Assembly (NCBI RefSeq): GCF_036227565.1 | Contig: NZ_CP109460.1 | Span: forward strand, 8,122,001-8,186,000 | Length of the DNA: 64,000 nucleotides | Reading direction: 5' to 3' | From: Streptomyces sp. NBC_01454 | GTDB lineage: Bacteria > Actinomycetota > Actinomycetes > Streptomycetales > Streptomycetaceae | Shown: in pieces, positions 1 to 64,000 of the stretch | Layout: every line of letters starts with the position of its first letter | Numbering within the stretch: position 1 is the first letter of the stretch | The notes under the pieces: model-generated | The model's database searches: none | What the model saw: the letters and a program-made list of their open reading frames with translations, nothing else | What the model was told of the DNA's origin: nothing | Program-made: the position numbers and the translations under genes

Positions 1-131
1 GACGTCACTGCACGGGCCGCCCGACATCTGTGACAGTTTCTTCAAGTTCTTCAAGTCGCCCACGGACGCAGCGATGAGTTTGTCCGGCCCGGGGAGTCTT
101 GCCACCGTTATCGCCATGACAGGAGGAACAC

Positions 132-776
132 GTGGCTCAGCTACTGAGAGTCCAGAACTTCAGCGTCTCGAGTGACGGAATCGGTGCCGGTGAGGACCAG
201 ACCCTCGAGAGACCGTTCGGGCATGTCGAGCCCGAGAGGCTGTTCGCCTGGGCCGGCGCCACGGCAAGTTGGCCCATGCGCACTGACCCCGGGGGGAGTC
301 GGGGCCTGGACGACTACTTCACGCGGGACTATGCGCGCAACATCGGCGCCGAGATCATGGGCCGCAACAAGTTCGGGCCCCAGCGCGGGCCCTGGAAGGA
401 CCATGAGTGGCAGGGCTGGTGGGGTGACGAGCCCCCGTTCCACACCCCGGTGTTCGTCATGACCCACCACAAGCGTCCTTCGGTCGCGCTCTCCGACACC
501 ACGTTCCACTTCGTCGACGGCGACCCGGCCACGGTCCTCGAGCAGGCGCGGGAAGCGGCGCAGGGCAAGGACGTCCGGCTCGGCGGCGGCGTCACCACCA
601 TCAGGGAGTTCCTGGACGCCGACCTCGTCGACACCCTGCATGTGGCGGTCTCGCCGATGAAGCTCGGGTCCGGACTACGGCTCTGGGAGTCACCCGATGA
701 GCTGCTCGACCGGTTCCACCTCGAGGTCGTGCCCAGCCCGAGCGGCGTGACGCACCACCTGTTCTGGCGAAAGTGA
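132..776 (+). CDS. Dihydrofolate reductase-like (RibD C-terminal) protein
   Basis: This 214-residue protein belongs to the RibD C-terminal/DHFR-like family, probably a cytoplasmic NADPH-dependent reductase of unknown substrate. The family signature is the segment near residues 150-185, where RLGGGVTTIREFL and DTLHVAVSPMKLGSG form the nucleotide-binding Gly-rich loop and following strands. The N-terminal part carries the usual VSSDG and MGRNKF motifs. A perfect AGGAGG at 121-126 sits five bases before the GTG start. It stands alone. A decayed acetyltransferase tail follows directly in the same frame. Family assignment is solid, the substrate cannot be read from sequence. Confidence 0.85.
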   Translation: MAQLLRVQNFSVSSDGIGAGEDQTLERPFGHVEPERLFAWAGATASWPMRTDPGGSRGLDDYFTRDYARNIGAEIMGRNKFGPQRGPWKDHEWQGWWGDEPPFHTPVFVMTHHKRPSVALSDTTFHFVDGDPATVLEQAREAAQGKDVRLGGGVTTIREFLDADLVDTLHVAVSPMKLGSGLRLWESPDELLDRFHLEVVPSPSGVTHHLFWRK

Positions 777-929
777 CCGGTCCTCAGGGCCCGCTTCGAC
801 GGGGCGGATATCGCCCGGCTGCCGGCACTGGCCTGGTGGGACCGGCCACTTGAGCACCTGACCGCGCGCCTCCCGGCGGTCATGTCCGGCAGCGTCGACG
901 ACGTGGCGGCGGCGGCCCCCGGCCGGTGA
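777..929 (+). pseudogene. C-terminal remnant of a CatB-type (hexapeptide) acetyltransferase
   Basis: Read in the same frame as the preceding reductase and starting just after its stop codon, this stretch encodes about 50 residues ending in TGA. The segment AWWDRPLEHLTARLPAVMSG closely resembles the C-terminal tail of CatB-related xenobiotic O-acetyltransferases (typical W-W-D-W-P followed by a M-S-G motif). The left-handed beta-helix catalytic part is absent and there is no start codon or ribosome site, so this is a gene relic, not an active gene. The identification is from remembered family consensus and rests on a short segment. Confidence 0.5.
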
Positions 930-938
930 GCCGGGGGC
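915..938. terminator. GC-rich hairpin between convergent genes
   Basis: A perfect 9-bp stem (GCCCCCGGC paired with GCCGGGGGC) encloses a six-base loop at 924-929. It lies between the DHFR-like gene on the plus strand and the end of the minus-strand peptidase gene, where a bidirectional terminator is expected. No T-tract is present, as is common in Streptomyces. Confidence 0.5.
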
Positions 939-960
939 GTGCCGGGGGCGTGCGGCGGGG

Positions 961-2448
961 TCAGGGGGTGGGGAGTCCGGGACCCGCGCAGTGCACATCG
1001 GCGCGCGGCACGCTGCCGTCGACGAGGTAGGCCGCCGCCGCCTCGTCCACACAGCGGTTGCCCCGGCTGGCGAACACCCCGTGGGAGTAGTCGTCGTGCA
1101 GGGTGACCAGGCGGGAGCCGGGGAGCCGCCGCTGGAGTGCCCGGGCGCCGTCGAGGGGCGTGACGGGGTCGTGCGCGGAGGCGATCAGCAGGACCGGCGG
1201 GGCCTGGGGACTGCCGAGCGGTGTGCGGTGGGCGGGCCGGTGGTGCCAGTACGCGCACACCGCGGCCTCCACCCCGGTGAGCACCGGCTGCGGGGCGAGC
1301 CGCCGCATCCGACGTAGATCGGCCGGCACGCGGGACGGCGTGGGCGGTGGTCCGTCAGCGCACTTGACGGTGCGGTTGGCGGCTTCGTACGTACGTGAGG
1401 CGGCGCCGTCGAAGGGTTCCGCCGGGCGCAGCGGCCCCACGCTGCCGTCGCGCAGCCAGGCGCGCAGGCCCTCGGCGAGACCCGCCCAGCGCTCGGTACG
1501 GCCCAGCGCCCGGTACACGGCGCGGTCGAACTCCGCCGGGCCGAAGCCGTGCACGGGCCGGCGCGCGAGACCGGCACGCACCCGCAGATACGCGGCCCGG
1601 ACCGCCGCCCCGTCGGTGCCGAGCCCGAAGCGGTCCGCGGCGCGGGCCGCCCACGCGAAGAACACCGCCCGCTGGCGCACCAGCGCCCGGGCCTGGCGGA
1701 GATCGAAGTCGTACCACTCCCAGGGGCCGACGACGCTGTCCAGCACCATCCGGCCGACCCGGTGGGGGAACCGGGCGGCGTAGGCGGCCCCGAGGTAACT
1801 GCCGTACGAGACACCGAGGAAGCCGATGCGGCGCTCGCCGAGCGCCGCCCGTATCGCGTCCATGTCGCGGGCGGTCTCCGTGGTCGACAGGAACGGCAGG
1901 GCGTCCTTGACGCCCCGGGCGCAGTCGTCCGCGGTCCGCCGCAGCCCGTCGAGCGCGGCCCGCTCGGCCGTGCGCCCCACCGGCACGGGATCCGGCCCCG
2001 GACCGTCGAAGAGGCCGCCCATCGGCCCGCAGTCCGCGGGTGCGCTGCGGCCCGTACCGCGGGGATCGAAGCCGATCACGTCGTACGAACGGCGCACCCG
2101 CTCGGGCAGTTTGGCGCGCTTGGTCACGGCGTAGGCCAGGCCCGGGCCGCCGGGCCCGCCCGGGTTGACCAGCAGGACGCCGCGCCGTTCGGACGCCGGT
2201 CCGGAGGCGCGGACGCGGGATATCGCGAGCCGGAGCTGCTTGCCGTCCGGATGGTCGCGGTCCAACGGGACGTACAGGTGGGCGCATTCGACGCGGTCGG
2301 GGGCGGGCGGGGCCGGGACGGAGTCCGGGCAGGCGCCGAAGTGGAGGGCAGGGGCCGGGGGAGCGGCCTGGACCGGGGCGGCCGGGAGGACGGCGGCGGT
2401 GACCGCGAGGGCGCAGAGCAGGCCGGTGCGGCGCGGGGAGGACATCAC
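961..2448 (-). CDS. Secreted alpha/beta hydrolase, tripeptidyl aminopeptidase (SlpD/SlpE/TAP) family
   Basis: This 495-residue exported serine hydrolase has an N-terminal Sec signal peptide (residues 1-28: two arginines, an LLCALAVTAAVL core, and an AQA-like cleavage region). The oxyanion-loop motif VNPGGPGGPG lies near residue 95 and the nucleophile elbow GVSYGS places the catalytic Ser near residue 214. A C-terminal TAP-like domain contributes the Asp (SAHDPVTP) and His (DYSHGVF). Family members remove tripeptides from protein N-termini, including in mycelial protein turnover. The gene diverges from the metallophore-like operon, and a seven-copy heptamer repeat lies directly upstream of its start. 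The Zur-like box in the shared intergenic region could affect it too, which is inference. Confidence 0.9.
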   Translation of the reverse strand: MMSSPRRTGLLCALAVTAAVLPAAPVQAAPPAPALHFGACPDSVPAPPAPDRVECAHLYVPLDRDHPDGKQLRLAISRVRASGPASERRGVLLVNPGGPGGPGLAYAVTKRAKLPERVRRSYDVIGFDPRGTGRSAPADCGPMGGLFDGPGPDPVPVGRTAERAALDGLRRTADDCARGVKDALPFLSTTETARDMDAIRAALGERRIGFLGVSYGSYLGAAYAARFPHRVGRMVLDSVVGPWEWYDFDLRQARALVRQRAVFFAWAARAADRFGLGTDGAAVRAAYLRVRAGLARRPVHGFGPAEFDRAVYRALGRTERWAGLAEGLRAWLRDGSVGPLRPAEPFDGAASRTYEAANRTVKCADGPPPTPSRVPADLRRMRRLAPQPVLTGVEAAVCAYWHHRPAHRTPLGSPQAPPVLLIASAHDPVTPLDGARALQRRLPGSRLVTLHDDYSHGVFASRGNRCVDEAAAAYLVDGSVPRADVHCAGPGLPTP

Positions 2449-2460
2449 GGATCTCGCAAT

Positions 2461-2509
2461 CGGAGGGCGGAGGGCGGAGGGCGGAGGGCGGAGGGCGAAG
2501 GGCGGAGGG
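2461..2509. repeat. Heptamer tandem repeat, seven copies of CGGAGGG
   Basis: Five perfect CGGAGGG units, one CGAAGGG and a final CGGAGGG run head to tail with no spacers. They occupy the 5' leader of the minus-strand peptidase gene, 13 bases upstream of its ATG. Read on the minus strand the unit can be phased as CTCCGCC, the same heptamer family as the repeat at 23174-23228. Function is unknown. Slipped-strand length variation or a leader element are possibilities. Confidence 0.9.
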
Positions 2510-2529
2510 GAGGGCGACTGCCATGAGAG

Positions 2530-2559
2530 TTGCTGTTGAAAATGATTATCGTTTACAGT
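2530..2559 (+). promoter_or_regulatory. Probable promoter with Zur-like operator
   Basis: The box TGAAAATGATTATCG (2537-2551) differs at two positions from the 15-bp palindrome I recall as the Streptomyces Zur box (TGAAAATGATTTTCA). It can also be read as a 9-1-9 imperfect dyad at 2538-2556, as in other Fur-family sites. A candidate -35 TTGCTG (2530-2535) and -10 TACAGT (2554-2559) flank it at 18-bp spacing, so a bound repressor would cover the promoter spacer. It drives the operon whose first start is the GTG at 2656. This is the only AT-rich pocket for kilobases. The consensus comparison is from memory, and binding is inferred. Confidence 0.65.
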
Positions 2560-2655
2560 GTGGCTCGGTCAAGCCCGCCGGTCCCCACCCGGGCTCCGCC
2601 GCCCCTGGGCAACCACCACCACACGCCCGCACACCGCCCGCGACGAAGGGACACC

Positions 2656-3912
2656 GTGGCTCATCTGCTGATGGTCGAAAGCTGGGTCGGAGCGATGAGC
2701 AGACTGCTCCCGCGCGCGATCCGGGAAGCCGGACACGAGTTCACCTTCCTCACCCGCGACCTGCACCACTACCTGCGCACCGCGCCCGAAGGCACCGCCC
2801 ACCCGCTGCTCGGCGCCCGCCATGTGCTGACCGCCGACACCAACGACCCCGACACCCTGCTGCCGTACCTGGAGCGGCTGCACCCGGCCCTCGGCTTCGA
2901 CGGGGTGCTCACGTCCTGCGACTACTACCTCGCGACGGCCGCGCGGATAGCGAGCCGCCTCCACCTGCCGGGACCCGCGCCCACCGCGGTCGAGAACGCC
3001 TGCCGCAAGGACGTCACCCGGCAACTGCTCGCCGCCGCCGGGCTGCCCGGCCCGCGCTTCGCCCTCTGCGCGGACCGCTCCGAGGCCGCCACCGCGGCGG
3101 CCGCGATCGGATACCCGCTGGTGTTCAAGCCCGTCGACCTGTGCGCCGGAATGTTCGTCCGGCGCATCGACGACAAGGCGGAGCTGGTCCGTGCCTGCCG
3201 CGCGCTGGACGACTTCCCCGTCAACGCGCGCGGCCAGCGCCGGACACCCGTGTTCCTCCTCGAAGAGCTGCTGCACGGACCCGAAGTGAGCGTCGAGACC
3301 GTGACGTTCGGCGGCCGCACCCAGGTCGTCGGGGTGACCGACAAGAGCGTCGGCGGGGCGCCCGCCTTCATCGAGACCGGCCATATGTTCCCTGCCGCGC
3401 TCCCCGAGGACGACGCGGCAGCGGCCGGGGAGACCGCCTGCCGGGCACTCGCGGCGCTCGGGCTCGACGGCGTCGTGGCCCACACCGAGATCAAGCTGAC
3501 GCCCGACGGGCCGCGCCTGGTCGAGGTCAACCCACGGCCCGCCGGCAACCGCATCACCGAACTCGTCCGTCACGTCGGCGGCATCGACCTCGCCGCCGCC
3601 GCGGTGGACCTGGCCCTGGGGCGGCGGCCCGATCTGCGGACCCGGGACACCGGGCTGCGCAGTGCCGCGATCGGCTTCCTCGTGCCGCGGACCGCGGGTG
3701 TGCTGGAAGCAATCGACGGCGACGACCTCGTACGACGGGCGCCGGATGTGCTCGAACTCCACCTCGCCGAGCCCGGCCATACCGTCAAGGAGGCCGGCAG
3801 CAACAACGCGTACCTGGGCCACGTGATGGCCGGCGACGCCGACGGCCCGGGCGCCCGACGGCGGGTCGAGGCCCTGCTGTCCGGGCTGCGCCCGCGGGTG
3901 GTGACCCGATGA
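2656..3912 (+). CDS. ATP-grasp amino acid or peptide ligase
   Basis: This 418-residue cytoplasmic enzyme is an ATP-grasp carboxylate-amine ligase, a class that joins an amino acid or acid to an amine through an acyl-phosphate. Visible features are the ATP-binding lysine strand YPLVFKPVDLCAGM (about residues 155-168), the EELLHGPEVSVE segment, and the Mg-binding HTEIKLTPDGPRLVEVNPRPAGN signature near residues 277-300 (shown here only as family-typical E-x-N-x-R-x-x-G). The GTG at 2656 was chosen because a GAAGGGA ribosome site precedes it and upstream in-frame residues are low-complexity. It is the first gene of the operon behind the Zur-like box and overlaps the next gene by ATGA. It probably makes the amide bond of the putative metallophore. 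Confidence 0.85.
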   Translation: MAHLLMVESWVGAMSRLLPRAIREAGHEFTFLTRDLHHYLRTAPEGTAHPLLGARHVLTADTNDPDTLLPYLERLHPALGFDGVLTSCDYYLATAARIASRLHLPGPAPTAVENACRKDVTRQLLAAAGLPGPRFALCADRSEAATAAAAIGYPLVFKPVDLCAGMFVRRIDDKAELVRACRALDDFPVNARGQRRTPVFLLEELLHGPEVSVETVTFGGRTQVVGVTDKSVGGAPAFIETGHMFPAALPEDDAAAAGETACRALAALGLDGVVAHTEIKLTPDGPRLVEVNPRPAGNRITELVRHVGGIDLAAAAVDLALGRRPDLRTRDTGLRSAAIGFLVPRTAGVLEAIDGDDLVRRAPDVLELHLAEPGHTVKEAGSNNAYLGHVMAGDADGPGARRRVEALLSGLRPRVVTR

Positions 3913-4775
3913 CCCCGGCCCTCACCCGCACCCCCGCCCTCCCCACCCCGGCACCGGCCGCCTCGTACGACGACCTGGTGGCCCGCGTCCTCGACGGGGA
4001 GTTCGGCCCCGACCCGCGCACCCGGCGGATCGCCGTGGCCTTCAGCACCCGGCAGGCCGTACGCCACGAGGGCCGCGGCGGCGGCTACCGCAACGAAGTG
4101 CTGAGCCTGCGGCTGGGCGCGGCGGTCGGCTCCTGCGCCGTGGAGCCCGGCGCGTTGCCGGACGCCGCGGTCGAGGACTGCGTGGGCGCCGACATCGCCC
4201 GCCTCCTGGCACACCCGCTGCACCCCGTACGGGTGGCCGCGCTGGACGCCTATCTGACGCAGGTGCTGCCGCACACGCCCGCGAACGGTGCGCGGCCCTG
4301 GTCCCTGCCGGCCGGGTCGTCCCTGCGGAAGTCGCGGGCCCGGGCACGGGCCGTCACCGGACTGCTCGACGCCCCGCCCGGCGCACGGGTGCTGGTGGTC
4401 GGCGTGGTCAACTCGCTGCTGGAAGCCCTGCGCACCCGCGGCCTGTCGTACGTGCCCTGCGACCTCAAGGGCGGCACGACGGAGTGGGGCGAGGCCATCC
4501 GCACCGATGCGCTCGCTGAGCTGACGCGCTGCGACGCGGTGCTCGCCTCCGGAATGACCCTGGGCAACGGCAGCTTCGAGCCGCTGCGGGAAGCGGCACT
4601 GCGGCACGGAACGCCGCTGGTGATGTTCGCGCAGACCGGGAGCGCGGTGCTGCCGCGCTTCCTCGGCTCCGGCGTGAGCGCCGTGTGTGCCGAGCCCTAC
4701 CCGTTCTTCTGGCTCGACGGAGGGCCCGGCAGCATCCACCGCTACCGCGACCGGGCACCCGGAGCCGCCCGGTGA
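3909..4775 (+). CDS. DUF364/DUF4213-type Rossmann protein (putative heavy-metal chelation family)
   Basis: A 288-residue protein with a family-like N-terminal half (VAFSTRQAVRHEGRGGGYRNE) and a C-terminal Rossmann-like half. In the latter, RVLVVGVVNSLLEAL (near 155-170), DLKGGTTEWGEA, and CDAVLASGMTLGNGSFEPL followed by PLVMFAQTGSAVLP match the layout of DUF364 proteins, described as putative heavy-metal chelation domains and often found in metal-related clusters. The ATG overlaps the ATP-grasp stop codon, so translation is coupled. Its reaction is unknown. The N-G-S/T motif near residue 235 and the glycine loop suggest it binds a nucleotide or amino-acid-like ligand. Position within the operon suggests a role in making or handling the chelator. 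Confidence 0.65.
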   Translation: MTPALTRTPALPTPAPAASYDDLVARVLDGEFGPDPRTRRIAVAFSTRQAVRHEGRGGGYRNEVLSLRLGAAVGSCAVEPGALPDAAVEDCVGADIARLLAHPLHPVRVAALDAYLTQVLPHTPANGARPWSLPAGSSLRKSRARARAVTGLLDAPPGARVLVVGVVNSLLEALRTRGLSYVPCDLKGGTTEWGEAIRTDALAELTRCDAVLASGMTLGNGSFEPLREAALRHGTPLVMFAQTGSAVLPRFLGSGVSAVCAEPYPFFWLDGGPGSIHRYRDRAPGAAR

Positions 4776-5935
4776 CCACGGCCGTCCTCCCCACCGGCAA
4801 CCGGGCGCTGCTCGGCCTGCTCGGCCGCACCCCGCTCGCCCACGTCACCACCGACCTGCCCTGCCCCCACCCCGGCTTCTGGGCCAAGCTCGAAGGGCTC
4901 GGCGCGGGCGGCATGAAGGCACGCGCCGCGGTGGCCATGCTCCTCGGCGCCAGGGAACGCGGTGAACTGCCGCCCGGCGCCCCCGTGGTGGAGTCCACCT
5001 CCGGCACCCTCGGCATCGGACTGGCCTTCGCGGGCCAGGCGCTGGGACACCCGGTCGTGCTGGTCGGCGACACCGAACTGGAGCCGTCGATGCGGCGCCT
5101 GCTGCGGACCTACGGCGTCCGCCTCGAACTGGTCGACCGGCCGGCGGCCGAGGGCGGCTGGCAGGCGGCGCGGCTGGCGCGGCTGCGCCGGCTGCTGACC
5201 GAGCTGCCCGGTGCCTACTGGCCCGACCAGTACAACAACCCCGACAACGTGGCCGGTTACGCCTCCCTCGCCGCCGAACTGGCCGGCGCTCTGGACCACC
5301 TCGACATCCTGGTGTGCAGCGTCGGCACCGGCGGCCACAGCGCGGGCGTCATCGGCCCGCTGCGCCGGCACTGGCCGCGCCTGCGGCTGATCGGCGTGGA
5401 CGCCACCGGCTCGACCATCTTCGGCCAGCCCGCCAGGACCCGGCTCATGCGCGGCCTCGGCAGCAGCATCCACCCGCGCAACGTCGCCTATGACGCGTTC
5501 GACGAGGTGCACTGGGTCGGCCCCGCCGAATCCGCCGACGCCTGCCGCCGGCTGGCCGCCGGCAACTTCGTCAGCGGCGGCTGGAGCACCGGCGCGGCCG
5601 CCCTCGTCGCCGCCTGGGCCGCCCGCGTCCACCCCGGAGCCGTGGTCGCCACGGTCTTCCCCGACGGGCCGCAGCGCTACCTCCACAGCGTCTACGACGA
5701 CGACTTCACCGCCGCGCACGGCCTGGACCTGGCCCGTGCCGCCACCCGCCCCGTCGAGATCCCGCACCCGCGGGCCGCCGAGGCGACCGGCTGGACCCGC
5801 TGCCGGACCGTCACCGACCCGCTCGCCCCGCGCGGCGACCCGCCCGCCCCCACCGGCCGGCGCCCGGCGTCCGAGCCCACCGCCACCGCCCCGCCCCACC
5901 CCGCCCGCCGAACCCCCCGGAAAGACACACCGTGA
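4772..5935 (+). CDS. CysK/SbnA-like PLP-dependent beta-replacement enzyme
   Basis: This 387-residue fold-type II PLP enzyme resembles cysteine synthase. The PLP lysine is in GGMKARAAVAM (about residue 50), the substrate loop is ESTSGTLGIGLA, and the phosphate-binding loop is SVGTGGHSAGV (about 185-195). In canonical enzymes the substrate loop reads TSGNTG. Here Asn and Thr are replaced (TSGTLG), which argues for a substrate other than O-acetylserine. Relatives such as SbnA build 2,3-diaminopropionate for metallophores. A Pro-rich C-terminal tail of about 55 residues (beyond residue 330) is extra. The GTG start overlaps the preceding stop (GTGA). The likely role is supplying a non-protein amino acid to the ATP-grasp ligase. 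Confidence 0.8.
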   Translation: MTTAVLPTGNRALLGLLGRTPLAHVTTDLPCPHPGFWAKLEGLGAGGMKARAAVAMLLGARERGELPPGAPVVESTSGTLGIGLAFAGQALGHPVVLVGDTELEPSMRRLLRTYGVRLELVDRPAAEGGWQAARLARLRRLLTELPGAYWPDQYNNPDNVAGYASLAAELAGALDHLDILVCSVGTGGHSAGVIGPLRRHWPRLRLIGVDATGSTIFGQPARTRLMRGLGSSIHPRNVAYDAFDEVHWVGPAESADACRRLAAGNFVSGGWSTGAAALVAAWAARVHPGAVVATVFPDGPQRYLHSVYDDDFTAAHGLDLARAATRPVEIPHPRAAEATGWTRCRTVTDPLAPRGDPPAPTGRRPASEPTATAPPHPARRTPRKDTP

Positions 5936-7023
5936 AGGTCCGCCACCGCACCGTACGACTCCAACTGGCCGAGCCCCTGCGGATCTCCCGCGCCACGATG
6001 GCCGCCCGCGACGCCGTCTGGCTCGCCGTCGAGCACCAAGGACACCGCGGCTACGGAGAGGCCGTCAGCAGTACCTACTACGGACTGGACGCCGGCAGCA
6101 TCCGCCGCCTGCTGAGCGACACCGCCGACGCCCTCACCCGCTGCCGCACCCCCGAGAGCGCACTCGACGCCCTGCGGGCCGGTGCACTGCCCGCGCCCGG
6201 CACGCCGCCGGCGGTGACCGCGGCGGTGGAATCCGCCCTGCTCGACCTCGTCGGCAAGCGCGCCGGCCGCCCCATGCACCAGCTGCTCGGCACCCTCGCC
6301 GCGCCGAGCGCCACCACCGCCCGCACCCTCGGCATCACCACGCCCCGCGCGGGGGCCGAACAGGCCGCCCGGCTGGCCCGGCAGGGCTTTACCGTCCTCA
6401 AGGTCAAGGTCGGCCTCCCCGACCCCGAGGACGACCTGGACCGGGTCCTCGCGATCCGCAACGCCGCCCCGCACGCCCGGCTGCTGCTCGACCCCAACGG
6501 CGCCTGGACCCCCGCCCTGGCCGATGCGCTGCTGCCCCGCTACGCGGGCCTCGGGGTCGAGGCTGTCGAGCAGCCGCTCGCCCCGGGCGACCCCGAGGCG
6601 CTGGCCTTGCTCGCCGCACGCTCACCGCTGCCCGTCATCGCCGACGAGGACGCGGTCGGCGAGGAGGACGCCCGGCGGCTGGCCGGACGGGTGCACGGCA
6701 TCAACGTCAAGCTCGCCAAGTGCGGCGGCGTCACCGCGGCGCTGCGTATCGCCGAGTTGCTCGCCGGGAGCGGCACCGCGCTGATGCTCGGCTGCCTGAC
6801 CGCCAGCACCCTCGGCCTCGCGCCCGCCGTCCACCTCGCCGACCGGGCCCGCTGGACCGACCTCGACGGCCATCTGCTGCTCGCCCACGACCCCTGGACC
6901 GGCATCGGCGGCACGGACGGCACCGTACGCGCCGGCCGGCTGCCGGGCCTCGGCATCCGCCCCGTCCGCCGCCCCCGGCCGCACCGGGCACCCGTACACC
7001 ACGAAGCGGAGGCACCGCGGTGA
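5932..7023 (+). CDS. Enolase-superfamily dipeptide epimerase
   Basis: A 363-residue mandelate-racemase-group enzyme. It has an N-terminal capping domain, then a barrel with the KxK catalytic pair (LKVKVG, about residue 162), metal ligands in LLDPNGAW (Asp), VEQPLAP (Glu) and IADEDAV (Asp), and the opposite-face Lys in NVKLAKCGG. The DLDG motif in WTDLDGHLLLAHDP near residue 310 is the hallmark of dipeptide epimerases, where it binds the substrate alpha-amino group. Such enzymes epimerise the C-terminal residue of a dipeptide. The presence of this gene next to an ATP-grasp ligase suggests that the pathway product contains a dipeptide-like unit with a D-centre. It is coupled to its neighbours by GTGA overlaps at both ends. 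Confidence 0.85.
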   Translation: MKVRHRTVRLQLAEPLRISRATMAARDAVWLAVEHQGHRGYGEAVSSTYYGLDAGSIRRLLSDTADALTRCRTPESALDALRAGALPAPGTPPAVTAAVESALLDLVGKRAGRPMHQLLGTLAAPSATTARTLGITTPRAGAEQAARLARQGFTVLKVKVGLPDPEDDLDRVLAIRNAAPHARLLLDPNGAWTPALADALLPRYAGLGVEAVEQPLAPGDPEALALLAARSPLPVIADEDAVGEEDARRLAGRVHGINVKLAKCGGVTAALRIAELLAGSGTALMLGCLTASTLGLAPAVHLADRARWTDLDGHLLLAHDPWTGIGGTDGTVRAGRLPGLGIRPVRRPRPHRAPVHHEAEAPR

Positions 7024-9110
7024 AGACCTGGCACGAGCTGCGCCGCTTCCCGCTCGCCATCCGCCTGCTGCTGATCAACCAGTTCGGCGTCAACACCGGC
7101 TTCTATCTGCTCATTCCCTACCTCGCGGTGCACCTGGGGGAGGACCTGGGAATGTCCGCCGCGGTCGTCGGCATCGTGCTCGGCGTCCGCAACCTCAGCC
7201 AGCAGGGACTCTTCCTCATCGGCGGCTCGGCGTCCGACCGGCTGGGCGCCCGCGGCGTCATCATCGCCGGCTGCGCGCTGCGGACCGTCGGCTTCGGGCT
7301 GTTCGCGCTCGGCGACGGCCTGGCCGTCCTGCTCGCCGCGTCCGTCCTCAGCGGGCTGGCCGGCGCCCTGTTCAACCCCGCCGTGCGCGCCTACCTCGCG
7401 CAGCGGGCGGGCAGCCGGCAGGCCGAGGCCTTCGCCCTCTTCAACGTCTTCGCCACCACCGGCGCCCTGGTCGGGCCGCTGCTCGGCAGCGCCCTGCTGC
7501 TCGTCGACTTCCGCGTCGCCGCACTCACCGCCGCCGCGCTCTTCGCCCTGCTCACCGTCGCCCAGGCGCTGGTGCTGCCGGCCTGCGAGGTGCCCCCGGC
7601 GGCGGGCAGTGTCCTCGCCGACTGGCGCGAGGTCCTCGGTAACCGCGTGTTCGTCGCCTTCGCGATGGCCATGGTCGGCATGTTCACGCTGCAGAACCAG
7701 CTGTACCTGCTGCTGCCCGACGGCGCGCGGCGGGCCACCGGCTGGGACGGCGCGGCCGGCCTGGTCTTCCTCGTCGGCACCCTCGCCAACCTCGCGCTCC
7801 AGATGCGCCTCACCCGGGCGCTCAAGGAACGCGGCGAGCGGACACGGTGGATCGCCGCAGGGCTGGGGCTGATGGGCCTGGCCTTCGTCCCGCCGATGGC
7901 CGTCGCCGGACTGGAGGCGCCGCCCGGCGGTCCGGGTGCCGCCGTGCTGCGAGTCCTTCCGGTACTGGCCGGCGCGCTGCTGCTCTACCTGGGCGTCATG
8001 ATCGCCCAGCCGTTCGTGATGGAGCTGATCCCCGCCTTCGGCCGCGCCGGACTCACCGGCACCTACTTCGGGTTGTTCTACGTCGTCTCCGGTGTCGCCG
8101 CGGCAGTGGGAAACGCCGTCGTCGGCTGGGCCATGGACGCCGGGTCACGGATGCGGACGCCATGGCTGCCATGGGCGTGCTGTCTGGCCTTCGGACTGCT
8201 CTCCGCGGCCGGCGTCGCCTGGCTCCACCGGCTGCGGGCCCTGCCGGGGCGGACCACCGGGGAGGCGGAGCCGCCCGCGCCGGACGAGGCGACGGCGACG
8301 GACCGCACCACAGCCCCCACCAACGGCGCCAACCTGCTCACCGACAACCCGGAGCTGTACGAGGCACGCTTCCCCGACGCCGAACGACTCGCCGGCCGCT
8401 GGGCCGAGGACTGCCTGCGCCGCCACCGTGCGGGCCGGCGCGTCCTGGACCTCGGCTGCGGCACCGGCCGCGACGCCGCGCACCTGCACCGGGCCGGCCG
8501 CCGGGTGGTCGGCGCCGACCTCTCCACCGCGATGCTGACATACGCCCGCACCCACCACCCGGGCCCGGAGTACCTACGGGCCGACCTGCGCACCTTCGAC
8601 CTGCCCGCGGCACCCTTCGACGCCGTCGTCTGCCTGGACAGCGCCCTGCTCTACTGCCACACCAACGCCGAACTCGACGGCTTCCTCGCCTCCTGCCGAC
8701 GCGGCCTGGTGCCCGGCGGGCTGCTCGTCGCCGAAATGCGCAACGGCGCCTTCTTCCTCGGCCGGACGGAACTGCTCGACGCCCCGGCCGTCCACGGCTT
8801 CACCTGGCAGGGCACCGCCTACACCTCCACCACCACCCTGTCCGTCGACCGCACGGCCCAGCTCCTGCGCCGCACCCGACGCTGGACCGCCGACGACGGC
8901 TCCCCGCCCCACGCGCAGGACTCCGCCTGGCGGTTGCTCTTCCCGCAGGAACTGCGCCAAGTCCTCGCCGCAAACGGCTTCCAGGTCCTCGAACTGCACG
9001 ACGGACCGGGACCGCGCACGGAACCCGCCTGGCAGGACGGCACCGCTCCGGGAACCTCCGCCGACGGTGACCGGCTCCACCTCGTCGCCCGGCTGACCCG
9101 GAGCGACTGA
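7020..9110 (+). CDS. MFS exporter fused to class I SAM methyltransferase
   Basis: One open frame of 696 codons joins two whole domains. Residues 1-410 are a twelve-helix major facilitator (typical GGSASDRLGARGVII loop after helix 2, GALFNPAVRAYLAQ before helix 5). A Pro/Thr/Ala-rich linker (about 415-440) follows. Residues 440-696 are a class I methyltransferase with SAM motif I VLDLGCGTGRDAAHL, the acidic post-motif GADLST, and VVCLDSALLYCHTN. No in-frame ATG or GTG is apparent at the junction, so the fusion looks genuine. The MFS half corresponds by context to metallophore exporters such as CntE. The methyltransferase could N- or O-methylate the product at the membrane before export. The GTG start overlaps the epimerase stop. 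Confidence 0.8.
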   Translation: MKTWHELRRFPLAIRLLLINQFGVNTGFYLLIPYLAVHLGEDLGMSAAVVGIVLGVRNLSQQGLFLIGGSASDRLGARGVIIAGCALRTVGFGLFALGDGLAVLLAASVLSGLAGALFNPAVRAYLAQRAGSRQAEAFALFNVFATTGALVGPLLGSALLLVDFRVAALTAAALFALLTVAQALVLPACEVPPAAGSVLADWREVLGNRVFVAFAMAMVGMFTLQNQLYLLLPDGARRATGWDGAAGLVFLVGTLANLALQMRLTRALKERGERTRWIAAGLGLMGLAFVPPMAVAGLEAPPGGPGAAVLRVLPVLAGALLLYLGVMIAQPFVMELIPAFGRAGLTGTYFGLFYVVSGVAAAVGNAVVGWAMDAGSRMRTPWLPWACCLAFGLLSAAGVAWLHRLRALPGRTTGEAEPPAPDEATATDRTTAPTNGANLLTDNPELYEARFPDAERLAGRWAEDCLRRHRAGRRVLDLGCGTGRDAAHLHRAGRRVVGADLSTAMLTYARTHHPGPEYLRADLRTFDLPAAPFDAVVCLDSALLYCHTNAELDGFLASCRRGLVPGGLLVAEMRNGAFFLGRTELLDAPAVHGFTWQGTAYTSTTTLSVDRTAQLLRRTRRWTADDGSPPHAQDSAWRLLFPQELRQVLAANGFQVLELHDGPGPRTEPAWQDGTAPGTSADGDRLHLVARLTRSD

Positions 9111-9161
9111 CACCCCGCCATCGCGCCCTCCCCTCCCTCCGCCCACACCAAGGAATCCGCC

Positions 9162-10745
9162 ATGTACGACGGCCCCGTTCCCGACCCCCGCTTCCCCGGC
9201 CTGCGCCGCCGCGGCTTCCTCGCCGCCGGGGGCGCCGCCGGCCTCGGCGCACTCGCCCTCGCCGGATGCACCGGCTCCGCTGCCTCCGGTGACGCCGCGG
9301 GCGGCGGCCGGCCCCGGCGCGGCGGCACGCTGCGCGCCGCCTTCGCCGGCGGCGGCGCCGACGAGACCCTCGACCCGCACCGGGCCAACCTGTTCGCCGA
9401 TGTCGCCCGTGCCAAGGCGCTGTTCGACAAGCTCGCCGACTTCGGCGCCGACCTCTCCGCCCGGCCCCGGCTCGCCGCGTCCTGGGAGCCGAACGCCGGC
9501 CTCGACCGCTGGACGGTGCGCCTGCGCAAGGCGTCCTTCCACCACGGCAAGCCGGTCACCGCCCGGGACGTGCTCTACAGCTACCGGCGCATCGCCGACC
9601 CCCGGCAGGGCTTCCGCGCCAAGGCCTCGCTGGAGCCCCTCGACCTCACCGCCAGCCGGGCCGTCGACGAGCGGACCGTCGAATTCGTCCTGAAGCGCCC
9701 CACCGCCGAATTCCCCCACCTGCTGGCCGCGTTCGGCGCCTATGTCGTCCCCGACGGCACCAAGGACTTCACCGCACCGGTCGGCAGCGGCCCGTTCCGC
9801 TTCGTGTCCTTCACCCCCGGACGGTCCGCCGTCTTCCGGCGCCACGAGGACTACTGGGACGGCCCGCCCCACCTGGAGCAACTGGAGTTCCTGGTCGCCA
9901 ACGAGGAGTCCGCGCGGCTCAACGCCCTCCTCGGCGGCCAGGTCGAATACGCCCATGAGCTCACCCCGACGACCGCCCGCGCCCACGAGGGCAAGGGACA
10001 GATCGAGATCGTACGGCTGCGCAACAGCGCGATGCAGTCGTTCGCCATGAAGACCGACCGGCCGCCGTTCGACGACCGCCGGGTACGCGAGGCCTTCTTC
10101 CTCCTCGCCGACCGCGAGGAGTTGGTCGCGGGCGCGCTCTCCGGCGCCGGCGAGATCGGCAACGACCTGTTCGGGAAGGGCTACGAGTTCTACGCGGACG
10201 GCCTGCCGCAGCGCCGACCCGACCTCGACCGGGCCCGGCACCTGCTCAAACAGGCCGGCGCCGACGGCCTCCACGTCACCCTGGACACCTCGCCCGTCGC
10301 CGCCGGATTCACCGAGGCCGCCGCCATCTTCCGCGACCAGGCCGCACAGGCCGGAGTGCGGGTGAAGGTGGCGATGGGCAGCAAGGACAGCTACTGGCAG
10401 GACACCCTCGACTCCGGGACCCTGTGCTCCTACCGCTCCGGCGCGATGCCCCTCTCCTCGCACTTCTCCCAGCGGCTGCTGAGCGCCTCCACCACCAACG
10501 CCACCCAATGGCGGCACAAGGACTTCGACGCGCTCTACCAGCAGGCCCAGTCCACCCGGAACACCACGGACCGGGCCGCCGTCTACGCGCGGATGCAGCG
10601 CCGGCTGTACGCCGAGGGCGGCTTTTTGGTCTGGGGCTTCGCCGACTGGATCCTGGGCACCGCCCGCACCGTGCGCGGCGTGGACCGCAAGGCCCCCGCC
10701 AACACGCTCGACTGGGCCCGCTTCGACCGGGTGTGGCTCACATGA
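9162..10745 (+). CDS. Oligopeptide/nickel-type ABC substrate-binding lipoprotein
   Basis: This 527-residue SBP_bac_5 family protein is the extracytoplasmic receptor of the importer encoded by the next three genes. It begins with a twin-arginine-type lipoprotein signal, LRRRGFLAAGG followed by a LALAGC lipobox near residue 36, so it is anchored to the outer face of the membrane. Family landmarks are DETLDPHRANLFADV (near 65-80), SWEPNAGLDRWTVRLRKA and GSGPFRFVSF. CntA/NikA-type members bind metal-chelator complexes and OppA-type members bind peptides. Context favours a metal complex. It starts at ATG 9162 after AAGGAA, 51 bases past the fusion gene and in the same orientation. Confidence 0.9.
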   Translation: MYDGPVPDPRFPGLRRRGFLAAGGAAGLGALALAGCTGSAASGDAAGGGRPRRGGTLRAAFAGGGADETLDPHRANLFADVARAKALFDKLADFGADLSARPRLAASWEPNAGLDRWTVRLRKASFHHGKPVTARDVLYSYRRIADPRQGFRAKASLEPLDLTASRAVDERTVEFVLKRPTAEFPHLLAAFGAYVVPDGTKDFTAPVGSGPFRFVSFTPGRSAVFRRHEDYWDGPPHLEQLEFLVANEESARLNALLGGQVEYAHELTPTTARAHEGKGQIEIVRLRNSAMQSFAMKTDRPPFDDRRVREAFFLLADREELVAGALSGAGEIGNDLFGKGYEFYADGLPQRRPDLDRARHLLKQAGADGLHVTLDTSPVAAGFTEAAAIFRDQAAQAGVRVKVAMGSKDSYWQDTLDSGTLCSYRSGAMPLSSHFSQRLLSASTTNATQWRHKDFDALYQQAQSTRNTTDRAAVYARMQRRLYAEGGFLVWGFADWILGTARTVRGVDRKAPANTLDWARFDRVWLT

Positions 10746-11695
10746 CCGGCCTGCGGCCCTGGATGGCCCGGCGGCTGCTGCTCGGCGCCGGGCAGACCGT
10801 CGCCGTCGTGCTGCTCGTCTTCGCCCTCACCGAGGCGCTGCCCGGCGACGCCGCGGTGGCGCTCGCCGGCGACCAGCCCGACCCCGCACGGATCGCGGCC
10901 CTGCGCGAGACGATGCACCTGGACCGGCCCGCCGCCGAACGCCTCGGGGACTGGGCGGCCGGGCTGCTGCACGGCGATCTCGGCACCTCACCGGTCTCCG
11001 GCCGGCCGGTCAGCTCCTACCTCGCCGACGGGTTCGGCCCGACCCTGCTGCTCGCCACCCTCACCCTGCTGCTGCTCGTCCCCCTCGCCGGCGGCCTCGG
11101 CGTCCTGGCCGCCCGGTACGAAGGCCGGCTCGTGGACCGTCTCATCAGCGCCGTGACCCTGGGCGTCTACGCGGTACCGGAGTTCGCCCTCGGGGTGCTG
11201 CTGGTCACGGTCGTCGCCCTCCGCCTGGGGTGGCTGCCGCCGACCGCCGTCGGCCACGGCGACGACCTGACGGCCCACCCCGCGGTGCTGGTGCTGCCCG
11301 TGCTGGTGCTGCTGTCCCGGCCGGTGTGCTCGCTGGCCCGGCTGGTGCGGGCCGGCATGATCGACGCACTGGCCGCACCCCACATCGCACACGCCCGCTG
11401 CTACGGCATCCCCGGCGCCCGCATCCGCTACGCCCATGCCCTGCCCAACGCCCTGGCACCCGCCGCCCAGCAGCTCGCCCGCACCGTCGACTGGCTGCTG
11501 TGCGGAGTCATCGTCGTGGAGGCCCTCTTCGTGATCCCCGGACTGGGCACGGTCCTGATGAACGCCGTGGCGGAACGCGATGTCCCCGTCCTGCAAGGTC
11601 TCGCGGTCGTGTTCGCCGTCACCGCCGTCCTCCTCAACCTCGCCGCGGACACCGTCATGTACCGCTGTACGCCACGGGCCGGGGTGGCGGCATGA
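10742..11695 (+). CDS. ABC importer permease, DppB/NikB/CntB type
   Basis: A 317-residue inner-membrane permease with about six helices. It has the family N-terminus (RRLLLGAGQTVAVVLLVFALTEALPGD), the loop DPARIAALRETMHLDRP, and the EAA cytoplasmic loop centred on HARCYGIPGARIRYAHALPNAL (cited for position, residues 220-241), which docks the ATPase. The start ATG overlaps the stop of the binding-protein gene. It pairs with the DppC-like permease encoded next to form the translocation path. Confidence 0.9.
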   Translation: MTGLRPWMARRLLLGAGQTVAVVLLVFALTEALPGDAAVALAGDQPDPARIAALRETMHLDRPAAERLGDWAAGLLHGDLGTSPVSGRPVSSYLADGFGPTLLLATLTLLLLVPLAGGLGVLAARYEGRLVDRLISAVTLGVYAVPEFALGVLLVTVVALRLGWLPPTAVGHGDDLTAHPAVLVLPVLVLLSRPVCSLARLVRAGMIDALAAPHIAHARCYGIPGARIRYAHALPNALAPAAQQLARTVDWLLCGVIVVEALFVIPGLGTVLMNAVAERDVPVLQGLAVVFAVTAVLLNLAADTVMYRCTPRAGVAA

Positions 11696-12573
11696 GGCGG
11701 CGGCGCTGGGCCTGTGCCCTCCTCATCCTCGCCGTACCCCTGCTGCTGGCCCTGCTCGGCCCGCTGTTCGCGGGGGAGCCCGGACCGCGCGCCGCCTCCT
11801 TCACCGCCGGCGGCGGACACGGCGTCGGCACCGACTTCGTCGGCCGGGACGTCTGGCGTCAGGTGCTGCTCGGCGGACGCCCGGTGGTCCTGGCCGCACT
11901 CGCGGCGACGGCGCTGGCCTACGCGGTGGCGCTGCCGCTGGGCCTGTGCGCCGCGCTGACCCACCGCCGGTGGCTGGACGAGCTGCTGACACGGCCGCTG
12001 GACGTGCTGCTCGCGGTGCCGTCACTGCTGCTCATCCTGCTGGTGGCGGCGGTCATCCGGCCCGGCGCCACGGGCCTCGCGCTGCTGGTGGCCCTGGTCA
12101 ACATCCCCGATGCCGCCCGGGCCGTCCGGGCCGCCGCCGCCGAGGCGGCCTCGCGTCCCGTGGTCGAGGCGCTGCGTATGCAGGGCGAGTCCTGGGCACG
12201 CACGGCCCTGGGCTGTGTGGGCCGTGCGGCGCTGCGCACCCTGGCGGCCGACGCCGGGGTGCGGCTGACCGGTGTGCTCTACCTGGTCGCCACGGCCGCC
12301 TTCCTAGGCGTCGGCGCCGCACCGGACGCCGCCGACTGGGCGGTGATGGTCGACCGCAACCGCACGGGCATGTTCGTCCAGCCCTGGGCCGTCGCCCTGC
12401 CCGCCCTGCTGATCGTGGCACTGACCATGGGCACCAACCTGCTCTTCGACGCCGCCCTCACCGCACGCGCCCCCGGCGCCGGACCGGGCCGGGAGCAACC
12501 GCCCGCCCCCGCCCACCCGCCCGCCGACCGAACGTCCCCCGGTCCGAAGCGAATCGAGAAGGACAAGCCGTGA
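11692..12573 (+). CDS. ABC importer permease, DppC/NikC/CntC type
   Basis: This 293-residue second permease has an N-terminal helix, the HGVGTDFVGRDVWRQVLLGG motif typical of DppC-type subunits, and an EAA-like loop around VEALRMQGESWARTALG. About five to six helices are visible. A proline-rich, charged C-terminal tail of about 35 residues is longer than usual. ATG overlaps the upstream stop (ATGA) and the next gene starts at the GTGA overlap, so all importer genes are tightly coupled. Confidence 0.88.
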   Translation: MRRRRWACALLILAVPLLLALLGPLFAGEPGPRAASFTAGGGHGVGTDFVGRDVWRQVLLGGRPVVLAALAATALAYAVALPLGLCAALTHRRWLDELLTRPLDVLLAVPSLLLILLVAAVIRPGATGLALLVALVNIPDAARAVRAAAAEAASRPVVEALRMQGESWARTALGCVGRAALRTLAADAGVRLTGVLYLVATAAFLGVGAAPDAADWAVMVDRNRTGMFVQPWAVALPALLIVALTMGTNLLFDAALTARAPGAGPGREQPPAPAHPPADRTSPGPKRIEKDKP

Positions 12574-14153
12574 CAGTGAACACCGCGCACGAGACCGCCC
12601 GGATCCAGGATCTGCGGGTCGAGGTCGGCGGCCGCGTCCTCGTCGACGGGGTGAGCCTGCGGCTGGTACCCGGCCGGATCACCGCACTGATCGGTGCCTC
12701 CGGCAGCGGCAAGACCACCACGGGACGCGCCCTCCTCCGCGAGTACCCGCCCGGCGCCACGGTCACCGGCGAGGTGGACGTCCCCGACACCCCCGTCGGC
12801 TACGTCCCCCAGCACCCCGCCACCGCCCTCAACCCCGCCCGGCCGGTGGCCGCGCTCCTCCAGGACATCGCCCGCACCCAGGTACGCCATCTGCCGCGCC
12901 GCGCCCGCCGCCCCGCCCTCCGCCACCGGGTGCTGGGCGCGCTCGACCGGGCCCAACTACCCGACGGCGAGGCCCTGCTGCACCGCTACCCCCACCAGCT
13001 CTCCGGCGGCCAACAGCAGCGGGTGGTCCTCGCCCAGGCCCTGCTGACCGGCGCCACGACGATCGTCGCGGACGAACCGACCACCGGCCAGGACGCCCTG
13101 ACGAAGCGGGAGATCGCCGGCCAACTGGCCGCCGTGGCCCGGCAGGGCATCGCGGTCCTGCTGCTCAGCCACGACCTGGACGTCGTACGCTCCCTCGCCG
13201 ACGAGGTCCATGTCCTGCACGCCGGACGCCTCGTGGAATCCGGCCCGCCGGAGCGGCTCTGGCACGCCCCGCAGCACCCCTGGACCCTTGCCCTCCTCAC
13301 CCCGGCCGACCCCACCGGAGCCGCCGCGACCGCCGCCCTCCCCGCCCCGGACACCGCGCTCCCCGCCCCGGACACCGTCCTCCACGTGCGCGGCCTGACC
13401 GCCCACCACGGCACCTCCCGCGTCCTGCAGGTCCCCGAACTCCGGCTCGCACCCGGCTGCCTGGCCGTCGTGGGCCGCTCGGGCAGCGGCAAGACCACCC
13501 TCGGCCGCTGCCTGGCCGGACTCCACCGGACCCACGACGGACAGGTCCTGCTCGACGGTGCCGCCCTGCCCCGCAGCCTCCGCGACCGTACCCGCGCCCA
13601 ACTCGCCGCGGTCCAGTACGTTTTCCAGGACGCCCGGGCCTCGTTCGACGCACACCGCACCGTCCTCGACCAGGTGGCCCGCAGTGCCGTCCGGCTGCGC
13701 CACTGTCCCCGGGCCGAAGCCACGGCCGACGCCGTCCGCACCCTGCGCTCCCTCGGCCTCACCAGCGACCTCGTACGCCGCACCCCGGCGGAGCTGTCCG
13801 GCGGCGAACTGCAGCGCGCCGCCCTGGCCCGCGCCCTGCTGGCCCGCCCCCGGGTGCTGATCTGCGACGAAATCACCTCCGGCCTGGACTCCCTCACCCG
13901 GCGGAGCCTGCTCACCCTCCTGGAGGGCCTGCTGCGGGCCGACCCGGACCTGTGCCTGGTCCTCATCACCCATGACCGCGACACCGCGGCCCTCGCCACC
14001 GCCCTCGCCGTCCTCGACGCCGGCCGGCTCGTCGAGCAGGGCCCGGCCGCCCGGCTGCGCACCGCGCCCCGACACGCCCTCACCGCCGGGCTGTTGCAGA
14101 CCGCGACGCCCGTCCCGCAGCCACCCTTGGAAAACACCGACCCGCACCGGTAG
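12570..14153 (+). CDS. Twin-domain ABC ATPase of the peptide/metallophore importer
   Basis: This 527-residue protein contains two complete ATP-binding domains, corresponding to the separate D and F subunits of Opp/Nik/Cnt systems. Domain 1 (about 1-250) has Walker A GASGSGKTTTG, signature LSGGQQQRVVLAQ and Walker B TTIVADEPTTG. Domain 2 (about 275-515) has Walker A GRSGSGKTTLG, signature LSGGELQRAALARA and Walker B VLICDEITSGLDS. In domain 2 the usual DEPTSALD is replaced by DEITSGLD. Start may be GTG 12570 (overlapping the permease stop) or GTG 12576. This is the last gene of the operon. The next gene is convergent, 24 bases away. Confidence 0.9.
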   Translation: MTVNTAHETARIQDLRVEVGGRVLVDGVSLRLVPGRITALIGASGSGKTTTGRALLREYPPGATVTGEVDVPDTPVGYVPQHPATALNPARPVAALLQDIARTQVRHLPRRARRPALRHRVLGALDRAQLPDGEALLHRYPHQLSGGQQQRVVLAQALLTGATTIVADEPTTGQDALTKREIAGQLAAVARQGIAVLLLSHDLDVVRSLADEVHVLHAGRLVESGPPERLWHAPQHPWTLALLTPADPTGAAATAALPAPDTALPAPDTVLHVRGLTAHHGTSRVLQVPELRLAPGCLAVVGRSGSGKTTLGRCLAGLHRTHDGQVLLDGAALPRSLRDRTRAQLAAVQYVFQDARASFDAHRTVLDQVARSAVRLRHCPRAEATADAVRTLRSLGLTSDLVRRTPAELSGGELQRAALARALLARPRVLICDEITSGLDSLTRRSLLTLLEGLLRADPDLCLVLITHDRDTAALATALAVLDAGRLVEQGPAARLRTAPRHALTAGLLQTATPVPQPPLENTDPHR

Positions 14154-14177
14154 CGCACCGACCCCCGGCACTTCCCG

Positions 14178-15467
14178 CTACGCAGGCGCCACGTCCACCA
14201 GCCGCAACGGCAGCGACTTCAGCCCGTGAATGAAGTTCGACACCAGCCGCCGCGGCGGCCCGGCCACCGCCAGGGCGGGGACCAGGCGGCAGGTCTCCTC
14301 GTACAGCACCCGCAACTGCAGCCGGGCGAGGTGGGCGCCCAGGCAGACGTGCGGGCCGTCGCCGAAGGAGACATGAGGATTGGGGGAGCGGGTCAGGTCC
14401 AGCCGGTGCGGGGCGGCGAAGACCCGCTCGTCGAAGTTCGCCGCACCGTGAAAGACCACCACCTTGTCCCCGGCGCGGACGGCACACCCGGCCAGCTCGG
14501 TGTCGTACGCCGCGGTCCGGCGGAAGCTGAGCACCGGTGGATGCCAGCGCAGCAGCTCCTCCACCGCCGCCGGCATGCCCAGTGCCCCGCTGCGCAGCCC
14601 GCGGTAGGCATCCGGGCGCCGGGCCAGGGCCAGCAGTCCGCCGGGAGCCGCGCTGCGGACGGTGTCGTTGCCCGCGATGGTCAGCAGGAAGAAGAACATC
14701 TCCAGCTCGGGCACGGCCAGTTCCTCGTCCGAGGCGAGCGTGGTCATCACGTCGTCGCCCGGATGCCGCCGCTTGTGGGCGGCCAGCTCCCGCGCGAAAG
14801 TGAACATGTCCTGCAGCATCGCGGGGGAGCGGGGGTCGGCGGGCCGCCCGTCCGGACCGGCCTGGGCCGGGGCCGCCTCGTCCGGGTCCTGGTAGCCGAT
14901 GACGCGCCGGGTCCAGTCCAGCAGCAGCCCGCGCTCAGTGGCCGGCACCCCCAGCAGATCGGTGAGGTTGAGCAGCGCGAAGTCGTCGGTGACGGCACCG
15001 ACGAGGTCGCACACCCCGTTGCCGTCGCGCGCCGTGTCGACCGCCGCGGTCAGCAGCGCACGGGCCCGACCGCGCACCACCGCCCCGAACCGCTCGACCC
15101 GGCCGCGGGTGAACGCACGGCTGACCGCGCGCCGCAGCCGGCCGTGGTCCGGGGGATCCTGATTGAGCATCATGCGGCGGATGAAGGGCAGATCCGCCGG
15201 GTCCGGATCCCGGATCTGGGTGGCGCCCAGGCAGGAGGAGAAGATGCGGGCATCCTTCAGCACCCGTACGACGTCCTCGTGGCGGGTGACCGCCCAGAAG
15301 CCGGGCCCGGCGGGCCAGCCGAGCACCTCGTGCTCCTCCTGCCAGGCCACCGGATGCCGGTCGCGCAGGAACCGGTACGCCGCGTGCGGCAGACCGTCCG
15401 CGTAACCCCGCGGGTCGAACACGTCCGGCACCCGAGGCTCCGCGGCATCGGCGACGGGCGTGGTCAT
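14178..15467 (-). CDS. Cytochrome P450
   Basis: A 429-residue soluble bacterial P450. The I-helix oxygen-activation motif is AGNDTVRSA, the ExxR motif is in EELLRWH, and the haem-binding loop is FGDGPHVCLGAH with the axial Cys near residue 380. LNQDPPDHGRLRRAVSRAF is the usual C-helix region. The overall look is that of the CYP125/CYP124-like group acting on hydrophobic substrates, but the substrate cannot be deduced. Its ATG overlaps the stop codon of the upstream alpha/beta hydrolase, so the two form a coupled pair. No ferredoxin gene is adjacent. Confidence 0.9.
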   Translation of the reverse strand: MTTPVADAAEPRVPDVFDPRGYADGLPHAAYRFLRDRHPVAWQEEHEVLGWPAGPGFWAVTRHEDVVRVLKDARIFSSCLGATQIRDPDPADLPFIRRMMLNQDPPDHGRLRRAVSRAFTRGRVERFGAVVRGRARALLTAAVDTARDGNGVCDLVGAVTDDFALLNLTDLLGVPATERGLLLDWTRRVIGYQDPDEAAPAQAGPDGRPADPRSPAMLQDMFTFARELAAHKRRHPGDDVMTTLASDEELAVPELEMFFFLLTIAGNDTVRSAAPGGLLALARRPDAYRGLRSGALGMPAAVEELLRWHPPVLSFRRTAAYDTELAGCAVRAGDKVVVFHGAANFDERVFAAPHRLDLTRSPNPHVSFGDGPHVCLGAHLARLQLRVLYEETCRLVPALAVAGPPRRLVSNFIHGLKSLPLRLVDVAPA

Positions 15468-16258
15468 CCCGCCTCCGGCCCGTCGCCGTCGGCTCGCAGG
15501 AAGTCCTCCACGGCCCGGATCAGCTCCAGGGGTGTCTCATCCATCGCATAGTGCCCGGCCGAGGCCAGTTCGATCAGCTCACTGTTGGTGTACCACCGCA
15601 TCCAGGTCCGGCGCGTCAGTTCGGCGGTCAGCGCGGGGTCCAGGGACCCGGTCACCGCCAGCGCCGGTACCGCCGAACCGTCGACCTCGGCGGCGAACTC
15701 CTCCCCGGACCACGAATCCAGCCAGGCGCGGAACGCCGCGGGAGCGCTGCACGCCACCGAATGCCGCACCATCCGGTCCAGCCAGGCGTCCGGGCGACGC
15801 CCGCCGGAGGTGAGGTCGATGATGGCTCGGCGGTTCTGCGGGACATGGACGGCGGCGGAGAACAGGTCCCATTGCTCCGGCGGCAGGGGCAGCCCGGAGG
15901 CGGGGACGGGCGAGATACCGACCAGCCGCCGCAACCGGTGCGGGGCCGCGGCCAGCACCCGTTGGGCGACGCTGGCGCCCATGGAGTGCCCGATCACCGA
16001 GAACCGCCGCCAGCCCAGCCGGTCGGCGAGCGCCAGCACATCGCCCGCCCCCTCGCCGGTGGTGTACGCGCCGTCCGCGCCCTTCGCCTCGCCATAGCCC
16101 CGCAGATCGACCAGGGCGTACCGGAACGCGTCCCGGTCGAGATCCGGCAGGACCGGGTCGAAGGCCGACCGGTCGCTGAGCCAGCCGTGCACGGCGATGA
16201 CCTTGTGCGCCCCCGTGCCGTGCAGGGCATGAGGCAGGACGAAAGAAGTCACGCTCAC
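15464..16258 (-). CDS. Alpha/beta hydrolase
   Basis: This 264-residue enzyme has the alpha/beta hydrolase fold: oxyanion-region HGWLSD near residue 22, nucleophile elbow IGHSMGAS with Ser near residue 91, an acid in VTGSLDPAL, and the catalytic His in SAGHYAMDE. There is no signal peptide. The start was set at GTG 16258 (GTG 16252 is an alternative) because the upstream in-frame extension is antisense to the repeat-rich start of the transporter gene. It is coupled to the P450 by an ATGA overlap, so both probably act on the same compound. Confidence 0.8.
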   Translation of the reverse strand: MSVTSFVLPHALHGTGAHKVIAVHGWLSDRSAFDPVLPDLDRDAFRYALVDLRGYGEAKGADGAYTTGEGAGDVLALADRLGWRRFSVIGHSMGASVAQRVLAAAPHRLRRLVGISPVPASGLPLPPEQWDLFSAAVHVPQNRRAIIDLTSGGRRPDAWLDRMVRHSVACSAPAAFRAWLDSWSGEEFAAEVDGSAVPALAVTGSLDPALTAELTRRTWMRWYTNSELIELASAGHYAMDETPLELIRAVEDFLRADGDGPEAG

Positions 16259-16472
16259 TCCAGACGTGTGGCGATACGTGCCGACGGCCGACGGCCACGC
16301 CCGTCCACACTGGCCATAACCTCCCCGCCCTGCAAGAGCGCCACGGCCCGGTCGTGCGCCCCCGGCTGGCGGCCCGTCCGCTGAACCCGGCCGAACCTGA
16401 CGTGATCTCAGCAGCCGGGACGAGCCCCACCCGCTCTTGACCCACCCCTGCACCCAGCGTGACAGTGCGCTG
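16259..16472. promoter_or_regulatory. Divergent intergenic region
   Basis: These 214 bases separate the hydrolase-P450 pair from the MHS-type transporter and must hold both promoters. I see no clear sigma-70 hexamers or strong palindrome in it. Confidence 0.4.
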
Positions 16473-17828
16473 ATGACGAGTGACGCAACATCAGCCCAAG
16501 CATCAGCAGAGACATCAGCACAAGCATCAGCACAGGCATCGGCGGAGACATCGGCCCCGGCGGGCGGGGAGAGTCTGCGGCGCGTGGCCGTGGCCTCGTT
16601 CATCGGAACGGCCATCGAGTTCTACGACTTCTACTGTTACGGCACGGCCGCCGCCCTCGTTCTCCAGCAGGCGTTCTTCCCGACGCTGGACCCGGTCAAC
16701 GCCACGCTCGCCGCGTTCTCGACCTACGCCGTGGCCTTCGCCGCCCGGCCGCTCGGCTCGGTGCTCTTCGGCCACTTCGGCGACCGGGTGGGCCGCAAAT
16801 CCGTCCTGGTGGTGTCCCTCCTGCTGATGGGACTGTCGACCGCCTGCGTCGGACTGCTCCCGGGCTACGACAGCTGGGGGATCTGGGCGCCGCTGCTGCT
16901 GATCGTGCTGCGCTTTCTGCAGGGCATCGGGCTGGGCGGCGAATGGGGCGGCGCCGCGCTGCTGGCGGTCGAGCATGCCCCGCCCTCCCGCCGCGGGCTG
17001 TACGCCGCCTTCCCGCAACTCGGCCCGTCCGTGGGGTTCTTCGCGGCCACCGGGGTGTTCTGGCTGCTGTCGTCGCAACTCGACGACCAGGCGTTCCGCT
17101 CGTGGGGCTGGCGGGTGCCGTTCCTGTTGTCGTTCCTGCTGGTCGGCGTCGGACTGTTCGTCCGTCTGAAGATCAGTGAGACACCGGTGTTCACCGCGGT
17201 GCGCGACGCGCAGGAAGCCGCCCGGGTGCCCGCCGTGGAGGTGCTGCGCAGCCACCCGCGCGCACTGTTGCTGGGCGCGGGCGGCATGATCATTGCCTAC
17301 GGGCTCTTCTACACCGCGACGACCTACTGCCTCGCCTACGCCACCGGCACCCTGGGCATCGCCCGCAACACCATGCTGGGCCTCTCCCTCGTGGCCTGCC
17401 TCTTCCTGGCGGCCGGGACCTGGCTCGCCGCCACCCGTTCCGACGGGGCCGGCCGCCGCAGACTGATCCTCGTCGGCAGCGCCCTCGCGGCGGTGTGGGG
17501 GCTGGTGCTCTTCCCTCTGCTGGATACCGCACAGCCGGTGCTGATCGCCCTCGGCCTCGGGGGCGCGCTGTTCTGCATGGGCGTCGTCTACGGCCCGATG
17601 GGGGCGTTTCTGCCGGAGCTGTTCCGGACGAGCGTGCGCTACTCGGGTGCCTCGCTCGCCTACAACCTGGGCGGAGTCCTGGGCGGCGCCCTCGCTCCGC
17701 TGGTCGCCACCCGGCTCCAGTCGGCGTTCGGTTCCGCGTCGGTCGGCTGGTACGTCAGCGCGATGGCGGTGCTCTCGCTGCTGTGCGTGCTGGCACTGCC
17801 GGAGACCCGCGGACGCGAACTGAGCTGA
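16473..17828 (+). CDS. MFS metabolite:proton symporter (MHS family)
   Basis: A 451-residue membrane transporter of the metabolite:H+ symporter branch, which carries organic acids or betaines. After a low-complexity N-terminus, FIGTAIEFYDFYCYG begins helix 1, GHFGDRVGRKSVLV is the MFS loop between helices 2 and 3, and LQGIGLGGEWGGAALLAVEHAPP is the MHS hallmark region before helix 5. About twelve helices are seen. The ATG at 16473 is preferred to the upstream ATG at 16437. Divergent from the P450 pair, it could take up or expel their substrate, which is inference. The first 30 residues (Ala/Ser/Thr/Gln/Glu repeats) are encoded by a 12-bp minisatellite. Confidence 0.88.
   Translation: MTSDATSAQASAETSAQASAQASAETSAPAGGESLRRVAVASFIGTAIEFYDFYCYGTAAALVLQQAFFPTLDPVNATLAAFSTYAVAFAARPLGSVLFGHFGDRVGRKSVLVVSLLLMGLSTACVGLLPGYDSWGIWAPLLLIVLRFLQGIGLGGEWGGAALLAVEHAPPSRRGLYAAFPQLGPSVGFFAATGVFWLLSSQLDDQAFRSWGWRVPFLLSFLLVGVGLFVRLKISETPVFTAVRDAQEAARVPAVEVLRSHPRALLLGAGGMIIAYGLFYTATTYCLAYATGTLGIARNTMLGLSLVACLFLAAGTWLAATRSDGAGRRRLILVGSALAAVWGLVLFPLLDTAQPVLIALGLGGALFCMGVVYGPMGAFLPELFRTSVRYSGASLAYNLGGVLGGALAPLVATRLQSAFGSASVGWYVSAMAVLSLLCVLALPETRGRELS
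16488..16560. repeat. 12-bp coding minisatellite
   Basis: Degenerate 12-base units built on CATCAGCACAAG and CATCAGCAGAGA repeat about six times inside the start of the transporter gene, encoding alternating QAS-A and ETS-A tetrapeptides ahead of the first membrane helix. A unit of 12 bases keeps the reading frame when copies are gained or lost. Confidence 0.8.
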
Positions 17829-17852
17829 GCGGAGAGCCCCACGCAACGCGGG

Positions 17853-19097
17853 TCAATCCCCGCGTACCGGAGGGAGATTGTCACGACGGCGCTGCAGGAA
17901 CTGGCGCTCGGCCGCGTTCTCGGTGCGGTCGAGCGCCCGCTCGTAGGCCTCGGCCGCCTCGGCGGTGCGGCCCAGACGCCGCAGCAGATCGGCGCGGACG
18001 GCATGGAAGAGGTGATAGCGGTCGAGGTCGAGGCCGTCGACGCACGCGAGCGCCGCCGCCGGCCCGTCGACCTCCGCGACCGCGACCGCGCGATGCAGGG
18101 CGACGACCGGGCCGGGGGCGAGTGCCAGCAACTGGTCGTAGAGCCGGAGGATCTGTCCCCAGTCGGTGGCCGCCGCGGTCGGCGCGTCACTGTGGACGGC
18201 GTGGATCGCCGCCTGGAGCTGATAGGGCCCCGGCCGGTTGCGCCGCAGGCACCGGCGGACCAGTGCCTGGCCCTCCTCGAGGAGAGCCCGGTCCCAGCGG
18301 CCGCGGTCCTGGTCGGCCAGCAGCACGAGCTCGCCCTGCGGCCCGGTGCGGGTGGCCCGCCGCGACTCGGTCAGCAGCATGAGCGCGAGCAGGCCCAGCA
18401 CCTCGGGCTCGTCGGGCATCAGCCCGGCCAGGAGCCGTCCGAGGCGGATCGCCTCCCGGCAGAGGTCCGCGCGCACCAGCGCCGCACCCGAGCTGGCCGC
18501 GTACCCCTCGTTGAAGATGAGGTAGACCACGGCCAGGACGGCCCGCAGACGGTCCGGCAGATCGGCGTCGGTCGGAATCCGATAGGGGATCCGCGCATCG
18601 CGGATCTTGCCCTTGGCCCGGACCAGCCGCTGCGCCATGGTGGGCTCGGCCACCAGGAAGGCACGGGCGATCTCCGCCGTGGTCAGCCCGCCCAGAAGCC
18701 GCAGCGTCAGGGCGACCTGGGCGGCGGGAGCGAGCGACGGATGGCAGCAGGTGAAGATCAGGCGGAGCCGGTCGTCGCGCACGGGTCCCTCCTCGGCCGC
18801 ATCCCCGGTGGCGTGCAGCACAGCGGCCTGCACCTGCCGGTCCTCGCGGGACCGCTCCCGGCGCAGCCGGTCGATGGCCCGATTGCGGGCCGTGGTGAGG
18901 AGCCACCCCGCCGGGCTCGGCGGGAGCCCGGCGGACGGCCACCGTTCGAGCGCCGTGGCGAAGGCGTCCTGGACCGCCTCCTCGGCGACGTCGATATCGC
19001 CGAAGACGCGGACCAGGACGGCGACCGCACGGCCGTACTCCTCACGGAACACCCGCCCCACGTCCGCCGCGGTCACCTCCGCCCCGCCGGATGTCAC
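17853..19097 (-). CDS. ECF sigma factor with C-terminal helical domain (ECF42/SigJ-like)
   Basis: A 414-residue RNA polymerase sigma factor. Region 2 (about 15-90) contains [18 protein letters not shown]. Region 4 (about 125-180) includes [36 protein letters not shown], cited for position. A long TPR-like helical domain (about 190-414, with [10 protein letters not shown] and [17 protein letters not shown]) replaces an anti-sigma partner. This architecture plus an adjacent DGPF-domain gene is the mark of group ECF42. Its GTG overlaps the upstream gene's stop, so the two are translationally coupled. Expression is probably controlled by the C-terminal domain and the DGPF protein. Confidence 0.92.
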
Positions 19098-19447
19098 CCG
19101 CAGGACCCGTGCTGCAACGGCCTGACCTCGATGGGGAGGGTGGTGGCACGGGCGAGCTTGCGCCCCCATTCGAGCGCGGCGTCGAGGTCGGGCGCCTCGA
19201 TGACGGTGAACCCGCCGATGTGCTCCTTGCCCTCGACGAACGGGCCGTCCGTCATCAGCACCTCCTCGTCCTTCTGCCGCACCACGGTGGCCGTGCTCGG
19301 CGGGTGCAGCCCCCCGGCGAACACCCAGGCGCCGGCCGCCCTGAGCTCGGCGTTCACGGCCTCCACCTCCCGCATGATCGGCTCCAGGAACTCCGGGGAC
19401 GGCGGCGGTCCGTCGGGCTGGTAGATGCTGAGCAGGTAATGGGTCAT
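19094..19447 (-). CDS. YCII/DGPF-domain protein
   Basis: This 117-residue YCII-related protein contains the name-giving motif in [16 protein letters not shown] (about residues 62-77) and the family N-terminus [13 protein letters not shown]. An AAGGAGG site precedes the ATG. DGPF proteins accompany ECF42 sigma factors and are commonly their regulon members. Biochemical activity is not established. It is the first gene of a two-gene operon with the sigma factor. Confidence 0.9.
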
Positions 19448-19766
19448 GGTGTTGCCTCCTTGGCCGATCGCTCCGCCGGCGCCTCGCCGGCCTCTCACCC
19501 TCTATACGAACGGCTCCGCCCCGGATCGACACGAGGACGCGACCGGCCGGAAAGAAATTCCGCCGTCCCTGCGTCGCCCCGCGCACCCGCCCCGCCCGGC
19601 CGTCCCCTGCCGCCTGCCTTCGGGGGAATGCGCGCCCGCACACGTTCGAAAACGGCCGCGAGGTGATACCCGTCTGGGTACGCGCGGAGAGCGGGCGCCT
19701 GCCTCCCGCGGGCAGTCGTCCCCCGTCCGGTCCCCGGGCAGCGGGGTGGGAGGTGGTGGCGACCAG
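19448..19766. other. Non-coding or leader region
   Basis: This 319-base stretch lies between the divergent DGPF gene and the permease gene. Parts of it are open in the permease frame, but the residues are low-complexity and Arg/Pro-rich. I see no convincing operator or RNA structure. Confidence 0.35.
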
Positions 19767-20981
19767 GTGCGGAACCGATCCGGCAGCGAGCCTGCGCGCT
19801 CCTCCGCCGCCCGCCGAGCCAGGGCGGGGCGGCGCGGGACCGGCGCACCCCGTACGGCCCGCGGCGCGGGGGCGGCAGGCGGCCGCCGGCCGCCCGCCGT
19901 CGCATCGGACGGCGGCTCGCGGGAAGCGGCAGAGATCTCGCCGACGCTGCGACTGGCGGCCGCCTACGGCTGGCGCCTGATCGTCGTCGGAGTCGCGGTC
20001 TACCTGATTTTCGCCGCGCTGGGCCGGTTCCACCTGGTGACACTGGCGGTGTTCCTGGCCCTGGTGGTGACGGCTCTGCTGGAGCCGCTGGTCAGCGTGC
20101 TGCACCGTGGGATGCCGCGGTCGGTGGCCGTCGTGGTCGGCCTGCTGCTGGCCACCCTGCTCCTCTTCGCCGTCCTGAGCCTGATCGGGGCGAACGTCGC
20201 CGGTGAGTGGGAGGGGCTGCGCCGGGAGTTCGACGGCGGCGTGGACCGGATCGGCCGGTGGCTCGAAGGCCCGCCCTTCCACCTGCGCCCGGGGACGCTC
20301 GCGGATGTGCAGGCGCAGGTGTCGCGGTTCGTGTCGAGCCACCGGGCCACGCTGATCAACACGGCACTCAGCGGGGTCGGCCGGCTGGTGGCGGTGCTGA
20401 CGGTCGGGGTGCTGTCGCTGTTCTGCTCGATCTTCTTCCTGTACTCGGGCGACCGGATGTGGACGTGGTTCGGCGGCCAGCTGCCGGTGCGCAGCCGCCG
20501 CCCCGTGCGTCTGGCGGGGCGCGCCGCATGGGTCACCTTCACCGGGTACACCCGCGGCATCGTGGTGGTGGCCGCGACCAACGCGGTGCTCGTGGGAGTG
20601 GCGCTGTTCGCGCTGCGGGTTCCCCTCGCCGTGCCGCTCGCCGTCCTGGAGTTCTTCGCGGCCTTCGTCCCGCTGGTGGGCTCGCCCGTCGCGCTGGCCG
20701 TGGCCGCCGTGGTGGCGCTGGCCACGCGGGGTCCGCTGGTGGCCACCGTCGTGGTGCTGCTGATCGTGGTCATCGGGCAGCTCGAAGGCCATGTGCTGCA
20801 CCCGCTGGTGATGAGCCGGGCCGTGCGGCTGCATCCGATGGTGGTCGCGCTCTCCGTCATCTGCGGCAGCGTCGCGGCGGGGGTGGCCGGAGCGGTGGTC
20901 GCCGTCCCCCTGGTCTCGGTGGTCTGGTCGGTCTACGGCGTGCTGCGCGCCCACCGGCCCGTCCTGCCCGAAGGCGGCTGA
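19767..20981 (+). CDS. AI-2E (UPF0118/PerM) family transporter
   Basis: About 404 residues with seven to eight membrane helices: a pair near the N-terminus ([35 protein letters not shown]), one around [21 protein letters not shown], and a C-terminal block ending in VHPL-like [20 protein letters not shown]. The pattern [19 protein letters not shown] is typical of the family, whose members export small signals or act as Na+/H+ antiporters. The start is uncertain: GTG 19767 or 19746 are in frame, and neither has a strong ribosome site. The stop codon lies inside a large terminator hairpin. Confidence 0.8.
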
Positions 20982-21040
20982 CCGCGGTGGGCAGCTGACC
21001 GGCCCCTGCTCGCAGCCGGTCAGATGCCCACCGCGGTCAG
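20978..21040 (+). terminator. 25-bp stem-loop overlapping the stop codon
   Basis: The left arm 20978-21003 pairs with 21015-21040: 16 bp, one G/A mismatch, then 9 bp, closing an 11-base loop (21004-21014). The TGA of the AI-2E-type gene (20979-20981) is part of the stem. Such a long near-perfect hairpin at a gene end is a strong terminator. It has no T-tract. Confidence 0.85.
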
Positions 21041-21231
21041 CGTCGACACCATCGGCACGACCACCGCCCCACTTGCATTCCCGGCCCGGCGCCTCGGGGC
21101 GGAGGCTGCGGGACGTACCTGTCCGGGCCTGTGGGACGATTCCGGCCGGTACGCACGGCGGAGAGCAGGAACGATCCGTGCGACAGGACCACAGGTACAA
21201 CGGCCTACGGGCACGACGCGGGAGACATCAG

Positions 21232-21819
21232 GTGTGGGCGATATCGCTGGGTGACGACGGTGCCGAGCTGCGGCCGCTGGAGCCCCGGCACGCCGAGGCG
21301 TACCTCGCGCACCTCGACCGGAGCCGTGCCTACATCGGCCGGTACATCGCGATGCCCGACTTCGCCACCGATCTCACGTCCGCCACGGCGTTCCTGCAGT
21401 CCTACGCGGACAAGACGGCAGCCGACAGCGGCCGTCTGTACGGCATCTGGCAGGACCGGGAGCTCGTCGGCGGCGTGCTGTTCCGGACCTTCGACGCCGC
21501 GTCGGGCACCTGCGAGGCCGGCTGCTGGCTGGAGGAGGCGGCCGCCGGACGCGGGCTGGTCACCCGCGCGATGCGGCTGCTCATCGACTGGGCGGTGGAC
21601 GAGCGCGGGATCCACCGCGTGGAGTGGATCGCGGCCTCCGCCAACACCGCGAGCATCAACGTCGCCAGGCGGCTCGGCATGGTCCGGGACGGCGTGCTGC
21701 GGGAAAGCTATCTCTACCGGGGCGTACGCCACGACACGGAGGTCTGGTCGGTTCTGGCCCCGCAATGGCGCGAGCTGCGGGAATCCGGCCGGCTCGGGCC
21801 GCCCGTGGCGCAGAGGTAG
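21232..21819 (+). CDS. GNAT acetyltransferase, RimJ/RimL type
   Basis: A 195-residue N-acetyltransferase. The acetyl-CoA site is in EAAAGRGLVTRAMRLLIDWA (cited by position, about residues 102-121), followed by the Arg-rich HRVEWIAASANTASINVARRLGM stretch typical of ribosomal-protein or aminoacyl acetylases. The start is GTG 21232, with GGAGA six bases upstream. The substrate is not deducible. Confidence 0.85.
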   Translation: MWAISLGDDGAELRPLEPRHAEAYLAHLDRSRAYIGRYIAMPDFATDLTSATAFLQSYADKTAADSGRLYGIWQDRELVGGVLFRTFDAASGTCEAGCWLEEAAAGRGLVTRAMRLLIDWAVDERGIHRVEWIAASANTASINVARRLGMVRDGVLRESYLYRGVRHDTEVWSVLAPQWRELRESGRLGPPVAQR

Positions 21820-21831
21820 CCGAGCGGCGCC

Positions 21832-23094
21832 TCAGCTTTCCCCGCTGCCCCGCCCCGCCAGCCGTTCCACCGCGGTCAGGACCCGGCCGGCACCGTCCTC
21901 GGCGTCGAGCAGTGCCGCGAGCTGCCGTGCGCGATGACGGTAGCGGGGCTCCTCCACGGCCTTGCGGAGGGCCGCGGCAAGCTTCTCCGCGGACAGCTGC
22001 CGGAACGGGATCCGTCCCGGGCTCACCCCGAGCGCGGTCAGGCGCGATGCCCAGAACGACTGGTCCAGCATCATCGGCACCGGGACCGTCGGCACCCCCG
22101 CGCGCATGCCGGCCGCCGTGGTGCCCGCGCCCGCGTGGTGGACCACGGCCGCCATCCGCGGAAACAGCCGCGCGTGCGGGACCTCGCCCACGGTCAGTAC
22201 GTCATCGCCGTCGACCGACAGCCCCGCCCACGCCGTCTGGACCACTCCGCGCACACCGGCGAGCCGCAGGGCCCGGCCCACGAGGCGTCCGTAGCGCTCC
22301 GGGTCGCCGAGAGCCATGCTGCCGAAGCCCACATAGACCGGCGGCGGACCGGCCTCGAGGAAGTCCGCCAGCCGGGAATCCGGGGTCCAGTCCGGCGCCT
22401 CCCACGGCCACCAGTAGCCCGCCACCTCCATCCCCGGCCGCCAGTCCACGGGCCGGGGGACCACCACCGGGCTGAAACCGTGGTGCACCGGCCAGGTCGC
22501 CCGTCGCCGGGCGAGCGCGCCGGGCGTCACACTCAACTGCCGCTGGAGGTGCTTGATGCCGGGAGCGAACGCCCGGTCCAGCAGGGACAGGGCGCAGCGT
22601 CCCGCGGCCCGGTTGCCGAACGGTCCCAGCGACGGCAGGTCGAAGATGACCGGCGGGAACTCCCGGGTGGGGGCCAGGGGCTGCAGGAAGACCCCGGCGC
22701 TGGGCAGGCGCAGACCCTCCGCCGCCACCACTCCCAAGGGGGCCAGGCTGCTGGAGAACAGCACGACGTCGGCGCCGGACGTACAGGCCTCGACCAGTGC
22801 GTCGGCCATCTTGGGGGCCAACTCCCGTGCCAGTCTGATCTGTTCGACCTTGGAGGGCATCGACCCGTGACCGTTGCCGTCCTGCCCGTCGCCCTTCTCG
22901 GGTCCGGCGCCCACGGTGGCGTACCGGTCCAGCGGAAGGGGATGGAAACCCAGCCCGCTGCGGCGGACATGGACGGCCGAGCGGCTGTGCGTGGCCATCA
23001 CCACCGTGTGGCCGGCTTCCTGCAGCCGGCTCCCGAGGCCGGTGTAGGGAGCCACGTCCCCGTGTGAACCTGCGGTGGCGATCAGGATGTGCAT
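21832..23094 (-). CDS. GT1 (MGT-type) glycosyltransferase
   Basis: This 420-residue GT-B enzyme resembles UDP-sugar glycosyltransferases that modify macrolides or lipids. The N-terminal acceptor domain opens with MHILIATAGSHGDVAPY, and the catalytic His is expected in GSHGDV. The C-terminal donor domain has PPVYVGFGSMALGD, and the nucleotide-sugar motif VVHHAGAGTTAAGMRAGVP. The ATG at 23094 starts the conserved first strand. Four further genes between here and 25.7 kb face the same way or nearby, but no natural-product core gene is adjacent. A heptamer repeat lies 80 bases upstream of the start. Confidence 0.9.
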   Translation of the reverse strand: MHILIATAGSHGDVAPYTGLGSRLQEAGHTVVMATHSRSAVHVRRSGLGFHPLPLDRYATVGAGPEKGDGQDGNGHGSMPSKVEQIRLARELAPKMADALVEACTSGADVVLFSSSLAPLGVVAAEGLRLPSAGVFLQPLAPTREFPPVIFDLPSLGPFGNRAAGRCALSLLDRAFAPGIKHLQRQLSVTPGALARRRATWPVHHGFSPVVVPRPVDWRPGMEVAGYWWPWEAPDWTPDSRLADFLEAGPPPVYVGFGSMALGDPERYGRLVGRALRLAGVRGVVQTAWAGLSVDGDDVLTVGEVPHARLFPRMAAVVHHAGAGTTAAGMRAGVPTVPVPMMLDQSFWASRLTALGVSPGRIPFRQLSAEKLAAALRKAVEEPRYRHRARQLAALLDAEDGAGRVLTAVERLAGRGSGES

Positions 23095-23173
23095 GGTCGG
23101 AAGTGTCCCGTTTCCCGGGAGGCGGGGAGGGCGAGTGCGCACTGCGTCACCCGGCCGGACTAATGTGCGTTTC

Positions 23174-23228
23174 CTCCGCCCTCCGCACTCCGCACTCCGC
23201 ACTCCGCACTCCGCACTCGCACTCCGCA
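23174..23228. repeat. Heptamer tandem repeat CTCCGC(A/C)
   Basis: One CTCCGCC, five CTCCGCA, one six-base CTCGCA and a further CTCCGCA are arranged head to tail. They lie in the leader region of the minus-strand glycosyltransferase gene. The unit is the same heptamer family as at 2461-2509, there on the opposite strand relative to this numbering. No spacers are present, so it is not a CRISPR. Confidence 0.9.
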
Positions 23229-23283
23229 CTCTGTGCCTTCCGCGCCTTCAACTGCCTTACGTGCCTTCCGCGCATGGGTGTGG

Positions 23284-24342
23284 TCAGTCCCGTCGGGCGA
23301 TCACCCGGTAGGCGTTGGACAGCCGGGTGCGCCGGGTGAGGGGCGCCAGCAGCAGGTCCACCCCGAGCAGGACGAGGAGTGCGGGCGTGGCGGCCAGCAG
23401 GGCCAGCGCACGGATGCCCCGGCCCAGGGGGCCGGGCTTCCTCGGCAGCCACGGCAGATCTTCGCCCGGCAGAACGGAGTTGAGCACATTCACCGCCGCG
23501 GACGTCAGATCGGTGGGGATGTGCGGCTCCTTCCGGTCGACGGCCACGATGGTGAAGCCCTGCTCGGTCAGTTCGTCGCGGAGGTTGTCCAGCGGAATGA
23601 GGTGCAGGTGCTGGGGCTGCAGCCACGGGCCCCACCACCGGCCGAGCAACCGGGCGGCGGCGGACTGCGGGTCGGGCACCTCGACCAGGAGGTGGCCGCC
23701 GGTCCGCAGTACCGTCCGGGCGGCGGTCAGTTCGTGCCGTGGCGCCAGGGTGTGTTCCAGGTAGTGGTACATGCTCACCACGTCGTACTGGCCGGCGAGC
23801 TGGCCGGCCAGGCCCGGGAACGAACCGCGGTAGGCCCGCGCGATCCGGCCTTTGCGGGCGGCGATCTCCACGCCTTCGCCCCAGTCCAGGCCGTGGAATT
23901 CGGTGCCCGGGTGCAGGCGTTGGGCCTCGGCGCAGAAGTGGCCGTGGCCGGTGCCGACATCCAGCCAGCGCCCGGGGCGGCCGAAGGGGAGCATCGCGCG
24001 GGCGCGGGTCCGGTAGAGCTTGACCGCCAGGGGTGAGGACGCCATCCGCGCCATCGTGGCCTCCCCCAGGCCGTCGTAACAATCGCGGTAGTAGAAGTCC
24101 AGGCCCTCCGAACTCAGGCGGGGGTTCTGGAAGACGTGGCCGCAGTTGTGGCACGTGTCGAGCACGAAGCTGCCCGGCTTGCGCTGGGGGTGATTGGTGG
24201 TGCGCAGGCGCTCGCGCAGACGGGGGGAGGCACACCACGGGCACGTACGGCGCGCCGGCTCGAAGAACCGTGCCAGCCCGTGCGCCAGCTCGTCCTGGTA
24301 ATGCGGCCGGTGGGCGGCGACTTGCTCGCTTCGCGTCTTCAT
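23284..24342 (-). CDS. Zinc-ribbon SAM-dependent methyltransferase
   Basis: A 352-residue Methyltransf_23-like protein. Two CxxC pairs near the N-terminus (CPWC about residue 32 and CHNC about 63) form a probable zinc ribbon. The SAM-binding motif is RWLDVGTGHGHFCAEA (about residue 125), followed by YDVVSMYHYLEHT and GGHLLVEVPDP. A C-terminal hydrophobic segment (ALALLAATPALLVLLGVDLLL, about 315-335) may anchor it to the membrane, which is unusual for the family. The ATG at 24342 begins the conserved part. Relatives act on sugar nucleotides or polysaccharide precursors. Confidence 0.85.
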   Translation of the reverse strand: MKTRSEQVAAHRPHYQDELAHGLARFFEPARRTCPWCASPRLRERLRTTNHPQRKPGSFVLDTCHNCGHVFQNPRLSSEGLDFYYRDCYDGLGEATMARMASSPLAVKLYRTRARAMLPFGRPGRWLDVGTGHGHFCAEAQRLHPGTEFHGLDWGEGVEIAARKGRIARAYRGSFPGLAGQLAGQYDVVSMYHYLEHTLAPRHELTAARTVLRTGGHLLVEVPDPQSAAARLLGRWWGPWLQPQHLHLIPLDNLRDELTEQGFTIVAVDRKEPHIPTDLTSAAVNVLNSVLPGEDLPWLPRKPGPLGRGIRALALLAATPALLVLLGVDLLLAPLTRRTRLSNAYRVIARRD

Positions 24343-24489
24343 CGGGAGCCTCTTTCGGCTGTCGTCCTGCGGGGGAAGAGTGCTGCGGGTGGGGAGGCGC
24401 GGGCGACACGCGAGGGCGGCTGTTCGTGGGCGGTCTTGCCCTCCGTCCGGATCGGGCCTGTCCGAGCCGGACGACGGGACCGGCATCCG

Positions 24490-25692
24490 TTACGGGGCTG
24501 CCGCCGGCCGGAGACGGTCACGGCGGCGGGCGCGAGGCGTGGAGAAGCGCCGCATACACGGGCGTTCCACCCCCGCGTACACCAGCCAGGAGAGCAGGAA
24601 GATCATGGGAAGGGCGGTCAGGATCGCCGCGAGAGCGCTCCAGCCCAGATGTGTCAGACCCACGTACATCAGTCCCAGCACCAAGAGGTGCACCAGATAC
24701 ATGGCGTAGGAAATCTCACCGAGGAACACCAGGGGAGCGGTGCGCAGCAGTGACGCTCCGCCGCGCAGATCCAGCTCCGCGGTGGCATGGACCAGCACGG
24801 CGAGCGGGGCCACGGTCGAGGCCGCGTACATGAAGTCGTGCGGCAGGAACGAACTGTTCACGATGATGGCGCTGATGACCCCCAGCGCGGCCGGCAGCAC
24901 ACCGATGCGCGGAAGCCGGATTCCCTCTGCGGAGATTCGGGCCGCGATCATCCCGAGCACGAACTCCGGCAGTCGCGTGACCGGGAGCATGTACAAGAAC
25001 CAGTAGCCGGGAAAGAACCGCCCCTCGGGGTTGAGGACCAGGGCACAGAACACCGGCCAGGCCCAGACGAGGGCGATGGCCGACACGGCACCGATCAGCA
25101 GCCCCCGCCGTGACAGCCGCCTGATCCAGGGCAGCAGCACCGGGAAGAGAAGGTAGAAGAACATCTCGGCGGCCAGCGACCAGGAAACGGGATTACCCGC
25201 GGAGAGGAAACGCTGACTGGGTACCCAGGTGTTCACCAGGAGGAGACTGGCGAGATGGGCCACCATGCCCGAACCGCTGGTGGCGGCCGCCGTCCCGGCG
25301 AACGCGAGGGCGCCCACGACCACACACCAGGTCAGTACGTGATTGGGCAGGATCTTGGCGGCCCGCCGGCGCCAGAAGGACCGTGCGGTGTCCGTCGGAC
25401 GGGCGGAGTGGGTCAGGACGTACCCGCTGAGGATGAAGAACAGCGAGACCGCACTCGCGCCCACCCAGACCTCGGGCCCCAGCGTCCTGGCGAGGTGGGG
25501 GCTGACCAGCAGGGCACTGTGCGTGAAGACGACTCCGGCCGCGGCGGTGAAACGCAGGCCGGTCAGCGAGGGCAGCCGCGCACCGCCGGATCTCCTGCCG
25601 TCTCCCGCCGGCGTCCCCGCTTCCGTACGGCCGGCCGGGACGCTGCCGGCCCTGGTGGCGGACCGGGATGACAGCCTGGAGAGATGGCGCAT
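24490..25692 (-). CDS. Acyltransferase 3 (OafA/YrhL-like) membrane protein
   Basis: A 400-residue integral membrane acyltransferase with about ten helices. It has the family motifs LPSLTGLRFTAAAGVVFTHS (about 40-59), VSLFFILSGYVLTH, and the Arg-rich FWRRRAAKILPNHVLTW loop. Such enzymes O-acylate exported sugars, peptidoglycan or lipids. AGGAGG six bases before ATG 25692 supports this start over the ATG at 25713. It may act with the neighbouring glycosyltransferase and methyltransferase on a surface glycan, but that link rests only on proximity. Confidence 0.88.
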   Translation of the reverse strand: MRHLSRLSSRSATRAGSVPAGRTEAGTPAGDGRRSGGARLPSLTGLRFTAAAGVVFTHSALLVSPHLARTLGPEVWVGASAVSLFFILSGYVLTHSARPTDTARSFWRRRAAKILPNHVLTWCVVVGALAFAGTAAATSGSGMVAHLASLLLVNTWVPSQRFLSAGNPVSWSLAAEMFFYLLFPVLLPWIRRLSRRGLLIGAVSAIALVWAWPVFCALVLNPEGRFFPGYWFLYMLPVTRLPEFVLGMIAARISAEGIRLPRIGVLPAALGVISAIIVNSSFLPHDFMYAASTVAPLAVLVHATAELDLRGGASLLRTAPLVFLGEISYAMYLVHLLVLGLMYVGLTHLGWSALAAILTALPMIFLLSWLVYAGVERPCMRRFSTPRARRRDRLRPAAAP

Positions 25693-26364
25693 GGGAGCCT
25701 CCTGCGAGAGCATGCCCTAGCCCATGACCACCACGTAAAGGGAGGGAGGCGCATGGGGGCGGGGCCCGTCGGGGATCGGACGGCATGACTGATCCTTGCC
25801 CGTGCAAAGGAAGGGGCGGCCCGTCGCGCGGCTGGCACGATTGACCCATTGCCGGACACCCGGGCAATAGGGGGCCGAGCCGATTTCACCCGTACGGCCC
25901 AGCTGCTCCGGGGGCCGCCGTGATGAGGTGCCCTGGTGCGACCCGCCGGTGGTGAAGTGGACGCTCCTGCCGGAACACCTCCCGCAGTGACGGGGGACGG
26001 TGCGAGCGCCGGGTCCGATGTCGGATGGTGCCGCGCACGAGATGTCAGAAGGGTCCCGGGAGCGCCGCGGTGTGCGGGAAGGGGGCCGATGCACGCTCTG
26101 CCGATCGGGTGACGTGGCGTCAAGTCTCTTGCTGGCGCGCTCACCCCGATGGATTACTGGCCTCATCCAATCCGGTGGGCCCGCCCGTTCCTCTCCGGGG
26201 AGCGGCAACTGGCCTGCCCTCAATCATCACTTGAGAGTGCAGGCAACGGTGCGGCCCTGACACCGTCACGTGCGCGCTTCCGCTGGAGGAGGTGCATTCC
26301 TCGACCCGTGCGGTTCGTGGCATCAGGGGCCCGGCGGTTCACGCCATCTCATTCCGGGGGCGTC
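25693..26364. other. Long intergenic region
   Basis: No supported gene lies in these 672 bases between the divergent acyltransferase and beta-helix genes. Open frames here have atypical residue composition. A short 6-bp inverted repeat around ATTGCC (25851-25874) is the only structure I noticed. Promoters for both flanking genes must lie here. Confidence 0.4.
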
Positions 26365-27057
26365 ATGCCAACTGTCCGTACTCTGCGATCCCTCCTCGGC
26401 GTCGGTGTCCTTGCCGTGGGACTGGCCGTGGCACCGGCCCCGGCACACGCACAGACCTCGACCTCCGTGCTGTGCAGCGAGTCCGCATTGGTGAACGCGA
26501 TCACGACGGCGAACGCCATCGGCGGGGACACCTTGGCGCTGTTTCCGTTCTGCACCTACCGGATCACGAGCGCTCACCACCTCAGTGCCAGGGGGCCGGT
26601 GGGGCTGCCGGCCATCACCACTCCCCTCAAGCTGATCGGCATCGGCAACATCATCGAGCGCGACCCGGGCGCTGCGCAGTTCCGTGTCCTTCAGGTCGAG
26701 GGATCCGCCAACGTGCCGGGTACGAATGGGCAGTTGACCGCGCAAGGGATCACCGTCCGTGGCGGCAGTGCCGTGTCCCCCTATCCGGGAGGCGGCATCT
26801 CGAACCTGGGCGGCACGGTCTCCTTGAGCTTCAGTGACGTCAGTGGCAACACCGCCGTCGCCGGGGGCGGCCTCTACAACGACAACGGTGTCATGGTCCT
26901 TTCCAACACCCACGTGCACCACAACTCGGCCCCGACCACCGGCGGCGGGATCTACCTCAATTCCGGCAGCGTGCTGTTGACGGACTACCTCACCAACGTG
27001 CGGGACAACACCCCGGACAACTGCGCTCCGCCGGGAAGCGTCGGCGGCTGCGTCTGA
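26365..27057 (+). CDS. Exported right-handed beta-helix-like repeat protein
   Basis: A 230-residue protein with a clear signal peptide: MPTVRTLRSLLG, a hydrophobic core (VGVLAVGLAVAPAPA) and an AHA-Q cleavage site near residue 28. The mature part has pectate-lyase/adhesin-like solenoid strands with recurring G-G-G-I and N-T-H-V patterns (PYPGGGISNLGG, VAGGGLYNDNGV, TGGGIYLNSGS). Three Cys pairs are possible (CSES, FCTY, CAPPG, GGCV). A CSESALV-N-A-I start is typical of polymorphic outer-surface repeat proteins. It is probably a secreted or wall-associated protein with no predicted enzyme motif. Confidence 0.75.
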   Translation: MPTVRTLRSLLGVGVLAVGLAVAPAPAHAQTSTSVLCSESALVNAITTANAIGGDTLALFPFCTYRITSAHHLSARGPVGLPAITTPLKLIGIGNIIERDPGAAQFRVLQVEGSANVPGTNGQLTAQGITVRGGSAVSPYPGGGISNLGGTVSLSFSDVSGNTAVAGGGLYNDNGVMVLSNTHVHHNSAPTTGGGIYLNSGSVLLTDYLTNVRDNTPDNCAPPGSVGGCV

Positions 27058-27148
27058 GGGCCGGCCGAGTCCTCGGCCCGAGCTCCACCCGGCGTTCGAC
27101 ATCACCGCCTGCCGCACACGCGGCCTTCCGGCCGCGGTTCGTCACCCC

Positions 27149-27184
27149 CTCCACACACCGCTCCACACACCGCTCCACACACCG
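27149..27184. repeat. Three perfect copies of a 12-mer
   Basis: CTCCACACACCG is repeated three times without interruption, immediately upstream of the ribosome site (AGGAGG, 27191-27196) of the first IPT gene. It would lie in the mRNA leader. Confidence 0.9.
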
Positions 27185-27203
27185 CAATCAAGGAGGCAAT
27201 GCC

Positions 27204-27956
27204 ATGCCCATCAGCCCCAACCAGGGTTCGACCGCGGGTGGGACCACGGTCACCATCACCGGTACCAACCTCGCCAACGCCCTGTCGGTGCACTTCGGCT
27301 CCAAGACAGCCACCATCACAGCCAACACCGCGACCTCGGTCACCGTCACCTCCCCGTCCGGCACCGGCACGGTTCCGGTCACCGTGACCACCTCTGCCGG
27401 TACCAGCAACCCGCTGTCGTTCTTCTACATCGGAGCGCCGTTCAAGTCGAACCTCAGCCCCAGTACGGGCGTCACGGCGGGTGGCAACATCGTCACCATC
27501 AACGGCACCGGGCTGAGCACCGCCAGTGCGGTGCACTTCGGGAGCGCCACCGCGACGCCGACCGTGGTCAACGACGGGCAGCTGACCGTCGCCGTACCGG
27601 CGGGCACCGGCCCCGGGCCGGTGAGCGTCAGCGTCACCACCGCCGGCGGCACCAACAACGGTCTGACCTACACCTACGTCGGCGCGCCCACCATCACCAC
27701 CCTCGACCCCAACTCCGGTCCGGCGAGCGGCGGAACGGTGGTGACCATTACCGGTGCCAACTTCAGCACCACCCAGTCCGTCACCTTCGGCGCCGTGCCC
27801 GCGGCGTTCTCGGTGATCAGTGACACCAGTCTTTCGGTCGTCACCCCGCCCACTCCGGACGGTGCGCCCGGCCCCGCCGACGTCACCGTGACCACCACCG
27901 GGGGTGCCGCGACCCTCGCCGCCGGCTTCACCTACCTCGCCGGACCCGGTATCTGA
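27204..27956 (+). CDS. Three-domain IPT/TIG protein without signal peptide
   Basis: This 250-residue protein consists almost wholly of three immunoglobulin-like IPT/TIG domains (about residues 1-78, 79-164, 165-250). Each begins with a S/D-P-x-x-G-x-x-x-G-G-T-x-V-T-I pattern and ends with a GTSNP or GGTNNGLTYTY strand. AGGAGG precedes the ATG by seven bases. No signal peptide or membrane segment is visible, although IPT domains are usually extracytoplasmic. The protein ends GPGI, a terminus shared with two other IPT proteins in this window. Likely structural or adhesive. Confidence 0.85.
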   Translation: MPISPNQGSTAGGTTVTITGTNLANALSVHFGSKTATITANTATSVTVTSPSGTGTVPVTVTTSAGTSNPLSFFYIGAPFKSNLSPSTGVTAGGNIVTINGTGLSTASAVHFGSATATPTVVNDGQLTVAVPAGTGPGPVSVSVTTAGGTNNGLTYTYVGAPTITTLDPNSGPASGGTVVTITGANFSTTQSVTFGAVPAAFSVISDTSLSVVTPPTPDGAPGPADVTVTTTGGAATLAAGFTYLAGPGI

Positions 27957-28123
27957 TCCTCCGTCCGGTCCGCCGACCGCCTGGATTTCGTTCGCAGGCG
28001 TGCGGACAGTTGCCCGGACAGGGTGCGTTGCGCCCTGTCCGGGCCCAGCTCATCTCCCTTGACGCGCCCTGTCGCGGTACTGCTCCTCCGGTGCCCGGCC
28101 CGGGCGCCCGCCCTCGAAGGATC

Positions 28124-29947
28124 ATGGCTGTGAAACCCTCAGAAAGCCTGCCGTCCGACTCCGCCCCGCGGTCGCCGGCCGCCGCCCCGCCCGCGGTCCT
28201 CTCCGTGTCACCCACCTCGGGTTCCGCCGGGGGCGGTACCGGCGTGACGGTGAGCGGCACCGGCTTCACCGGCGCCACCGCCGTGCGCTTCGGCGCCACG
28301 CAGGGGGCCGCGGTCACCGTCGTCTCCGACACCCAGATCTCCGTCGTCTCCCCGCCGGGCACCGGGACGGTGCAGGTCACCGTCACGACCCCGGCCGGCA
28401 CCAGCAACCAGTTCGTCACCTTCGGCTACACCACCACCTCCGGGCCCGTGCTCACCGCGCTGAGTCCGAACGCGGGTCCGGCGGCCGGCGGGACCGTGGT
28501 GACGCTGTCGGGGGCGGGGTTCACCGGTGCGACGGCGGTGCGGTTCGGTGCGGTGTCGGCGTCGTTCACGGTGGTGTCGTCGACGCAGATCGCCGCGACG
28601 GCGCCGGCGGGTTCGGGCACCGCGCAGGTGACGGTGACGGCTCCTGGGGGCACCAGCAACGCCGTGCCGTACACCTACACCCCGGCGTCCACTCCGGTGC
28701 TGTCGTCGGTGAGTCCGAATACGGGTCCGGCGGCCGGTGGAACGGTGGTGACGCTGTCTGGGACGGGGCTCGCGGGTGCGACGGCGGTGCGGTTCGGTGC
28801 GGTGTCGGCGTCGTTCACGGCGGTGTCGTCGACGCAGATCACCGCCATCGCGCCGGCGGGCTCGGGCACCGCCCAGGTGACGGTGACGACCCCCGGCGGC
28901 ACCAGCAACGGCGTGGCGTTCACCTACACCTCGGTGTCCGTTCCGGTGTTGTCATCGGTGAGCCCGACCTCGGGTTCAACGGCGGGTGGCACCACGGTCA
29001 CCCTCACCGGCACGGGCTTGGCCAATGCCAGCGCGGTGCGTTTTGGTGGCACGGCGGCGAGTTCTTTGAGTGTCGTCTCCGACACGCTCATCACTGCGGT
29101 GGCCCCTGCCGGGACCGGGACGGTGCAGGTGACCGTGACCACTCCGGGCGGCACCAGCAACGGCGTCTCCTACACCTACGCGGTGACCCCCACTCTGACC
29201 GCCGTCAGCCCCAACCAGGGGCCCACCTCGGGCGGGAACACCGTCACCCTCACCGGCATCAACCTCACCGGAACCACCGCGGTCGCCTTCGGTACCACCC
29301 CGGCGGCGTCCTTCACCGTCGTCTCCCCGACCCAGATCACGGCCGTGGCCCCGGCGGCGGTGGCGGGGGTGGTGGGCATCACCGTGACGGCGCCGGGAGG
29401 GGCCAGCACCCTCCCCCATGCCTACTTCTTCGTCAATGCCCCGGTTCTCACCGCTGTGACACCGCTCTCGGGCCCCCTGGCGGGCGGCAACACCGTCACC
29501 CTCTTCGGCAGCTCACTCGTGGAGGCCACGGCGGTCCGCTTCGGGGGCACTGCCGCCACGTCGTTCACGGTGGTCTCGGATTCCCAGATCACCGCCGTGG
29601 TTCCCGCGGGAGTCGCCGGGCCCGTTCAGGTGACCGTCAGCACCGTCGGCGGCACCAGCAACCCGGTGACCTACACCTACCTCACGCCTCCGGTCATCAC
29701 CACGCTGGCCCCGACCCAGGGGACCATCTCCGGTGGCAGCACCGTCACCCTCACCGGTAGCAACTTCTCCCAGGCGACCGCGGTGTTCCTCGGCACCCAG
29801 CCCGTGGGCTTCACCCTCGTCTCCGACACCCACCTCGTGGCCGATGTCCCGGCGGGAGCTGCCGGACCGGTGGACGTCACCGTGGTGGGCCCCGGCGGCA
29901 CCAGCGTCCCGCAGACCTACACCCGGCTGTCGTCGCCCGGCATCTGA
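28124..29947 (+). CDS. Seven-domain IPT/TIG repeat protein
   Basis: A 607-residue protein with a short Ser/Pro-rich N-terminus (about 25 residues, no signal peptide) followed by seven tandem IPT/TIG domains of about 82 residues. Each opens with a VLxxVSPxxGPxxGGxxVT pattern. It ends with SSPGI. Domains 2 and 3 are nearly identical at DNA level, showing recent duplication, and use G rather than C at many third positions. The ATG at 28124 follows GAAGG. Probably a non-classically exported surface or matrix protein. Tandem IPT arrays mainly act as spacers or ligand-binding modules. Confidence 0.85.
   Translation: MAVKPSESLPSDSAPRSPAAAPPAVLSVSPTSGSAGGGTGVTVSGTGFTGATAVRFGATQGAAVTVVSDTQISVVSPPGTGTVQVTVTTPAGTSNQFVTFGYTTTSGPVLTALSPNAGPAAGGTVVTLSGAGFTGATAVRFGAVSASFTVVSSTQIAATAPAGSGTAQVTVTAPGGTSNAVPYTYTPASTPVLSSVSPNTGPAAGGTVVTLSGTGLAGATAVRFGAVSASFTAVSSTQITAIAPAGSGTAQVTVTTPGGTSNGVAFTYTSVSVPVLSSVSPTSGSTAGGTTVTLTGTGLANASAVRFGGTAASSLSVVSDTLITAVAPAGTGTVQVTVTTPGGTSNGVSYTYAVTPTLTAVSPNQGPTSGGNTVTLTGINLTGTTAVAFGTTPAASFTVVSPTQITAVAPAAVAGVVGITVTAPGGASTLPHAYFFVNAPVLTAVTPLSGPLAGGNTVTLFGSSLVEATAVRFGGTAATSFTVVSDSQITAVVPAGVAGPVQVTVSTVGGTSNPVTYTYLTPPVITTLAPTQGTISGGSTVTLTGSNFSQATAVFLGTQPVGFTLVSDTHLVADVPAGAAGPVDVTVVGPGGTSVPQTYTRLSSPGI
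28441..28925 (+). repeat. Tandem duplicated IPT module inside the coding region
   Basis: The blocks at about 28441-28680 and 28681-28925 are highly similar, including a shared run of about 45 identical bases around GTGCGGTTCGGTGCGGTGTC. They encode domains 2 and 3. Other modules in the gene are much more diverged, so this is a recent unequal-crossover product. Confidence 0.8.
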
Positions 29948-30014
29948 GGCACGGGACAACGGGGCCGGCCGTCGCTGATTGCCACCGGCCTGTCGGACAA
30001 GGCACCCTTGCATC

Positions 30015-30290
30015 ATGTCGCATGTGAGACTCGAAGCCTGGATCGGCGGAGAGTGGCTGGAAGTGGATGCCGTGAGCGTCTCCGTCATGGAGTCCGCGCT
30101 GACCCTCTCCTTCGAACGCCAAAGGTCCGAGTCCGGATACCGCAGCCTGATCTGGGAGCCCCTGGAGAACTTTCTCCGGGAGTACCGTGAGGAGCCCGTC
30201 GTCGTGGTGCCGTTGGGGCGCAACTTGCCCGTGATGTTCGGCCCCGGCGCCGCGGGGCCCTTCCGGCTGTCCGAGATCGCGGACGGCTGA
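30015..30290 (+). CDS. Small conserved-looking hypothetical protein
   Basis: A 91-residue soluble protein, not recognised. It begins MSHVRLEAW and has acidic and aromatic residues with alternating strand-like segments (WLEVDAVSVSVMESALTLSF), an ERQRSESGYR helix, and PVVVVPLGRNLPVMFGPGA near the end. No signal peptide or Cys. It lies after the IPT genes and before a terminator hairpin. Codon bias is normal, so it is likely real. Confidence 0.6.
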   Translation: MSHVRLEAWIGGEWLEVDAVSVSVMESALTLSFERQRSESGYRSLIWEPLENFLREYREEPVVVVPLGRNLPVMFGPGAAGPFRLSEIADG

Positions 30291-30371
30291 CCGGCGCGCG
30301 AGGACCGCACGGGCCTGCCGTGCCAGGCCGTTCGCCCTCCCCGCGGCACGTGTCCGGCGACATGGCGCGAG

Positions 30372-30404
30372 GAGGGCGGACGGCCGTACAGCTGGTCCGC
30401 CCTC
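30372..30404. terminator. 10-bp hairpin between convergent genes
   Basis: GAGGGCGGAC (30372-30381) pairs perfectly with GTCCGCCCTC (30395-30404) around a 13-base loop. It sits between the small plus-strand gene and the end of the minus-strand GMC oxidoreductase gene. Confidence 0.75.
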
Positions 30405-30429
30405 TTGCTGGTCTGTGCCTACAGCCGGG

Positions 30430-31959
30430 CTATGCCGCGCGGCGGATGAGGTCGGCGGCCTTCTCCGCGACCATGATCGTCGCGGGGCTCGTGTTGACCG
30501 AGACGATCGTGGGCATCACCGACGCGTCCGCCACCCGCAGGCCCGTCAGCCCGTGCACGGTCAGATCCGGAGCGACCACCGCGTCCGCGCCGGTGCCCAT
30601 CGCGCAGCTGCCCACGGGGTGGAAGTACGTGCCGGTGGCATGCGCCAGGTACGCACGCAACTCCGCTTCCTCGGTGACGCCGTCGCCGGGAAGGACCTCA
30701 CGCGAGCGCCATTCCCGGAAGGGATGCGCCGCCGCGATGTCCCGTGCCACCTCGATGCCGTGCAGCATGCGCCGGACGTCCGACTCCGTACCGAGGTAGT
30801 TCGGGTCGATCAGCGGCGGGGTGTCCGGGTCGGCGGTGGCCAGGCGCACCGAGCCCCGGCTCTGCGGCACGGTCGCCAGACCGAGGGTGAAGCTGTTCGC
30901 CGGGGCCTGCATCGTCGGCGGGTGGTAGGGGATGTGAATGAACATCAGCTGCATGTCGGGCCCGGACAGCGAGGCATCGCTGCGCCACAGCAGCGACGTC
31001 TCCGAGAGGTTGGTGCGCCCCGCGGGAATCGGACGGCTCGCCTCGTGGACGAGCGGGCACAGCGGGTGGTCGTGCAGATTGCGTCCCACGCCGGGCAGGT
31101 CGTGGCGGACCTCGACACCGGTGCGTCGCAGTTCGTCGGCGGGGCCGATGCCCGACAGCAGGAGCAGCCGTGGGGTGTCGATGGCGCCGGCGCTGACGAT
31201 CACCTCGGCACGCGCATACGCGGTGACCGTCTCGGCTCCCCGGCGGAACTCCACTCCCGTGCACCGGTCGCCGTCGAGCAGCAGACGGTGTGCGCGGGAG
31301 CCGGTCGAGACGGTCAGGTTCGGCCGTTGGGCGCGGACCGGGTGCAGATAGGCGTCCGCGGTGCTCTGCCGCCTGCCGTCGGCGATGCTCAGATCGTGCC
31401 GGCCCGCGCCCTCCTGGTGGCGGCCGTTGAAGTCGTCGGTTGCCGGGTGGCCCGCCGCGACGGCGGCGTCGACGAAGACCTGGGAGAGCGGGTTCGCCTC
31501 CGCCGGCCGTGCCGGGGCGGGGCGCATCGGGCCGCTGTCGCCACGGAACTCGGGGTCTTTTCCGGCGACTGTCTCCATCCGACGGAAGTAGGGCAGGAGC
31601 GCGTCGAATTCCCATCCCGCGCACCCGGCGGCGGCCCAGCGGTCGAAGTCGTTGCGGTGCCCGCGCAGGAACACCATCGCGTTGGTCGCACTGCACCCGC
31701 CCAGCGTTCGGCCCCGCGGGTAGGCGTGTGCCAGCCCGCCGGTGCCGTCCTGGGGCACCGTGGTGTAGGCGTGGTCGACCTCGCTGCCGAGCAACGCGGG
31801 CCACGCCGGCGGTGTGGCCAGGTCCGCCCGGGTCTCCGCCGGCCCGGTCTCCAGCAGCAGGACCGTGCTGTCCGCGTCCTCGGACAGCCGCGCGGCCAGC
31901 ACGCAGCCCGCCGATCCCGCACCGACCACGATGTAGTCGAACTCCTCCGGAACCACCAC
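30430..31959 (-). CDS. GMC family FAD-dependent alcohol oxidoreductase
   Basis: A 509-residue glucose-methanol-choline oxidoreductase, choline dehydrogenase-like. The FAD-binding Rossmann motif is [20 protein letters not shown] near the N-terminus. The GMC signature 1 region is [18 protein letters not shown], signature 2 is [18 protein letters not shown], and the C-terminal catalytic His/Asn region is in [12 protein letters not shown] and [20 protein letters not shown]. Start is GTG 31959 with GGAGG five bases before it. It oxidises a primary alcohol, whose identity is not readable. It stands alone. Confidence 0.92.
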
Positions 31960-32142
31960 TGTGTCCTCCCCTTCGTCGCCTGCGGGGCCGGTCGCGATCG
32001 GCTGTGCCGGGTGGGGGCGGTGACCGTGGGGCGACGGCGCCCTCGTCCACGGCATCGTACCGTCGCTGCGCAGTTGGCGATCAAGGAAGGACCGTCAACT
32101 CCCGCCGCGCACAGGGGATATGGCGCAGGCGGGAGTCGGTGG

Positions 32143-32925
32143 TCAGCGGACGGGACCGGACGGTCGGGGCGCGGCCAGCCGTGCGGACACGCAGGGGTCC
32201 TCGTTGCGGTAGCCGAGGCGGGTGTAGAGCCGCTCGGCGGGGACGTTGTCGGCGAGCTGCCACAGCGTGCAGTACCCGTACCGGCGCACCGCGTAGCGGG
32301 TCAGCCAGGAGGTCAGCGCGGCGCCGAGGCCCTGGCCGCGCTGGGAGGCGTCGGTCGCGACGGACGCCATCAGCGGAGCACCGCTGTCCCGCAGACTGCT
32401 CATGGCCCCGCAGGCCACCAGCCGTCCGTCGGGGTCACGGATCCCCGCCCACACGCTGACGTCGGATGAACCGGGGCCGGTGGAGTGGGCCGGGCTGTGG
32501 ACGTTGAGGAAGGCCAGCAGCTCGTCGTGGTGCGACTCGTCGAGGACGATCACCCGCTCCTCCGCCCGCTGGACCGGTGGTTCCTCCAGCGTCCAGCGGA
32601 AGACCCACTCGACGACATCGGTCACCGGCAGCAGCCGGCCGGCCAGGGCCTCGGTGCCGCGCGGGCCGGTGAACTCCCGCACCTGGTCGGGGCGGCCCAG
32701 CGCGGCGCGCAGGACGAGTCCGGCGGCGGCATCCGGTTCGCCGACGCTCCACATGTGTCCACGGCCACCGTCGAGCCAGGCGACGGCACCATGGCCGGTC
32801 CAGCTGATCCGGTCGGCCGGGTGCTGCCGCGCGGCGCCGAAACGCAGCAGGGCAGCACCGGTCCTGAGCTCCAGGCCCTGGTTGAACAGGTCCGCGGTCC
32901 GGGGATCAAGAGTCGTTGCCTGCAT
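32143..32925 (-). CDS. GNAT family N-acetyltransferase
   Basis: A 260-residue protein whose C-terminal half (about 140-260) is a GNAT domain. The acetyl-CoA loop is SQRGQGLGAALTSWLTRYAV and the terminal strand is AERLYTRLGYRNED. The N-terminal half is a diverged, probably substrate-binding region with LRTGAALLRFGAAR and ISWTGHGAVAWLDGG. The ATG at 32925 was chosen because conserved composition starts there. It is divergent from the zinc-type ABC operon. Confidence 0.8.
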   Translation of the reverse strand: MQATTLDPRTADLFNQGLELRTGAALLRFGAARQHPADRISWTGHGAVAWLDGGRGHMWSVGEPDAAAGLVLRAALGRPDQVREFTGPRGTEALAGRLLPVTDVVEWVFRWTLEEPPVQRAEERVIVLDESHHDELLAFLNVHSPAHSTGPGSSDVSVWAGIRDPDGRLVACGAMSSLRDSGAPLMASVATDASQRGQGLGAALTSWLTRYAVRRYGYCTLWQLADNVPAERLYTRLGYRNEDPCVSARLAAPRPSGPVR

Positions 32926-33206
32926 CGCTCTCTGGGGAAGGCCGTAGGGAAGGGGCTCGGCCCGGACGCGCGCAGGACGCGGCCGGAACCATCTGTTCTG
33001 AAGTGTGGGGATCCCGGCAGCGGCTGCGCACGCGCGCGCCCGGCCGACCGGGACGGCCCACTGTTGCACAGTGCCCCCGGCCCGGAGCAAATCCGGGCGG
33101 AACCCGTAGGTGAACACGGTGTGGCCATCCGGGTCAGAGGTGGCTCACCCCCGGGACGTTCCCCGACGGCGGGAACCCGGCGGCCCCGCGGTCCGACTAG
33201 TGGGCT

Positions 33207-33896
33207 GTGGAATGGAGCGAGAAGAGGCCCGGGCCCGCTGTGGCGCGGCACGCAAGTGAGCAGACCGGTCTGGAGGTGCGGCTGCGCGGAGTGGTGTGCC
33301 GGCACGGCCGCCTGGAAGCGGTCCATGGCGTCGATCTCGATGTGGCGGCCGGTGAACGGATCGCACTGACCGGCACCAACGGCTCGGGGAAGACCACCTT
33401 GTTGCGCGCGGTGCTCGGTCTGCACCGGCGGGTCGACGGGGAGATCCTGGTCGGCGGGCGGGGCAGCCGCACCGCCGCCGAGTGGGCATGGCGCCGGCGG
33501 GCCTGCGCATGGATTCCGCAGCGCCCGGCGGCCGGGCGGTTCCCGCTGCTCGCCGGTGAGCTGCTGGCGAGCAGCGGTGCCCCGGCCGAGGCCGCGGAGG
33601 CGGCCGGGCGGCTGGGCGTCGGAATGATGGCGGACCGGCCGCTGAGCAGTCTGTCCGGCGGCCAGTTGCAGCGGATGCACCTGGCGCGCGCGGTGGGCTG
33701 TGTCGCCGCCGGGGCCGGCGTGCTGCTCGCCGACGAGCCGACCGCGGCGCTGGACTTCGCGGGGCAGGAGGAGGCCGCCGAGGTTCTCACCACGCTGCCG
33801 GTGACGCTGCTGGTGGTCACCCACGACCGGGCGATGGCCGCGTGCTGCGACCGTACGTGGGAGATGGCCGCCGGGCGTCTGCGGGAGGTGTCATGA
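33207..33896 (+). CDS. Zinc/manganese-type ABC transporter ATPase (AztA/ZnuC-like)
   Basis: A 229-residue ATPase with Walker A TGTNGSGKTTLLRAVLG (about residue 57), signature SSLSGGQLQRMHLARA and Walker B GVLLADEPTAALD. Its partners, a family-3 permease and a cluster A-I type binding protein, identify it as the motor of a zinc or manganese importer. The start is GTG 33207. The permease ATG overlaps its stop. I could not find a Zur-like box in the 281 bases upstream. Confidence 0.85.
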   Translation: MEWSEKRPGPAVARHASEQTGLEVRLRGVVCRHGRLEAVHGVDLDVAAGERIALTGTNGSGKTTLLRAVLGLHRRVDGEILVGGRGSRTAAEWAWRRRACAWIPQRPAAGRFPLLAGELLASSGAPAEAAEAAGRLGVGMMADRPLSSLSGGQLQRMHLARAVGCVAAGAGVLLADEPTAALDFAGQEEAAEVLTTLPVTLLVVTHDRAMAACCDRTWEMAAGRLREVS

Positions 33897-34756
33897 GCGG
33901 GCTCGCGCAGATCGGTGAGCTGTGGCAACTGGTGCCGGTGCAGCGGGCCGGCGGCGGACTGCTGCTCGCGGCCTTCGGGCTGCCGATCGTCGGGGTGGTG
34001 ATCGTCGGTCTCGACATCATGCCGGTGCGCTTCGCCATGATGCATGTCGCGCTGCTGGGCATCGCCGTGGGGCAACTGCTGGGTCTCGACCCGGTGCTGT
34101 GCGCGCTGGTGGCGTGCGCGCTGGCGGGCGCGGGGGTGGCACCGCTGGCGCGGACCGCGGAGGGTCTGTCGGGGGCGATGGGGCTGCTGATGAGCCTGGC
34201 CATCGCCGCCGCGCTGTTGCTGCTGGCGCTCTCCGGGGTCAACGCCAACGGTGCCTTCGCGCTGCTGTGGGGCTCGATCCTGGCGGTCCGTCCGGCCGAT
34301 CTGGCCGTGCTGGGGGCGCTGGCGGTGGCGGTCCCGGCGCTCTTCGTCTGGCGCCGCCGCGACCTGGCCCTGCTGCTGCACGACCGGGAGCTGGCGCAGT
34401 GCTCCGGGGTGGCGGTGCAGCGGCTGACCGTGCTGCTGCTGGTCCTGGTGGCGGTCGCGGTGGCCGGTGCCATCCGCCTGACCGGCGCGCTGCTGGTGGA
34501 CGCCCTGACCCTGCTCCCGGCGCTCGCCGCCCGCCGCCTCGGCCGCTCACTGGTGTCGATCACGGTGTGGGCGGTCGGGATCGGCGTCGTCGTGAACGTC
34601 CTCGGATTTCTGCTGTCACTGGCCTGGGACCTGCCGCCCGGCCCGGTACTCGTCCTCGCCGCGGGGGCCGTCGCCCTCGTCGCCCACCTCCTCCCCGAAC
34701 GGAGAACTCGCTCATGGCGCCTGTCCGCCACGTCGTCCGCCCCGTCACCGCACTGA
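33893..34756 (+). CDS. Metal ABC transporter permease (AztB/ZnuB-like)
   Basis: A 287-residue membrane protein of the ABC-3 metal permease family with about eight helices. The characteristic segments are VIVGLDIMPVRFAMMHVALLGIAVG and LTGALLVDALTLLPALAARRLGRSL near residue 210. It forms the channel for the ATPase encoded upstream. The ATG overlaps the ATPase stop, and its own 3' end overlaps the binding-protein gene by 43 bases. Confidence 0.88.
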   Translation: MSGLAQIGELWQLVPVQRAGGGLLLAAFGLPIVGVVIVGLDIMPVRFAMMHVALLGIAVGQLLGLDPVLCALVACALAGAGVAPLARTAEGLSGAMGLLMSLAIAAALLLLALSGVNANGAFALLWGSILAVRPADLAVLGALAVAVPALFVWRRRDLALLLHDRELAQCSGVAVQRLTVLLLVLVAVAVAGAIRLTGALLVDALTLLPALAARRLGRSLVSITVWAVGIGVVVNVLGFLLSLAWDLPPGPVLVLAAGAVALVAHLLPERRTRSWRLSATSSAPSPH

Positions 34757-35520
34757 GTGCGGGGCTGCTCCTGCTCACCGGCCTGACCGGCTGCGGAACC
34801 GGCTCCGACAAGGACGGGTCGTCCGCGAAGGGGGCGTCCGGGCCCGTCGTCGTCGCCACCTCCAGTTGGGAGGCGGCACTGGCCAAGGCGGCCGGGGCCA
34901 AGAACGTCAGGTCCCTCGTCCCCCCGTCGGTCCGGCACGCGCCCGACTACGACCTCAAGCCGTCCGATCTGGCGGCGGTCGCCGACGCCGACTACGTCCT
35001 GTACGCCTCCTTCGAACCGTTCGCGGGACGCATCAAGGAGGCCGCGGGCTCCAAGGCGAAGCTGATCGAGCTCACGCTGGACAACGCGCCCAGGACGACG
35101 AAGGGCGAGGTCACCAAGCTGGGCAAGACGTTCGGCACCGAAAAGGCCGCCGCCACATGGAACGCCACCTTCACCGCACGGTGGAACTCCCTGAGCCGGC
35201 AGGTGAAGGCGAGCCGGCCCGCCGGCAAGCCGCCCGTGGTGGCGGCGCAGAAGTTCACCACCTGGGCGGCCGATCTGGCCGGCGCGCGGGTGGTCGGCAC
35301 GTACGGACCCGAGGCGGTCACCCCCGACCAGCTGTCCTCCCTGACGGCCAAGAAGCCCGCATTCGTGCTGGAGAACGAGAACATGTCGACCGGCACCGTC
35401 CTGCCCGGCTCAGGAGCCGAGCAGCTGAACATCGCCAACTACCCGGGCCGGGACCTCGACTTGCTGGGCGTGTACCGCAAGGCCGCCGCACAGATGGAGA
35501 AGGCGTTCTCGCGCGGCTGA
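34714..35520 (+). CDS. Metal ABC transporter substrate-binding lipoprotein (AztC/ZnuA-like)
   Basis: A 268-residue lipoprotein: signal peptide with lipobox LTGC near residue 27, then a cluster A-I metal-binding fold (VVVATSSWEAALAKAAGAKN, a His in VRHAPDYDLKPSDL, NADYVLYASFEPF-like VADADYVLYASFEPFAG). The His-rich loop seen in many ZnuA proteins is missing, and only one obvious His ligand is visible, as in AztC-like or Mn-type binding proteins or diverged relatives. The ATG lies inside the permease gene. It delivers Zn2+ (or Mn2+) to the permease. Confidence 0.82.
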   Translation: MAPVRHVVRPVTALSAGLLLLTGLTGCGTGSDKDGSSAKGASGPVVVATSSWEAALAKAAGAKNVRSLVPPSVRHAPDYDLKPSDLAAVADADYVLYASFEPFAGRIKEAAGSKAKLIELTLDNAPRTTKGEVTKLGKTFGTEKAAATWNATFTARWNSLSRQVKASRPAGKPPVVAAQKFTTWAADLAGARVVGTYGPEAVTPDQLSSLTAKKPAFVLENENMSTGTVLPGSGAEQLNIANYPGRDLDLLGVYRKAAAQMEKAFSRG

Positions 35521-35625
35521 TTACCTGTTTCTGCCCCCCGCGTGAGGGCCCTGCGGCAGAAGTCCCCGGCCGGTTCCGGTCGGAGGCTTCCGGGGCTGCT
35601 GGTGGCTCACCTCATCGCGTGGACG

Positions 35626-35985
35626 TCAGGGTGCTTCGTCGAGGCCGTAGACGTGACCGTCCGGGCCGCGGAAGAAGCGGCAGGCCTTGCCGTTGTCGAG
35701 CCGGGTGATCCCCCCGAGGAGTTCGGCGCCGGCAGAGGCCAGTTCAGCGGAGGCGGCCTCGATGTCCTCGACGCGGAAGCCGAATGCGACGCCGCCATTG
35801 AAGCCGAACGGCGGGGTGTTGCCGTCCGCGAACACCTCCAGGACGCCGCCGCCGGCCTGGGGGAACTGCACGAAACCGGGGTGCTCGACCGTTGCGGGGA
35901 GGCCGAAGACGTCCTTGAAGAACGCCACTGTTTTGTCGAACTCCTCGGTGACGATCGCGTTCCAGGCGATGCCCTGCATCTTCAT
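35626..35985 (-). CDS. VOC (glyoxalase/bleomycin resistance-like) protein
   Basis: A 119-residue single vicinal-oxygen-chelate module with the beta-alpha-beta-beta-beta fold: AWNAIVTEEFDKTVAFFKDVFGL at the N-terminus and RFFRGPDGHVYGLDE at the C-terminus, where His and Glu are likely ligands. AAGGAG precedes ATG 35985. It belongs to the glyoxalase/dioxygenase superfamily with unknown substrate. Upstream lie a tiny ORF and a broken MarR gene, so it may have been MarR-regulated. Confidence 0.88.
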   Translation of the reverse strand: MKMQGIAWNAIVTEEFDKTVAFFKDVFGLPATVEHPGFVQFPQAGGGVLEVFADGNTPPFGFNGGVAFGFRVEDIEAASAELASAGAELLGGITRLDNGKACRFFRGPDGHVYGLDEAP

Positions 35986-36065
35986 CTCGGTGTTCTCCTT
36001 GCTGTTCGGGGGTGTTCGAAGGTGCCGGGGGCGACCGGGGAAGCGGCGCGGTACCACAGCCGCTG

Positions 36066-36170
36066 TTACTTCCCGATGGACCTGATCCACTCGTCGACAG
36101 TGACGACATCCGCCCGCAGCGGGAAGAGCTTCTCGATGAGTGGGTCGGTTTGTTCGGTCCGGTCCGGCAT
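36066..36170 (-). CDS. Possible 34-residue ORF between MarR relic and VOC gene
   Basis: The reading frame starts at ATG 36170, eight bases after the TAA of the broken MarR gene, and encodes a 34-residue peptide with a sensible composition (PLIEKLFPLRADVVTVDEWI). An AAGG lies just upstream of the ATG. It may be a real small protein, the tail of a lost gene, or chance. Confidence 0.3.
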   Translation of the reverse strand: MPDRTEQTDPLIEKLFPLRADVVTVDEWIRSIGK

Positions 36171-36177
36171 TTCGGCC

Positions 36178-36530
36178 TTACAGCCGTTCCGTGAGCCGGT
36201 CGAGCAGCGGAAGCACCGCGAGCAGCTCGCGCCGCTCGGCGGGAGTGAACTCGGCTTCGAGGGCGGCGACCAGTGGCCGCATGGATGCGGAGTTCCGGTC
36301 GGTCACCACCGGCGGCCCGCGTCGGTGAGTGTCACCACCGAGCGGCGCCGTCGGCGGCGTCCCGCCGGCGACTCACCAGGCCGCGCTCTTCGAGCGCGGC
36401 AAGGGTGGTCGCCATGGCTTGCGGGCGCACTCCCTCCGAGGCGGAGAGCGTCCCTGGGTGGTCGGGGCCGTCGCGGTCCAGGCGGGCCAGCAGTGACGCC
36501 TCGAAGAGGGTCACGTCCCCCACGGGGCTT
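36178..36530 (-). pseudogene. MarR family regulator, truncated and frameshifted
   Basis: The helix-turn-helix core is readable in one frame (GTLSASEGVRPQAMATTLAALEERGLVSRR, cited by position 36410-36500). The wing continues in a second frame (RRSVVTLTDAGRR) and the C-terminal helix in a third (LVAALEAEFTPAERRELLAVL, ending in LTERL and TAA at 36178-36180). Two single-base indels near 36330 and 36300 break the gene, and its N-terminus is missing where an IS5-type remnant begins. A dead repressor gene beside the VOC gene. Confidence 0.75.
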
Positions 36531-36890
36531 TGCTTCGTTGGCCGCGCCGCGAGCGCTGAGCGAGGCGGGAGTGACGACCATGATCAGTAGGGGAAGGCCG
36601 CGGGGGTCGACCATCAGGTGCCGCTTGCGCCCGTTGTCTTTCTTGCTTGCGTCGCAGCCGCGGGAGTCCTTGCCGACGGTCTCGGCGGCCTCAGACCGTC
36701 CGCCAGGGAGGGAAGTCCACTGGTAAAGCACGCCACTTGCAGCCGGTGTCCACGCCCTGGCGGAGGGCGTCCACGATCGCGCGCCGGGGATGCTTAGCCG
36801 ACCGGCCGCCTACGGAGGTCTCGCAGGTCGGGGACGGCAAGAACGGTCGATCAGGGCCCACCCGGACCGTCCGATGCGGGCCTTCCCCCC
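36531..36890 (-). mobile_element. IS5-family transposase remnant
   Basis: On the minus strand, one frame gives the N-terminal family block WALIDRFLPSPTCE, HPRRAIVDALRQG and DFPPWRTV (36700-36890). After an internal deletion another frame gives GKDSRGCDASKKDNGRKRHL and MVDPRGLPLLIMVVTPAS (36560-36680). These blocks are typical of IS5/IS112-like DDE transposases of Streptomyces. Neither terminal repeats nor an intact frame remain. Confidence 0.75.
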
Positions 36891-36910
36891 TCAGTCATCC
36901 CCGTGCGGTG

Positions 36911-38584
36911 TCAGCCGGCCCGGGTCCGGTCGGCGGGGAACGCGTCGGCGGCCCGGGCCCGCAGTGCCGCACGGTCGGGCTTGCCGGCCGGGGTGAGCGG
37001 CAGGTCTCCGGTGAGCAGCAGCAGATGCTCCGGGTGCTTCCGGCGTTCCAGCCCGCGCCCGTCCAGATGCGCGCACAGGCTCTCCAGCGCCGGCGTCCGG
37101 CCGGGACGGGGAACGACGCAGGCCGCGAGGCGTTCCCCCATCAGCGGATCCGGGACGCCGACGCACAGCACGTCCCGTACGTCCGGATGGGAGGAGAGCG
37201 CGCCCTCGACCTCGGCGGGGCTGACGTTCGCGCCGCCGCGGATCACGATGTCCTTGAGGCGGCCGACCACGCGCAGGCTGCCGTCGTCGGTGAACCGGCC
37301 GAGATCCCCGGTGCGGACCCAGCCGTCGGCCGTGCGGTAGCGCATGTTCAGCTCGGGCGCGCCGACGTAGCACAACGGGGTCATCGGGCCGCGGGCGAGG
37401 ATCTCACCCGCGTCACCCGCGTCGCCGCCCTGGAGGGGAGCGATCCGGATCTCGCAGACACCGGGGTCGGGCCGGCCCACCACGATCCCCGGACCGGTCT
37501 CCGGCCCGGCCGGCCCGGCCAGACCGCCGTGGCAGTGGACGCCGTCGGCGGAACCGTAGAGATTGACGACGGCGCAGCCGAAGGCCCGGCGGGCCTCTTC
37601 GCGGGTGGCCGCGTCGAGTGCGGAACCGCCGAGCACCAACGCGGTGGGGGCGGCGGGCCGTTCGTGCTCCGCCGCCGGCCGGTCGAGCATCATGCGCACC
37701 ATGGTGGGCACGGCCATCACATGGGTGGGCCGGTGGGCGCGGATCGCCTCCAGCGCCGCGTCCGGGGTGAACCGGTCGAGCAGGACCAGGCAGCCGCCGT
37801 GCCGGGCGAGGGTCACCGCCGTGCCGCTGCTGCCGAAGGCCGAGGCCAGCGGCACCAGGAACAGACAGCGCGGTGGAGTGCCCGCCCGCAGCAGTGACGC
37901 CAGCGAGTTGCCGCGGCCGCCCGCGAGCGCGTTGTGGGAGTACGCCACCATCTTGGGCTCGGCCTCGGAGCCGGAGGACACCAGGATGCGGGCGGCCGCA
38001 TCCGGGTCGGGACGCGCGGGCCGGAAGCCGTCCGCCTCGGTGTCGAGCAGTTCCTCCAGCGACAGACAGCCCTCAGGGGCCGGACCGGGGCCGGCCGCGA
38101 TCACCGTGTGCAGCGCGGGGAGTTCGCCGCCGGCCCCGGCCCGGCGGCCGAGTGCGGCCGGCTCCCGTGCGTGCGTGATGCCACGGTGCGCGGTGGCCGC
38201 GATCACGGCCCGCGCACCGGAACGGCCGAGCAGGGACGCCGCCTCCCGCCCGCCGCGCCCGACGGGGAACGGCAGGACGACGGCGCCCAGCGCGGCAAGG
38301 GCCAGGTCGGCCGCCACCGCCTCTCTGCTGTTGGGGAGTTGGACACCCACCGTGTCGCCCGGCCCGATGCAGGTGCGGGCGAGTCCCGCGGCCAGACCTC
38401 GTGCCCGGCGGTCCAGGTCCGCGTAACTGATCTCGCCCTTGGCGTCGATCACGGCGGTGTCATGGGGGCGGGCGATCCGCCGGGCCCGGAACAGGCTGTA
38501 CAGATCCAGGTCGGGGCAGTGTCCTTCGGCGGCCCAGGTGCGGCGCAGCGGAGCGGGGACGAGGTCGTGGAACCGGGGTGTCAC
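36911..38584 (-). CDS. AMP-dependent acyl-CoA synthetase/ligase
   Basis: A 557-residue ANL-superfamily adenylating enzyme. The P-loop-like A3 motif is LVSSGSEAEPKMVAYSHN (note Glu where Thr is usual), A5 is NLYGSADG, A7 is RTGDLGRF, A8 is GRLKDIVIRGGANVSPAEVE, and the catalytic A10 Lys is in LTPAGKPDR. It activates a carboxylic acid as acyl-AMP and then acyl-CoA. Its GTG overlaps the end of the CoA-transferase gene, so the two are translationally coupled, with an acyl-CoA dehydrogenase divergent nearby. Together they suggest catabolism of a CoA-activated acid. Confidence 0.9.
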   Translation of the reverse strand: MTPRFHDLVPAPLRRTWAAEGHCPDLDLYSLFRARRIARPHDTAVIDAKGEISYADLDRRARGLAAGLARTCIGPGDTVGVQLPNSREAVAADLALAALGAVVLPFPVGRGGREAASLLGRSGARAVIAATAHRGITHAREPAALGRRAGAGGELPALHTVIAAGPGPAPEGCLSLEELLDTEADGFRPARPDPDAAARILVSSGSEAEPKMVAYSHNALAGGRGNSLASLLRAGTPPRCLFLVPLASAFGSSGTAVTLARHGGCLVLLDRFTPDAALEAIRAHRPTHVMAVPTMVRMMLDRPAAEHERPAAPTALVLGGSALDAATREEARRAFGCAVVNLYGSADGVHCHGGLAGPAGPETGPGIVVGRPDPGVCEIRIAPLQGGDAGDAGEILARGPMTPLCYVGAPELNMRYRTADGWVRTGDLGRFTDDGSLRVVGRLKDIVIRGGANVSPAEVEGALSSHPDVRDVLCVGVPDPLMGERLAACVVPRPGRTPALESLCAHLDGRGLERRKHPEHLLLLTGDLPLTPAGKPDRAALRARAADAFPADRTRAG

Positions 38585-40392
38585 AGGAACCTCCAGGGCG
38601 AAGGGACGGCCAGGGAGCCGTGGGTGTCGCGGGTCAGGGCTGCGGACACCCGCGGGTCGGACGGCAGCGCGGCCAGATCAGTGGTGACGGTGGTGGTGGA
38701 CAGACCCCGCGTGCGCAGGGCGGCAACCGCCTGCGCCGCGGGGACGTTCCGCAGATCGGGGAAGGCGGCGGCAGCCGCGTGGGCGGCGTCATCGGACGGA
38801 GCGAGCCAGCCGTCGGCGGCCCGCAGCGGACGGCGGAAACCGGCCGGGCGGCGCAACGCCCCGCCGGCCGCGGCGCGGTCCAGAGCCGGCGCGGTGAGTA
38901 GCTCCGCGGCGCCCAGCAGCGACGACTCCACCCGCACCCCGCACCCGGCGCGCTCGCGCAGCAGCAGACCGGCCAGCACCGCTCCCGCGCCGAGCAGCCC
39001 GCCGAGCACATCGAGCAGGGTCATCAGCGAGGGCGCGGGCGGCTCACCGTCGGGGCGGGCCACCTCTCCGACGCCGGTACGGGCCTGCACCATGAAGTCG
39101 GTGCCCATCGGGGCACCGGGCGGCGGACGGTCCGCCCAGCCACTGGTGTACGCGTACACCAGGCCCGGGTTGACCGACGCGAGCCGCTCGGCGTCCAGCC
39201 CGAACTGCTCCGCCTTGCCCGGCGCCCAGTTGTGCAGGAACACCGACGCACCGGCGGCCAGCTCCCGCAACTCCTCCTGTCCGGCACGGGACTTGATGTC
39301 GATCTCGACGGCCCGCTTGCCCCGGTTGAGGGCGAGCCAGCGAGCCGAGACCTCCGTACAGCAGGGCGGCATACCGCGCAGCGGGTCCCCGCCCGGCGGT
39401 TCGATGCGCAGGACGTCCGCGCCGAGCAAGCCGAGCAGATGGGCGGCGAGCGGCGCCTGGACCCGGCGGCCCGCCTCCAGCACCGTCAGACCGGCGAGGG
39501 GGAGCGCCGCCGGGGGAGGGGTGCGGCCGGCCGGCGCGCCGCCCGGCACGTCCCGCGGCGTGACGGTCCACGGCCCGCCGGAATGCGAATCCGGGTGTCC
39601 CGCCGGCGAATGCAGGGCGCATACCTCGGCGCCCGAGGCATCGGCGGCCTGCCGCACCCGCGCCCAGGATGCGGCACGCGCGGTCTCCTGCAGTGCTTCC
39701 GGCAGGGGCGCGCAGGCGGTGGCGTAACGGAACTGGAAGGGGCGCCAGCCGGCGCGTATCGCGTCCTCGGGTGCGCCCAGCGCCCGCCAGAACCGTGCCC
39801 AGGGGCCGGGCTCCAGCGCCTCCAGTTCGAACGGCGTGCCACAGGAGGCGGTGAACGGCGGGCCGCCGGGGGCCGACGGCACGGCCTCCGCCTCCGGGGC
39901 GTTCGCCGCGGCGAGGTACTGGGACAGCGTCAGCAGCGCGGCCCGGTCGGCCCCGGTGCACAGCTCCACGGCGCCGCTGACACCGCGGGCCCGGCCCAGC
40001 AGCCCGGCCAGCAGGCCCTGCACCGAGAGCACCGACGCACAGGTGGCGGCGTAGTCCACGGCGAGCCCTCGCGGAGCCCCGTCGCGTCTGCCGTGCACAT
40101 GCATCATTCCGGTGGCGGCCTGCACGGTCGCCTCGTCGGCGGCGTCCGCCGCCGGCAGCACATCGGCCCAGACGGCGTGCGCGGTGACCCGGCCCAGCCG
40201 GCGGCCGGTGGCCGCGAAGCGCGCGGGGCCGGACGGCGCGTCCGCGGCCCCGGCGGCCGGCAGCGCCTCGACGCCGGCACCGAGCGCCCGCAGCGTGCGC
40301 AGCGACGGTGCGGTCAGTGCGGCCGGTCCCGAGACGCGGAGGTCCACCTCCTCCAGCGGTCGCATCGCACCGATGACAGTGGGGTGTCCCAC
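38581..40392 (-). CDS. Double-module class III (CaiB/BaiF) CoA-transferase
   Basis: A 603-residue protein made of two CaiB/BaiF-like modules. The C-terminal module (about 300-603) looks functional: LAGLTVLEAGRRVQAPLAAHLLG, GADVLRIEPPGGDPLR, LNRGKRAVEIDIKS and the Asp-containing MGTDFMVQARTGVGEV. The N-terminal module (about 10-290) keeps only diverged traces such as RGLAVDYAATCASVLSVQGL. The start is GTG 40392 with a GAGAGGA site; ATG 40365 is an alternative. Class III enzymes move CoA between acids through an aspartyl-CoA thioester. Coupled to the ligase gene. Confidence 0.85.
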   Translation of the reverse strand: MGHPTVIGAMRPLEEVDLRVSGPAALTAPSLRTLRALGAGVEALPAAGAADAPSGPARFAATGRRLGRVTAHAVWADVLPAADAADEATVQAATGMMHVHGRRDGAPRGLAVDYAATCASVLSVQGLLAGLLGRARGVSGAVELCTGADRAALLTLSQYLAAANAPEAEAVPSAPGGPPFTASCGTPFELEALEPGPWARFWRALGAPEDAIRAGWRPFQFRYATACAPLPEALQETARAASWARVRQAADASGAEVCALHSPAGHPDSHSGGPWTVTPRDVPGGAPAGRTPPPAALPLAGLTVLEAGRRVQAPLAAHLLGLLGADVLRIEPPGGDPLRGMPPCCTEVSARWLALNRGKRAVEIDIKSRAGQEELRELAAGASVFLHNWAPGKAEQFGLDAERLASVNPGLVYAYTSGWADRPPPGAPMGTDFMVQARTGVGEVARPDGEPPAPSLMTLLDVLGGLLGAGAVLAGLLLRERAGCGVRVESSLLGAAELLTAPALDRAAAGGALRRPAGFRRPLRAADGWLAPSDDAAHAAAAAFPDLRNVPAAQAVAALRTRGLSTTTVTTDLAALPSDPRVSAALTRDTHGSLAVPSPWRFL

Positions 40393-40564
40393 GGCATTCC
40401 TCTCCGGCGGCGGCAGCGCGCCGCACGTCTCGCACGGACCTGAACGGACGGGACGGACGGATGTGGACGGGCGGGAACCGGACGACTCCTCGGGCCGACC
40501 AACTCCACGGCCAGTAAGTCGGACTGTCGGTTCACCGAGTTCCCGGTGAATGCGGAGGAAAGCC

Positions 40565-41845
40565 GTGAACCCCATGAATCCCGAGCAGGGCACGACACGC
40601 ACCGAGGCCCCCGCGCAGGCGGACCGGCCAGCGCGCCCCGCGTCCGGGCGGCCGCACTGCCCGCCCGAGCTGATCCCGCTGCGCGACCGGGTCGAACGGT
40701 TCGTAGGGGAGCGGGTGATGCCCTGCGAGCCGTTCCTCGACGGCGGCGGCCCGGACGCCCGGACCGCGCTGCGCACCCTCCAGCAGGAGGCGAAGGCAGC
40801 CGGACTGTGGGCGCTGCCACAGCCCGCCGAATTCGGTGGCCAGGGACTGCCGTTGGCCCAGTACGCGCATCTCGCCGAGGCCGAGGGAGCCAGCGACCAC
40901 GGCCCCGCCGCCCTCGGCTCGGCGCCGCTGCTCGACGTGCTGATGCTCGGCCGGCACGCAAGTGCCCCGCTCCGGGAGCGACTTGTGCGGCGCATCGTGG
41001 CCGGCGAGCTGCGTACTTGTTACGCGATGACCGAGCCCGAAACCCCCGGCACCGACCCCGCGCAGACCGCGACCCGCGCCGAGGCCGGCCCCGACGGAAG
41101 CTGGACCCTGCACGGCCGGAAGTGGTTCATCTCCGGCGCCGGCGAGGCCGACCTGGTCACCGTGCTGGCCCGCACCGGCGGGACGGACGGCGACGAGGAG
41201 CTGTCCCTGCTGCTGGTGCCCACCACCACGCCCGGCTTCCGGGTGCTGCGCGAACTGCCGGTCCTCGGCGCGGGCGGCCAGTGGGAGATCGCCCTCGACG
41301 GCGTCACCGTGCCCCGGGACCATCTGATCGGCGCGCGCGGCCAGGCCCTGCGGATCGCCGGGGAACGACTGGGCCTGGGCCGCACCCTGCGCTGTCTGCG
41401 CTGGCTCGGACAGGCCGAGCGGGCCTTCGGCCTGATGTGCGCCCGGGCCCGCACCCGCACCCAGCGGTCCGGCCCGCTGGCCGACCGTCAGCTCGTACAG
41501 CAGCTGGTGTTCGACTCCCTGCTGGCCCTCCGCACCACCCGGCCACTGGTCCACGAGGCGGTGGCCGAGCTCGCGGCGGGCGGCTCGGCCCGGCTGGAGA
41601 CGGGACTCGCCAAGGTCGCCGCGGCCCGGATGCTGCAACAGGTCACCGATGCCGCGATCCAGGTGCACGGCGCGGCCGGCCTCGGGCCGGACACCGCACT
41701 GCCCGCACTCTTCCGCACCGGCCGCGCGGCCCGGCTGCTCGACGGCCCCGATGAGCTGCACATCGCCTCGGTGGCCCGCCGGGTGCTGCGCGACCACCCG
41801 GCGGCCCCCGGCGTCACATCGTGTCCGGCTCCACCAGCCCGGTGA
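40565..41845 (+). CDS. Acyl-CoA dehydrogenase
   Basis: A 426-residue flavoprotein. The N-terminal helical domain contains GLWALPQPAEFGGQGL, the FAD-binding middle domain has CYAMTEPETPGTDPAQ and GRKWFISGAGEADLV, and the C-terminal helical domain has LAKVAAARMLQQVTDAAIQVHGAAG. It introduces an alpha,beta double bond in an acyl-CoA using FAD. The start is GTG 40565 after GGAGGAAA. It diverges from the ligase/CoA-transferase pair over a 172-base region, and its last 32 bases overlap the end of the convergent GH88 gene. Confidence 0.92.
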   Translation: MNPMNPEQGTTRTEAPAQADRPARPASGRPHCPPELIPLRDRVERFVGERVMPCEPFLDGGGPDARTALRTLQQEAKAAGLWALPQPAEFGGQGLPLAQYAHLAEAEGASDHGPAALGSAPLLDVLMLGRHASAPLRERLVRRIVAGELRTCYAMTEPETPGTDPAQTATRAEAGPDGSWTLHGRKWFISGAGEADLVTVLARTGGTDGDEELSLLLVPTTTPGFRVLRELPVLGAGGQWEIALDGVTVPRDHLIGARGQALRIAGERLGLGRTLRCLRWLGQAERAFGLMCARARTRTQRSGPLADRQLVQQLVFDSLLALRTTRPLVHEAVAELAAGGSARLETGLAKVAAARMLQQVTDAAIQVHGAAGLGPDTALPALFRTGRAARLLDGPDELHIASVARRVLRDHPAAPGVTSCPAPPAR

Positions 41846-42938
41846 GCAGCGCCAGCCCCCACGCGAAGAAGAAGTCTCCCCAGACCAGCTCATGGCGGGT
41901 GGCCAGGCCGCGGGCGGCGTCGTAGCAGCCGTCGCGCAGCGCGCCCGAGGGGGACAGATGCGCCACGCTCAGCCGGTGCAGAATCCGCCGTCCCCAGTGC
42001 GACAGCCGGTCGCCCTCGGCCCCGCGGCCGGCCGCCCGCGCGAGGGCGGCCAGCTTCAGCGCCGCCACCGCCTCGATCGCGGCGGCGGAGGTGTCCGGCG
42101 GGCCCGGTGCGTGCCCCGCGCCCGCCGGGCCGTCCTGGGCCGGCGGGACGAGGGCCGCACCGGGCGCCGTCCGCAGCGCCACCAGCCGCCCGGCCGCCTC
42201 CCACAGCCCGCTCTCCGGAAGGTGCGAGAGGCCGTCCGCGATCCCCAGCAGCAGCCATCCCGCCGTACGGCTCCAGCCCGGTGCCGGCTCGGCGCACGCC
42301 GCCCAGGTGCCGTCCGGCCGGGCCTGCCAGGCCGGCCGGGGCGGATCCTCGGCCAGGCACAGTGCCAGATGCCGGGTCAGATGCCCGTGGGCGGCGGCCC
42401 GTCCGCCACCCGGCGCACCGGCCAGCAGCGGTACCAGCCCCGGCACGCCGTCCGCGCGCGCCAGCAGCCGCGGACCACCGAACGCGCCACCCCACGGCAC
42501 CACGCCCCATTCCGGTTCGTACGCGGCCAGACAGGCCCGTGCCGCCCGGTCCCGCAGCGCGGCCGCCGCCTCGTCGCCGCCCGGCCCGGCGGCCAGTGCC
42601 GTGCCGTACCAGAGCACCAACCCGCGGGTGGACGTGTCTTGTTCGGCCCAGTACCCGAGCCGCTCGGTGCAGCGCGCCGCCGCCGCCCGGTCCTCCGGAG
42701 CGCCCGCGGACAGCGCGCGCAACCACAGCAGCCCGGCCCAGCAGCCGCCCGTCCACGAACCCCGCGCGGTGGTCTTCCACGCACCGGTCCGCGGATCCGC
42801 GTACAGCGGGAAGCGCGCACCGACCTCGTCCGCCGTCCCGGCCACCCGCTCCAGAACGGCCGCCCACGCCCGCCCGGCCCAGTCGGCCTCGCCACTCGCG
42901 CCGCCCGCCGCCCCCACCACGCCCTCAGCCTTCCTCAT
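41814..42938 (-). CDS. GH88-like unsaturated uronyl hydrolase family protein
   Basis: A 374-residue (alpha/alpha)6-barrel type protein resembling glycoside hydrolase family 88/UGL. Family-like motifs are GSWTGGCWAGLLWL (about residue 70), PPDTSAAAIEAVAALKLAAL and the terminal VWGDFFFAWGLALL. Such enzymes hydrolyse unsaturated uronic acids released by polysaccharide lyases. There is no signal peptide. Its ATG overlaps the stop of the MFS gene (TGATG). The 3' end overlaps the acyl-CoA dehydrogenase gene by 32 bases on the opposite strand. Confidence 0.78.
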   Translation of the reverse strand: MRKAEGVVGAAGGASGEADWAGRAWAAVLERVAGTADEVGARFPLYADPRTGAWKTTARGSWTGGCWAGLLWLRALSAGAPEDRAAAARCTERLGYWAEQDTSTRGLVLWYGTALAAGPGGDEAAAALRDRAARACLAAYEPEWGVVPWGGAFGGPRLLARADGVPGLVPLLAGAPGGGRAAAHGHLTRHLALCLAEDPPRPAWQARPDGTWAACAEPAPGWSRTAGWLLLGIADGLSHLPESGLWEAAGRLVALRTAPGAALVPPAQDGPAGAGHAPGPPDTSAAAIEAVAALKLAALARAAGRGAEGDRLSHWGRRILHRLSVAHLSPSGALRDGCYDAARGLATRHELVWGDFFFAWGLALLTGLVEPDTM

Positions 42939-44158
42939 CACGCCTCCCCGTGGTCCCGGGGCCTCAGCGGTACGGCCACCACCGCGGCCGCCGCGAACTC
43001 CACCGCCACCAGCAGCCAGCCCGGCCCGTACCCGCACGCCGACACCAGCGCACCGAACAGCGGCGGACCGGCCGCGAACCCGGCGAAGAAACCCGCCGAC
43101 ACCAGCGCCGAATCCTGCCCCGCACGCCCCGGCGCGGCGCTCTGCAACACCAGCACCATCGAGACCGCGTTGGCCGACACCGCGAACGCCCCGACCGCGA
43201 CCGCACCCGGCCACACCAGCGACGGCAGCACGAGCGCGAGCGCCAGCAGCAGCGCCGCGCCCACCGCCCCGGCGGCCAGCAGACCGGGCAGCGCCCCCGC
43301 CCGCCCCGGCCGCCCCGCGGTCCTCGACCACCCCACCCGGCCCACGATGCCCGCCACCCCCAGGACGGCCACCAGCGCGGCGGCCGCGGTCGGCGCCAGG
43401 TCCAGCCGCTGCGAACCGAACAGCGCCAGATAGGTGTTGACGGAGGCGATGCCGCACCCGAGCAGCATCGAGAACCCCGCCAGCCGCCCGATCGCACCGC
43501 GGGCGAGCGACGCGGAGCGCGTACCGGTGCCGGCCCGCGCCGGATCCGGCGGAAGGACGAGCGCCGCCCACCCCGCGGCCAGCGCCGCCGCACCGGCCGC
43601 CGTCCACACCGCAGCGCGCCAGCCCACCCCCGCGGCCAGCAACGACAGCGGCAGCCCCGCCACGAAGGCACCGGCCTGGACACCCGACTGCTTGAGCCCG
43701 GTGACCGCCCCGCGCCGTTCGGCCGGAAAGCCCGCAAGAATCACCTTGTTGGTCGCCGGATTGGCCAGCGCCTGCGCCAGACCGCCCAGCGCGACCGCCG
43801 CCAGCAGCACCACTGCCCCTCGAGCGGCCCCGATCAGCGCCAGCGACACCCCGGCGAGCAGCAACAGCGCGACCAGACACCGCCGCGGCCCGACCCGGTC
43901 CACCAGGCGGCCCGCCACGGGCGACAGCAGCGCCGCCGTACCGAACCCCGCCGTCGTGGTCAGGCCCAGCACCGTACGGGAGATGCCCAACTCGCCGACC
44001 AGCCGCGGGCCGAGCGCGCCGATCAGGAAGAGCTGCATCATCGAGAAGGCCATCGCGGACGTCAGCAACACCGTCACCCCCGGGCCCGCGCCCCGCGGCT
44101 CGGCTGTGCCGCCTCCTGGCCCGACGCCCTCCGATTCCCTGTCCCGCTGCACCTGCAC
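42938..44158 (-). CDS. MFS transporter
   Basis: A 406-residue twelve-helix major facilitator. The conserved loop between helices 2 and 3 reads PVAGRLVDRVGPRRCLV, and helix 5 region is GLKQSGVQAGAFVAGLPLSLLA, typical of sugar-acid or drug transporters. The GTG at 44158 has AGGAGG six bases upstream. It is coupled to the GH88-like gene, suggesting uptake of that enzyme's disaccharide or uronate substrate, which is inference from the overlap. Confidence 0.85.
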   Translation of the reverse strand: MQVQRDRESEGVGPGGGTAEPRGAGPGVTVLLTSAMAFSMMQLFLIGALGPRLVGELGISRTVLGLTTTAGFGTAALLSPVAGRLVDRVGPRRCLVALLLLAGVSLALIGAARGAVVLLAAVALGGLAQALANPATNKVILAGFPAERRGAVTGLKQSGVQAGAFVAGLPLSLLAAGVGWRAAVWTAAGAAALAAGWAALVLPPDPARAGTGTRSASLARGAIGRLAGFSMLLGCGIASVNTYLALFGSQRLDLAPTAAAALVAVLGVAGIVGRVGWSRTAGRPGRAGALPGLLAAGAVGAALLLALALVLPSLVWPGAVAVGAFAVSANAVSMVLVLQSAAPGRAGQDSALVSAGFFAGFAAGPPLFGALVSACGYGPGWLLVAVEFAAAAVVAVPLRPRDHGEA

Positions 44159-44528
44159 CGCACGCCTCCTGACCCTCCGGCCCCGCTACGGGACCCGGCC
44201 CAGTCAGTCGTACGGGCCGGGTGGTCAGTTCCCCGACGACGCGGCTGCCACCGGGCCCCGGCCCCGGCATCCTCCTGGTCTCTCACCGGCTCTCACCGGC
44301 TCGCCGACTCCCTGACTCACCCCGGGGCTCCCACGCACCACACCAGCCCCAATCAAGATGCTCCGGCCGGAAGCGAACAGATCCGGCCGATATCAGACGT
44401 TCAGTCCGCCCAGGACGTCCCGGCGCAGGTCAGGACGGAGAACCAGTCTGTCGACCGTCTGCGACAGATGTTGTACGCACATGAGCAACCCTGCCCGGAT
44501 ATCAGGCCGGAATGGCAGCATGGCCGCC
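44159..44528. other. Intergenic region of divergent genes
   Basis: No supported gene lies in these 370 bases. The octamer GATATCAG occurs twice (about 44388 and 44498), within short GGCCGATATCAG and GGATATCAGGCCGG contexts. This could be a regulator site, but the evidence is thin. Confidence 0.3.
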
Positions 44529-45260
44529 ATGACAACCGGGCCGTTCTCACGTGCCGTACGCGCCGCGGCTTTCGCGGCCGTCTGCGTGACGACAACGGCC
44601 CTCGGGCACGCCCTGATGGCCGCGGAACCGCTGCCGTGGTGGGCCGTGCTCGCCGCGTTCGGCGCGACGGGCCCGGTGGGATGGTGGCTGACCGGACGGG
44701 AGCGGGGCGGCTCCGTCATCACCGGAACCACGGTCCTCGCCCAACTCGGCCTGCACGCACTCTTCGACCTCTCGCAAACCGGCCTCTCGCACACCGGCGT
44801 GGGCACCAACGGCGTCGACGCCATGCGCGGGATGACCGCGATGGCGGAGATGGCCGGGACGGCCACGATGTCCGGCACGGTCACCCTGCCCGGCACGGTC
44901 ACCACGTCGGGCGCGGGACACCTCGACGCCACAGCCGGGGCCCTGACCCACCCGGGCCACCTGGACATGACGCCGTCCGTCCACGGCTCCCTCGGCATGC
45001 TGCTGGCCCATACGCTGGCCGCGGTGCTCTGCGGCCTGTGGCTCTGGCGCGGCGAAGCAGCCGCGTTCCAGCTCGCCCGCAGCTTCGCCGCGGCGCTGTT
45101 CGCCCCCTTGCTGCTGGTCCTGTGGACACCGGACCGGACCGGCCTGAAGCCGCCCGCTCGCCGGGTCACCGCCGACGAGCCCGCCCTGGGCCCGAGCGGC
45201 ACCCTCCTGCACCACGTCGTCTCCCGCAGAGGCCCACCCCCGCTCCCGGTCTGCTGCTGA
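44529..45260 (+). CDS. Membrane protein with Met/His-rich loop
   Basis: A 243-residue protein, not recognised with certainty. It has about five hydrophobic helices (AVRAAAFAAVCVTTTALGHAL, WWAVLAAFGATGPVGWWL, ITGTTVLAQLGLHALFDL, LGMLLAHTLAAVLCGLWLW, FAAALFAPLLLVLW). Between helices 3 and 4 is a loop of about 60 residues rich in Met, His, Thr and Gly (AMRGMTAMAEMAGTATMSG, HPGHLDMTPSVHG), the type of residue mix used for copper binding. It ends in CC. ATG 44529 or 44520 may start it. An ECF sigma gene follows in the same direction. Confidence 0.65.
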   Translation: MTTGPFSRAVRAAAFAAVCVTTTALGHALMAAEPLPWWAVLAAFGATGPVGWWLTGRERGGSVITGTTVLAQLGLHALFDLSQTGLSHTGVGTNGVDAMRGMTAMAEMAGTATMSGTVTLPGTVTTSGAGHLDATAGALTHPGHLDMTPSVHGSLGMLLAHTLAAVLCGLWLWRGEAAAFQLARSFAAALFAPLLLVLWTPDRTGLKPPARRVTADEPALGPSGTLLHHVVSRRGPPPLPVCC

Positions 45261-45598
45261 CCGCACGCCACCCACCCCCTGCGCCGCTGTCCGCAACCCC
45301 CAACACCCCTGATTCCACAGCTGCGTTGACCTGGTGACGCGCGAAGCGCCGGCATCCCCGCACGGCCGCCCTCCCCGGCCTGCCCCGCCCGCGACATGCC
45401 GGCCCCTGCCCGCCGGCCCTCCGACCCGCCCACGGCGTGCCCCGGACGACGCGACCCCACCGCGTCGACCCCCGCACGTCAGCCGTCGCCCTCGACCTCG
45501 GCGCGGGCCACCGGAGTGCGCCGCACACCGACAGGGACCCCAGGGCTCTGCTCCGCCATGCCCTGGTGCGGTCCCGCTGCCTCCGAAGGATGTCTCGC
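45261..45598. other. Intergenic region before ECF sigma gene
   Basis: These 338 bases show no supported gene. Open frames are Pro/Arg-rich and of shadow type. I see no recognisable operator. Confidence 0.3.
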
Positions 45599-46222
45599 AT
45601 GATCGCTGCCCTGACCGGGCCGTCCCCCTACAAGCGGACCGCCGTGGACGACGAGCAGGTGACCGGCCTGGCCCTGGCCGCCAGGGACGGCAACCCCGAC
45701 GCCGTCGAACGCTTCGTCCACGCCACCCACCGGGACATATGGCGGTTCGTGGCCCACTTGAGCGGGGACACGCACGCGGCCGACGATCTGGCGCAGGAGA
45801 CCTTTCTGCGTGCCCTCACCGGTCTGCCGAAGTTCGCCGGCCGCTCCTGTGCGCGTACCTGGCTGTTGTCCATCGCCCGCCGGGTGGTGATCGACCGCTA
45901 CCGCTCCGCCGCGGCCCGGCCGCGCATCGCCGACATCAACGACTGGCAGGCGGTGGCGGAACACCGCCAGCCGAGCGGACTCCCCGGATTCGACGACGGC
46001 CTGGCCCTCGGCGAACTCCTCGACACCCTCGACCGCGAACGCCGGGAGGCCTTCGTCCTCACCCAGCTGGTCGGCCTGCCCTACGCGGACGCCGCGGCCG
46101 TCGTCGGCTGCCCGATCGGCACCGTGCGCTCCCGGGTGTCCCGCGCCCGAGCGGACCTCGCCGGATGGCTCAGGTCCGCCGAAACGTGCGCACAAGCGCC
46201 CCGCCCGGCGATGGCGCAATGA
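45599..46222 (+). CDS. ECF RNA polymerase sigma factor (SigC-like)
   Basis: A 207-residue two-domain sigma factor. Region 2 (about 20-85) has FVHATHRDIWRFVAHLSGD, the -10 recognition helix DDLAQETFLRAL, and CARTWLLSIARRVVIDRYR. Region 4 (about 140-195) has LDRERREAFVLTQLVGLPYADAAAVVGCPIGTVRSRVSRAR, cited by position. ATG 45599 is preferred over 45590 because GAAGGA lies eight bases before it. No anti-sigma gene follows. The Met/His membrane protein upstream is a possible sensor or target. Confidence 0.9.
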   Translation: MIAALTGPSPYKRTAVDDEQVTGLALAARDGNPDAVERFVHATHRDIWRFVAHLSGDTHAADDLAQETFLRALTGLPKFAGRSCARTWLLSIARRVVIDRYRSAAARPRIADINDWQAVAEHRQPSGLPGFDDGLALGELLDTLDRERREAFVLTQLVGLPYADAAAVVGCPIGTVRSRVSRARADLAGWLRSAETCAQAPRPAMAQ

Positions 46223-46378
46223 CGGCACTGCCGGCCCTGGGGGAGCCCGGCACCGGCTAGTTCTCGAGCGCCCGGCCAAGACGGTCCCGGCCCTGATCGA
46301 CTCGATGCTGCGTGAGGGGGACGTGCGCGGTCCGGGCCGGGTCGGGTCGCGCCGGGCCGGGAAAAGAGCCGAGGCCGT

Positions 46379-46500
46379 CCGCGGGACCCGGCCTCGGCCT
46401 GGTGGATCCAGCCACCCAGGGCCTCGGGACGCACACCGAGTTCGACGGCCAGGCGCTTGATCGGGGACCTCGGATCGGAGCTACGGTGACCAACCCCGAC
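46379..46500 (-). mobile_element. IS3-family OrfA fragment
   Basis: On the minus strand the sequence RSSDPRSPIKRLAVELGV followed by RPEALGGWIHQAEAG matches the helix-turn-helix of IS3-family OrfA proteins (typical V-I-K-R-L-A-x-x-L-G-V-H-P-E-A-L-R-x-W). Both ends and the start are missing. Confidence 0.6.
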
Positions 46501-46524
46501 ACTTGGATGCTCACACACCCCTTA

Positions 46525-47692
46525 CTGACTTCAGCTCGTCAGGGTGATTTTTCGTGAAGTCTCTGATGGGGCTGGACTGTCGTCTGTATCCCGTGGTGTA
46601 TGAGGTATGCAGATGGGGGTGGGCTGAGTCCTGGGGGGCGTCGGCGCCGGGAGTCGGTTCGGATGCGGGCGGTCGAGCTGTTCGAGCAGAAGATCAAGCC
46701 GCCGGATGTCGCCCGGCGGCTGCGGGTGAGTCGGAAGTCGGCTTATGAATGGCACCGGCTGTGGCGGGACGGCGGGGCCAAGGCTCTGGCCTCACGTGGA
46801 CCGAGTGGATCACGGTGTCGGTTGTCGCCACGCTGCCTGGAAAAGCTGGCCGCGTGCCTCGATGAGGGACCTGCCGCGCACGGCTGGGTGGAAGACCAGG
46901 TGTGGACCGCGGCGAGGGTGGCCACACTGATCGGCAGGAAGTTCCACGTCTCCTACAGCGTGTCCGGGGCCACGAGGCTGATGCACCGCCTCGGCTTTTC
47001 CCCGCAGGTCCCCGCACGACGGGTCGCCGAGCGCGACGAGCAGGCCGTGACGACCTGGAAGGAGGCGACCTGGCGGGAGGTAAAAGGGCACGGGCGGCCT
47101 GCGGGGGTTACATCTGCTTCGAGGACGAAGCCGGCTTCACCCGACGGCCGCCCCGCGGACGGACTTGGGGCCGCCGCGGCCACACCCCGGTCGTGACGGT
47201 CAGCGGACGCCGCTCCGGACGGCTCTCCGTGGCCGGGCTGATCGCGATGCGGCCCGGCTCCCGGACCCGACTGTGCCACCGCCTGCGGACCCACCCCGCC
47301 GGCGGTGGCACGCGCCGCAGCATGGGCGAGCGGGACTTCATCGCGCTCGTCGACGGAGTTCATCAGCTGGTCAGAGCGCCGATCGTACTGGTGTGGGACC
47401 GGTTGAACACCCATGTCTCCCACAGGATGCGCGACCTCGTCGCCGAGCGAGCATGGCTGACGGTGTTCCTGCTCCCCGCCTACTCGCCGGACCTCAACCC
47501 CGTCGAATGGGTGTGGGCACACGTCAAACGCAGCCTCGCCAACCTCGCCGTCATGGCCCTCGACCGGCTCGAAACCCTCGTCCGCAACCGACTCAAACGC
47601 CTCCAGTACCGCCCTCACATCCTCGACGGCTTCATAGCCGGCACCGGCCTCGCCCTCGACAGCCCAACGCCACCCTGACGAGCCGAAGTCAG
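46525..47692 (+). mobile_element. Complete IS630-family insertion sequence
   Basis: The element is bounded by terminal inverted repeats: 46522-46546 and the reverse complement of 47671-47695 agree at 24 of 25 positions (including the flanking TTA). A TA dinucleotide lies at both junctions (46523-46524 and 47693-47694), as expected for the TA target duplication of IS630/Tc1-type transposition. The inside carries one transposase in two frames. Length is about 1.17 kb. It separates the IS3 fragment from the phosphatase gene, whose stop codon TGA is provided by the right end. Confidence 0.9.
46600..47678 (+). CDS. IS630 transposase, made by -1 frameshift
   Basis: The upstream frame (46600-47196) encodes the DNA-binding part, with helix-turn-helix PPDVARRLRVSRKSAYEW and HGWVEDQVWTAARVATLIG, a typical IS630 N-terminus. 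The downstream frame, shifted by -1, encodes the DDE catalytic part: ICFEDEAGF, VLVWDRLNTHVSH and LPAYSPDLNPVEWVWAHVK. The frames meet at a slippery GTAAAAGGG (47080-47088), where the AAAA run allows a -1 slip to give one product of about 359 residues. All three catalytic acids are visible. An ordinary indel inactivation is the alternative. Confidence 0.8.
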
Positions 47693-49914
47693 TAACGTGG
47701 CGGCGCCTCCACCAAGCCGGCCACCTCGAACCAGACCGACTTCCCGCGCCCGTACGGGGCAGTGCCCCATGCGGCAGCCAGCTCTTCCACGATCACCAAG
47801 CCACGACCGTTTTCCGAGAAGCTGTCGATTTCCAGATCGACCGTGATGGGAGCAGGCACCGGCGGCCGGGTGGAGGAATCGCGGACCTCCACCCGGATGC
47901 GGTCAGGGTATTTGCGGAGCCGTACATCCACATCGCTATCGGCGTGGACAAGTCCGTTGGTGACCAGTTCCGTTGCGAGCAGCTCGGTCTCGTAGGAAAT
48001 GGCGTCGAGTCCCCATTGCAACAGGATATTTTGAATGAACTGGCGAACCTCCCGGACACCTTGCAAATCATGACGCTGGATGTCCAGACGACTGACGCGA
48101 GAAGGCACTCCCTGCAGGTGTCCCTCGTACCGCGCCAAAAGCAGGGCAGTGTCGTCATCCCGGATGGCCGTGCCGGTGGTGATCCGGAGGAGGCGATCCG
48201 CCAGGTCTTCCAGACAATGACCGCTCGCTTCGGCCATGGTGCCCAGCAGTTTCCGTGTTCCGGTGCCGACGTCGAGGGTGTGCGAGCACACCAGCCCATC
48301 CGTGTAGAGCGCCAGAACCGTCTCAGGAGCAAGGGTGACTTCAACGGAGTTGTAATTCGTCTCCGGATCCACCCCCAGAGGGAGGCCGACATCGAGCGTC
48401 GGGACCGCGATAGCGCCGTCTGACTGTCTCAGAACCGGCATGGGATGACCGGCACTGGATATCTCAGCGGTTCCGGTCGCGAGGTCAATCCAGACGCAGC
48501 AGCACGTGGCCAACCGCCCGGGCTTCAGATCGGTCAGGAGCTGGTTCATCCGGCGCAGCAGATCCGCGGGACGGTGCCCCTCCGCGGAGTACGCCCGCAA
48601 GCCGCTGCAGATCTGGCCCATGACTGCCGCCGCGGAGGAGCTGTGGCCCTCCACGTCTCCGATAACCAGTCCGACGTTGCCGTCGGACAGCGTGAGCACG
48701 TCATACCAGTCCCCGCCGACATCACCGTTCTCGGACGCGGAGAGGTAGCGCGCCGCGCACTCCAGCTGATCGAGGTGGGGCAGCGCATGCGGCAGTAGCA
48801 CCTGCTGCAGTTCCCGAGCCATCGCATGCTCTCCGTCGGACAGGCGGGCACGTTCCAGAGCTTGGCTGAACAGTCCGGCCATGGTCACCAGGGCCGCCCG
48901 TTCCTCAGCTCGGAAGTGGCGCGGACGGACGAAGGTCAGCAGGAGAACTCCCTGTTGGTGCGCCATCCCCGTGAGCGGCAGCAGTATGCACGCCTCCCGA
49001 CCGTCGGAAAAGCTTCCGAGGGGGTTCTTGGCGAGTTGCTCATCGGACTCCAGGAAGACCGGCCGGTCGTAGCGGAAAATCCGAGCCTCCGCCGAGCCGT
49101 CTGCAGCCAGTGTCCGGCCCAGCCCATCGATGACGTCTCCCGAATATCCAGAGCAGCCCACGAGGCGCAACCAGCCCTGCTCCTCCACGCAGACAGCCAT
49201 CGCCTGCGCTTGAAGCGGTTTCATGATACGCGCGGTAGCTACCTCGACGACGTCTTTAATGCGCTTCGCTTCCACCAGCGCGGACGCAAGCTTGTGAATA
49301 TGGTAGATGAATGTGATATCAACAGAAAGCGACTCTTCAAGTGCAGGCATAAGAAAGAGCGGATTCAATGAGAGTTCCGCGAAATCGCCACCATGAGACG
49401 CTTTGAGGAGTCTGCTCAGGGCATCACCCAGCTTCCTGCAGCGTCGTTGAGCGACGGAAAGGTCGGCAGCATTCTCGAGAGGAGGCTGCCATATCCCGGT
49501 CATGACCCAGAGGGTATTCTCTTCCTCGTCGTCGCAAAGCGGTGTCGATATAACTGTGTACGGGAACGGCATGGTCACTTGAGGTGACCGCTTGATCGGT
49601 GAGCTTTCGGAAAACTGTCGCCCGGCTCGATAAGCCTTCGCCGCCGTGTAATTCGTACTTTGGACGGCTACGTGCTCCGCCACCGTGAATACGGAAACGG
49701 GACCACCTACGACCAGTGCGGCAATCAGCGCACTGCCGTCGGGCGACGGCACATAGAGGATCGCAGTGCTGGCGCGCAGTTCATCAACCAGTCGGCGCAG
49801 GGTCGCCATCACTGGAGTTTCCCGAATCGAACCTGGCCCCCCGCGGTGCGGTGTGCCATAACTGCTTTCAAAGACCGGCGATCGGCTGTGGCTACTGTGT
49901 GCCATCACACACAT
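47689..49914 (-). CDS. SpoIIE-type phosphatase with GAF domains and ATPase (anti-sigma regulator)
   Basis: A 741-residue signalling protein. Residues 30-170 and 195-345 are GAF-like sensor domains. Residues 370-585 form a PP2C/SpoIIE phosphatase (ENGDVGGDWYDVLTL, NVGLVIGDVEGHSSSAAAVMG, LALYTDGLV, DDDTALLLARY). Residues 605-735 form an HATPase_c kinase domain (ELLATELVTNGLVHADS, ENGRGLVIVEELA). Such proteins both dephosphorylate anti-anti-sigma factors and bind or phosphorylate them. Codon use is less GC-rich than neighbours. The final codons CGT TAC and the stop TGA span the IS630 junction, so the native C-terminus has been replaced. ATG 49905 is an alternative start. Confidence 0.88.
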   Translation of the reverse strand: MCVMAHSSHSRSPVFESSYGTPHRGGPGSIRETPVMATLRRLVDELRASTAILYVPSPDGSALIAALVVGGPVSVFTVAEHVAVQSTNYTAAKAYRAGRQFSESSPIKRSPQVTMPFPYTVISTPLCDDEEENTLWVMTGIWQPPLENAADLSVAQRRCRKLGDALSRLLKASHGGDFAELSLNPLFLMPALEESLSVDITFIYHIHKLASALVEAKRIKDVVEVATARIMKPLQAQAMAVCVEEQGWLRLVGCSGYSGDVIDGLGRTLAADGSAEARIFRYDRPVFLESDEQLAKNPLGSFSDGREACILLPLTGMAHQQGVLLLTFVRPRHFRAEERAALVTMAGLFSQALERARLSDGEHAMARELQQVLLPHALPHLDQLECAARYLSASENGDVGGDWYDVLTLSDGNVGLVIGDVEGHSSSAAAVMGQICSGLRAYSAEGHRPADLLRRMNQLLTDLKPGRLATCCCVWIDLATGTAEISSAGHPMPVLRQSDGAIAVPTLDVGLPLGVDPETNYNSVEVTLAPETVLALYTDGLVCSHTLDVGTGTRKLLGTMAEASGHCLEDLADRLLRITTGTAIRDDDTALLLARYEGHLQGVPSRVSRLDIQRHDLQGVREVRQFIQNILLQWGLDAISYETELLATELVTNGLVHADSDVDVRLRKYPDRIRVEVRDSSTRPPVPAPITVDLEIDSFSENGRGLVIVEELAAAWGTAPYGRGKSVWFEVAGLVEAPPRY

Positions 49915-50141
49915 CCCGTCAAACGGATGCCCTCTCGTCCCAAATCTCGCACACCACGTGCCAGGTTGCTAGTAGGGCTTTGCTACACGGGTCACGGTGG
50001 GTGTCTGATAGTTCGCTGGTTGTATGAGCGCTGGGGAAATTGCTGCCTGTCGGGGCCGGATGGCGGAGTCCGGCACGCTGAGCAAGGTCGGCAACTGTCA
50101 GCTCGGGGGTGAGTGTTCACGCCGCCCCGGACACGGCCTCG

Positions 50142-50232
50142 TGCCCATACAGCTCCCGCGGCTTCCGCTCCTACCTGCGTAAACGCGGCCTCGCACACAC
50201 CACCCCGGAGAAGACGGACCAACCGAAGCAGC
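50142..50232 (+). mobile_element. IS5-family transposase C-terminal fragment
   Basis: This stretch encodes YSSRGFRSYLRKRGLAHTTP followed by EKTDQPKQR, which is the block after the second catalytic Asp in IS5-type transposases (KAYSSRGFRAYLRRRGIxHTIPEK). It has no start and the frame soon loses similarity. The remaining bases between 49915 and 50284 hold nothing else I can support. Confidence 0.7.
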
Positions 50233-50284
50233 GGTCAGCCTCGCGTCATTCCTGCTCCGGACAAGATCCGTTGGAAGACGGGCC

Positions 50285-50587
50285 TTAGGTGAGCCCGGTC
50301 TCCGCCTTGCTGAACAGAACTCCCTCGGAGTAGAAGAACACCGCGTTGCTGCTCCCGTCGGCGCCGTAGCACGTCCAGGTCACGGGGTAGCGGCCGCCGG
50401 GTTCGGTTTCGCCGTCCTGCTGGCAGGTACTGGCGTAGGTGCGGAGGAGTTTCTCGCTGCTGCCGGCCCTGAGCTTCCGGTATTCGGCGAGCGTCAGGGG
50501 GTCACTGGCGACGGCGAATCCTTGATAGGCGCCGACGATCACGAGGACGCCGAGGAGGGAACCGCCGGCTATCGCACTCTTCTTCAC
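50285..50587 (-). CDS. Small single-helix or exported protein
   Basis: A 100-residue protein with an N-terminal KK followed by a hydrophobic helix (AIAGGSLLGVLVIVGAYQGFAV, residues 4-25), then a soluble domain with two Cys (TCQQDG and TCYGADG) that probably form a disulfide outside the membrane. The middle segment PLTLAEYRKLRAGSSEKLL is amphipathic. It resembles small secreted or membrane-anchored Streptomyces proteins of unknown role. GAAGGA lies about 11 bases before the GTG start. Confidence 0.65.
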   Translation of the reverse strand: MKKSAIAGGSLLGVLVIVGAYQGFAVASDPLTLAEYRKLRAGSSEKLLRTYASTCQQDGETEPGGRYPVTWTCYGADGSSNAVFFYSEGVLFSKAETGLT

Positions 50588-50899
50588 AGTGGGGTGTGTT
50601 CCTTCGAGGGTGGGGTGGGGGCGAACCGGTGCGGAACCGGGCTGTGTCCCGGAGACGCGGCAAACTCGCCTCACAGGGATTGTAGGGCGACGCCCGGGCC
50701 CCGCTCCGCGGACGCACACGGGTGGTGGCCCGGCGGAAGATACCGCCGGGCCAACTGGCCTTGCCGCGCACACATTCAAGCGGCCCGCACGCCCTCCCAC
50801 GAACCCGCGCCGGGAATGACAGTCACAAGAACGCCGATGCCGCGAGGGATTCGACCGGTCCGCTGTCGGCGCTGCCCGGGTGTCGCTACGCTGCTTCGC

Positions 50900-51265
50900 A
50901 TGGATGCCAGGGACTCGGACCCCGCGGACCACGCTGAGAAGTGGCCACTACCTCCGCCTTGGATGTGGAGTTGCCAGGAGTGCACCGATCTCTACAAGGC
51001 GATGAAACAGGCTCCCGAAGTGGTGGACGCCGCCCGGGCGGAGAGCGAACCGGGGGTGGACTGTGACCCCTTCGACACCATTGTTTCCTCGCAGATTCAC
51101 CTCGCCCGCCACATCGCCACCCAGCACACCGCGGAAGTCCCCGCGATGGACCAGGGTTGCGACAGGTGCAAGACCGACATGACGCGGGAGATGCCCGTCG
51201 TCCTTGTGCTGGAACACCGCGCCCGGCACGTCTTCGCCCCGCCCAGCATCGCGGGTCTGCTGTAG
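50900..51265 (+). CDS. Small CxxC-rich protein of unknown function
   Basis: A 121-residue protein with two CxxC pairs (CQEC near residue 29 and CDRC near 93) plus His residues in SQIHLARHIATQH and EHRARH. This pattern suggests a structural zinc site or paired thiols. LPPPWMWSCQECTDLYKAM and APEVVDAARAESEP are helix-like and look conserved by composition. No signal peptide. It starts at ATG 50900. Not recognised beyond this. Confidence 0.65.
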   Translation: MDARDSDPADHAEKWPLPPPWMWSCQECTDLYKAMKQAPEVVDAARAESEPGVDCDPFDTIVSSQIHLARHIATQHTAEVPAMDQGCDRCKTDMTREMPVVLVLEHRARHVFAPPSIAGLL

Positions 51266-51375
51266 CTGTCGGGGCGACGGCTGTGGTCATCGGAGCACGG
51301 CTGTAGCGGTGGGGAACGGTGTGGGCAGTACCTGCTGGGAGACGTCGGCGGGCGCTGCACACGCCACCCCTCCCC

Positions 51376-52002
51376 TCACCCTTCCGCAGGCAGCTGAGGG
51401 GGCCTCGCTCTCATCTGTTCAAACGCGGTGGGGGAGTGCCGTCGGCCGAGAAACTCCTTGATCTGCCGAGCGCAGTCGAGCGCACTGGCACTGCCGGTGT
51501 CGCACTCGATGTCGTAGACGCCGTGCGCGTGGACACGGTCGATCTGACGGGCGGCGAGCCCGGGCGGACGATCGCCGCGGTCCTGCTCCCGTCGTTCCAG
51601 CTCCGGCAACGGGCAGCGCACTCCTACCAGGACGACGTCCTGGGGGCGGAACAGGCCGAGGCAGTCGTGAAGGCGCCACGGCTCACTGAAGAGGTGGTCC
51701 ACGATGACGTTGTTGCCTGCCGCGGCCATGCCGGCCACCGCACGGTGATACCCCCGCCACGTGCGTCTGAGCATGGCGGCCAGTTCGTCCGGGGGCAGCT
51801 CGGGGCCGGAGCGCATGGCGTGAAAGGCATCGACGGGCATGTGAAAGTACGGCTCACCGAGGAGGGCGAGTAGTTCCTTCGCGATGCTGGACTTGCCGGA
51901 ACTCGACGTGCCGTTCAGGAAGATGATGAGGCCGCCGGCGGACTGACCGGGTATCTCCGGACCGGCCTCGGGCTCGAACCCGGAAACGGGACTTGGCATC
52001 AT
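51376..52002 (-). CDS. Chloramphenicol phosphotransferase-like P-loop kinase
   Basis: A 208-residue protein of the CPT-like family. The P-loop is FLNGTSSSGKSSIAKEL (about residues 30-45), followed by PYFHMPVDAFHAM with the likely catalytic Asp, NNVIVDHLFSEPWRL, and VVLVGVRCPLPELERRE with the lid Arg residues. The founding member of the family phosphorylates chloramphenicol, and many others have unknown small-molecule substrates. ATG 52002 or 51999 starts it; the ribosome site is weak. It neighbours IS fragments, compatible with a transferred resistance-like gene. Confidence 0.8.
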   Translation of the reverse strand: MMPSPVSGFEPEAGPEIPGQSAGGLIIFLNGTSSSGKSSIAKELLALLGEPYFHMPVDAFHAMRSGPELPPDELAAMLRRTWRGYHRAVAGMAAAGNNVIVDHLFSEPWRLHDCLGLFRPQDVVLVGVRCPLPELERREQDRGDRPPGLAARQIDRVHAHGVYDIECDTGSASALDCARQIKEFLGRRHSPTAFEQMRARPPQLPAEG

Positions 52003-52033
52003 GACTGCTCTCGCATCGTGTACGGACTCCTGA

Positions 52034-52276
52034 TCGCTTGAGCTTCGATGTGCAGACCAACTGGCCCAAGGGAACCATCAGGAGCAGCAGCGCCGCGAGC
52101 AGCACACCCATGAACGTGAGGTCGTCCTCCAACGGCGCGAACTCCGTGATCGCCTCCGGCAAGGAGCGGAGATCGCATCCAACCGGCGCGACGAGCAGGA
52201 GATGTTCGTGCTGTGCCTGCGGATTCTGCGATCGGCCCTGGTCTACGTGAACACCCTCATACTCCAGGCCCGGTGA
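52034..52276 (+). mobile_element. Probable Tn3-like transposase C-terminal fragment
   Basis: An 80-residue plus-strand frame without a proper start ends RRDEQEMFVLCLRILRSALV, YVNTLILQAR, stop at 52274-52276. The helix with S-A-L-V-Y-V-N-T-L-x-x-Q resembles the C-terminal domain of some Tn3-family transposases. The frame is Arg/Gln-rich upstream. It overlaps the end of the convergent YVTN gene by 20 bases. This identification is from memory and only moderately certain. Confidence 0.4.
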
Positions 52277-53936
52277 CGTAGGTGAACGATCCGGCAGGGG
52301 TGCCGCCGGGGCCTGTGACGGTGACGTCGACGGTGCCGTCGGTGCCGCTGGGCGGGGTGGTGGCGGTCACGGTGGTGTCGGAGATGACCGCGAAGGCGGC
52401 GAGGGTTCCGTTGAAGGTGACCTGGTCGGTGCCGGCCAGGCCGGTGCCGGTGATGGTCACTTGGGTGCCACCGGTAGTGGGCCCGGTGTTGGGGCTGACG
52501 CCGGTGACGGTGGACGCGTCGAGGTAGGTGTAGGAGAGTCCGTCGGTGGTCCCGCCGGGGGTGATCACGGTGACGGCGGCGCCGCCCGGTGCCGGAGCAG
52601 CGGTGGCTCTGACGGTGATCTGGGTGTCGGTGCCGGACTGGATGACGGCACGGCTGGAGCCGAAGAACACATCAAGGGCTCCGGCGAGGTTGCGGCCAGT
52701 GATGACGATCGCCTGGTCACTGCCGGCAACAGGCCCCGTGGCGGGGCTGATGCCGGTGAGGGCGGGCGGTGGCGTGTAATAGAAGGTGCCCAGGGTTCCG
52801 GTGCCACCGGCGGTGGTGACCGTCACGGGAACGGCGCCGGATCCGGCGGGGGCGGTGACAGTCATCGAGGTCGCGGTGTTGGCGGTGATGACGGCCTGGG
52901 CGGTGCCGAAGTGCACGGCGGTGGCGTTGGCCAGGTGGTGGCCGGTGAGTGTCACGGGGGCTCCGCCCCCGGTGGATCCGTGGTCGGGGATCACGGTCGT
53001 TGCCAGCACCTCGACGGTTCCGGCGAGCGTGTTGGTCACATACGCGTGCGTCCCGTCGGGAAAGAACACGAGGTCGGTGGGGCCGTCTCCCACGGCGATG
53101 TTCTCCACGACGGAGTTGGTCACCGTGTCGATCACGCTCACTGTGTCCGGGTCGGCGTTCGCCACGTACACGTGGGAGCCGTCCGGGCTGACCGCCGGCA
53201 CACGCGGCTGGGCGCTGACACCGATCGTGGCCGTGACGGTATCGGTGGCGGTGTCGATCACACGGAGAGCGGAGTCGCCTACGACCGTGACGTAGACACG
53301 GGTTCCGTCCGGGGTGACGTCCAGCAGGATGGGGAAGTTGCCGACGCTGATGGTGTCGGTGACGGTGTTGGTGGCGGTGTCGATCACACTGACGGTACCC
53401 GGGATCTGGTTGGCCACGTAGGCGCGGGCTCCGTCCGGGGTGATGACCACGCCGGTCGGTGCACCACCCACGGTGATGGTGTCGGTGACGGTGTTGGTGG
53501 CGGTGTCGATCACATTCACGGTGGAGGCGCCAACGGTCACATAGGCGCGGGTGCCGTCAGGGGTGATCGCCACGACAGTCGTGGGATCGCTCACCACGAT
53601 GTCTGTGCTGACGGAGTTGGTCGTGGTGTCGATGACGCTGACGAGAGCGGCACCGCCGAAGGTCACGTAAGCGCGCGTTCCGTCCGGAGTGAACGCCACG
53701 AAAGTCGGCCCGGCGTTCGTAGGGATGGTGTCGGTGACGGTGTTGGTGGCGGTGTCGATCACACTCACCGTGTTCGAGCCACGGTTGGCCACATAAGCAC
53801 GGGCACCGTCGGGCGTGAGGGTGATTCCCTCGGGCGTGTCGCCCACCGGAATGACAGCTCCTGGCACGAACGCGGCTCTCAAACCGGAGCGGCGTGTCTG
53901 AGCCGACAGAGGCGAACGCGGTGCGAGGGTGAACAT
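52257..53936 (-). CDS. YVTN beta-propeller plus three IPT/TIG domains
   Basis: A 559-residue protein. Residues 30-320 hold seven blades of the YVTN/40-residue type, each with PDGxRAYV and SVIDTATNTVTD, enough for a closed seven-bladed propeller. Residues 325-559 hold three IPT/TIG domains. The N-terminus (MFTLAPRSPLSAQTRRSGLR) is not a recognisable signal peptide. It ends YVTGPGV, like the two IPT proteins at 27.2 and 28.1 kb. AGGGAG precedes ATG 53936. YVTN propellers in surface-layer and cell-wall proteins mediate contacts. Export route unknown. Confidence 0.88.
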   Translation of the reverse strand: MFTLAPRSPLSAQTRRSGLRAAFVPGAVIPVGDTPEGITLTPDGARAYVANRGSNTVSVIDTATNTVTDTIPTNAGPTFVAFTPDGTRAYVTFGGAALVSVIDTTTNSVSTDIVVSDPTTVVAITPDGTRAYVTVGASTVNVIDTATNTVTDTITVGGAPTGVVITPDGARAYVANQIPGTVSVIDTATNTVTDTISVGNFPILLDVTPDGTRVYVTVVGDSALRVIDTATDTVTATIGVSAQPRVPAVSPDGSHVYVANADPDTVSVIDTVTNSVVENIAVGDGPTDLVFFPDGTHAYVTNTLAGTVEVLATTVIPDHGSTGGGAPVTLTGHHLANATAVHFGTAQAVITANTATSMTVTAPAGSGAVPVTVTTAGGTGTLGTFYYTPPPALTGISPATGPVAGSDQAIVITGRNLAGALDVFFGSSRAVIQSGTDTQITVRATAAPAPGGAAVTVITPGGTTDGLSYTYLDASTVTGVSPNTGPTTGGTQVTITGTGLAGTDQVTFNGTLAAFAVISDTTVTATTPPSGTDGTVDVTVTGPGGTPAGSFTYVTGPGV

Positions 53937-54263
53937 GACACTCCCTGAGGTAGGCGGGACGCTCTTGTCCCGCGTGCGGAGGTGTCTGCTCCACCGCATG
54001 GGCCGGCAGCGGGCAGGCGACCGGCCGAGACCGGACCGGCGATCTACACAGTGCGAAGTACCCTCCTCGCGAAGACTTTTAACCTTTGCGTCATATATCC
54101 GATTCTCCCATCATCGTGTTATCGAGAGCCGGTTCGCGTGACTCACCCCCGAAGTGCGCTGTGATCTGGCGGGTGCGGCCACCCATCGACCCCCACCCGG
54201 AAGATTTGCGACATCGCGCGAGCGCGAGGGCGGCGGTGCGCTGCCCACGCGCTCGATCGGGTA

Positions 54264-54541
54264 TCAGCGGCGGGTGTCGACCTTGAGGGCGCCGCGGGTC
54301 AGCGTGCGGCCGAAGTCGCCGGCGAGCAGGTCGGCGCTCGGAGCTGCCATGGGTATAGGTGCTGGTGGTGTCGATGAAGTTGCGGCCGCGCTCGACGTAG
54401 AGGGTGAACAGTTTGCGCGCCTCGTCCCGTTCGGCGCCCCAGCCCCCATCGGTGCCGAAGGTCGCCGCGCCCCATGCCGGCGGTGAGACCCGCAGCCCGG
54501 AGCGGCCCAACAGCCGGTAGGTGTCGAGGGTGAGAGACATC
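54264..54541 (-). pseudogene. Truncated, frameshifted aldo/keto reductase
   Basis: The start is intact (GGAGGA then ATG 54541) and gives LGRSGLRVSPPAWGAATFGT and RGRNFIDTTSTYTHGSSE, the N-terminal third of an aldo/keto reductase. Just after the catalytic-region Asp/Tyr a one-base shift near 54345 moves the sequence to another frame (DLLAGDFGRTLTRGALKVD), which ends at TGA. The remaining two-thirds of the barrel are missing, so no enzyme can be made. Confidence 0.8.
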
Positions 54542-54656
54542 GTGTCCTCCCGTGCTTGTGGTCCGTTGCCGAAATCGAGTCGGTGACCGCCGCGAGCCGG
54601 GGATGAGGGGAAGGAGTTCCTGGGAACAGCAGTCCTGCCTGCCTGTTGGATCGAGC

Positions 54657-55288
54657 ATGACGACCCGCACCGTGGACGCGACACAGGAGTTGTCCGCGTT
54701 CCTGCGGACCCGGCGCGAACGCCTGGACCCGCGCGATTTCGGCCTGCCGTCGCGTCGGCAGGCCCGCCGGACCCCGGGGTTGCGCCGCCGCTGGCCGGAC
54801 TGGTCGCCGACCTGTCGCCGCTGCCGGCCATGCTGAAGAACCACCGCTACGACATCCTGGCCCGGAACGGCGAAATGGCGAGGCGGCTACGGGATTTCGA
54901 CACCCTGCCGCCGTCGCAGCGCAATTCGATGTGGCTGTGCCTGATGCATCCGGAGATTCGTGAGTTCTCTGTCGACCGCGAACGCGTCGTGCGGGAGGGG
55001 ATCGCCCACCTGCGCGCCGCGCGGGCCGCGCATCCGGAGGATCAGGCGCTGACCGACCTCATCGCCGAATTCACCACACGTGACGAGGAATTCGCGCGAG
55101 GGTGGGCCGAGCGAGACATCGAGGTCAACGGCCGCGGGCGCACGGTGATGCGGCCTCCCGACGTCGGTGTGATCACAGTGGATTTCGAAGTGCTGCTGCC
55201 ACTGCAAGACCCGGACCAGCGGTTGGTGATCTACCGCGCCGTGGACGAGGAGAGCCGGTCGGCAGGGGACCGGTTGTGCGCACGGTGA
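54657..55288 (+). pseudogene. MmyB-type XRE regulator with internal deletion
   Basis: The first 40 residues (ELSAFLRTRRERLDPRDFGL, ending RTPGLRR) match the N-terminus of HTH/MmyB regulators. At about 54789 the sequence jumps, out of frame, to LAGLVADLSPLPAMLKNHRYDIL and the ligand-binding MmyB domain (RNSMWLCLMHPEIREFSVDR and VREGIAHLRAA), which reads to 55288. The helix-turn-helix itself is deleted. A 152-residue ligand-domain ORF remains from ATG 54830. It diverges from the broken aldo/keto reductase, a frequent regulator-target layout. Confidence 0.8.
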
Positions 55289-55464
55289 TGTCGATCCGTC
55301 CACTCGTGCACTGCGCCGAACCGTCGTTCCGCCATGGTCGAACCGTGATTCCGGCCTGTCGCCCGACCGCCGACCAGGCAACACCGGAAACCCTCGCCGG
55401 TCCGGTTCGCCGGCACTGGACCGTGGATAACGAGCGTCATCGACTGCGCAATTCCCCTGGAGTT

Positions 55465-55488
55465 GCCCCGCCCGCTGCCGGGCGGGGC
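55465..55488. terminator. 10-bp GC hairpin with 4-base loop
   Basis: GCCCCGCCCG (55465-55474) pairs perfectly with CGGGCGGGGC (55479-55488) around CTGC. It sits just beyond the stop codon of the minus-strand HD gene and between convergent units. Confidence 0.75.
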
Positions 55489-55495
55489 GCCGGTA

Positions 55496-56119
55496 TCAGG
55501 GCGCGGGGGCAAGCAGCTCTCGGGCCACCGCCGCGTCCCTGACCTCCTCGTAGAGGGCGGTGAGGGTGTCGCTCACCTGGACACGCGGCAGTTGGAGCCG
55601 GTCCAGGGCCGCCGCGTCCGCACCCACGTCCTGCCACCCCTGGCCGGTCAGCAGGCGCATGAGCGCCGGGTTGAGCCGGTCCACGCCACGGACGAGGCGG
55701 GCTTCGGGCGTGGCCCCTTCCTCGTGCTCGTGCCAGAGGCTCAGGAACTCGGCGCCGAGCCCGTCCGGCAGGGAGGCGAAGCGGCGCTGAGCGACCTCCT
55801 CCTCGATCCGGGCCTTCTCGTCGCCGTTCCGCGCGCTCCAGGCCGAGGGGTCGCCCGCCTCGATTTCCACGAGGTCGTGCATCAGACACATCTTGAGCAT
55901 CTTCTCGAGGTCGAGCGAGCGGCCGCTCTCCCGCTCGAACTCGCGGTGCAGGATCCAGCTGATGAGGGCCAGATGCCAGGAGTGTTCGGCCACGCTCTCC
56001 TTTCGGCCGGGCGTGGCGTTGTTATGCCGCTCAACTTCGCGTAGCCGGGCGGTGAAAGAAATGAAGTCGAATACTTCGCGAAGGTTGTTTTCCATGCCGT
56101 ATGTCCGTTCTCTCATCAT
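55496..56119 (-). CDS. HD-domain phosphohydrolase (YfbR/YGK1-like)
   Basis: A 207-residue cytosolic HD-domain enzyme. Metal-binding residues are visible in SVAEHSWHLALISW (His), CLMHDLVEIEAGD (His-Asp) and the later RGVDRLNPAL (Asp). The arrangement with conserved E-H-S matches 5'-deoxynucleotidase YfbR-type proteins. The ATG at 56119 has no good ribosome site; ATG 56095 (MENNLREVFDFI, 199 residues) is equally plausible. Divergent from the SufS-SufU operon. Confidence 0.85.
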   Translation of the reverse strand: MMRERTYGMENNLREVFDFISFTARLREVERHNNATPGRKESVAEHSWHLALISWILHREFERESGRSLDLEKMLKMCLMHDLVEIEAGDPSAWSARNGDEKARIEEEVAQRRFASLPDGLGAEFLSLWHEHEEGATPEARLVRGVDRLNPALMRLLTGQGWQDVGADAAALDRLQLPRVQVSDTLTALYEEVRDAAVARELLAPAP

Positions 56120-56324
56120 TGCCGCCGTTGTGCCCGGGGACTTCTGCGGACCTTAACACCGGTGATATCGGGGCCTATTGGATCAGGCCAGTGGGGCGGT
56201 CGGCCGTGTGCGTGCGATGCGCTTCTGACCTGCCGTGGCTGTCTTAAAGCGATCGTTGACCGGTGCTCCGGCCCGGTCCTAGATTCCTTCTGCACGCAAC
56301 ATCCCGTCAACAAGAGGAAAGCCC

Positions 56325-58938
<2,614 letters not shown>

Positions 58939-59109
58939 CGCCACGGACCGCACCGGGAGGTGATGCCGCATCGACGACGCCCTGACCCCGCTCGCCCGGC
59001 CGCGGGGGCGCCGACCGGGCCGCTGATTGTGCCCTTGTTTCCTTCACGTCGTTTCCTTCACCTCTTCAGTTATGTGCGGTGCCGGCCCGGTTGCGGCCGG
59101 CCTGCCGGA

Positions 59110-59147
59110 GGGCCGGTGGCCGTTACGTCCGTGACGGCCACCGGCCC
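59110..59147. terminator. 14-bp perfect hairpin between convergent operons
   Basis: GGGCCGGTGGCCGT (59110-59123) pairs with ACGGCCACCGGCCC (59134-59147) around a 10-base loop. It separates sufU from the convergent ABC-2 permease gene. The rest of 58939-59201 holds no supported gene; it includes a pyrimidine-rich stretch with a repeated TTTCCTTCAC at about 59036-59060. Confidence 0.85.
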
Positions 59148-59201
59148 CTGTGCATGGTCCGGCGCGGGCCGCCTGCGCGGCGCGCGACCGGCCCGGGTCA
59201 C

Positions 59202-60020
59202 TCAGGCGTCACGCCGGTTGACCATGACCGTGGCGCCGACGAGCGCGACCAGGGTGAGGGCCGCGAAGTAGCCGAGGCCCGGCAGCGGGCCGAGACGGTC
59301 CGGGGAGGGGAGCACACGGAGGATCTGCTGCCCGGCCTCGGTGGGCCACCACTTGAGCAGCGGCCGGCCGATGTCGCCGATCATGCGGAACACGATGGGC
59401 AGGATGAACGTGACGCTCACGGCAGCCGTGATCCCGCCCGCGGAGGCCCGCAGCACCAGTCCCAGGGCGAGCGCGAGGACCCCGAGCACGCCCAGGTAGC
59501 AGCCGGCACCGATCACCGCGCGCAGTACCGCCCCGTCGGACAGGGCGGGGTGCGCGACACCCGTCCCCAAGGACAGCGAGCCGGCGCCGTAGGTGGCGAA
59601 GGAGATCAGCAGCCCGGTCACCAGCGACACGGCGAAGACCACCAGGGCCTTGGCCGCCAGCAGCCGGGGGCGGTGCGGGACGGCGGTGAAGGTGCTGCGG
59701 ATCGAGCCGGTGCCGTACTCGGAGGTGGCCGCCAGCACACCGAAGAGGCAGATGGCCAACTGGCCCAGCGGGAGCCCCACGTAGATCTCGCCCAGCACCC
59801 CCGCCGCACTCTCGCCCCTGTGGGCGTGCCCGCCCGCGAGCACCGCCACCCCGACGGTGATGAAGGCGGCGGCGAACAGCGTCCACCAGGTGGAGCGGAT
59901 CGTCCGGACCTTGATCCACTCGAACGCGACCGCATGGACGAAGCGGTGGCGCCGGTCGGTCGTGGCGTGGCTCCGGGGAGCGGCGGAGGCCGGAGGAGTC
60001 GTTGTTGTCGCCATGATCAT
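59202..60020 (-). CDS. ABC-2 type transporter permease
   Basis: A 272-residue membrane protein with six helices in the ABC-2 layout. The N-terminal cytoplasmic stretch ends in FEWIKVRTIRSTWWTL, followed by WTLFAAAFITVGVAVLAGG. The pair EYGTGSIRSTFTAVPHRPRLLAAK is a family hallmark. ATG 60020 overlaps the ATPase stop (ATGA). Forms an exporter with the upstream ATPase, possibly for a drug or lipid. Confidence 0.88.
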   Translation of the reverse strand: MIMATTTTPPASAAPRSHATTDRRHRFVHAVAFEWIKVRTIRSTWWTLFAAAFITVGVAVLAGGHAHRGESAAGVLGEIYVGLPLGQLAICLFGVLAATSEYGTGSIRSTFTAVPHRPRLLAAKALVVFAVSLVTGLLISFATYGAGSLSLGTGVAHPALSDGAVLRAVIGAGCYLGVLGVLALALGLVLRASAGGITAAVSVTFILPIVFRMIGDIGRPLLKWWPTEAGQQILRVLPSPDRLGPLPGLGYFAALTLVALVGATVMVNRRDA

Positions 60021-60952
60021 GCGGCCTTTCCGCCGTGCGTGACGCGGTATTCGACGGCGTCCGCGGTCAGTTCCATGAAGGCGTCCTGCAGCGAGACCCG
60101 CTGCGGTGCCAGCTCGTGGAGCCACAGCCCGTTCTGCCCGGCCAGCTCACCGATCCGCCGTGCCTCCATTCCCCGTACGAGCAGCGCGCCGTCCGCGGGC
60201 TCGCCGCCGGGCAGGTCGTCGACGGTGCCTCCCTCGCGCCGCAGCAGCGGAACGAGCTGCGGCGCGTGCGGGGTGCGGACCACCGTGCCGTTGTGTGAAC
60301 TGCGGGCCAGGAAGTCCGCCATGGAACTGTCGGCCGCCAGCTGCCCGCGGCCGATCACGATGAGGTGGTCCGCGGTGTCCTGCATCTCGCTCATGAGGTG
60401 CGAGGAGACCAGGACGGTGCGCCCGTCGTCGGCCATGGAGCGCATGAACTCCCGCACCCACTGGATGCCTTCGGGGTCCAGGCCGTTGACCGGCTCGTCG
60501 AGGATGAGGATGTCGGGGTCGCCCAGCAGCGCGGCCGCGATGCCGAGACGCTGGCCCATACCGAGCGAGAATCCGCCGACGCGCCGGCGGGCGGCCTCCG
60601 TCAGACCGACCATCGCGAGCACCTCGTCGACGCGCTGCCGCGGGATGTGGTGCGAGGCGGCGAGCCCGCGGAGGTGGTCACGGGCGGTGCGGCCGGTGTG
60701 GACGGCCTTGGCCTCCAGCAGGGCACCGACGGTGTGCAGCGGCGTGGGCAGTTCGTGGTACGGCCGGCCGCACACGGTCGCGGAGCCCGAGGTCGGCCGG
60801 TCGAGACCGACGATCATGCGCAGGGTGGTGGACTTGCCGGCGCCGTTGGGACCGAGAAAGCCGGTGACCATACCGGGGTGGACGGTGAACGTGAGGTTGT
60901 CGACGGCCTTTTTGTCGCCGTAGCGCTTGGACAGCCCGGTTACTTCGATCAT
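60017..60952 (-). CDS. ABC transporter ATP-binding protein (DrrA/BcrA-like)
   Basis: A 311-residue ATPase with Walker A LGPNGAGKSTTLRM (about residue 37), signature FSLGMGQRLGIAAALLG, Walker B ILILDEPVNGLDPEG and switch His in VLVSSHLMSEM. The signature has F-S-L-G-M-G-Q in place of LSGGQ, common in the DrrA-type subgroup. C-terminal residues 220-311 form the extra subgroup domain. It is the first gene of a two-gene exporter operon. Confidence 0.9.
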   Translation of the reverse strand: MIEVTGLSKRYGDKKAVDNLTFTVHPGMVTGFLGPNGAGKSTTLRMIVGLDRPTSGSATVCGRPYHELPTPLHTVGALLEAKAVHTGRTARDHLRGLAASHHIPRQRVDEVLAMVGLTEAARRRVGGFSLGMGQRLGIAAALLGDPDILILDEPVNGLDPEGIQWVREFMRSMADDGRTVLVSSHLMSEMQDTADHLIVIGRGQLAADSSMADFLARSSHNGTVVRTPHAPQLVPLLRREGGTVDDLPGGEPADGALLVRGMEARRIGELAGQNGLWLHELAPQRVSLQDAFMELTADAVEYRVTHGGKAA

Positions 60953-61173
60953 GGGTTCCTCGGTTCGGAATCGTGCGGATACCTCACGCTAGGGCGCCCC
61001 CTCGCGGTGCCGAGTCACTCTCAGGGCCGGAGTACGGCCCGGGCCGCGCGCCCGCAGGCCGACCCGGTATGCGACCTGAGAGGTATCCGGACGAGCCCCT
61101 GGGTGGACCCCGTACGGGCGGCTCCGGGGGAGGGGAAGGGTTTCGACCGGCCGAAAGCGGCAACCTGTGGGGC

Positions 61174-61467
61174 ATGTCCAGACGCATACATGACGGAAGC
61201 AACGGAGCCGCCAAGGCGATCGTTGTCATCGCGGACTGCACCGCGGTGATTCTGGGGCTGTGGATCCTCTTCGCCCTGCTCGGCGCCAACCGCGCCAACG
61301 ACCTGGTCAGTGTGGTGCACGACGCGTCCCTCTGGCTGGCCGGATGGTCCCACGACCTGTTCACCATGGACACGGCCTGGCTGCGGACCGTACTGAACTT
61401 CGGTCTGCCGGCCGTGGTCTACGTCCTCATCGGGCACTTTCTCGCCGCTCGGGTCCGCCGGGCCTGA
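61174..61467 (+). CDS. Small two-helix membrane protein
   Basis: A 97-residue protein, not recognised. It has helix 1 AIVVIADCTAVILGLWILFALLG (about 15-37), an intermediate amphipathic stretch (VSVVHDASLWLAGWSHDLF), and helix 2 LRTVLNFGLPAVVYVLIGHFLA (about 70-91), with a basic C-terminus. The start at ATG 61174 was chosen because upstream in-frame residues are low-complexity. Divergent from the ABC exporter operon. Confidence 0.6.
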   Translation: MSRRIHDGSNGAAKAIVVIADCTAVILGLWILFALLGANRANDLVSVVHDASLWLAGWSHDLFTMDTAWLRTVLNFGLPAVVYVLIGHFLAARVRRA

Positions 61468-61573
61468 TCCCCGGCGGGCAAGCGGTTCACCTCGGCCCCG
61501 CGGAGGAACGGCCCGCACGAAGCGCCGGCGCGGCGCGGGCCCGCCGGCGGGGTGCCACGGGCCCTCCCGGACG

Positions 61574-62407
61574 TCAGGGCCGGGTGATCTTCGCGGCGGT
61601 GTCGAGGAAGAAGGCGTCGATGCTGTGCACGGTGCGGACGAAGTCGTCGAGATTGACGGGCTTGGTCACATAGGCGTTGGCGTGCTGACGGTAGGCATCG
61701 TTGATGTCATCGGGGGCCGCCGAGGTGGTCAGCACGACGACGGGGATGCTGCACAGGTCGGCGTCGTCCTTGAGCACGGCGAGGAGTTCCCGGCCGTTCA
61801 TGCGCGGCATGTTGAGGTCGAGGACGATCAGGTCGGGACGTTCATTGGCCGGATCACGCAGGTACTCCAGCGCGGCCACCCCGTCCACGGCCTGGTTGAG
61901 GGTACGGGCCATGCCACGTTCGACCAGCGCGTCCTCGATGAGCATGGCGTCGGCGGGGTCATCCTCCACGAGCAGGACGCTGTAGGGGCGGTCGGACGTC
62001 AACGCGTTCATGGTGGAGCTCCCGTGATCGGGGGTGGGAAGAGGACGTGATGCGGGGCGGGAGGTGAAGACCAGACCGGGCCAACGACGCCGGGCGCCCT
62101 GGCGGCTGATGCCCCACGCCTGCCCGAGCTGCGGGTAGTTGGCGCCGTTCTCGGCGGCTTCCTGCGCGAGTTGCCGGGCGCAGCGGCCGACGGCACGGTC
62201 CAGGCAGGCGAGGGCGTGCAGCCGGGCCAGGGCGGGATTGCCGTCCGCGGGCGGTCCTGGCTCCGCCGTCCCGTCGTCGTGCTCCGCCGCGGGAGCGGGG
62301 TGAAGGCCGTGCCGGGCGAGTTCGTCCGCGAGCTGATGCACCGCACGTTCGGCGAGCTCTGTCATCCATTCGTGTTCAAGGGGGACGGGGAGCGGCTCGC
62401 GGTCCAT
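61574..62407 (-). CDS. Rcp1-like response regulator with N-terminal HTH-like extension
   Basis: A 277-codon frame. Residues 133-277 are a receiver domain: SVLLVEDDPADAMLIEDAL (acidic pocket), phospho-acceptor Asp in DLIVLDLNMPRMNG, Thr/Ser in VVVLTTSAAPDD and Lys in NAYVTKPVNLDDF, of the Rcp1 single-domain type. Residues 1-130 include a helix-turn-helix-like NYPQLGQAWGISRQGARRRW. The internal ATG at 62011 has a GGGAGC upstream and could be the true start of a 145-residue regulator. The divergent kinase at 62532 is the likely partner. Confidence 0.8.
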   Translation of the reverse strand: MDREPLPVPLEHEWMTELAERAVHQLADELARHGLHPAPAAEHDDGTAEPGPPADGNPALARLHALACLDRAVGRCARQLAQEAAENGANYPQLGQAWGISRQGARRRWPGLVFTSRPASRPLPTPDHGSSTMNALTSDRPYSVLLVEDDPADAMLIEDALVERGMARTLNQAVDGVAALEYLRDPANERPDLIVLDLNMPRMNGRELLAVLKDDADLCSIPVVVLTTSAAPDDINDAYRQHANAYVTKPVNLDDFVRTVHSIDAFFLDTAAKITRP

Positions 62408-62437
62408 GCCGCGACCCTACGGTGGCTCTTGCCGTCT

Positions 62438-62455
62438 CGACAACCATTGTTGTCG
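62438..62455. promoter_or_regulatory. Palindromic candidate operator
   Basis: CGACAAC, CATT, GTTGTCG forms a perfect 7-4-7 palindrome in the 124-base region between the divergent response regulator and kinase genes. This is the natural place for a shared operator. The HTH-like part of the adjacent protein is a possible binder. No binding is shown. Confidence 0.5.
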
Positions 62456-62531
62456 CCGCTCTGTACTCTATGGCTGCTTGTGCCCACACATCTTCGCCTC
62501 ATTCGGGGCGGGAGCGCAGAGAGCAGGTGTG

Positions 62532-64000
62532 ATGAGTCAGCAACTCCCGCACGGTGAAGGCTCCGGACAGGCCGATGAGTCCGGCGGTGCGGCCGCTGAC
62601 GACCCGCCGCGGGGGCCGGCCGGAGCGGGGTCGCGGTGGACCACCCGCCGGGCGCTGAGCGTCAGTGTCGCGGTGGTGATGGTGGCGCTGGTGCTCCTCG
62701 GCGGCGGTGGCGCGTGGGTGCACGCGCGCGCCGCGGACGCCACCGCCAGACTCGTCGACCGCTCCAGCCCGGCGCTGATCGCCGCGGCCGGCCTGGAGAA
62801 CGCGGTGGTCAACCAGGAGACCGGCATCCGCGGCTACGGGCTCACCGGCCGGCGGCAGTTCCTGGACCCCTACCACGACGGGCTCACCCAGCAGCAGACC
62901 GCCGCCGCTCGCCTGCGCACACTCCTCGGGCACGACGGGCCGGCCGCGCGGGACCTGGCACGCGTCCTGGACCGGACCGAGGTGTGGCAGCGGGAGTTCG
63001 CCCGGCCCGTCGCCGCCGCACCGAGCGGCGCCCCCGTCCGCCTCGCCGCCCGGGACGCGGGGGCCGGGCTGCGCAGCTTCGACGCCGTCCGTGCCGCACT
63101 CGGCGCCCAGCAGCGTCATCTGGAGCACGAACGCGCCCAGGCGCGGGCCGAACTCCACGATGTGGCGGTGCTCCAGAACTGGATCTTCACGGGGCTCGCC
63201 GCCGTGGTGTTCGTGGTGATCGTGCTCGCCGTGATCGGCCTGAGGCGCGGCGTGACCGAGCCGCTCGGCAAACTGTCCGCCGATGTCCGCGCCGCGGCCC
63301 GCGGCGACTTCCGCCGGCCGGTGAAGGGGACCGGACCGGCCGACCTGCGCGCCCTCGCCTCCGACATCGACGGTATGCGGCAACGCCTCGTCGACGAGCT
63401 GGCGTTCAGCGACGAGGCCCGGGCGCAGCTGGACGCGCAGGCCACCGAGCTGCAGCGTTCCAACAGCGAACTCGAGCAGTTCGCCTACGTCGCCTCGCAC
63501 GACCTGCAGGAACCCCTGCGCAAGGTGGCCAGCTTCTGCCAGCTGCTCCAGCGCCGCAACGCCGCACAACTCGACGACCGGGCACAGCAGTACATCGGCT
63601 TCGCGGTGGACGGCGCCAACCGCATGCAGGCACTCATCAACGCCCTGCTCGCCTTCTCCCGGGTCGGACGGGTACACGCCGAGCACACGGACGTCGACCT
63701 GGAGCAGCTCTTCGGCCAGGTGCGGGACTCCCTCAGCATCGCCATCGAGGAGTCGGCCGCCACCGTCACCCACGATCCGCTGCCCACGGTCCCCGGTGAC
63801 ACCACGCAGCTGGGGATGCTGCTGCAGAACCTCCTGAGCAACGCCCTCAAGTTCCGCTCACCCGACCGGCCCCCGGCCGTCCATCTCTCGGCCCGCCGGG
63901 CGGACGGCTACTGGCACTTCTCGGTCGACGACAACGGCATCGGCATCGAACCCGCCTACAGCGACAAGATCTTCGTCATCTTCCAGCGGCTCCACACCCG
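62532..64000 (+). CDS. CHASE3 sensor histidine kinase, cut by the window end
   Basis: The visible 489 residues show: a Pro/Gly-rich N-terminus, helix 1 (about 40-62, ALSVSVAVVMVALVLLGGGG), a CHASE3 sensor domain (about 70-205, with ENAVVNQETGIRGYGLTG), helix 2 (about 215-238), HAMP (about 238-290), a phosphoacceptor helix with the His in FAYVASHDLQEPLRKVASF, and the start of the ATPase domain (NLLSNALKFRS, DDNGIGIE). The G2 box and C-terminus lie beyond base 64000. It is the typical partner of an Rcp1-like receiver, encoded divergently here. Confidence 0.9.
   Translation, partial: MSQQLPHGEGSGQADESGGAAADDPPRGPAGAGSRWTTRRALSVSVAVVMVALVLLGGGGAWVHARAADATARLVDRSSPALIAAAGLENAVVNQETGIRGYGLTGRRQFLDPYHDGLTQQQTAAARLRTLLGHDGPAARDLARVLDRTEVWQREFARPVAAAPSGAPVRLAARDAGAGLRSFDAVRAALGAQQRHLEHERAQARAELHDVAVLQNWIFTGLAAVVFVVIVLAVIGLRRGVTEPLGKLSADVRAAARGDFRRPVKGTGPADLRALASDIDGMRQRLVDELAFSDEARAQLDAQATELQRSNSELEQFAYVASHDLQEPLRKVASFCQLLQRRNAAQLDDRAQQYIGFAVDGANRMQALINALLAFSRVGRVHAEHTDVDLEQLFGQVRDSLSIAIEESAATVTHDPLPTVPGDTTQLGMLLQNLLSNALKFRSPDRPPAVHLSARRADGYWHFSVDDNGIGIEPAYSDKIFVIFQRLHT

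Follow-up and report, generated by a model that had tools for sequence, protein, structure and literature searches.

Few chemistries are known for small molecules that scavenge zinc and are made without an NRPS. The nearest precedent for the locus analyzed here is the EDDS/EDHA (aes) family, likened to it indirectly, through published descriptions. Both products are described as NRPS independent; [S,S]-EDDS of Amycolatopsis japonica is placed under Zur control (PMC9252823, PMC4993170), and the EDHA siderophore of Streptomyces, encoded by aes genes, is reported to be iron responsive. In S. scabiei, the EDHA cluster is reported to span 11 kb, from scab_5231 to scab_5311 (PMC8914351), and EDHA has also been reported in Corynebacterium, Nocardia, and Burkholderia (PMC11888242, PMC10702961). 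Published clusters for opine-like zincophores are described with Opp-type or FecCD-type importers; the staphylopine and pseudopaline (cnt) systems share with our locus a small ligand, an MFS exporter, such an importer, and a link to zinc (PMC7438024). Coelibactin of S. coelicolor is likewise a Zur-controlled streptomycete zincophore, but it is an NRPS product, whereas the operon described below has no NRPS domain.

We analyzed a 64,000-nucleotide stretch of a Streptomyces genome (the window). Judged from its sequence, a run of nine genes (g1 to g9) is likely to be a Zur-controlled, NRPS-independent zinc-metallophore operon, with which this Streptomyces probably makes, exports, and takes back a small metal-binding molecule. 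Among the matches listed in keyword searches of the open-access literature, no published description of the nine-gene set was found.

Operon organization and conservation

As the initial annotation had claimed, the nine genes run from 2656 to 14153 with 4-bp overlaps at every junction but one (Table 1). From g1 to g9, the junctions are ATGA, GTGA, GTGA, GTGA, a 51-bp gap (9111 to 9161, between g5 and g6), ATGA, ATGA, and GTGA, and the sequence supports a single tight transcription unit. Pfam domains confirmed the annotated gene content.

Table 1. Features of the nine-gene operon and its promoter region (window positions)
Feature	Position	Strand	Start	Assignment
5' neighbor	961-2445	minus		TAP-like alpha/beta hydrolase
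Zur-like operator	2537-2557	.		TGAAAATGATTATCG at 2537-2551 and overlapping opposite-strand site at 2543-2557
g1	2656-3912	+	GTG	ATP-grasp ligase, C-terminal L-amino-acid-ligase domain
g2	3909-4775	+	ATG	DUF364 protein (enolase-N-like and Rossmann-like), proposed biosynthetic enzyme
g3	4772-5935	+	GTG	SbnA-like PLP enzyme; Pfam PALP
g4	5932-7023	+	GTG	Enolase-superfamily enzyme, dipeptide-epimerase type
g5	7020-9110	+	GTG	MFS transporter fused to class I SAM methyltransferase
g6	9162-10745	+	ATG	Opp/Nik-type substrate-binding protein
g7	10742-11695	+	ATG	Importer permease
g8	11692-12573	+	ATG	Importer permease
g9	12570-14153	+	GTG	Importer ATPase, two ABC domains per chain

Of 297 sampled Streptomycetaceae genomes, 55, our own among them, contain a window-type cluster, a type separated from the second-type loci described below by identity and the presence of g1. 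The suggested check of gene-set conservation was run: of 56 relatives, 49 have the nine genes in collinear order, and every one has g1 to g4 together. The departures comprise five loci with g1 to g4 only, one with these genes plus the methyltransferase, and one without the importer; export and uptake are therefore not always linked. An extension of the cluster to the 3' side was rejected. Among 49 loci, the P450 on that side was matched at 85% in L036 only, apart from two weak matches (27 to 31%), and the gene beyond it was found only in L036.

The presence of a full importer inside the operon in 49 of the 56 relatives bears on whether the product might serve another purpose. Small-peptide antibiotic pathways also feature a ligase, an epimerase, a methyltransferase, and an MFS protein. 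In one control locus, L310, a similar MFS gene lies beside SbnA- and SbnB-like genes with no Zur box near. Given the conserved importer, it is nevertheless quite improbable that Zur controls a secreted peptide-like product with a role other than metal uptake, such as a metalloenzyme inhibitor made under zinc scarcity, and that the importer serves something else; second-type loci also join the same core to an importer.

Zur-like operator

The promoter box of the initial annotation was located as TGAAAATGATTATCG, 105 to 119 nt upstream of the g1 start. It agrees, counted by eye, with 10 of the 11 specified positions of the actinobacterial Zur motif published as tGaNNatSatNNtCa (PMC5472717). A matrix derived from 12 distinct znuA boxes and their reverse complements, with no cluster promoters used, scored it at 17.8 bits, a value that none of 100 shuffles of its own promoter equaled. 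TGAAAATGATTATCG is also the only perfect match in the 9.46-Mb genome to TGAAAAYGATTWTCR, a pattern written to fit the operon box itself. With up to two mismatches, the pattern hit 15 sites and its reversed control 3. The overlapping pair of the window and two boxes of the same kind in the genome's own znuA promoter account for four of the 15, and a fifth precedes a second znuA-like gene.

Fifty-three of 57 cluster promoters, window included and relatedness ignored, passed the 99% shuffle level of the znuA-only matrix, the exceptions being L172, L188, L347, and L348. This level, 10.98 bits, is the 99th percentile of shuffles of 50 promoters (100 each) and was then applied to all 57; 12 of 1,120 random 250-nt pieces from the same loci reach it. 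Together with the gene order in 49 of 56 relatives, these promoters lend sequence support to the claim of Zur control, which we regard as well supported. Upon zinc scarcity, Zur would leave the operator and the operon would be expressed.

Iron control was not supported. With a consensus that we take to be that of DmdR1 boxes and up to four mismatches allowed, no such box was found near the operon promoter. The scan covered 49 of the 56 relatives' loci and detected DmdR1-type boxes in four, in each case over 11 kb beyond the start of g1.

The operator sits between g1 and the divergent peptidase-like/hydrolase gene, which might be a further target. This TAP-like hydrolase gene adjoins g1 divergently in 11 of 56 relatives, and there is one further distant match.

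Proteins encoded by g1 to g5

The first protein, g1, matched PF13535 (ATP-grasp_4, 66.6 bits) and PF18603 (LAL_C2, 60.8 bits), and its nearest solved relative is the L-amino acid ligase BL00235 (PDB 3vot, E 2.6e-28). The nearest solved relative of g4, which has the MR_MLE_N and MR_MLE_C domains of Pfam, is a dipeptide epimerase. Its motifs KVK 157, DPN 187, VEQP 212, ADE 237, KLAKCGG 260, and TDLDG 309 presumably provide the catalytic lysines and metal ligands of the barrel, followed by the DxD, as in dipeptide epimerases; loose DxD-type and KxKxG patterns are present in g4 of all 56 relatives. A modified dipeptide-like ligand would fit the nearest solved relatives of both proteins.

DUF364 (PF04016) was recognized in g2 at 25.8 bits, above the cut-off of 23, and the family fold was also found, although a search of PDB sequences gave no match up to E 10. 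The DUF364 structures 3l5o (Dhaf4260) and 3npg (PH1506) are 14% identical to g2. Foldseek matches also included fold-type-I PLP enzymes and enolase-superfamily chains, which we read as shared topology, not function. A DUF364 structure led to a proposed role in making a metal chelator; the available text of that paper names other metals and mentions no SbnA-like partner (PMC2954201).

The protein g3, labeled "CysK-like" earlier, matched PALP; its best NCBIfam model is SbnA (TIGR03945) of the SbnA/SbnB 2,3-diaminopropionate pathway, at 232.4 bits, under the cut-off of 349.95. Against PDB 5d87, g3 gave an E value of 2.9e-41. The g5 protein combines an MFS part (residues ~17 to 364; PF07690, 102.8 bits) with a methyltransferase part (residues ~475 to 567; PF13649, 70.1 bits) that carries LDLGCGTG at residue 476.

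From these assignments, a pathway can be proposed in which g3 would couple a second amino acid, through its nitrogen, to the beta carbon of an activated serine, for example O-phosphoserine. The resulting unit would be modified or condensed by g2, a further amino acid would be peptide bonded by g1, and one center would be inverted by g4. The methyltransferase half of g5 may then methylate the product, and its MFS half may export the amino- and carboxylate-rich ligand. The sequence of enzymatic steps is a guess.

Importer

The set for an Opp/Nik ABC importer is complete, with SBP_bac_5, two BPD_transp_1 permeases, and two ATPase domains, and would return the metal complex to the cell. PF00496 (SBP_bac_5) matched g6 at 249.9 bits, and its N terminus, read by eye, has a twin arginine and a lipobox-like LAGC. 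For g7, PF00528 (BPD_transp_1) scored 85.9 bits and the best NCBIfam model was Opp2B (210.8 bits, cut-off 350); for g8, the values were 64.7 bits and Opp2C (115.3 bits, cut-off 300). In g9, PF00005 (ABC_tran) matched two stretches at 161.7 bits, with NikD as best NCBIfam model (266.1 bits, cut-off 318.7). All four proteins were under the cut-offs of the NCBIfam nickel models (NikABCDE).

The likeness to Nik-type importers could indicate nickel or cobalt instead of zinc, and Opp/Nik best models would also suit an operon that imports a peptide or a metal complex and then processes it with its enzymes, particularly as dipeptide epimerases of the enolase superfamily are described as serving murein peptide metabolism (PMC3605383). 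Such scavenging of peptides or nickel is very improbable: the ligase, the C-N-forming PLP enzyme, and the MFS exporter point to biosynthesis, the operator is of the Zur type, and every importer score is under its family cut-off.

Comparison with known systems and proposed function

Neither CntL (nicotianamine-synthase-like) nor CntM (opine dehydrogenase) had a match in the nine proteins with Pfam and NCBIfam models, and staphylopine-type chemistry was rejected on these grounds. SbnB (TIGR03944) was not matched either, and the comparison with coelibactin, made through NRPS domains alone, found none by Pfam. Because the nine genes gave no match to an opine dehydrogenase, a nicotianamine synthase, SbnB, or an NRPS, the operon is not a staphylopine copy, and this earlier statement holds in a cnt comparison made by family models. 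The metallophore reading of the initial annotation is thus sustained in part, in its Zur control and its exclusion of staphylopine, but not in the CysK-like label, as the SbnA model scores best.

The operon might instead encode a member, perhaps elaborated, of the aminopolycarboxylate family (EDDS, EDHA), with AesA-D homologues among g1 to g5. Zur control of EDDS, the absence of an NRPS, and the size of the S. scabiei EDHA cluster, close to that of our operon, speak for this, as does the SbnA-like g3. SbnA-like chemistry would be plausible here and, we presume, equally for aes. The window-type loci have DUF364, the epimerase, the MFS-methyltransferase, and the Opp/Nik importer, which may set them apart from aes. 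In the genus taken as Corynebacterium, one of those in which EDHA has been reported, DUF364 is all but missing, with a single marginal fragment (E 8.6e-4) among 81 genomes. Of the 30 best SbnA-like loci of this genus, which we infer to be aes loci, 29 have a GGGPRGLWA-type flavoprotein motif nearby; this motif was found in none of the 56 window-type and 80 second-type loci. On this indirect evidence, membership in the aminopolycarboxylate family is unlikely. Searches of 394 genomes did not reveal an aes cluster: the SbnA model had a match over cut-off in 41, most matches of the SbnA family being under cut-off and read as ordinary CysK/CBS, and PRK02186 gave nothing over cut-off, mostly ArgH-type parts.

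The preferred zincophore reading is supported by a Zur-type operator, a tight unit, and the joint conservation of enzymes, exporter, and importer; by the recurrence of the DUF364 and SbnA-like pair near Zur-like boxes in second-type loci; by the same kind of box in the znuA promoter; and by the lack of iron-type boxes around the operon promoter. The sub-cut-off scores of g3 and the importer proteins count against it. Zinc is the most likely metal. The cluster would then predict a new ligand, for whose discovery zinc starvation and zur deletion offer simple switches, and the DUF364 family, so far without an assigned function, would gain a concrete pathway and a regulator.

Second-type loci

We lean slightly toward a broader view, in which DUF364 and a divergent SbnA-like enzyme form the heart of a class of actinobacterial zinc metallophores that is widespread, as yet without a name, Zur controlled, and NRPS independent, with DUF364 forming the chelator. 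At least three architectures would belong to it: the nine-gene window type with its Opp/Nik importer; a DUF364-SbnA-MFS type that has a FecCD importer and in many cases a small methyltransferase; and a methyltransferase-SbnA-DUF364 type with an Opp-type importer. DUF364 would then match the chelator-forming role suggested by the 2010 structure paper (PMC2954201) and perhaps take the place of SbnB.

The second-type loci (L221 to L300, n = 80) resemble the window in the DUF364/SbnA-like pair, present in 78 and mostly accompanied by an MFS gene, and in their Zur-like boxes. They differ in the importer, which is of the FecCD type in 72 (a count that takes any ATPase match, Opp type included), and in that no relatives of g1 or g4 (>45% identity at E 1e-20) were found in the 80. 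A Zur-like box of at least 18 bits lies within 6.5 kb in 58 of them; these counts rest on mononucleotide shuffles, and as the 13 kb scored make up ~67% of the retrieved sequence, part of the boxes may serve other genes. As controls, 30 loci of other SbnA-family genes, each taken with flanks of 1.5 kb, contained no box of at least 14 bits. Among 14 larger loci (12 to 19.5 kb) around other SbnA-like genes, three had such a box: L310 (17.6 bits), L314 (14.5 bits), and L308, where a box of 19.5 bits lies ~0.45 kb before the SbnA-like gene.

Organization of the gene cluster

The nine-gene cluster and its operator are real features of the source genome (9.46 Mb, Streptomyces type; window G000:C1:8122001-8186000), and their components are listed in the table. 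As described in the initial annotation, seven of the eight gene junctions are 4-bp overlaps (ATGA or GTGA), with a 51-bp gap at the remaining one, g5/g6. The best named DUF364 relative among the matches listed was from Streptomyces kronopolitis (94%).

The divergent hydrolase gene may use the same operator as g1. It adjoins g1 in 11 of 56 window-type relatives (loci elsewhere with relatives of g1 to g4), so that in most of them the box accompanies g1 alone. Downstream genes showed no conservation across the 49 loci checked, and both members of the P450 and hydrolase pair were kept only in one of these relatives (L036).

Features of the window and of loci fetched for comparison (g1 to g9 assigned by domain scan)
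Feature	Position	Strand	Remarks
TAP-like alpha/beta hydrolase	window 961-2445	minus	upstream of g1, divergent
GGAGGGC-type short tandem repeats	window about 2462-2511		between divergent hydrolase and operator
Zur-like box TGAAAATGATTATCG	window 2537-2551		
Nine genes, g1 to g9	window 2656-14153		co-directional
g1			ATP-grasp ligase with L-amino-acid-ligase C-terminal domain
g2			DUF364
g3			PLP enzyme
g4			enolase-superfamily enzyme
g5			MFS transporter fused to SAM methyltransferase
g6-g9			complete Opp/Nik-type importer, two ATPase domains fused
P450 + alpha/beta hydrolase gene	window 14178-16615	minus	3' of nine genes
Fur-family gene, COG0523-like gene, second znuA-like operon	L112:3731-10295		own genome, about 1.931-1.938 Mb
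Fur-family gene	L113:2377-2733		own genome
S14-type ribosomal protein gene	L113:5029-5388		own genome, by eye, 2.3 kb past Fur-family gene
Zur-like site, 19.5 bits	L308:8602-8616		about 0.45 kb 5' of SbnA-like gene; different family, same class
Third arrangement	L297:2148-12490		Streptomyces flavidovirens
Region with MFS 45% identical to g5 MFS half	L309:7918-10280		beside SbnA-like gene
Region with MFS 61% identical to g5 MFS half	L310:7267-13241		beside SbnA-like gene

Zur-like operator

The operator-like box that had been noted in the promoter proved to be the sole perfect match to TGAAAAYGATTWTCR in a pattern search of its own genome. With up to two mismatches, 15 genome sites were found, versus 3 for the reversed control pattern. 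Two of the 15 sit at the start of znuA, whose neighbors in an operon-like run are a znuB-like gene and a presumed zur of the Fur family; S. coelicolor znuA is likewise reported to have two Zur boxes, with tGaNNatSatNNtCa as the published motif (PMC5472717). Another precedes a second znuA-like gene, identified by eye, with a COG0523-like gene and a further member of the Fur family close by. The L112 region, which has a Zur-like site around 7435, is probably a further zinc regulon. The S14-type ribosomal protein encoded at L113 is perhaps a zinc-independent paralogue.

To avoid circularity, the scoring matrix drew on znuA boxes alone, taken from 30 relatives plus this genome itself. The window box scored 17.8 bits. 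Conservation of the box in relatives, a check proposed at the outset, was evident: 53 of 57 promoters (56 window-type relatives plus the window) reached at least 10.98 bits, the 99th percentile of 5000 dinucleotide-shuffled promoters, and 48 reached at least 14 bits. Among 1120 random 250-nt stretches cut from these loci, some possibly overlapping the promoters, 12 and 9 reached these values, respectively. The promoters under 10.98 bits belong to L172, L188, L347, and L348. Elsewhere in the SbnA family, none of 30 loci with flanks of 1.5 kb had a match of at least 14 bits. Among 14 larger loci that surround further SbnA-like genes, 3 had one (L308, L310, and L314). A scan of 49 window-type loci gave no iron-type box close to the operon promoter. 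Zur control of the window operon is as firm as sequence alone permits.

Conservation of the nine genes

A search of 297 Streptomycetaceae genomes gave DUF364 relatives in 81, the own genome among them. Split by identity and the presence of g1, 55 of these (own included) are of the window type and 26 carry the second type alone (40 to 47% identity). A class-wide search of 394 genomes gave a match in 30 and added two window-type loci from other families (L171 and L172). Up to 20 kb was retrieved around each of the 56 window-type relatives, and collinearity was tested with ten query segments, g5 being split in two. All ten were collinear and on the same strand in 49 relatives. Five others kept g1 to g4 alone (L063, L068, L188, L347, and L348), three of which (L188, L347, and L348) were also under the Zur-box threshold; L187 has g1 to g4 plus the methyltransferase segment, and L351 is without the importer. 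Since g1 to g4 occur together in 56/56, reduced loci included, they behave as one module. In a codon-position comparison covering g1 to g4 and g6 to g9, third-position differences exceeded second-position differences in all except g9, which showed little contrast over only 504 ungapped codons.

Comparison with known metallophores

Domain and family scans of the nine proteins yielded no CntL or CntM match, and staphylopine-type chemistry was ruled out on this basis, in agreement with the earlier view that the cluster is no staphylopine copy. It also differs from coelibactin, an NRPS product; the nine proteins gave no match to NRPS domains. The aminopolycarboxylate family offers the closest precedent. 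Its member EDDS is described as Zur-controlled. For EDHA, an iron response and the genes AesA-D are reported (PMC10702961), its cluster in S. scabiei spans 11 kb (PMC8914351), and Corynebacterium is reported to carry EDHA-like clusters (PMC11888242).

The comparison with aes was indirect, using 81 genomes of a genus taken for Corynebacterium from gene content. DUF364 was all but missing, with 1 marginal fragment across the 81. Of these genomes, 41 had SbnA-family matches at E <= 1e-70, none of them over the family cut-off. A GGGPRGLWA-type flavoprotein motif, identified by eye, lay within about 1.5 kb of the SbnA-like gene in 29 of the best 30 loci (L365-L394), and in 0/56 window-type and 0/80 second-type loci. 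L365-L394 are candidate aes-type loci; if they are aes loci, the window pathway would differ from aes.

Proposed function

Sequence features support a Zur-type operator, a single operon, and conserved enzymes, exporter, and importer, and the cluster probably directs synthesis of a metallophore. Zinc starvation would lead to expression of the operon. A C-N-linked amino-acid unit made by g3 would be modified by g2; g1 would add a peptide bond, g4 may perform an inversion step, and g5 would methylate and export the product. The metal complex would return via g6 to g9. Zinc is favored as the metal because of the Zur-type operator; the importer by itself would also allow nickel or cobalt.

Related Zur-linked loci

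Second-type loci, whose domain content was scanned in L176, encode a FecCD permease, ATPase, Peripla_BP_2 protein, DUF364, SbnA-like enzyme, MFS transporter, and sometimes a small methyltransferase. Published opine-like zincophore clusters are reported with the same two importer kinds, Opp-type and FecCD-type (PMC7438024). Among 80 named loci (L221-L300, the best 80 of 266), the genes near DUF364 included SbnA-like (78/80), an ATPase match (77/80), FecCD (72/80), binding protein (71/80), MFS (69/80), and methyltransferase (39/80). Named genera include Amycolatopsis, Lentzea, Prauserella, Streptomyces, Nocardiopsis, and Rhodococcus. A Zur-like box of at least 18 bits lay within 6.5 kb in 58/80; such matches numbered 79 in 1.55 Mb versus 1 in mononucleotide-shuffled sequence. 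For the first 29 second-type loci, a box of at least 20 bits was found within 4 kb upstream of DUF364 in 18 and not in 11. Further second-type loci occur at L076-L095 and L173-L181.

In a third arrangement (L251, L278, and L297), genes for a methyltransferase, an SbnA-like enzyme, and DUF364 are accompanied by one for a g6-like binding protein. A Zur-like box scores 30 bits in both L251 and L297; L278 has none of at least 12 bits. L297 also encodes a PhyH-type oxygenase and a Fur-family protein, the latter from a scan of L082, which duplicates that contig. It is fairly likely that the DUF364/SbnA-like core defines a broader new class. Relatives of the g5 MFS half also lie beside SbnA-like genes at L309 and L310, the latter with SbnB-like and carbamoyltransferase genes.
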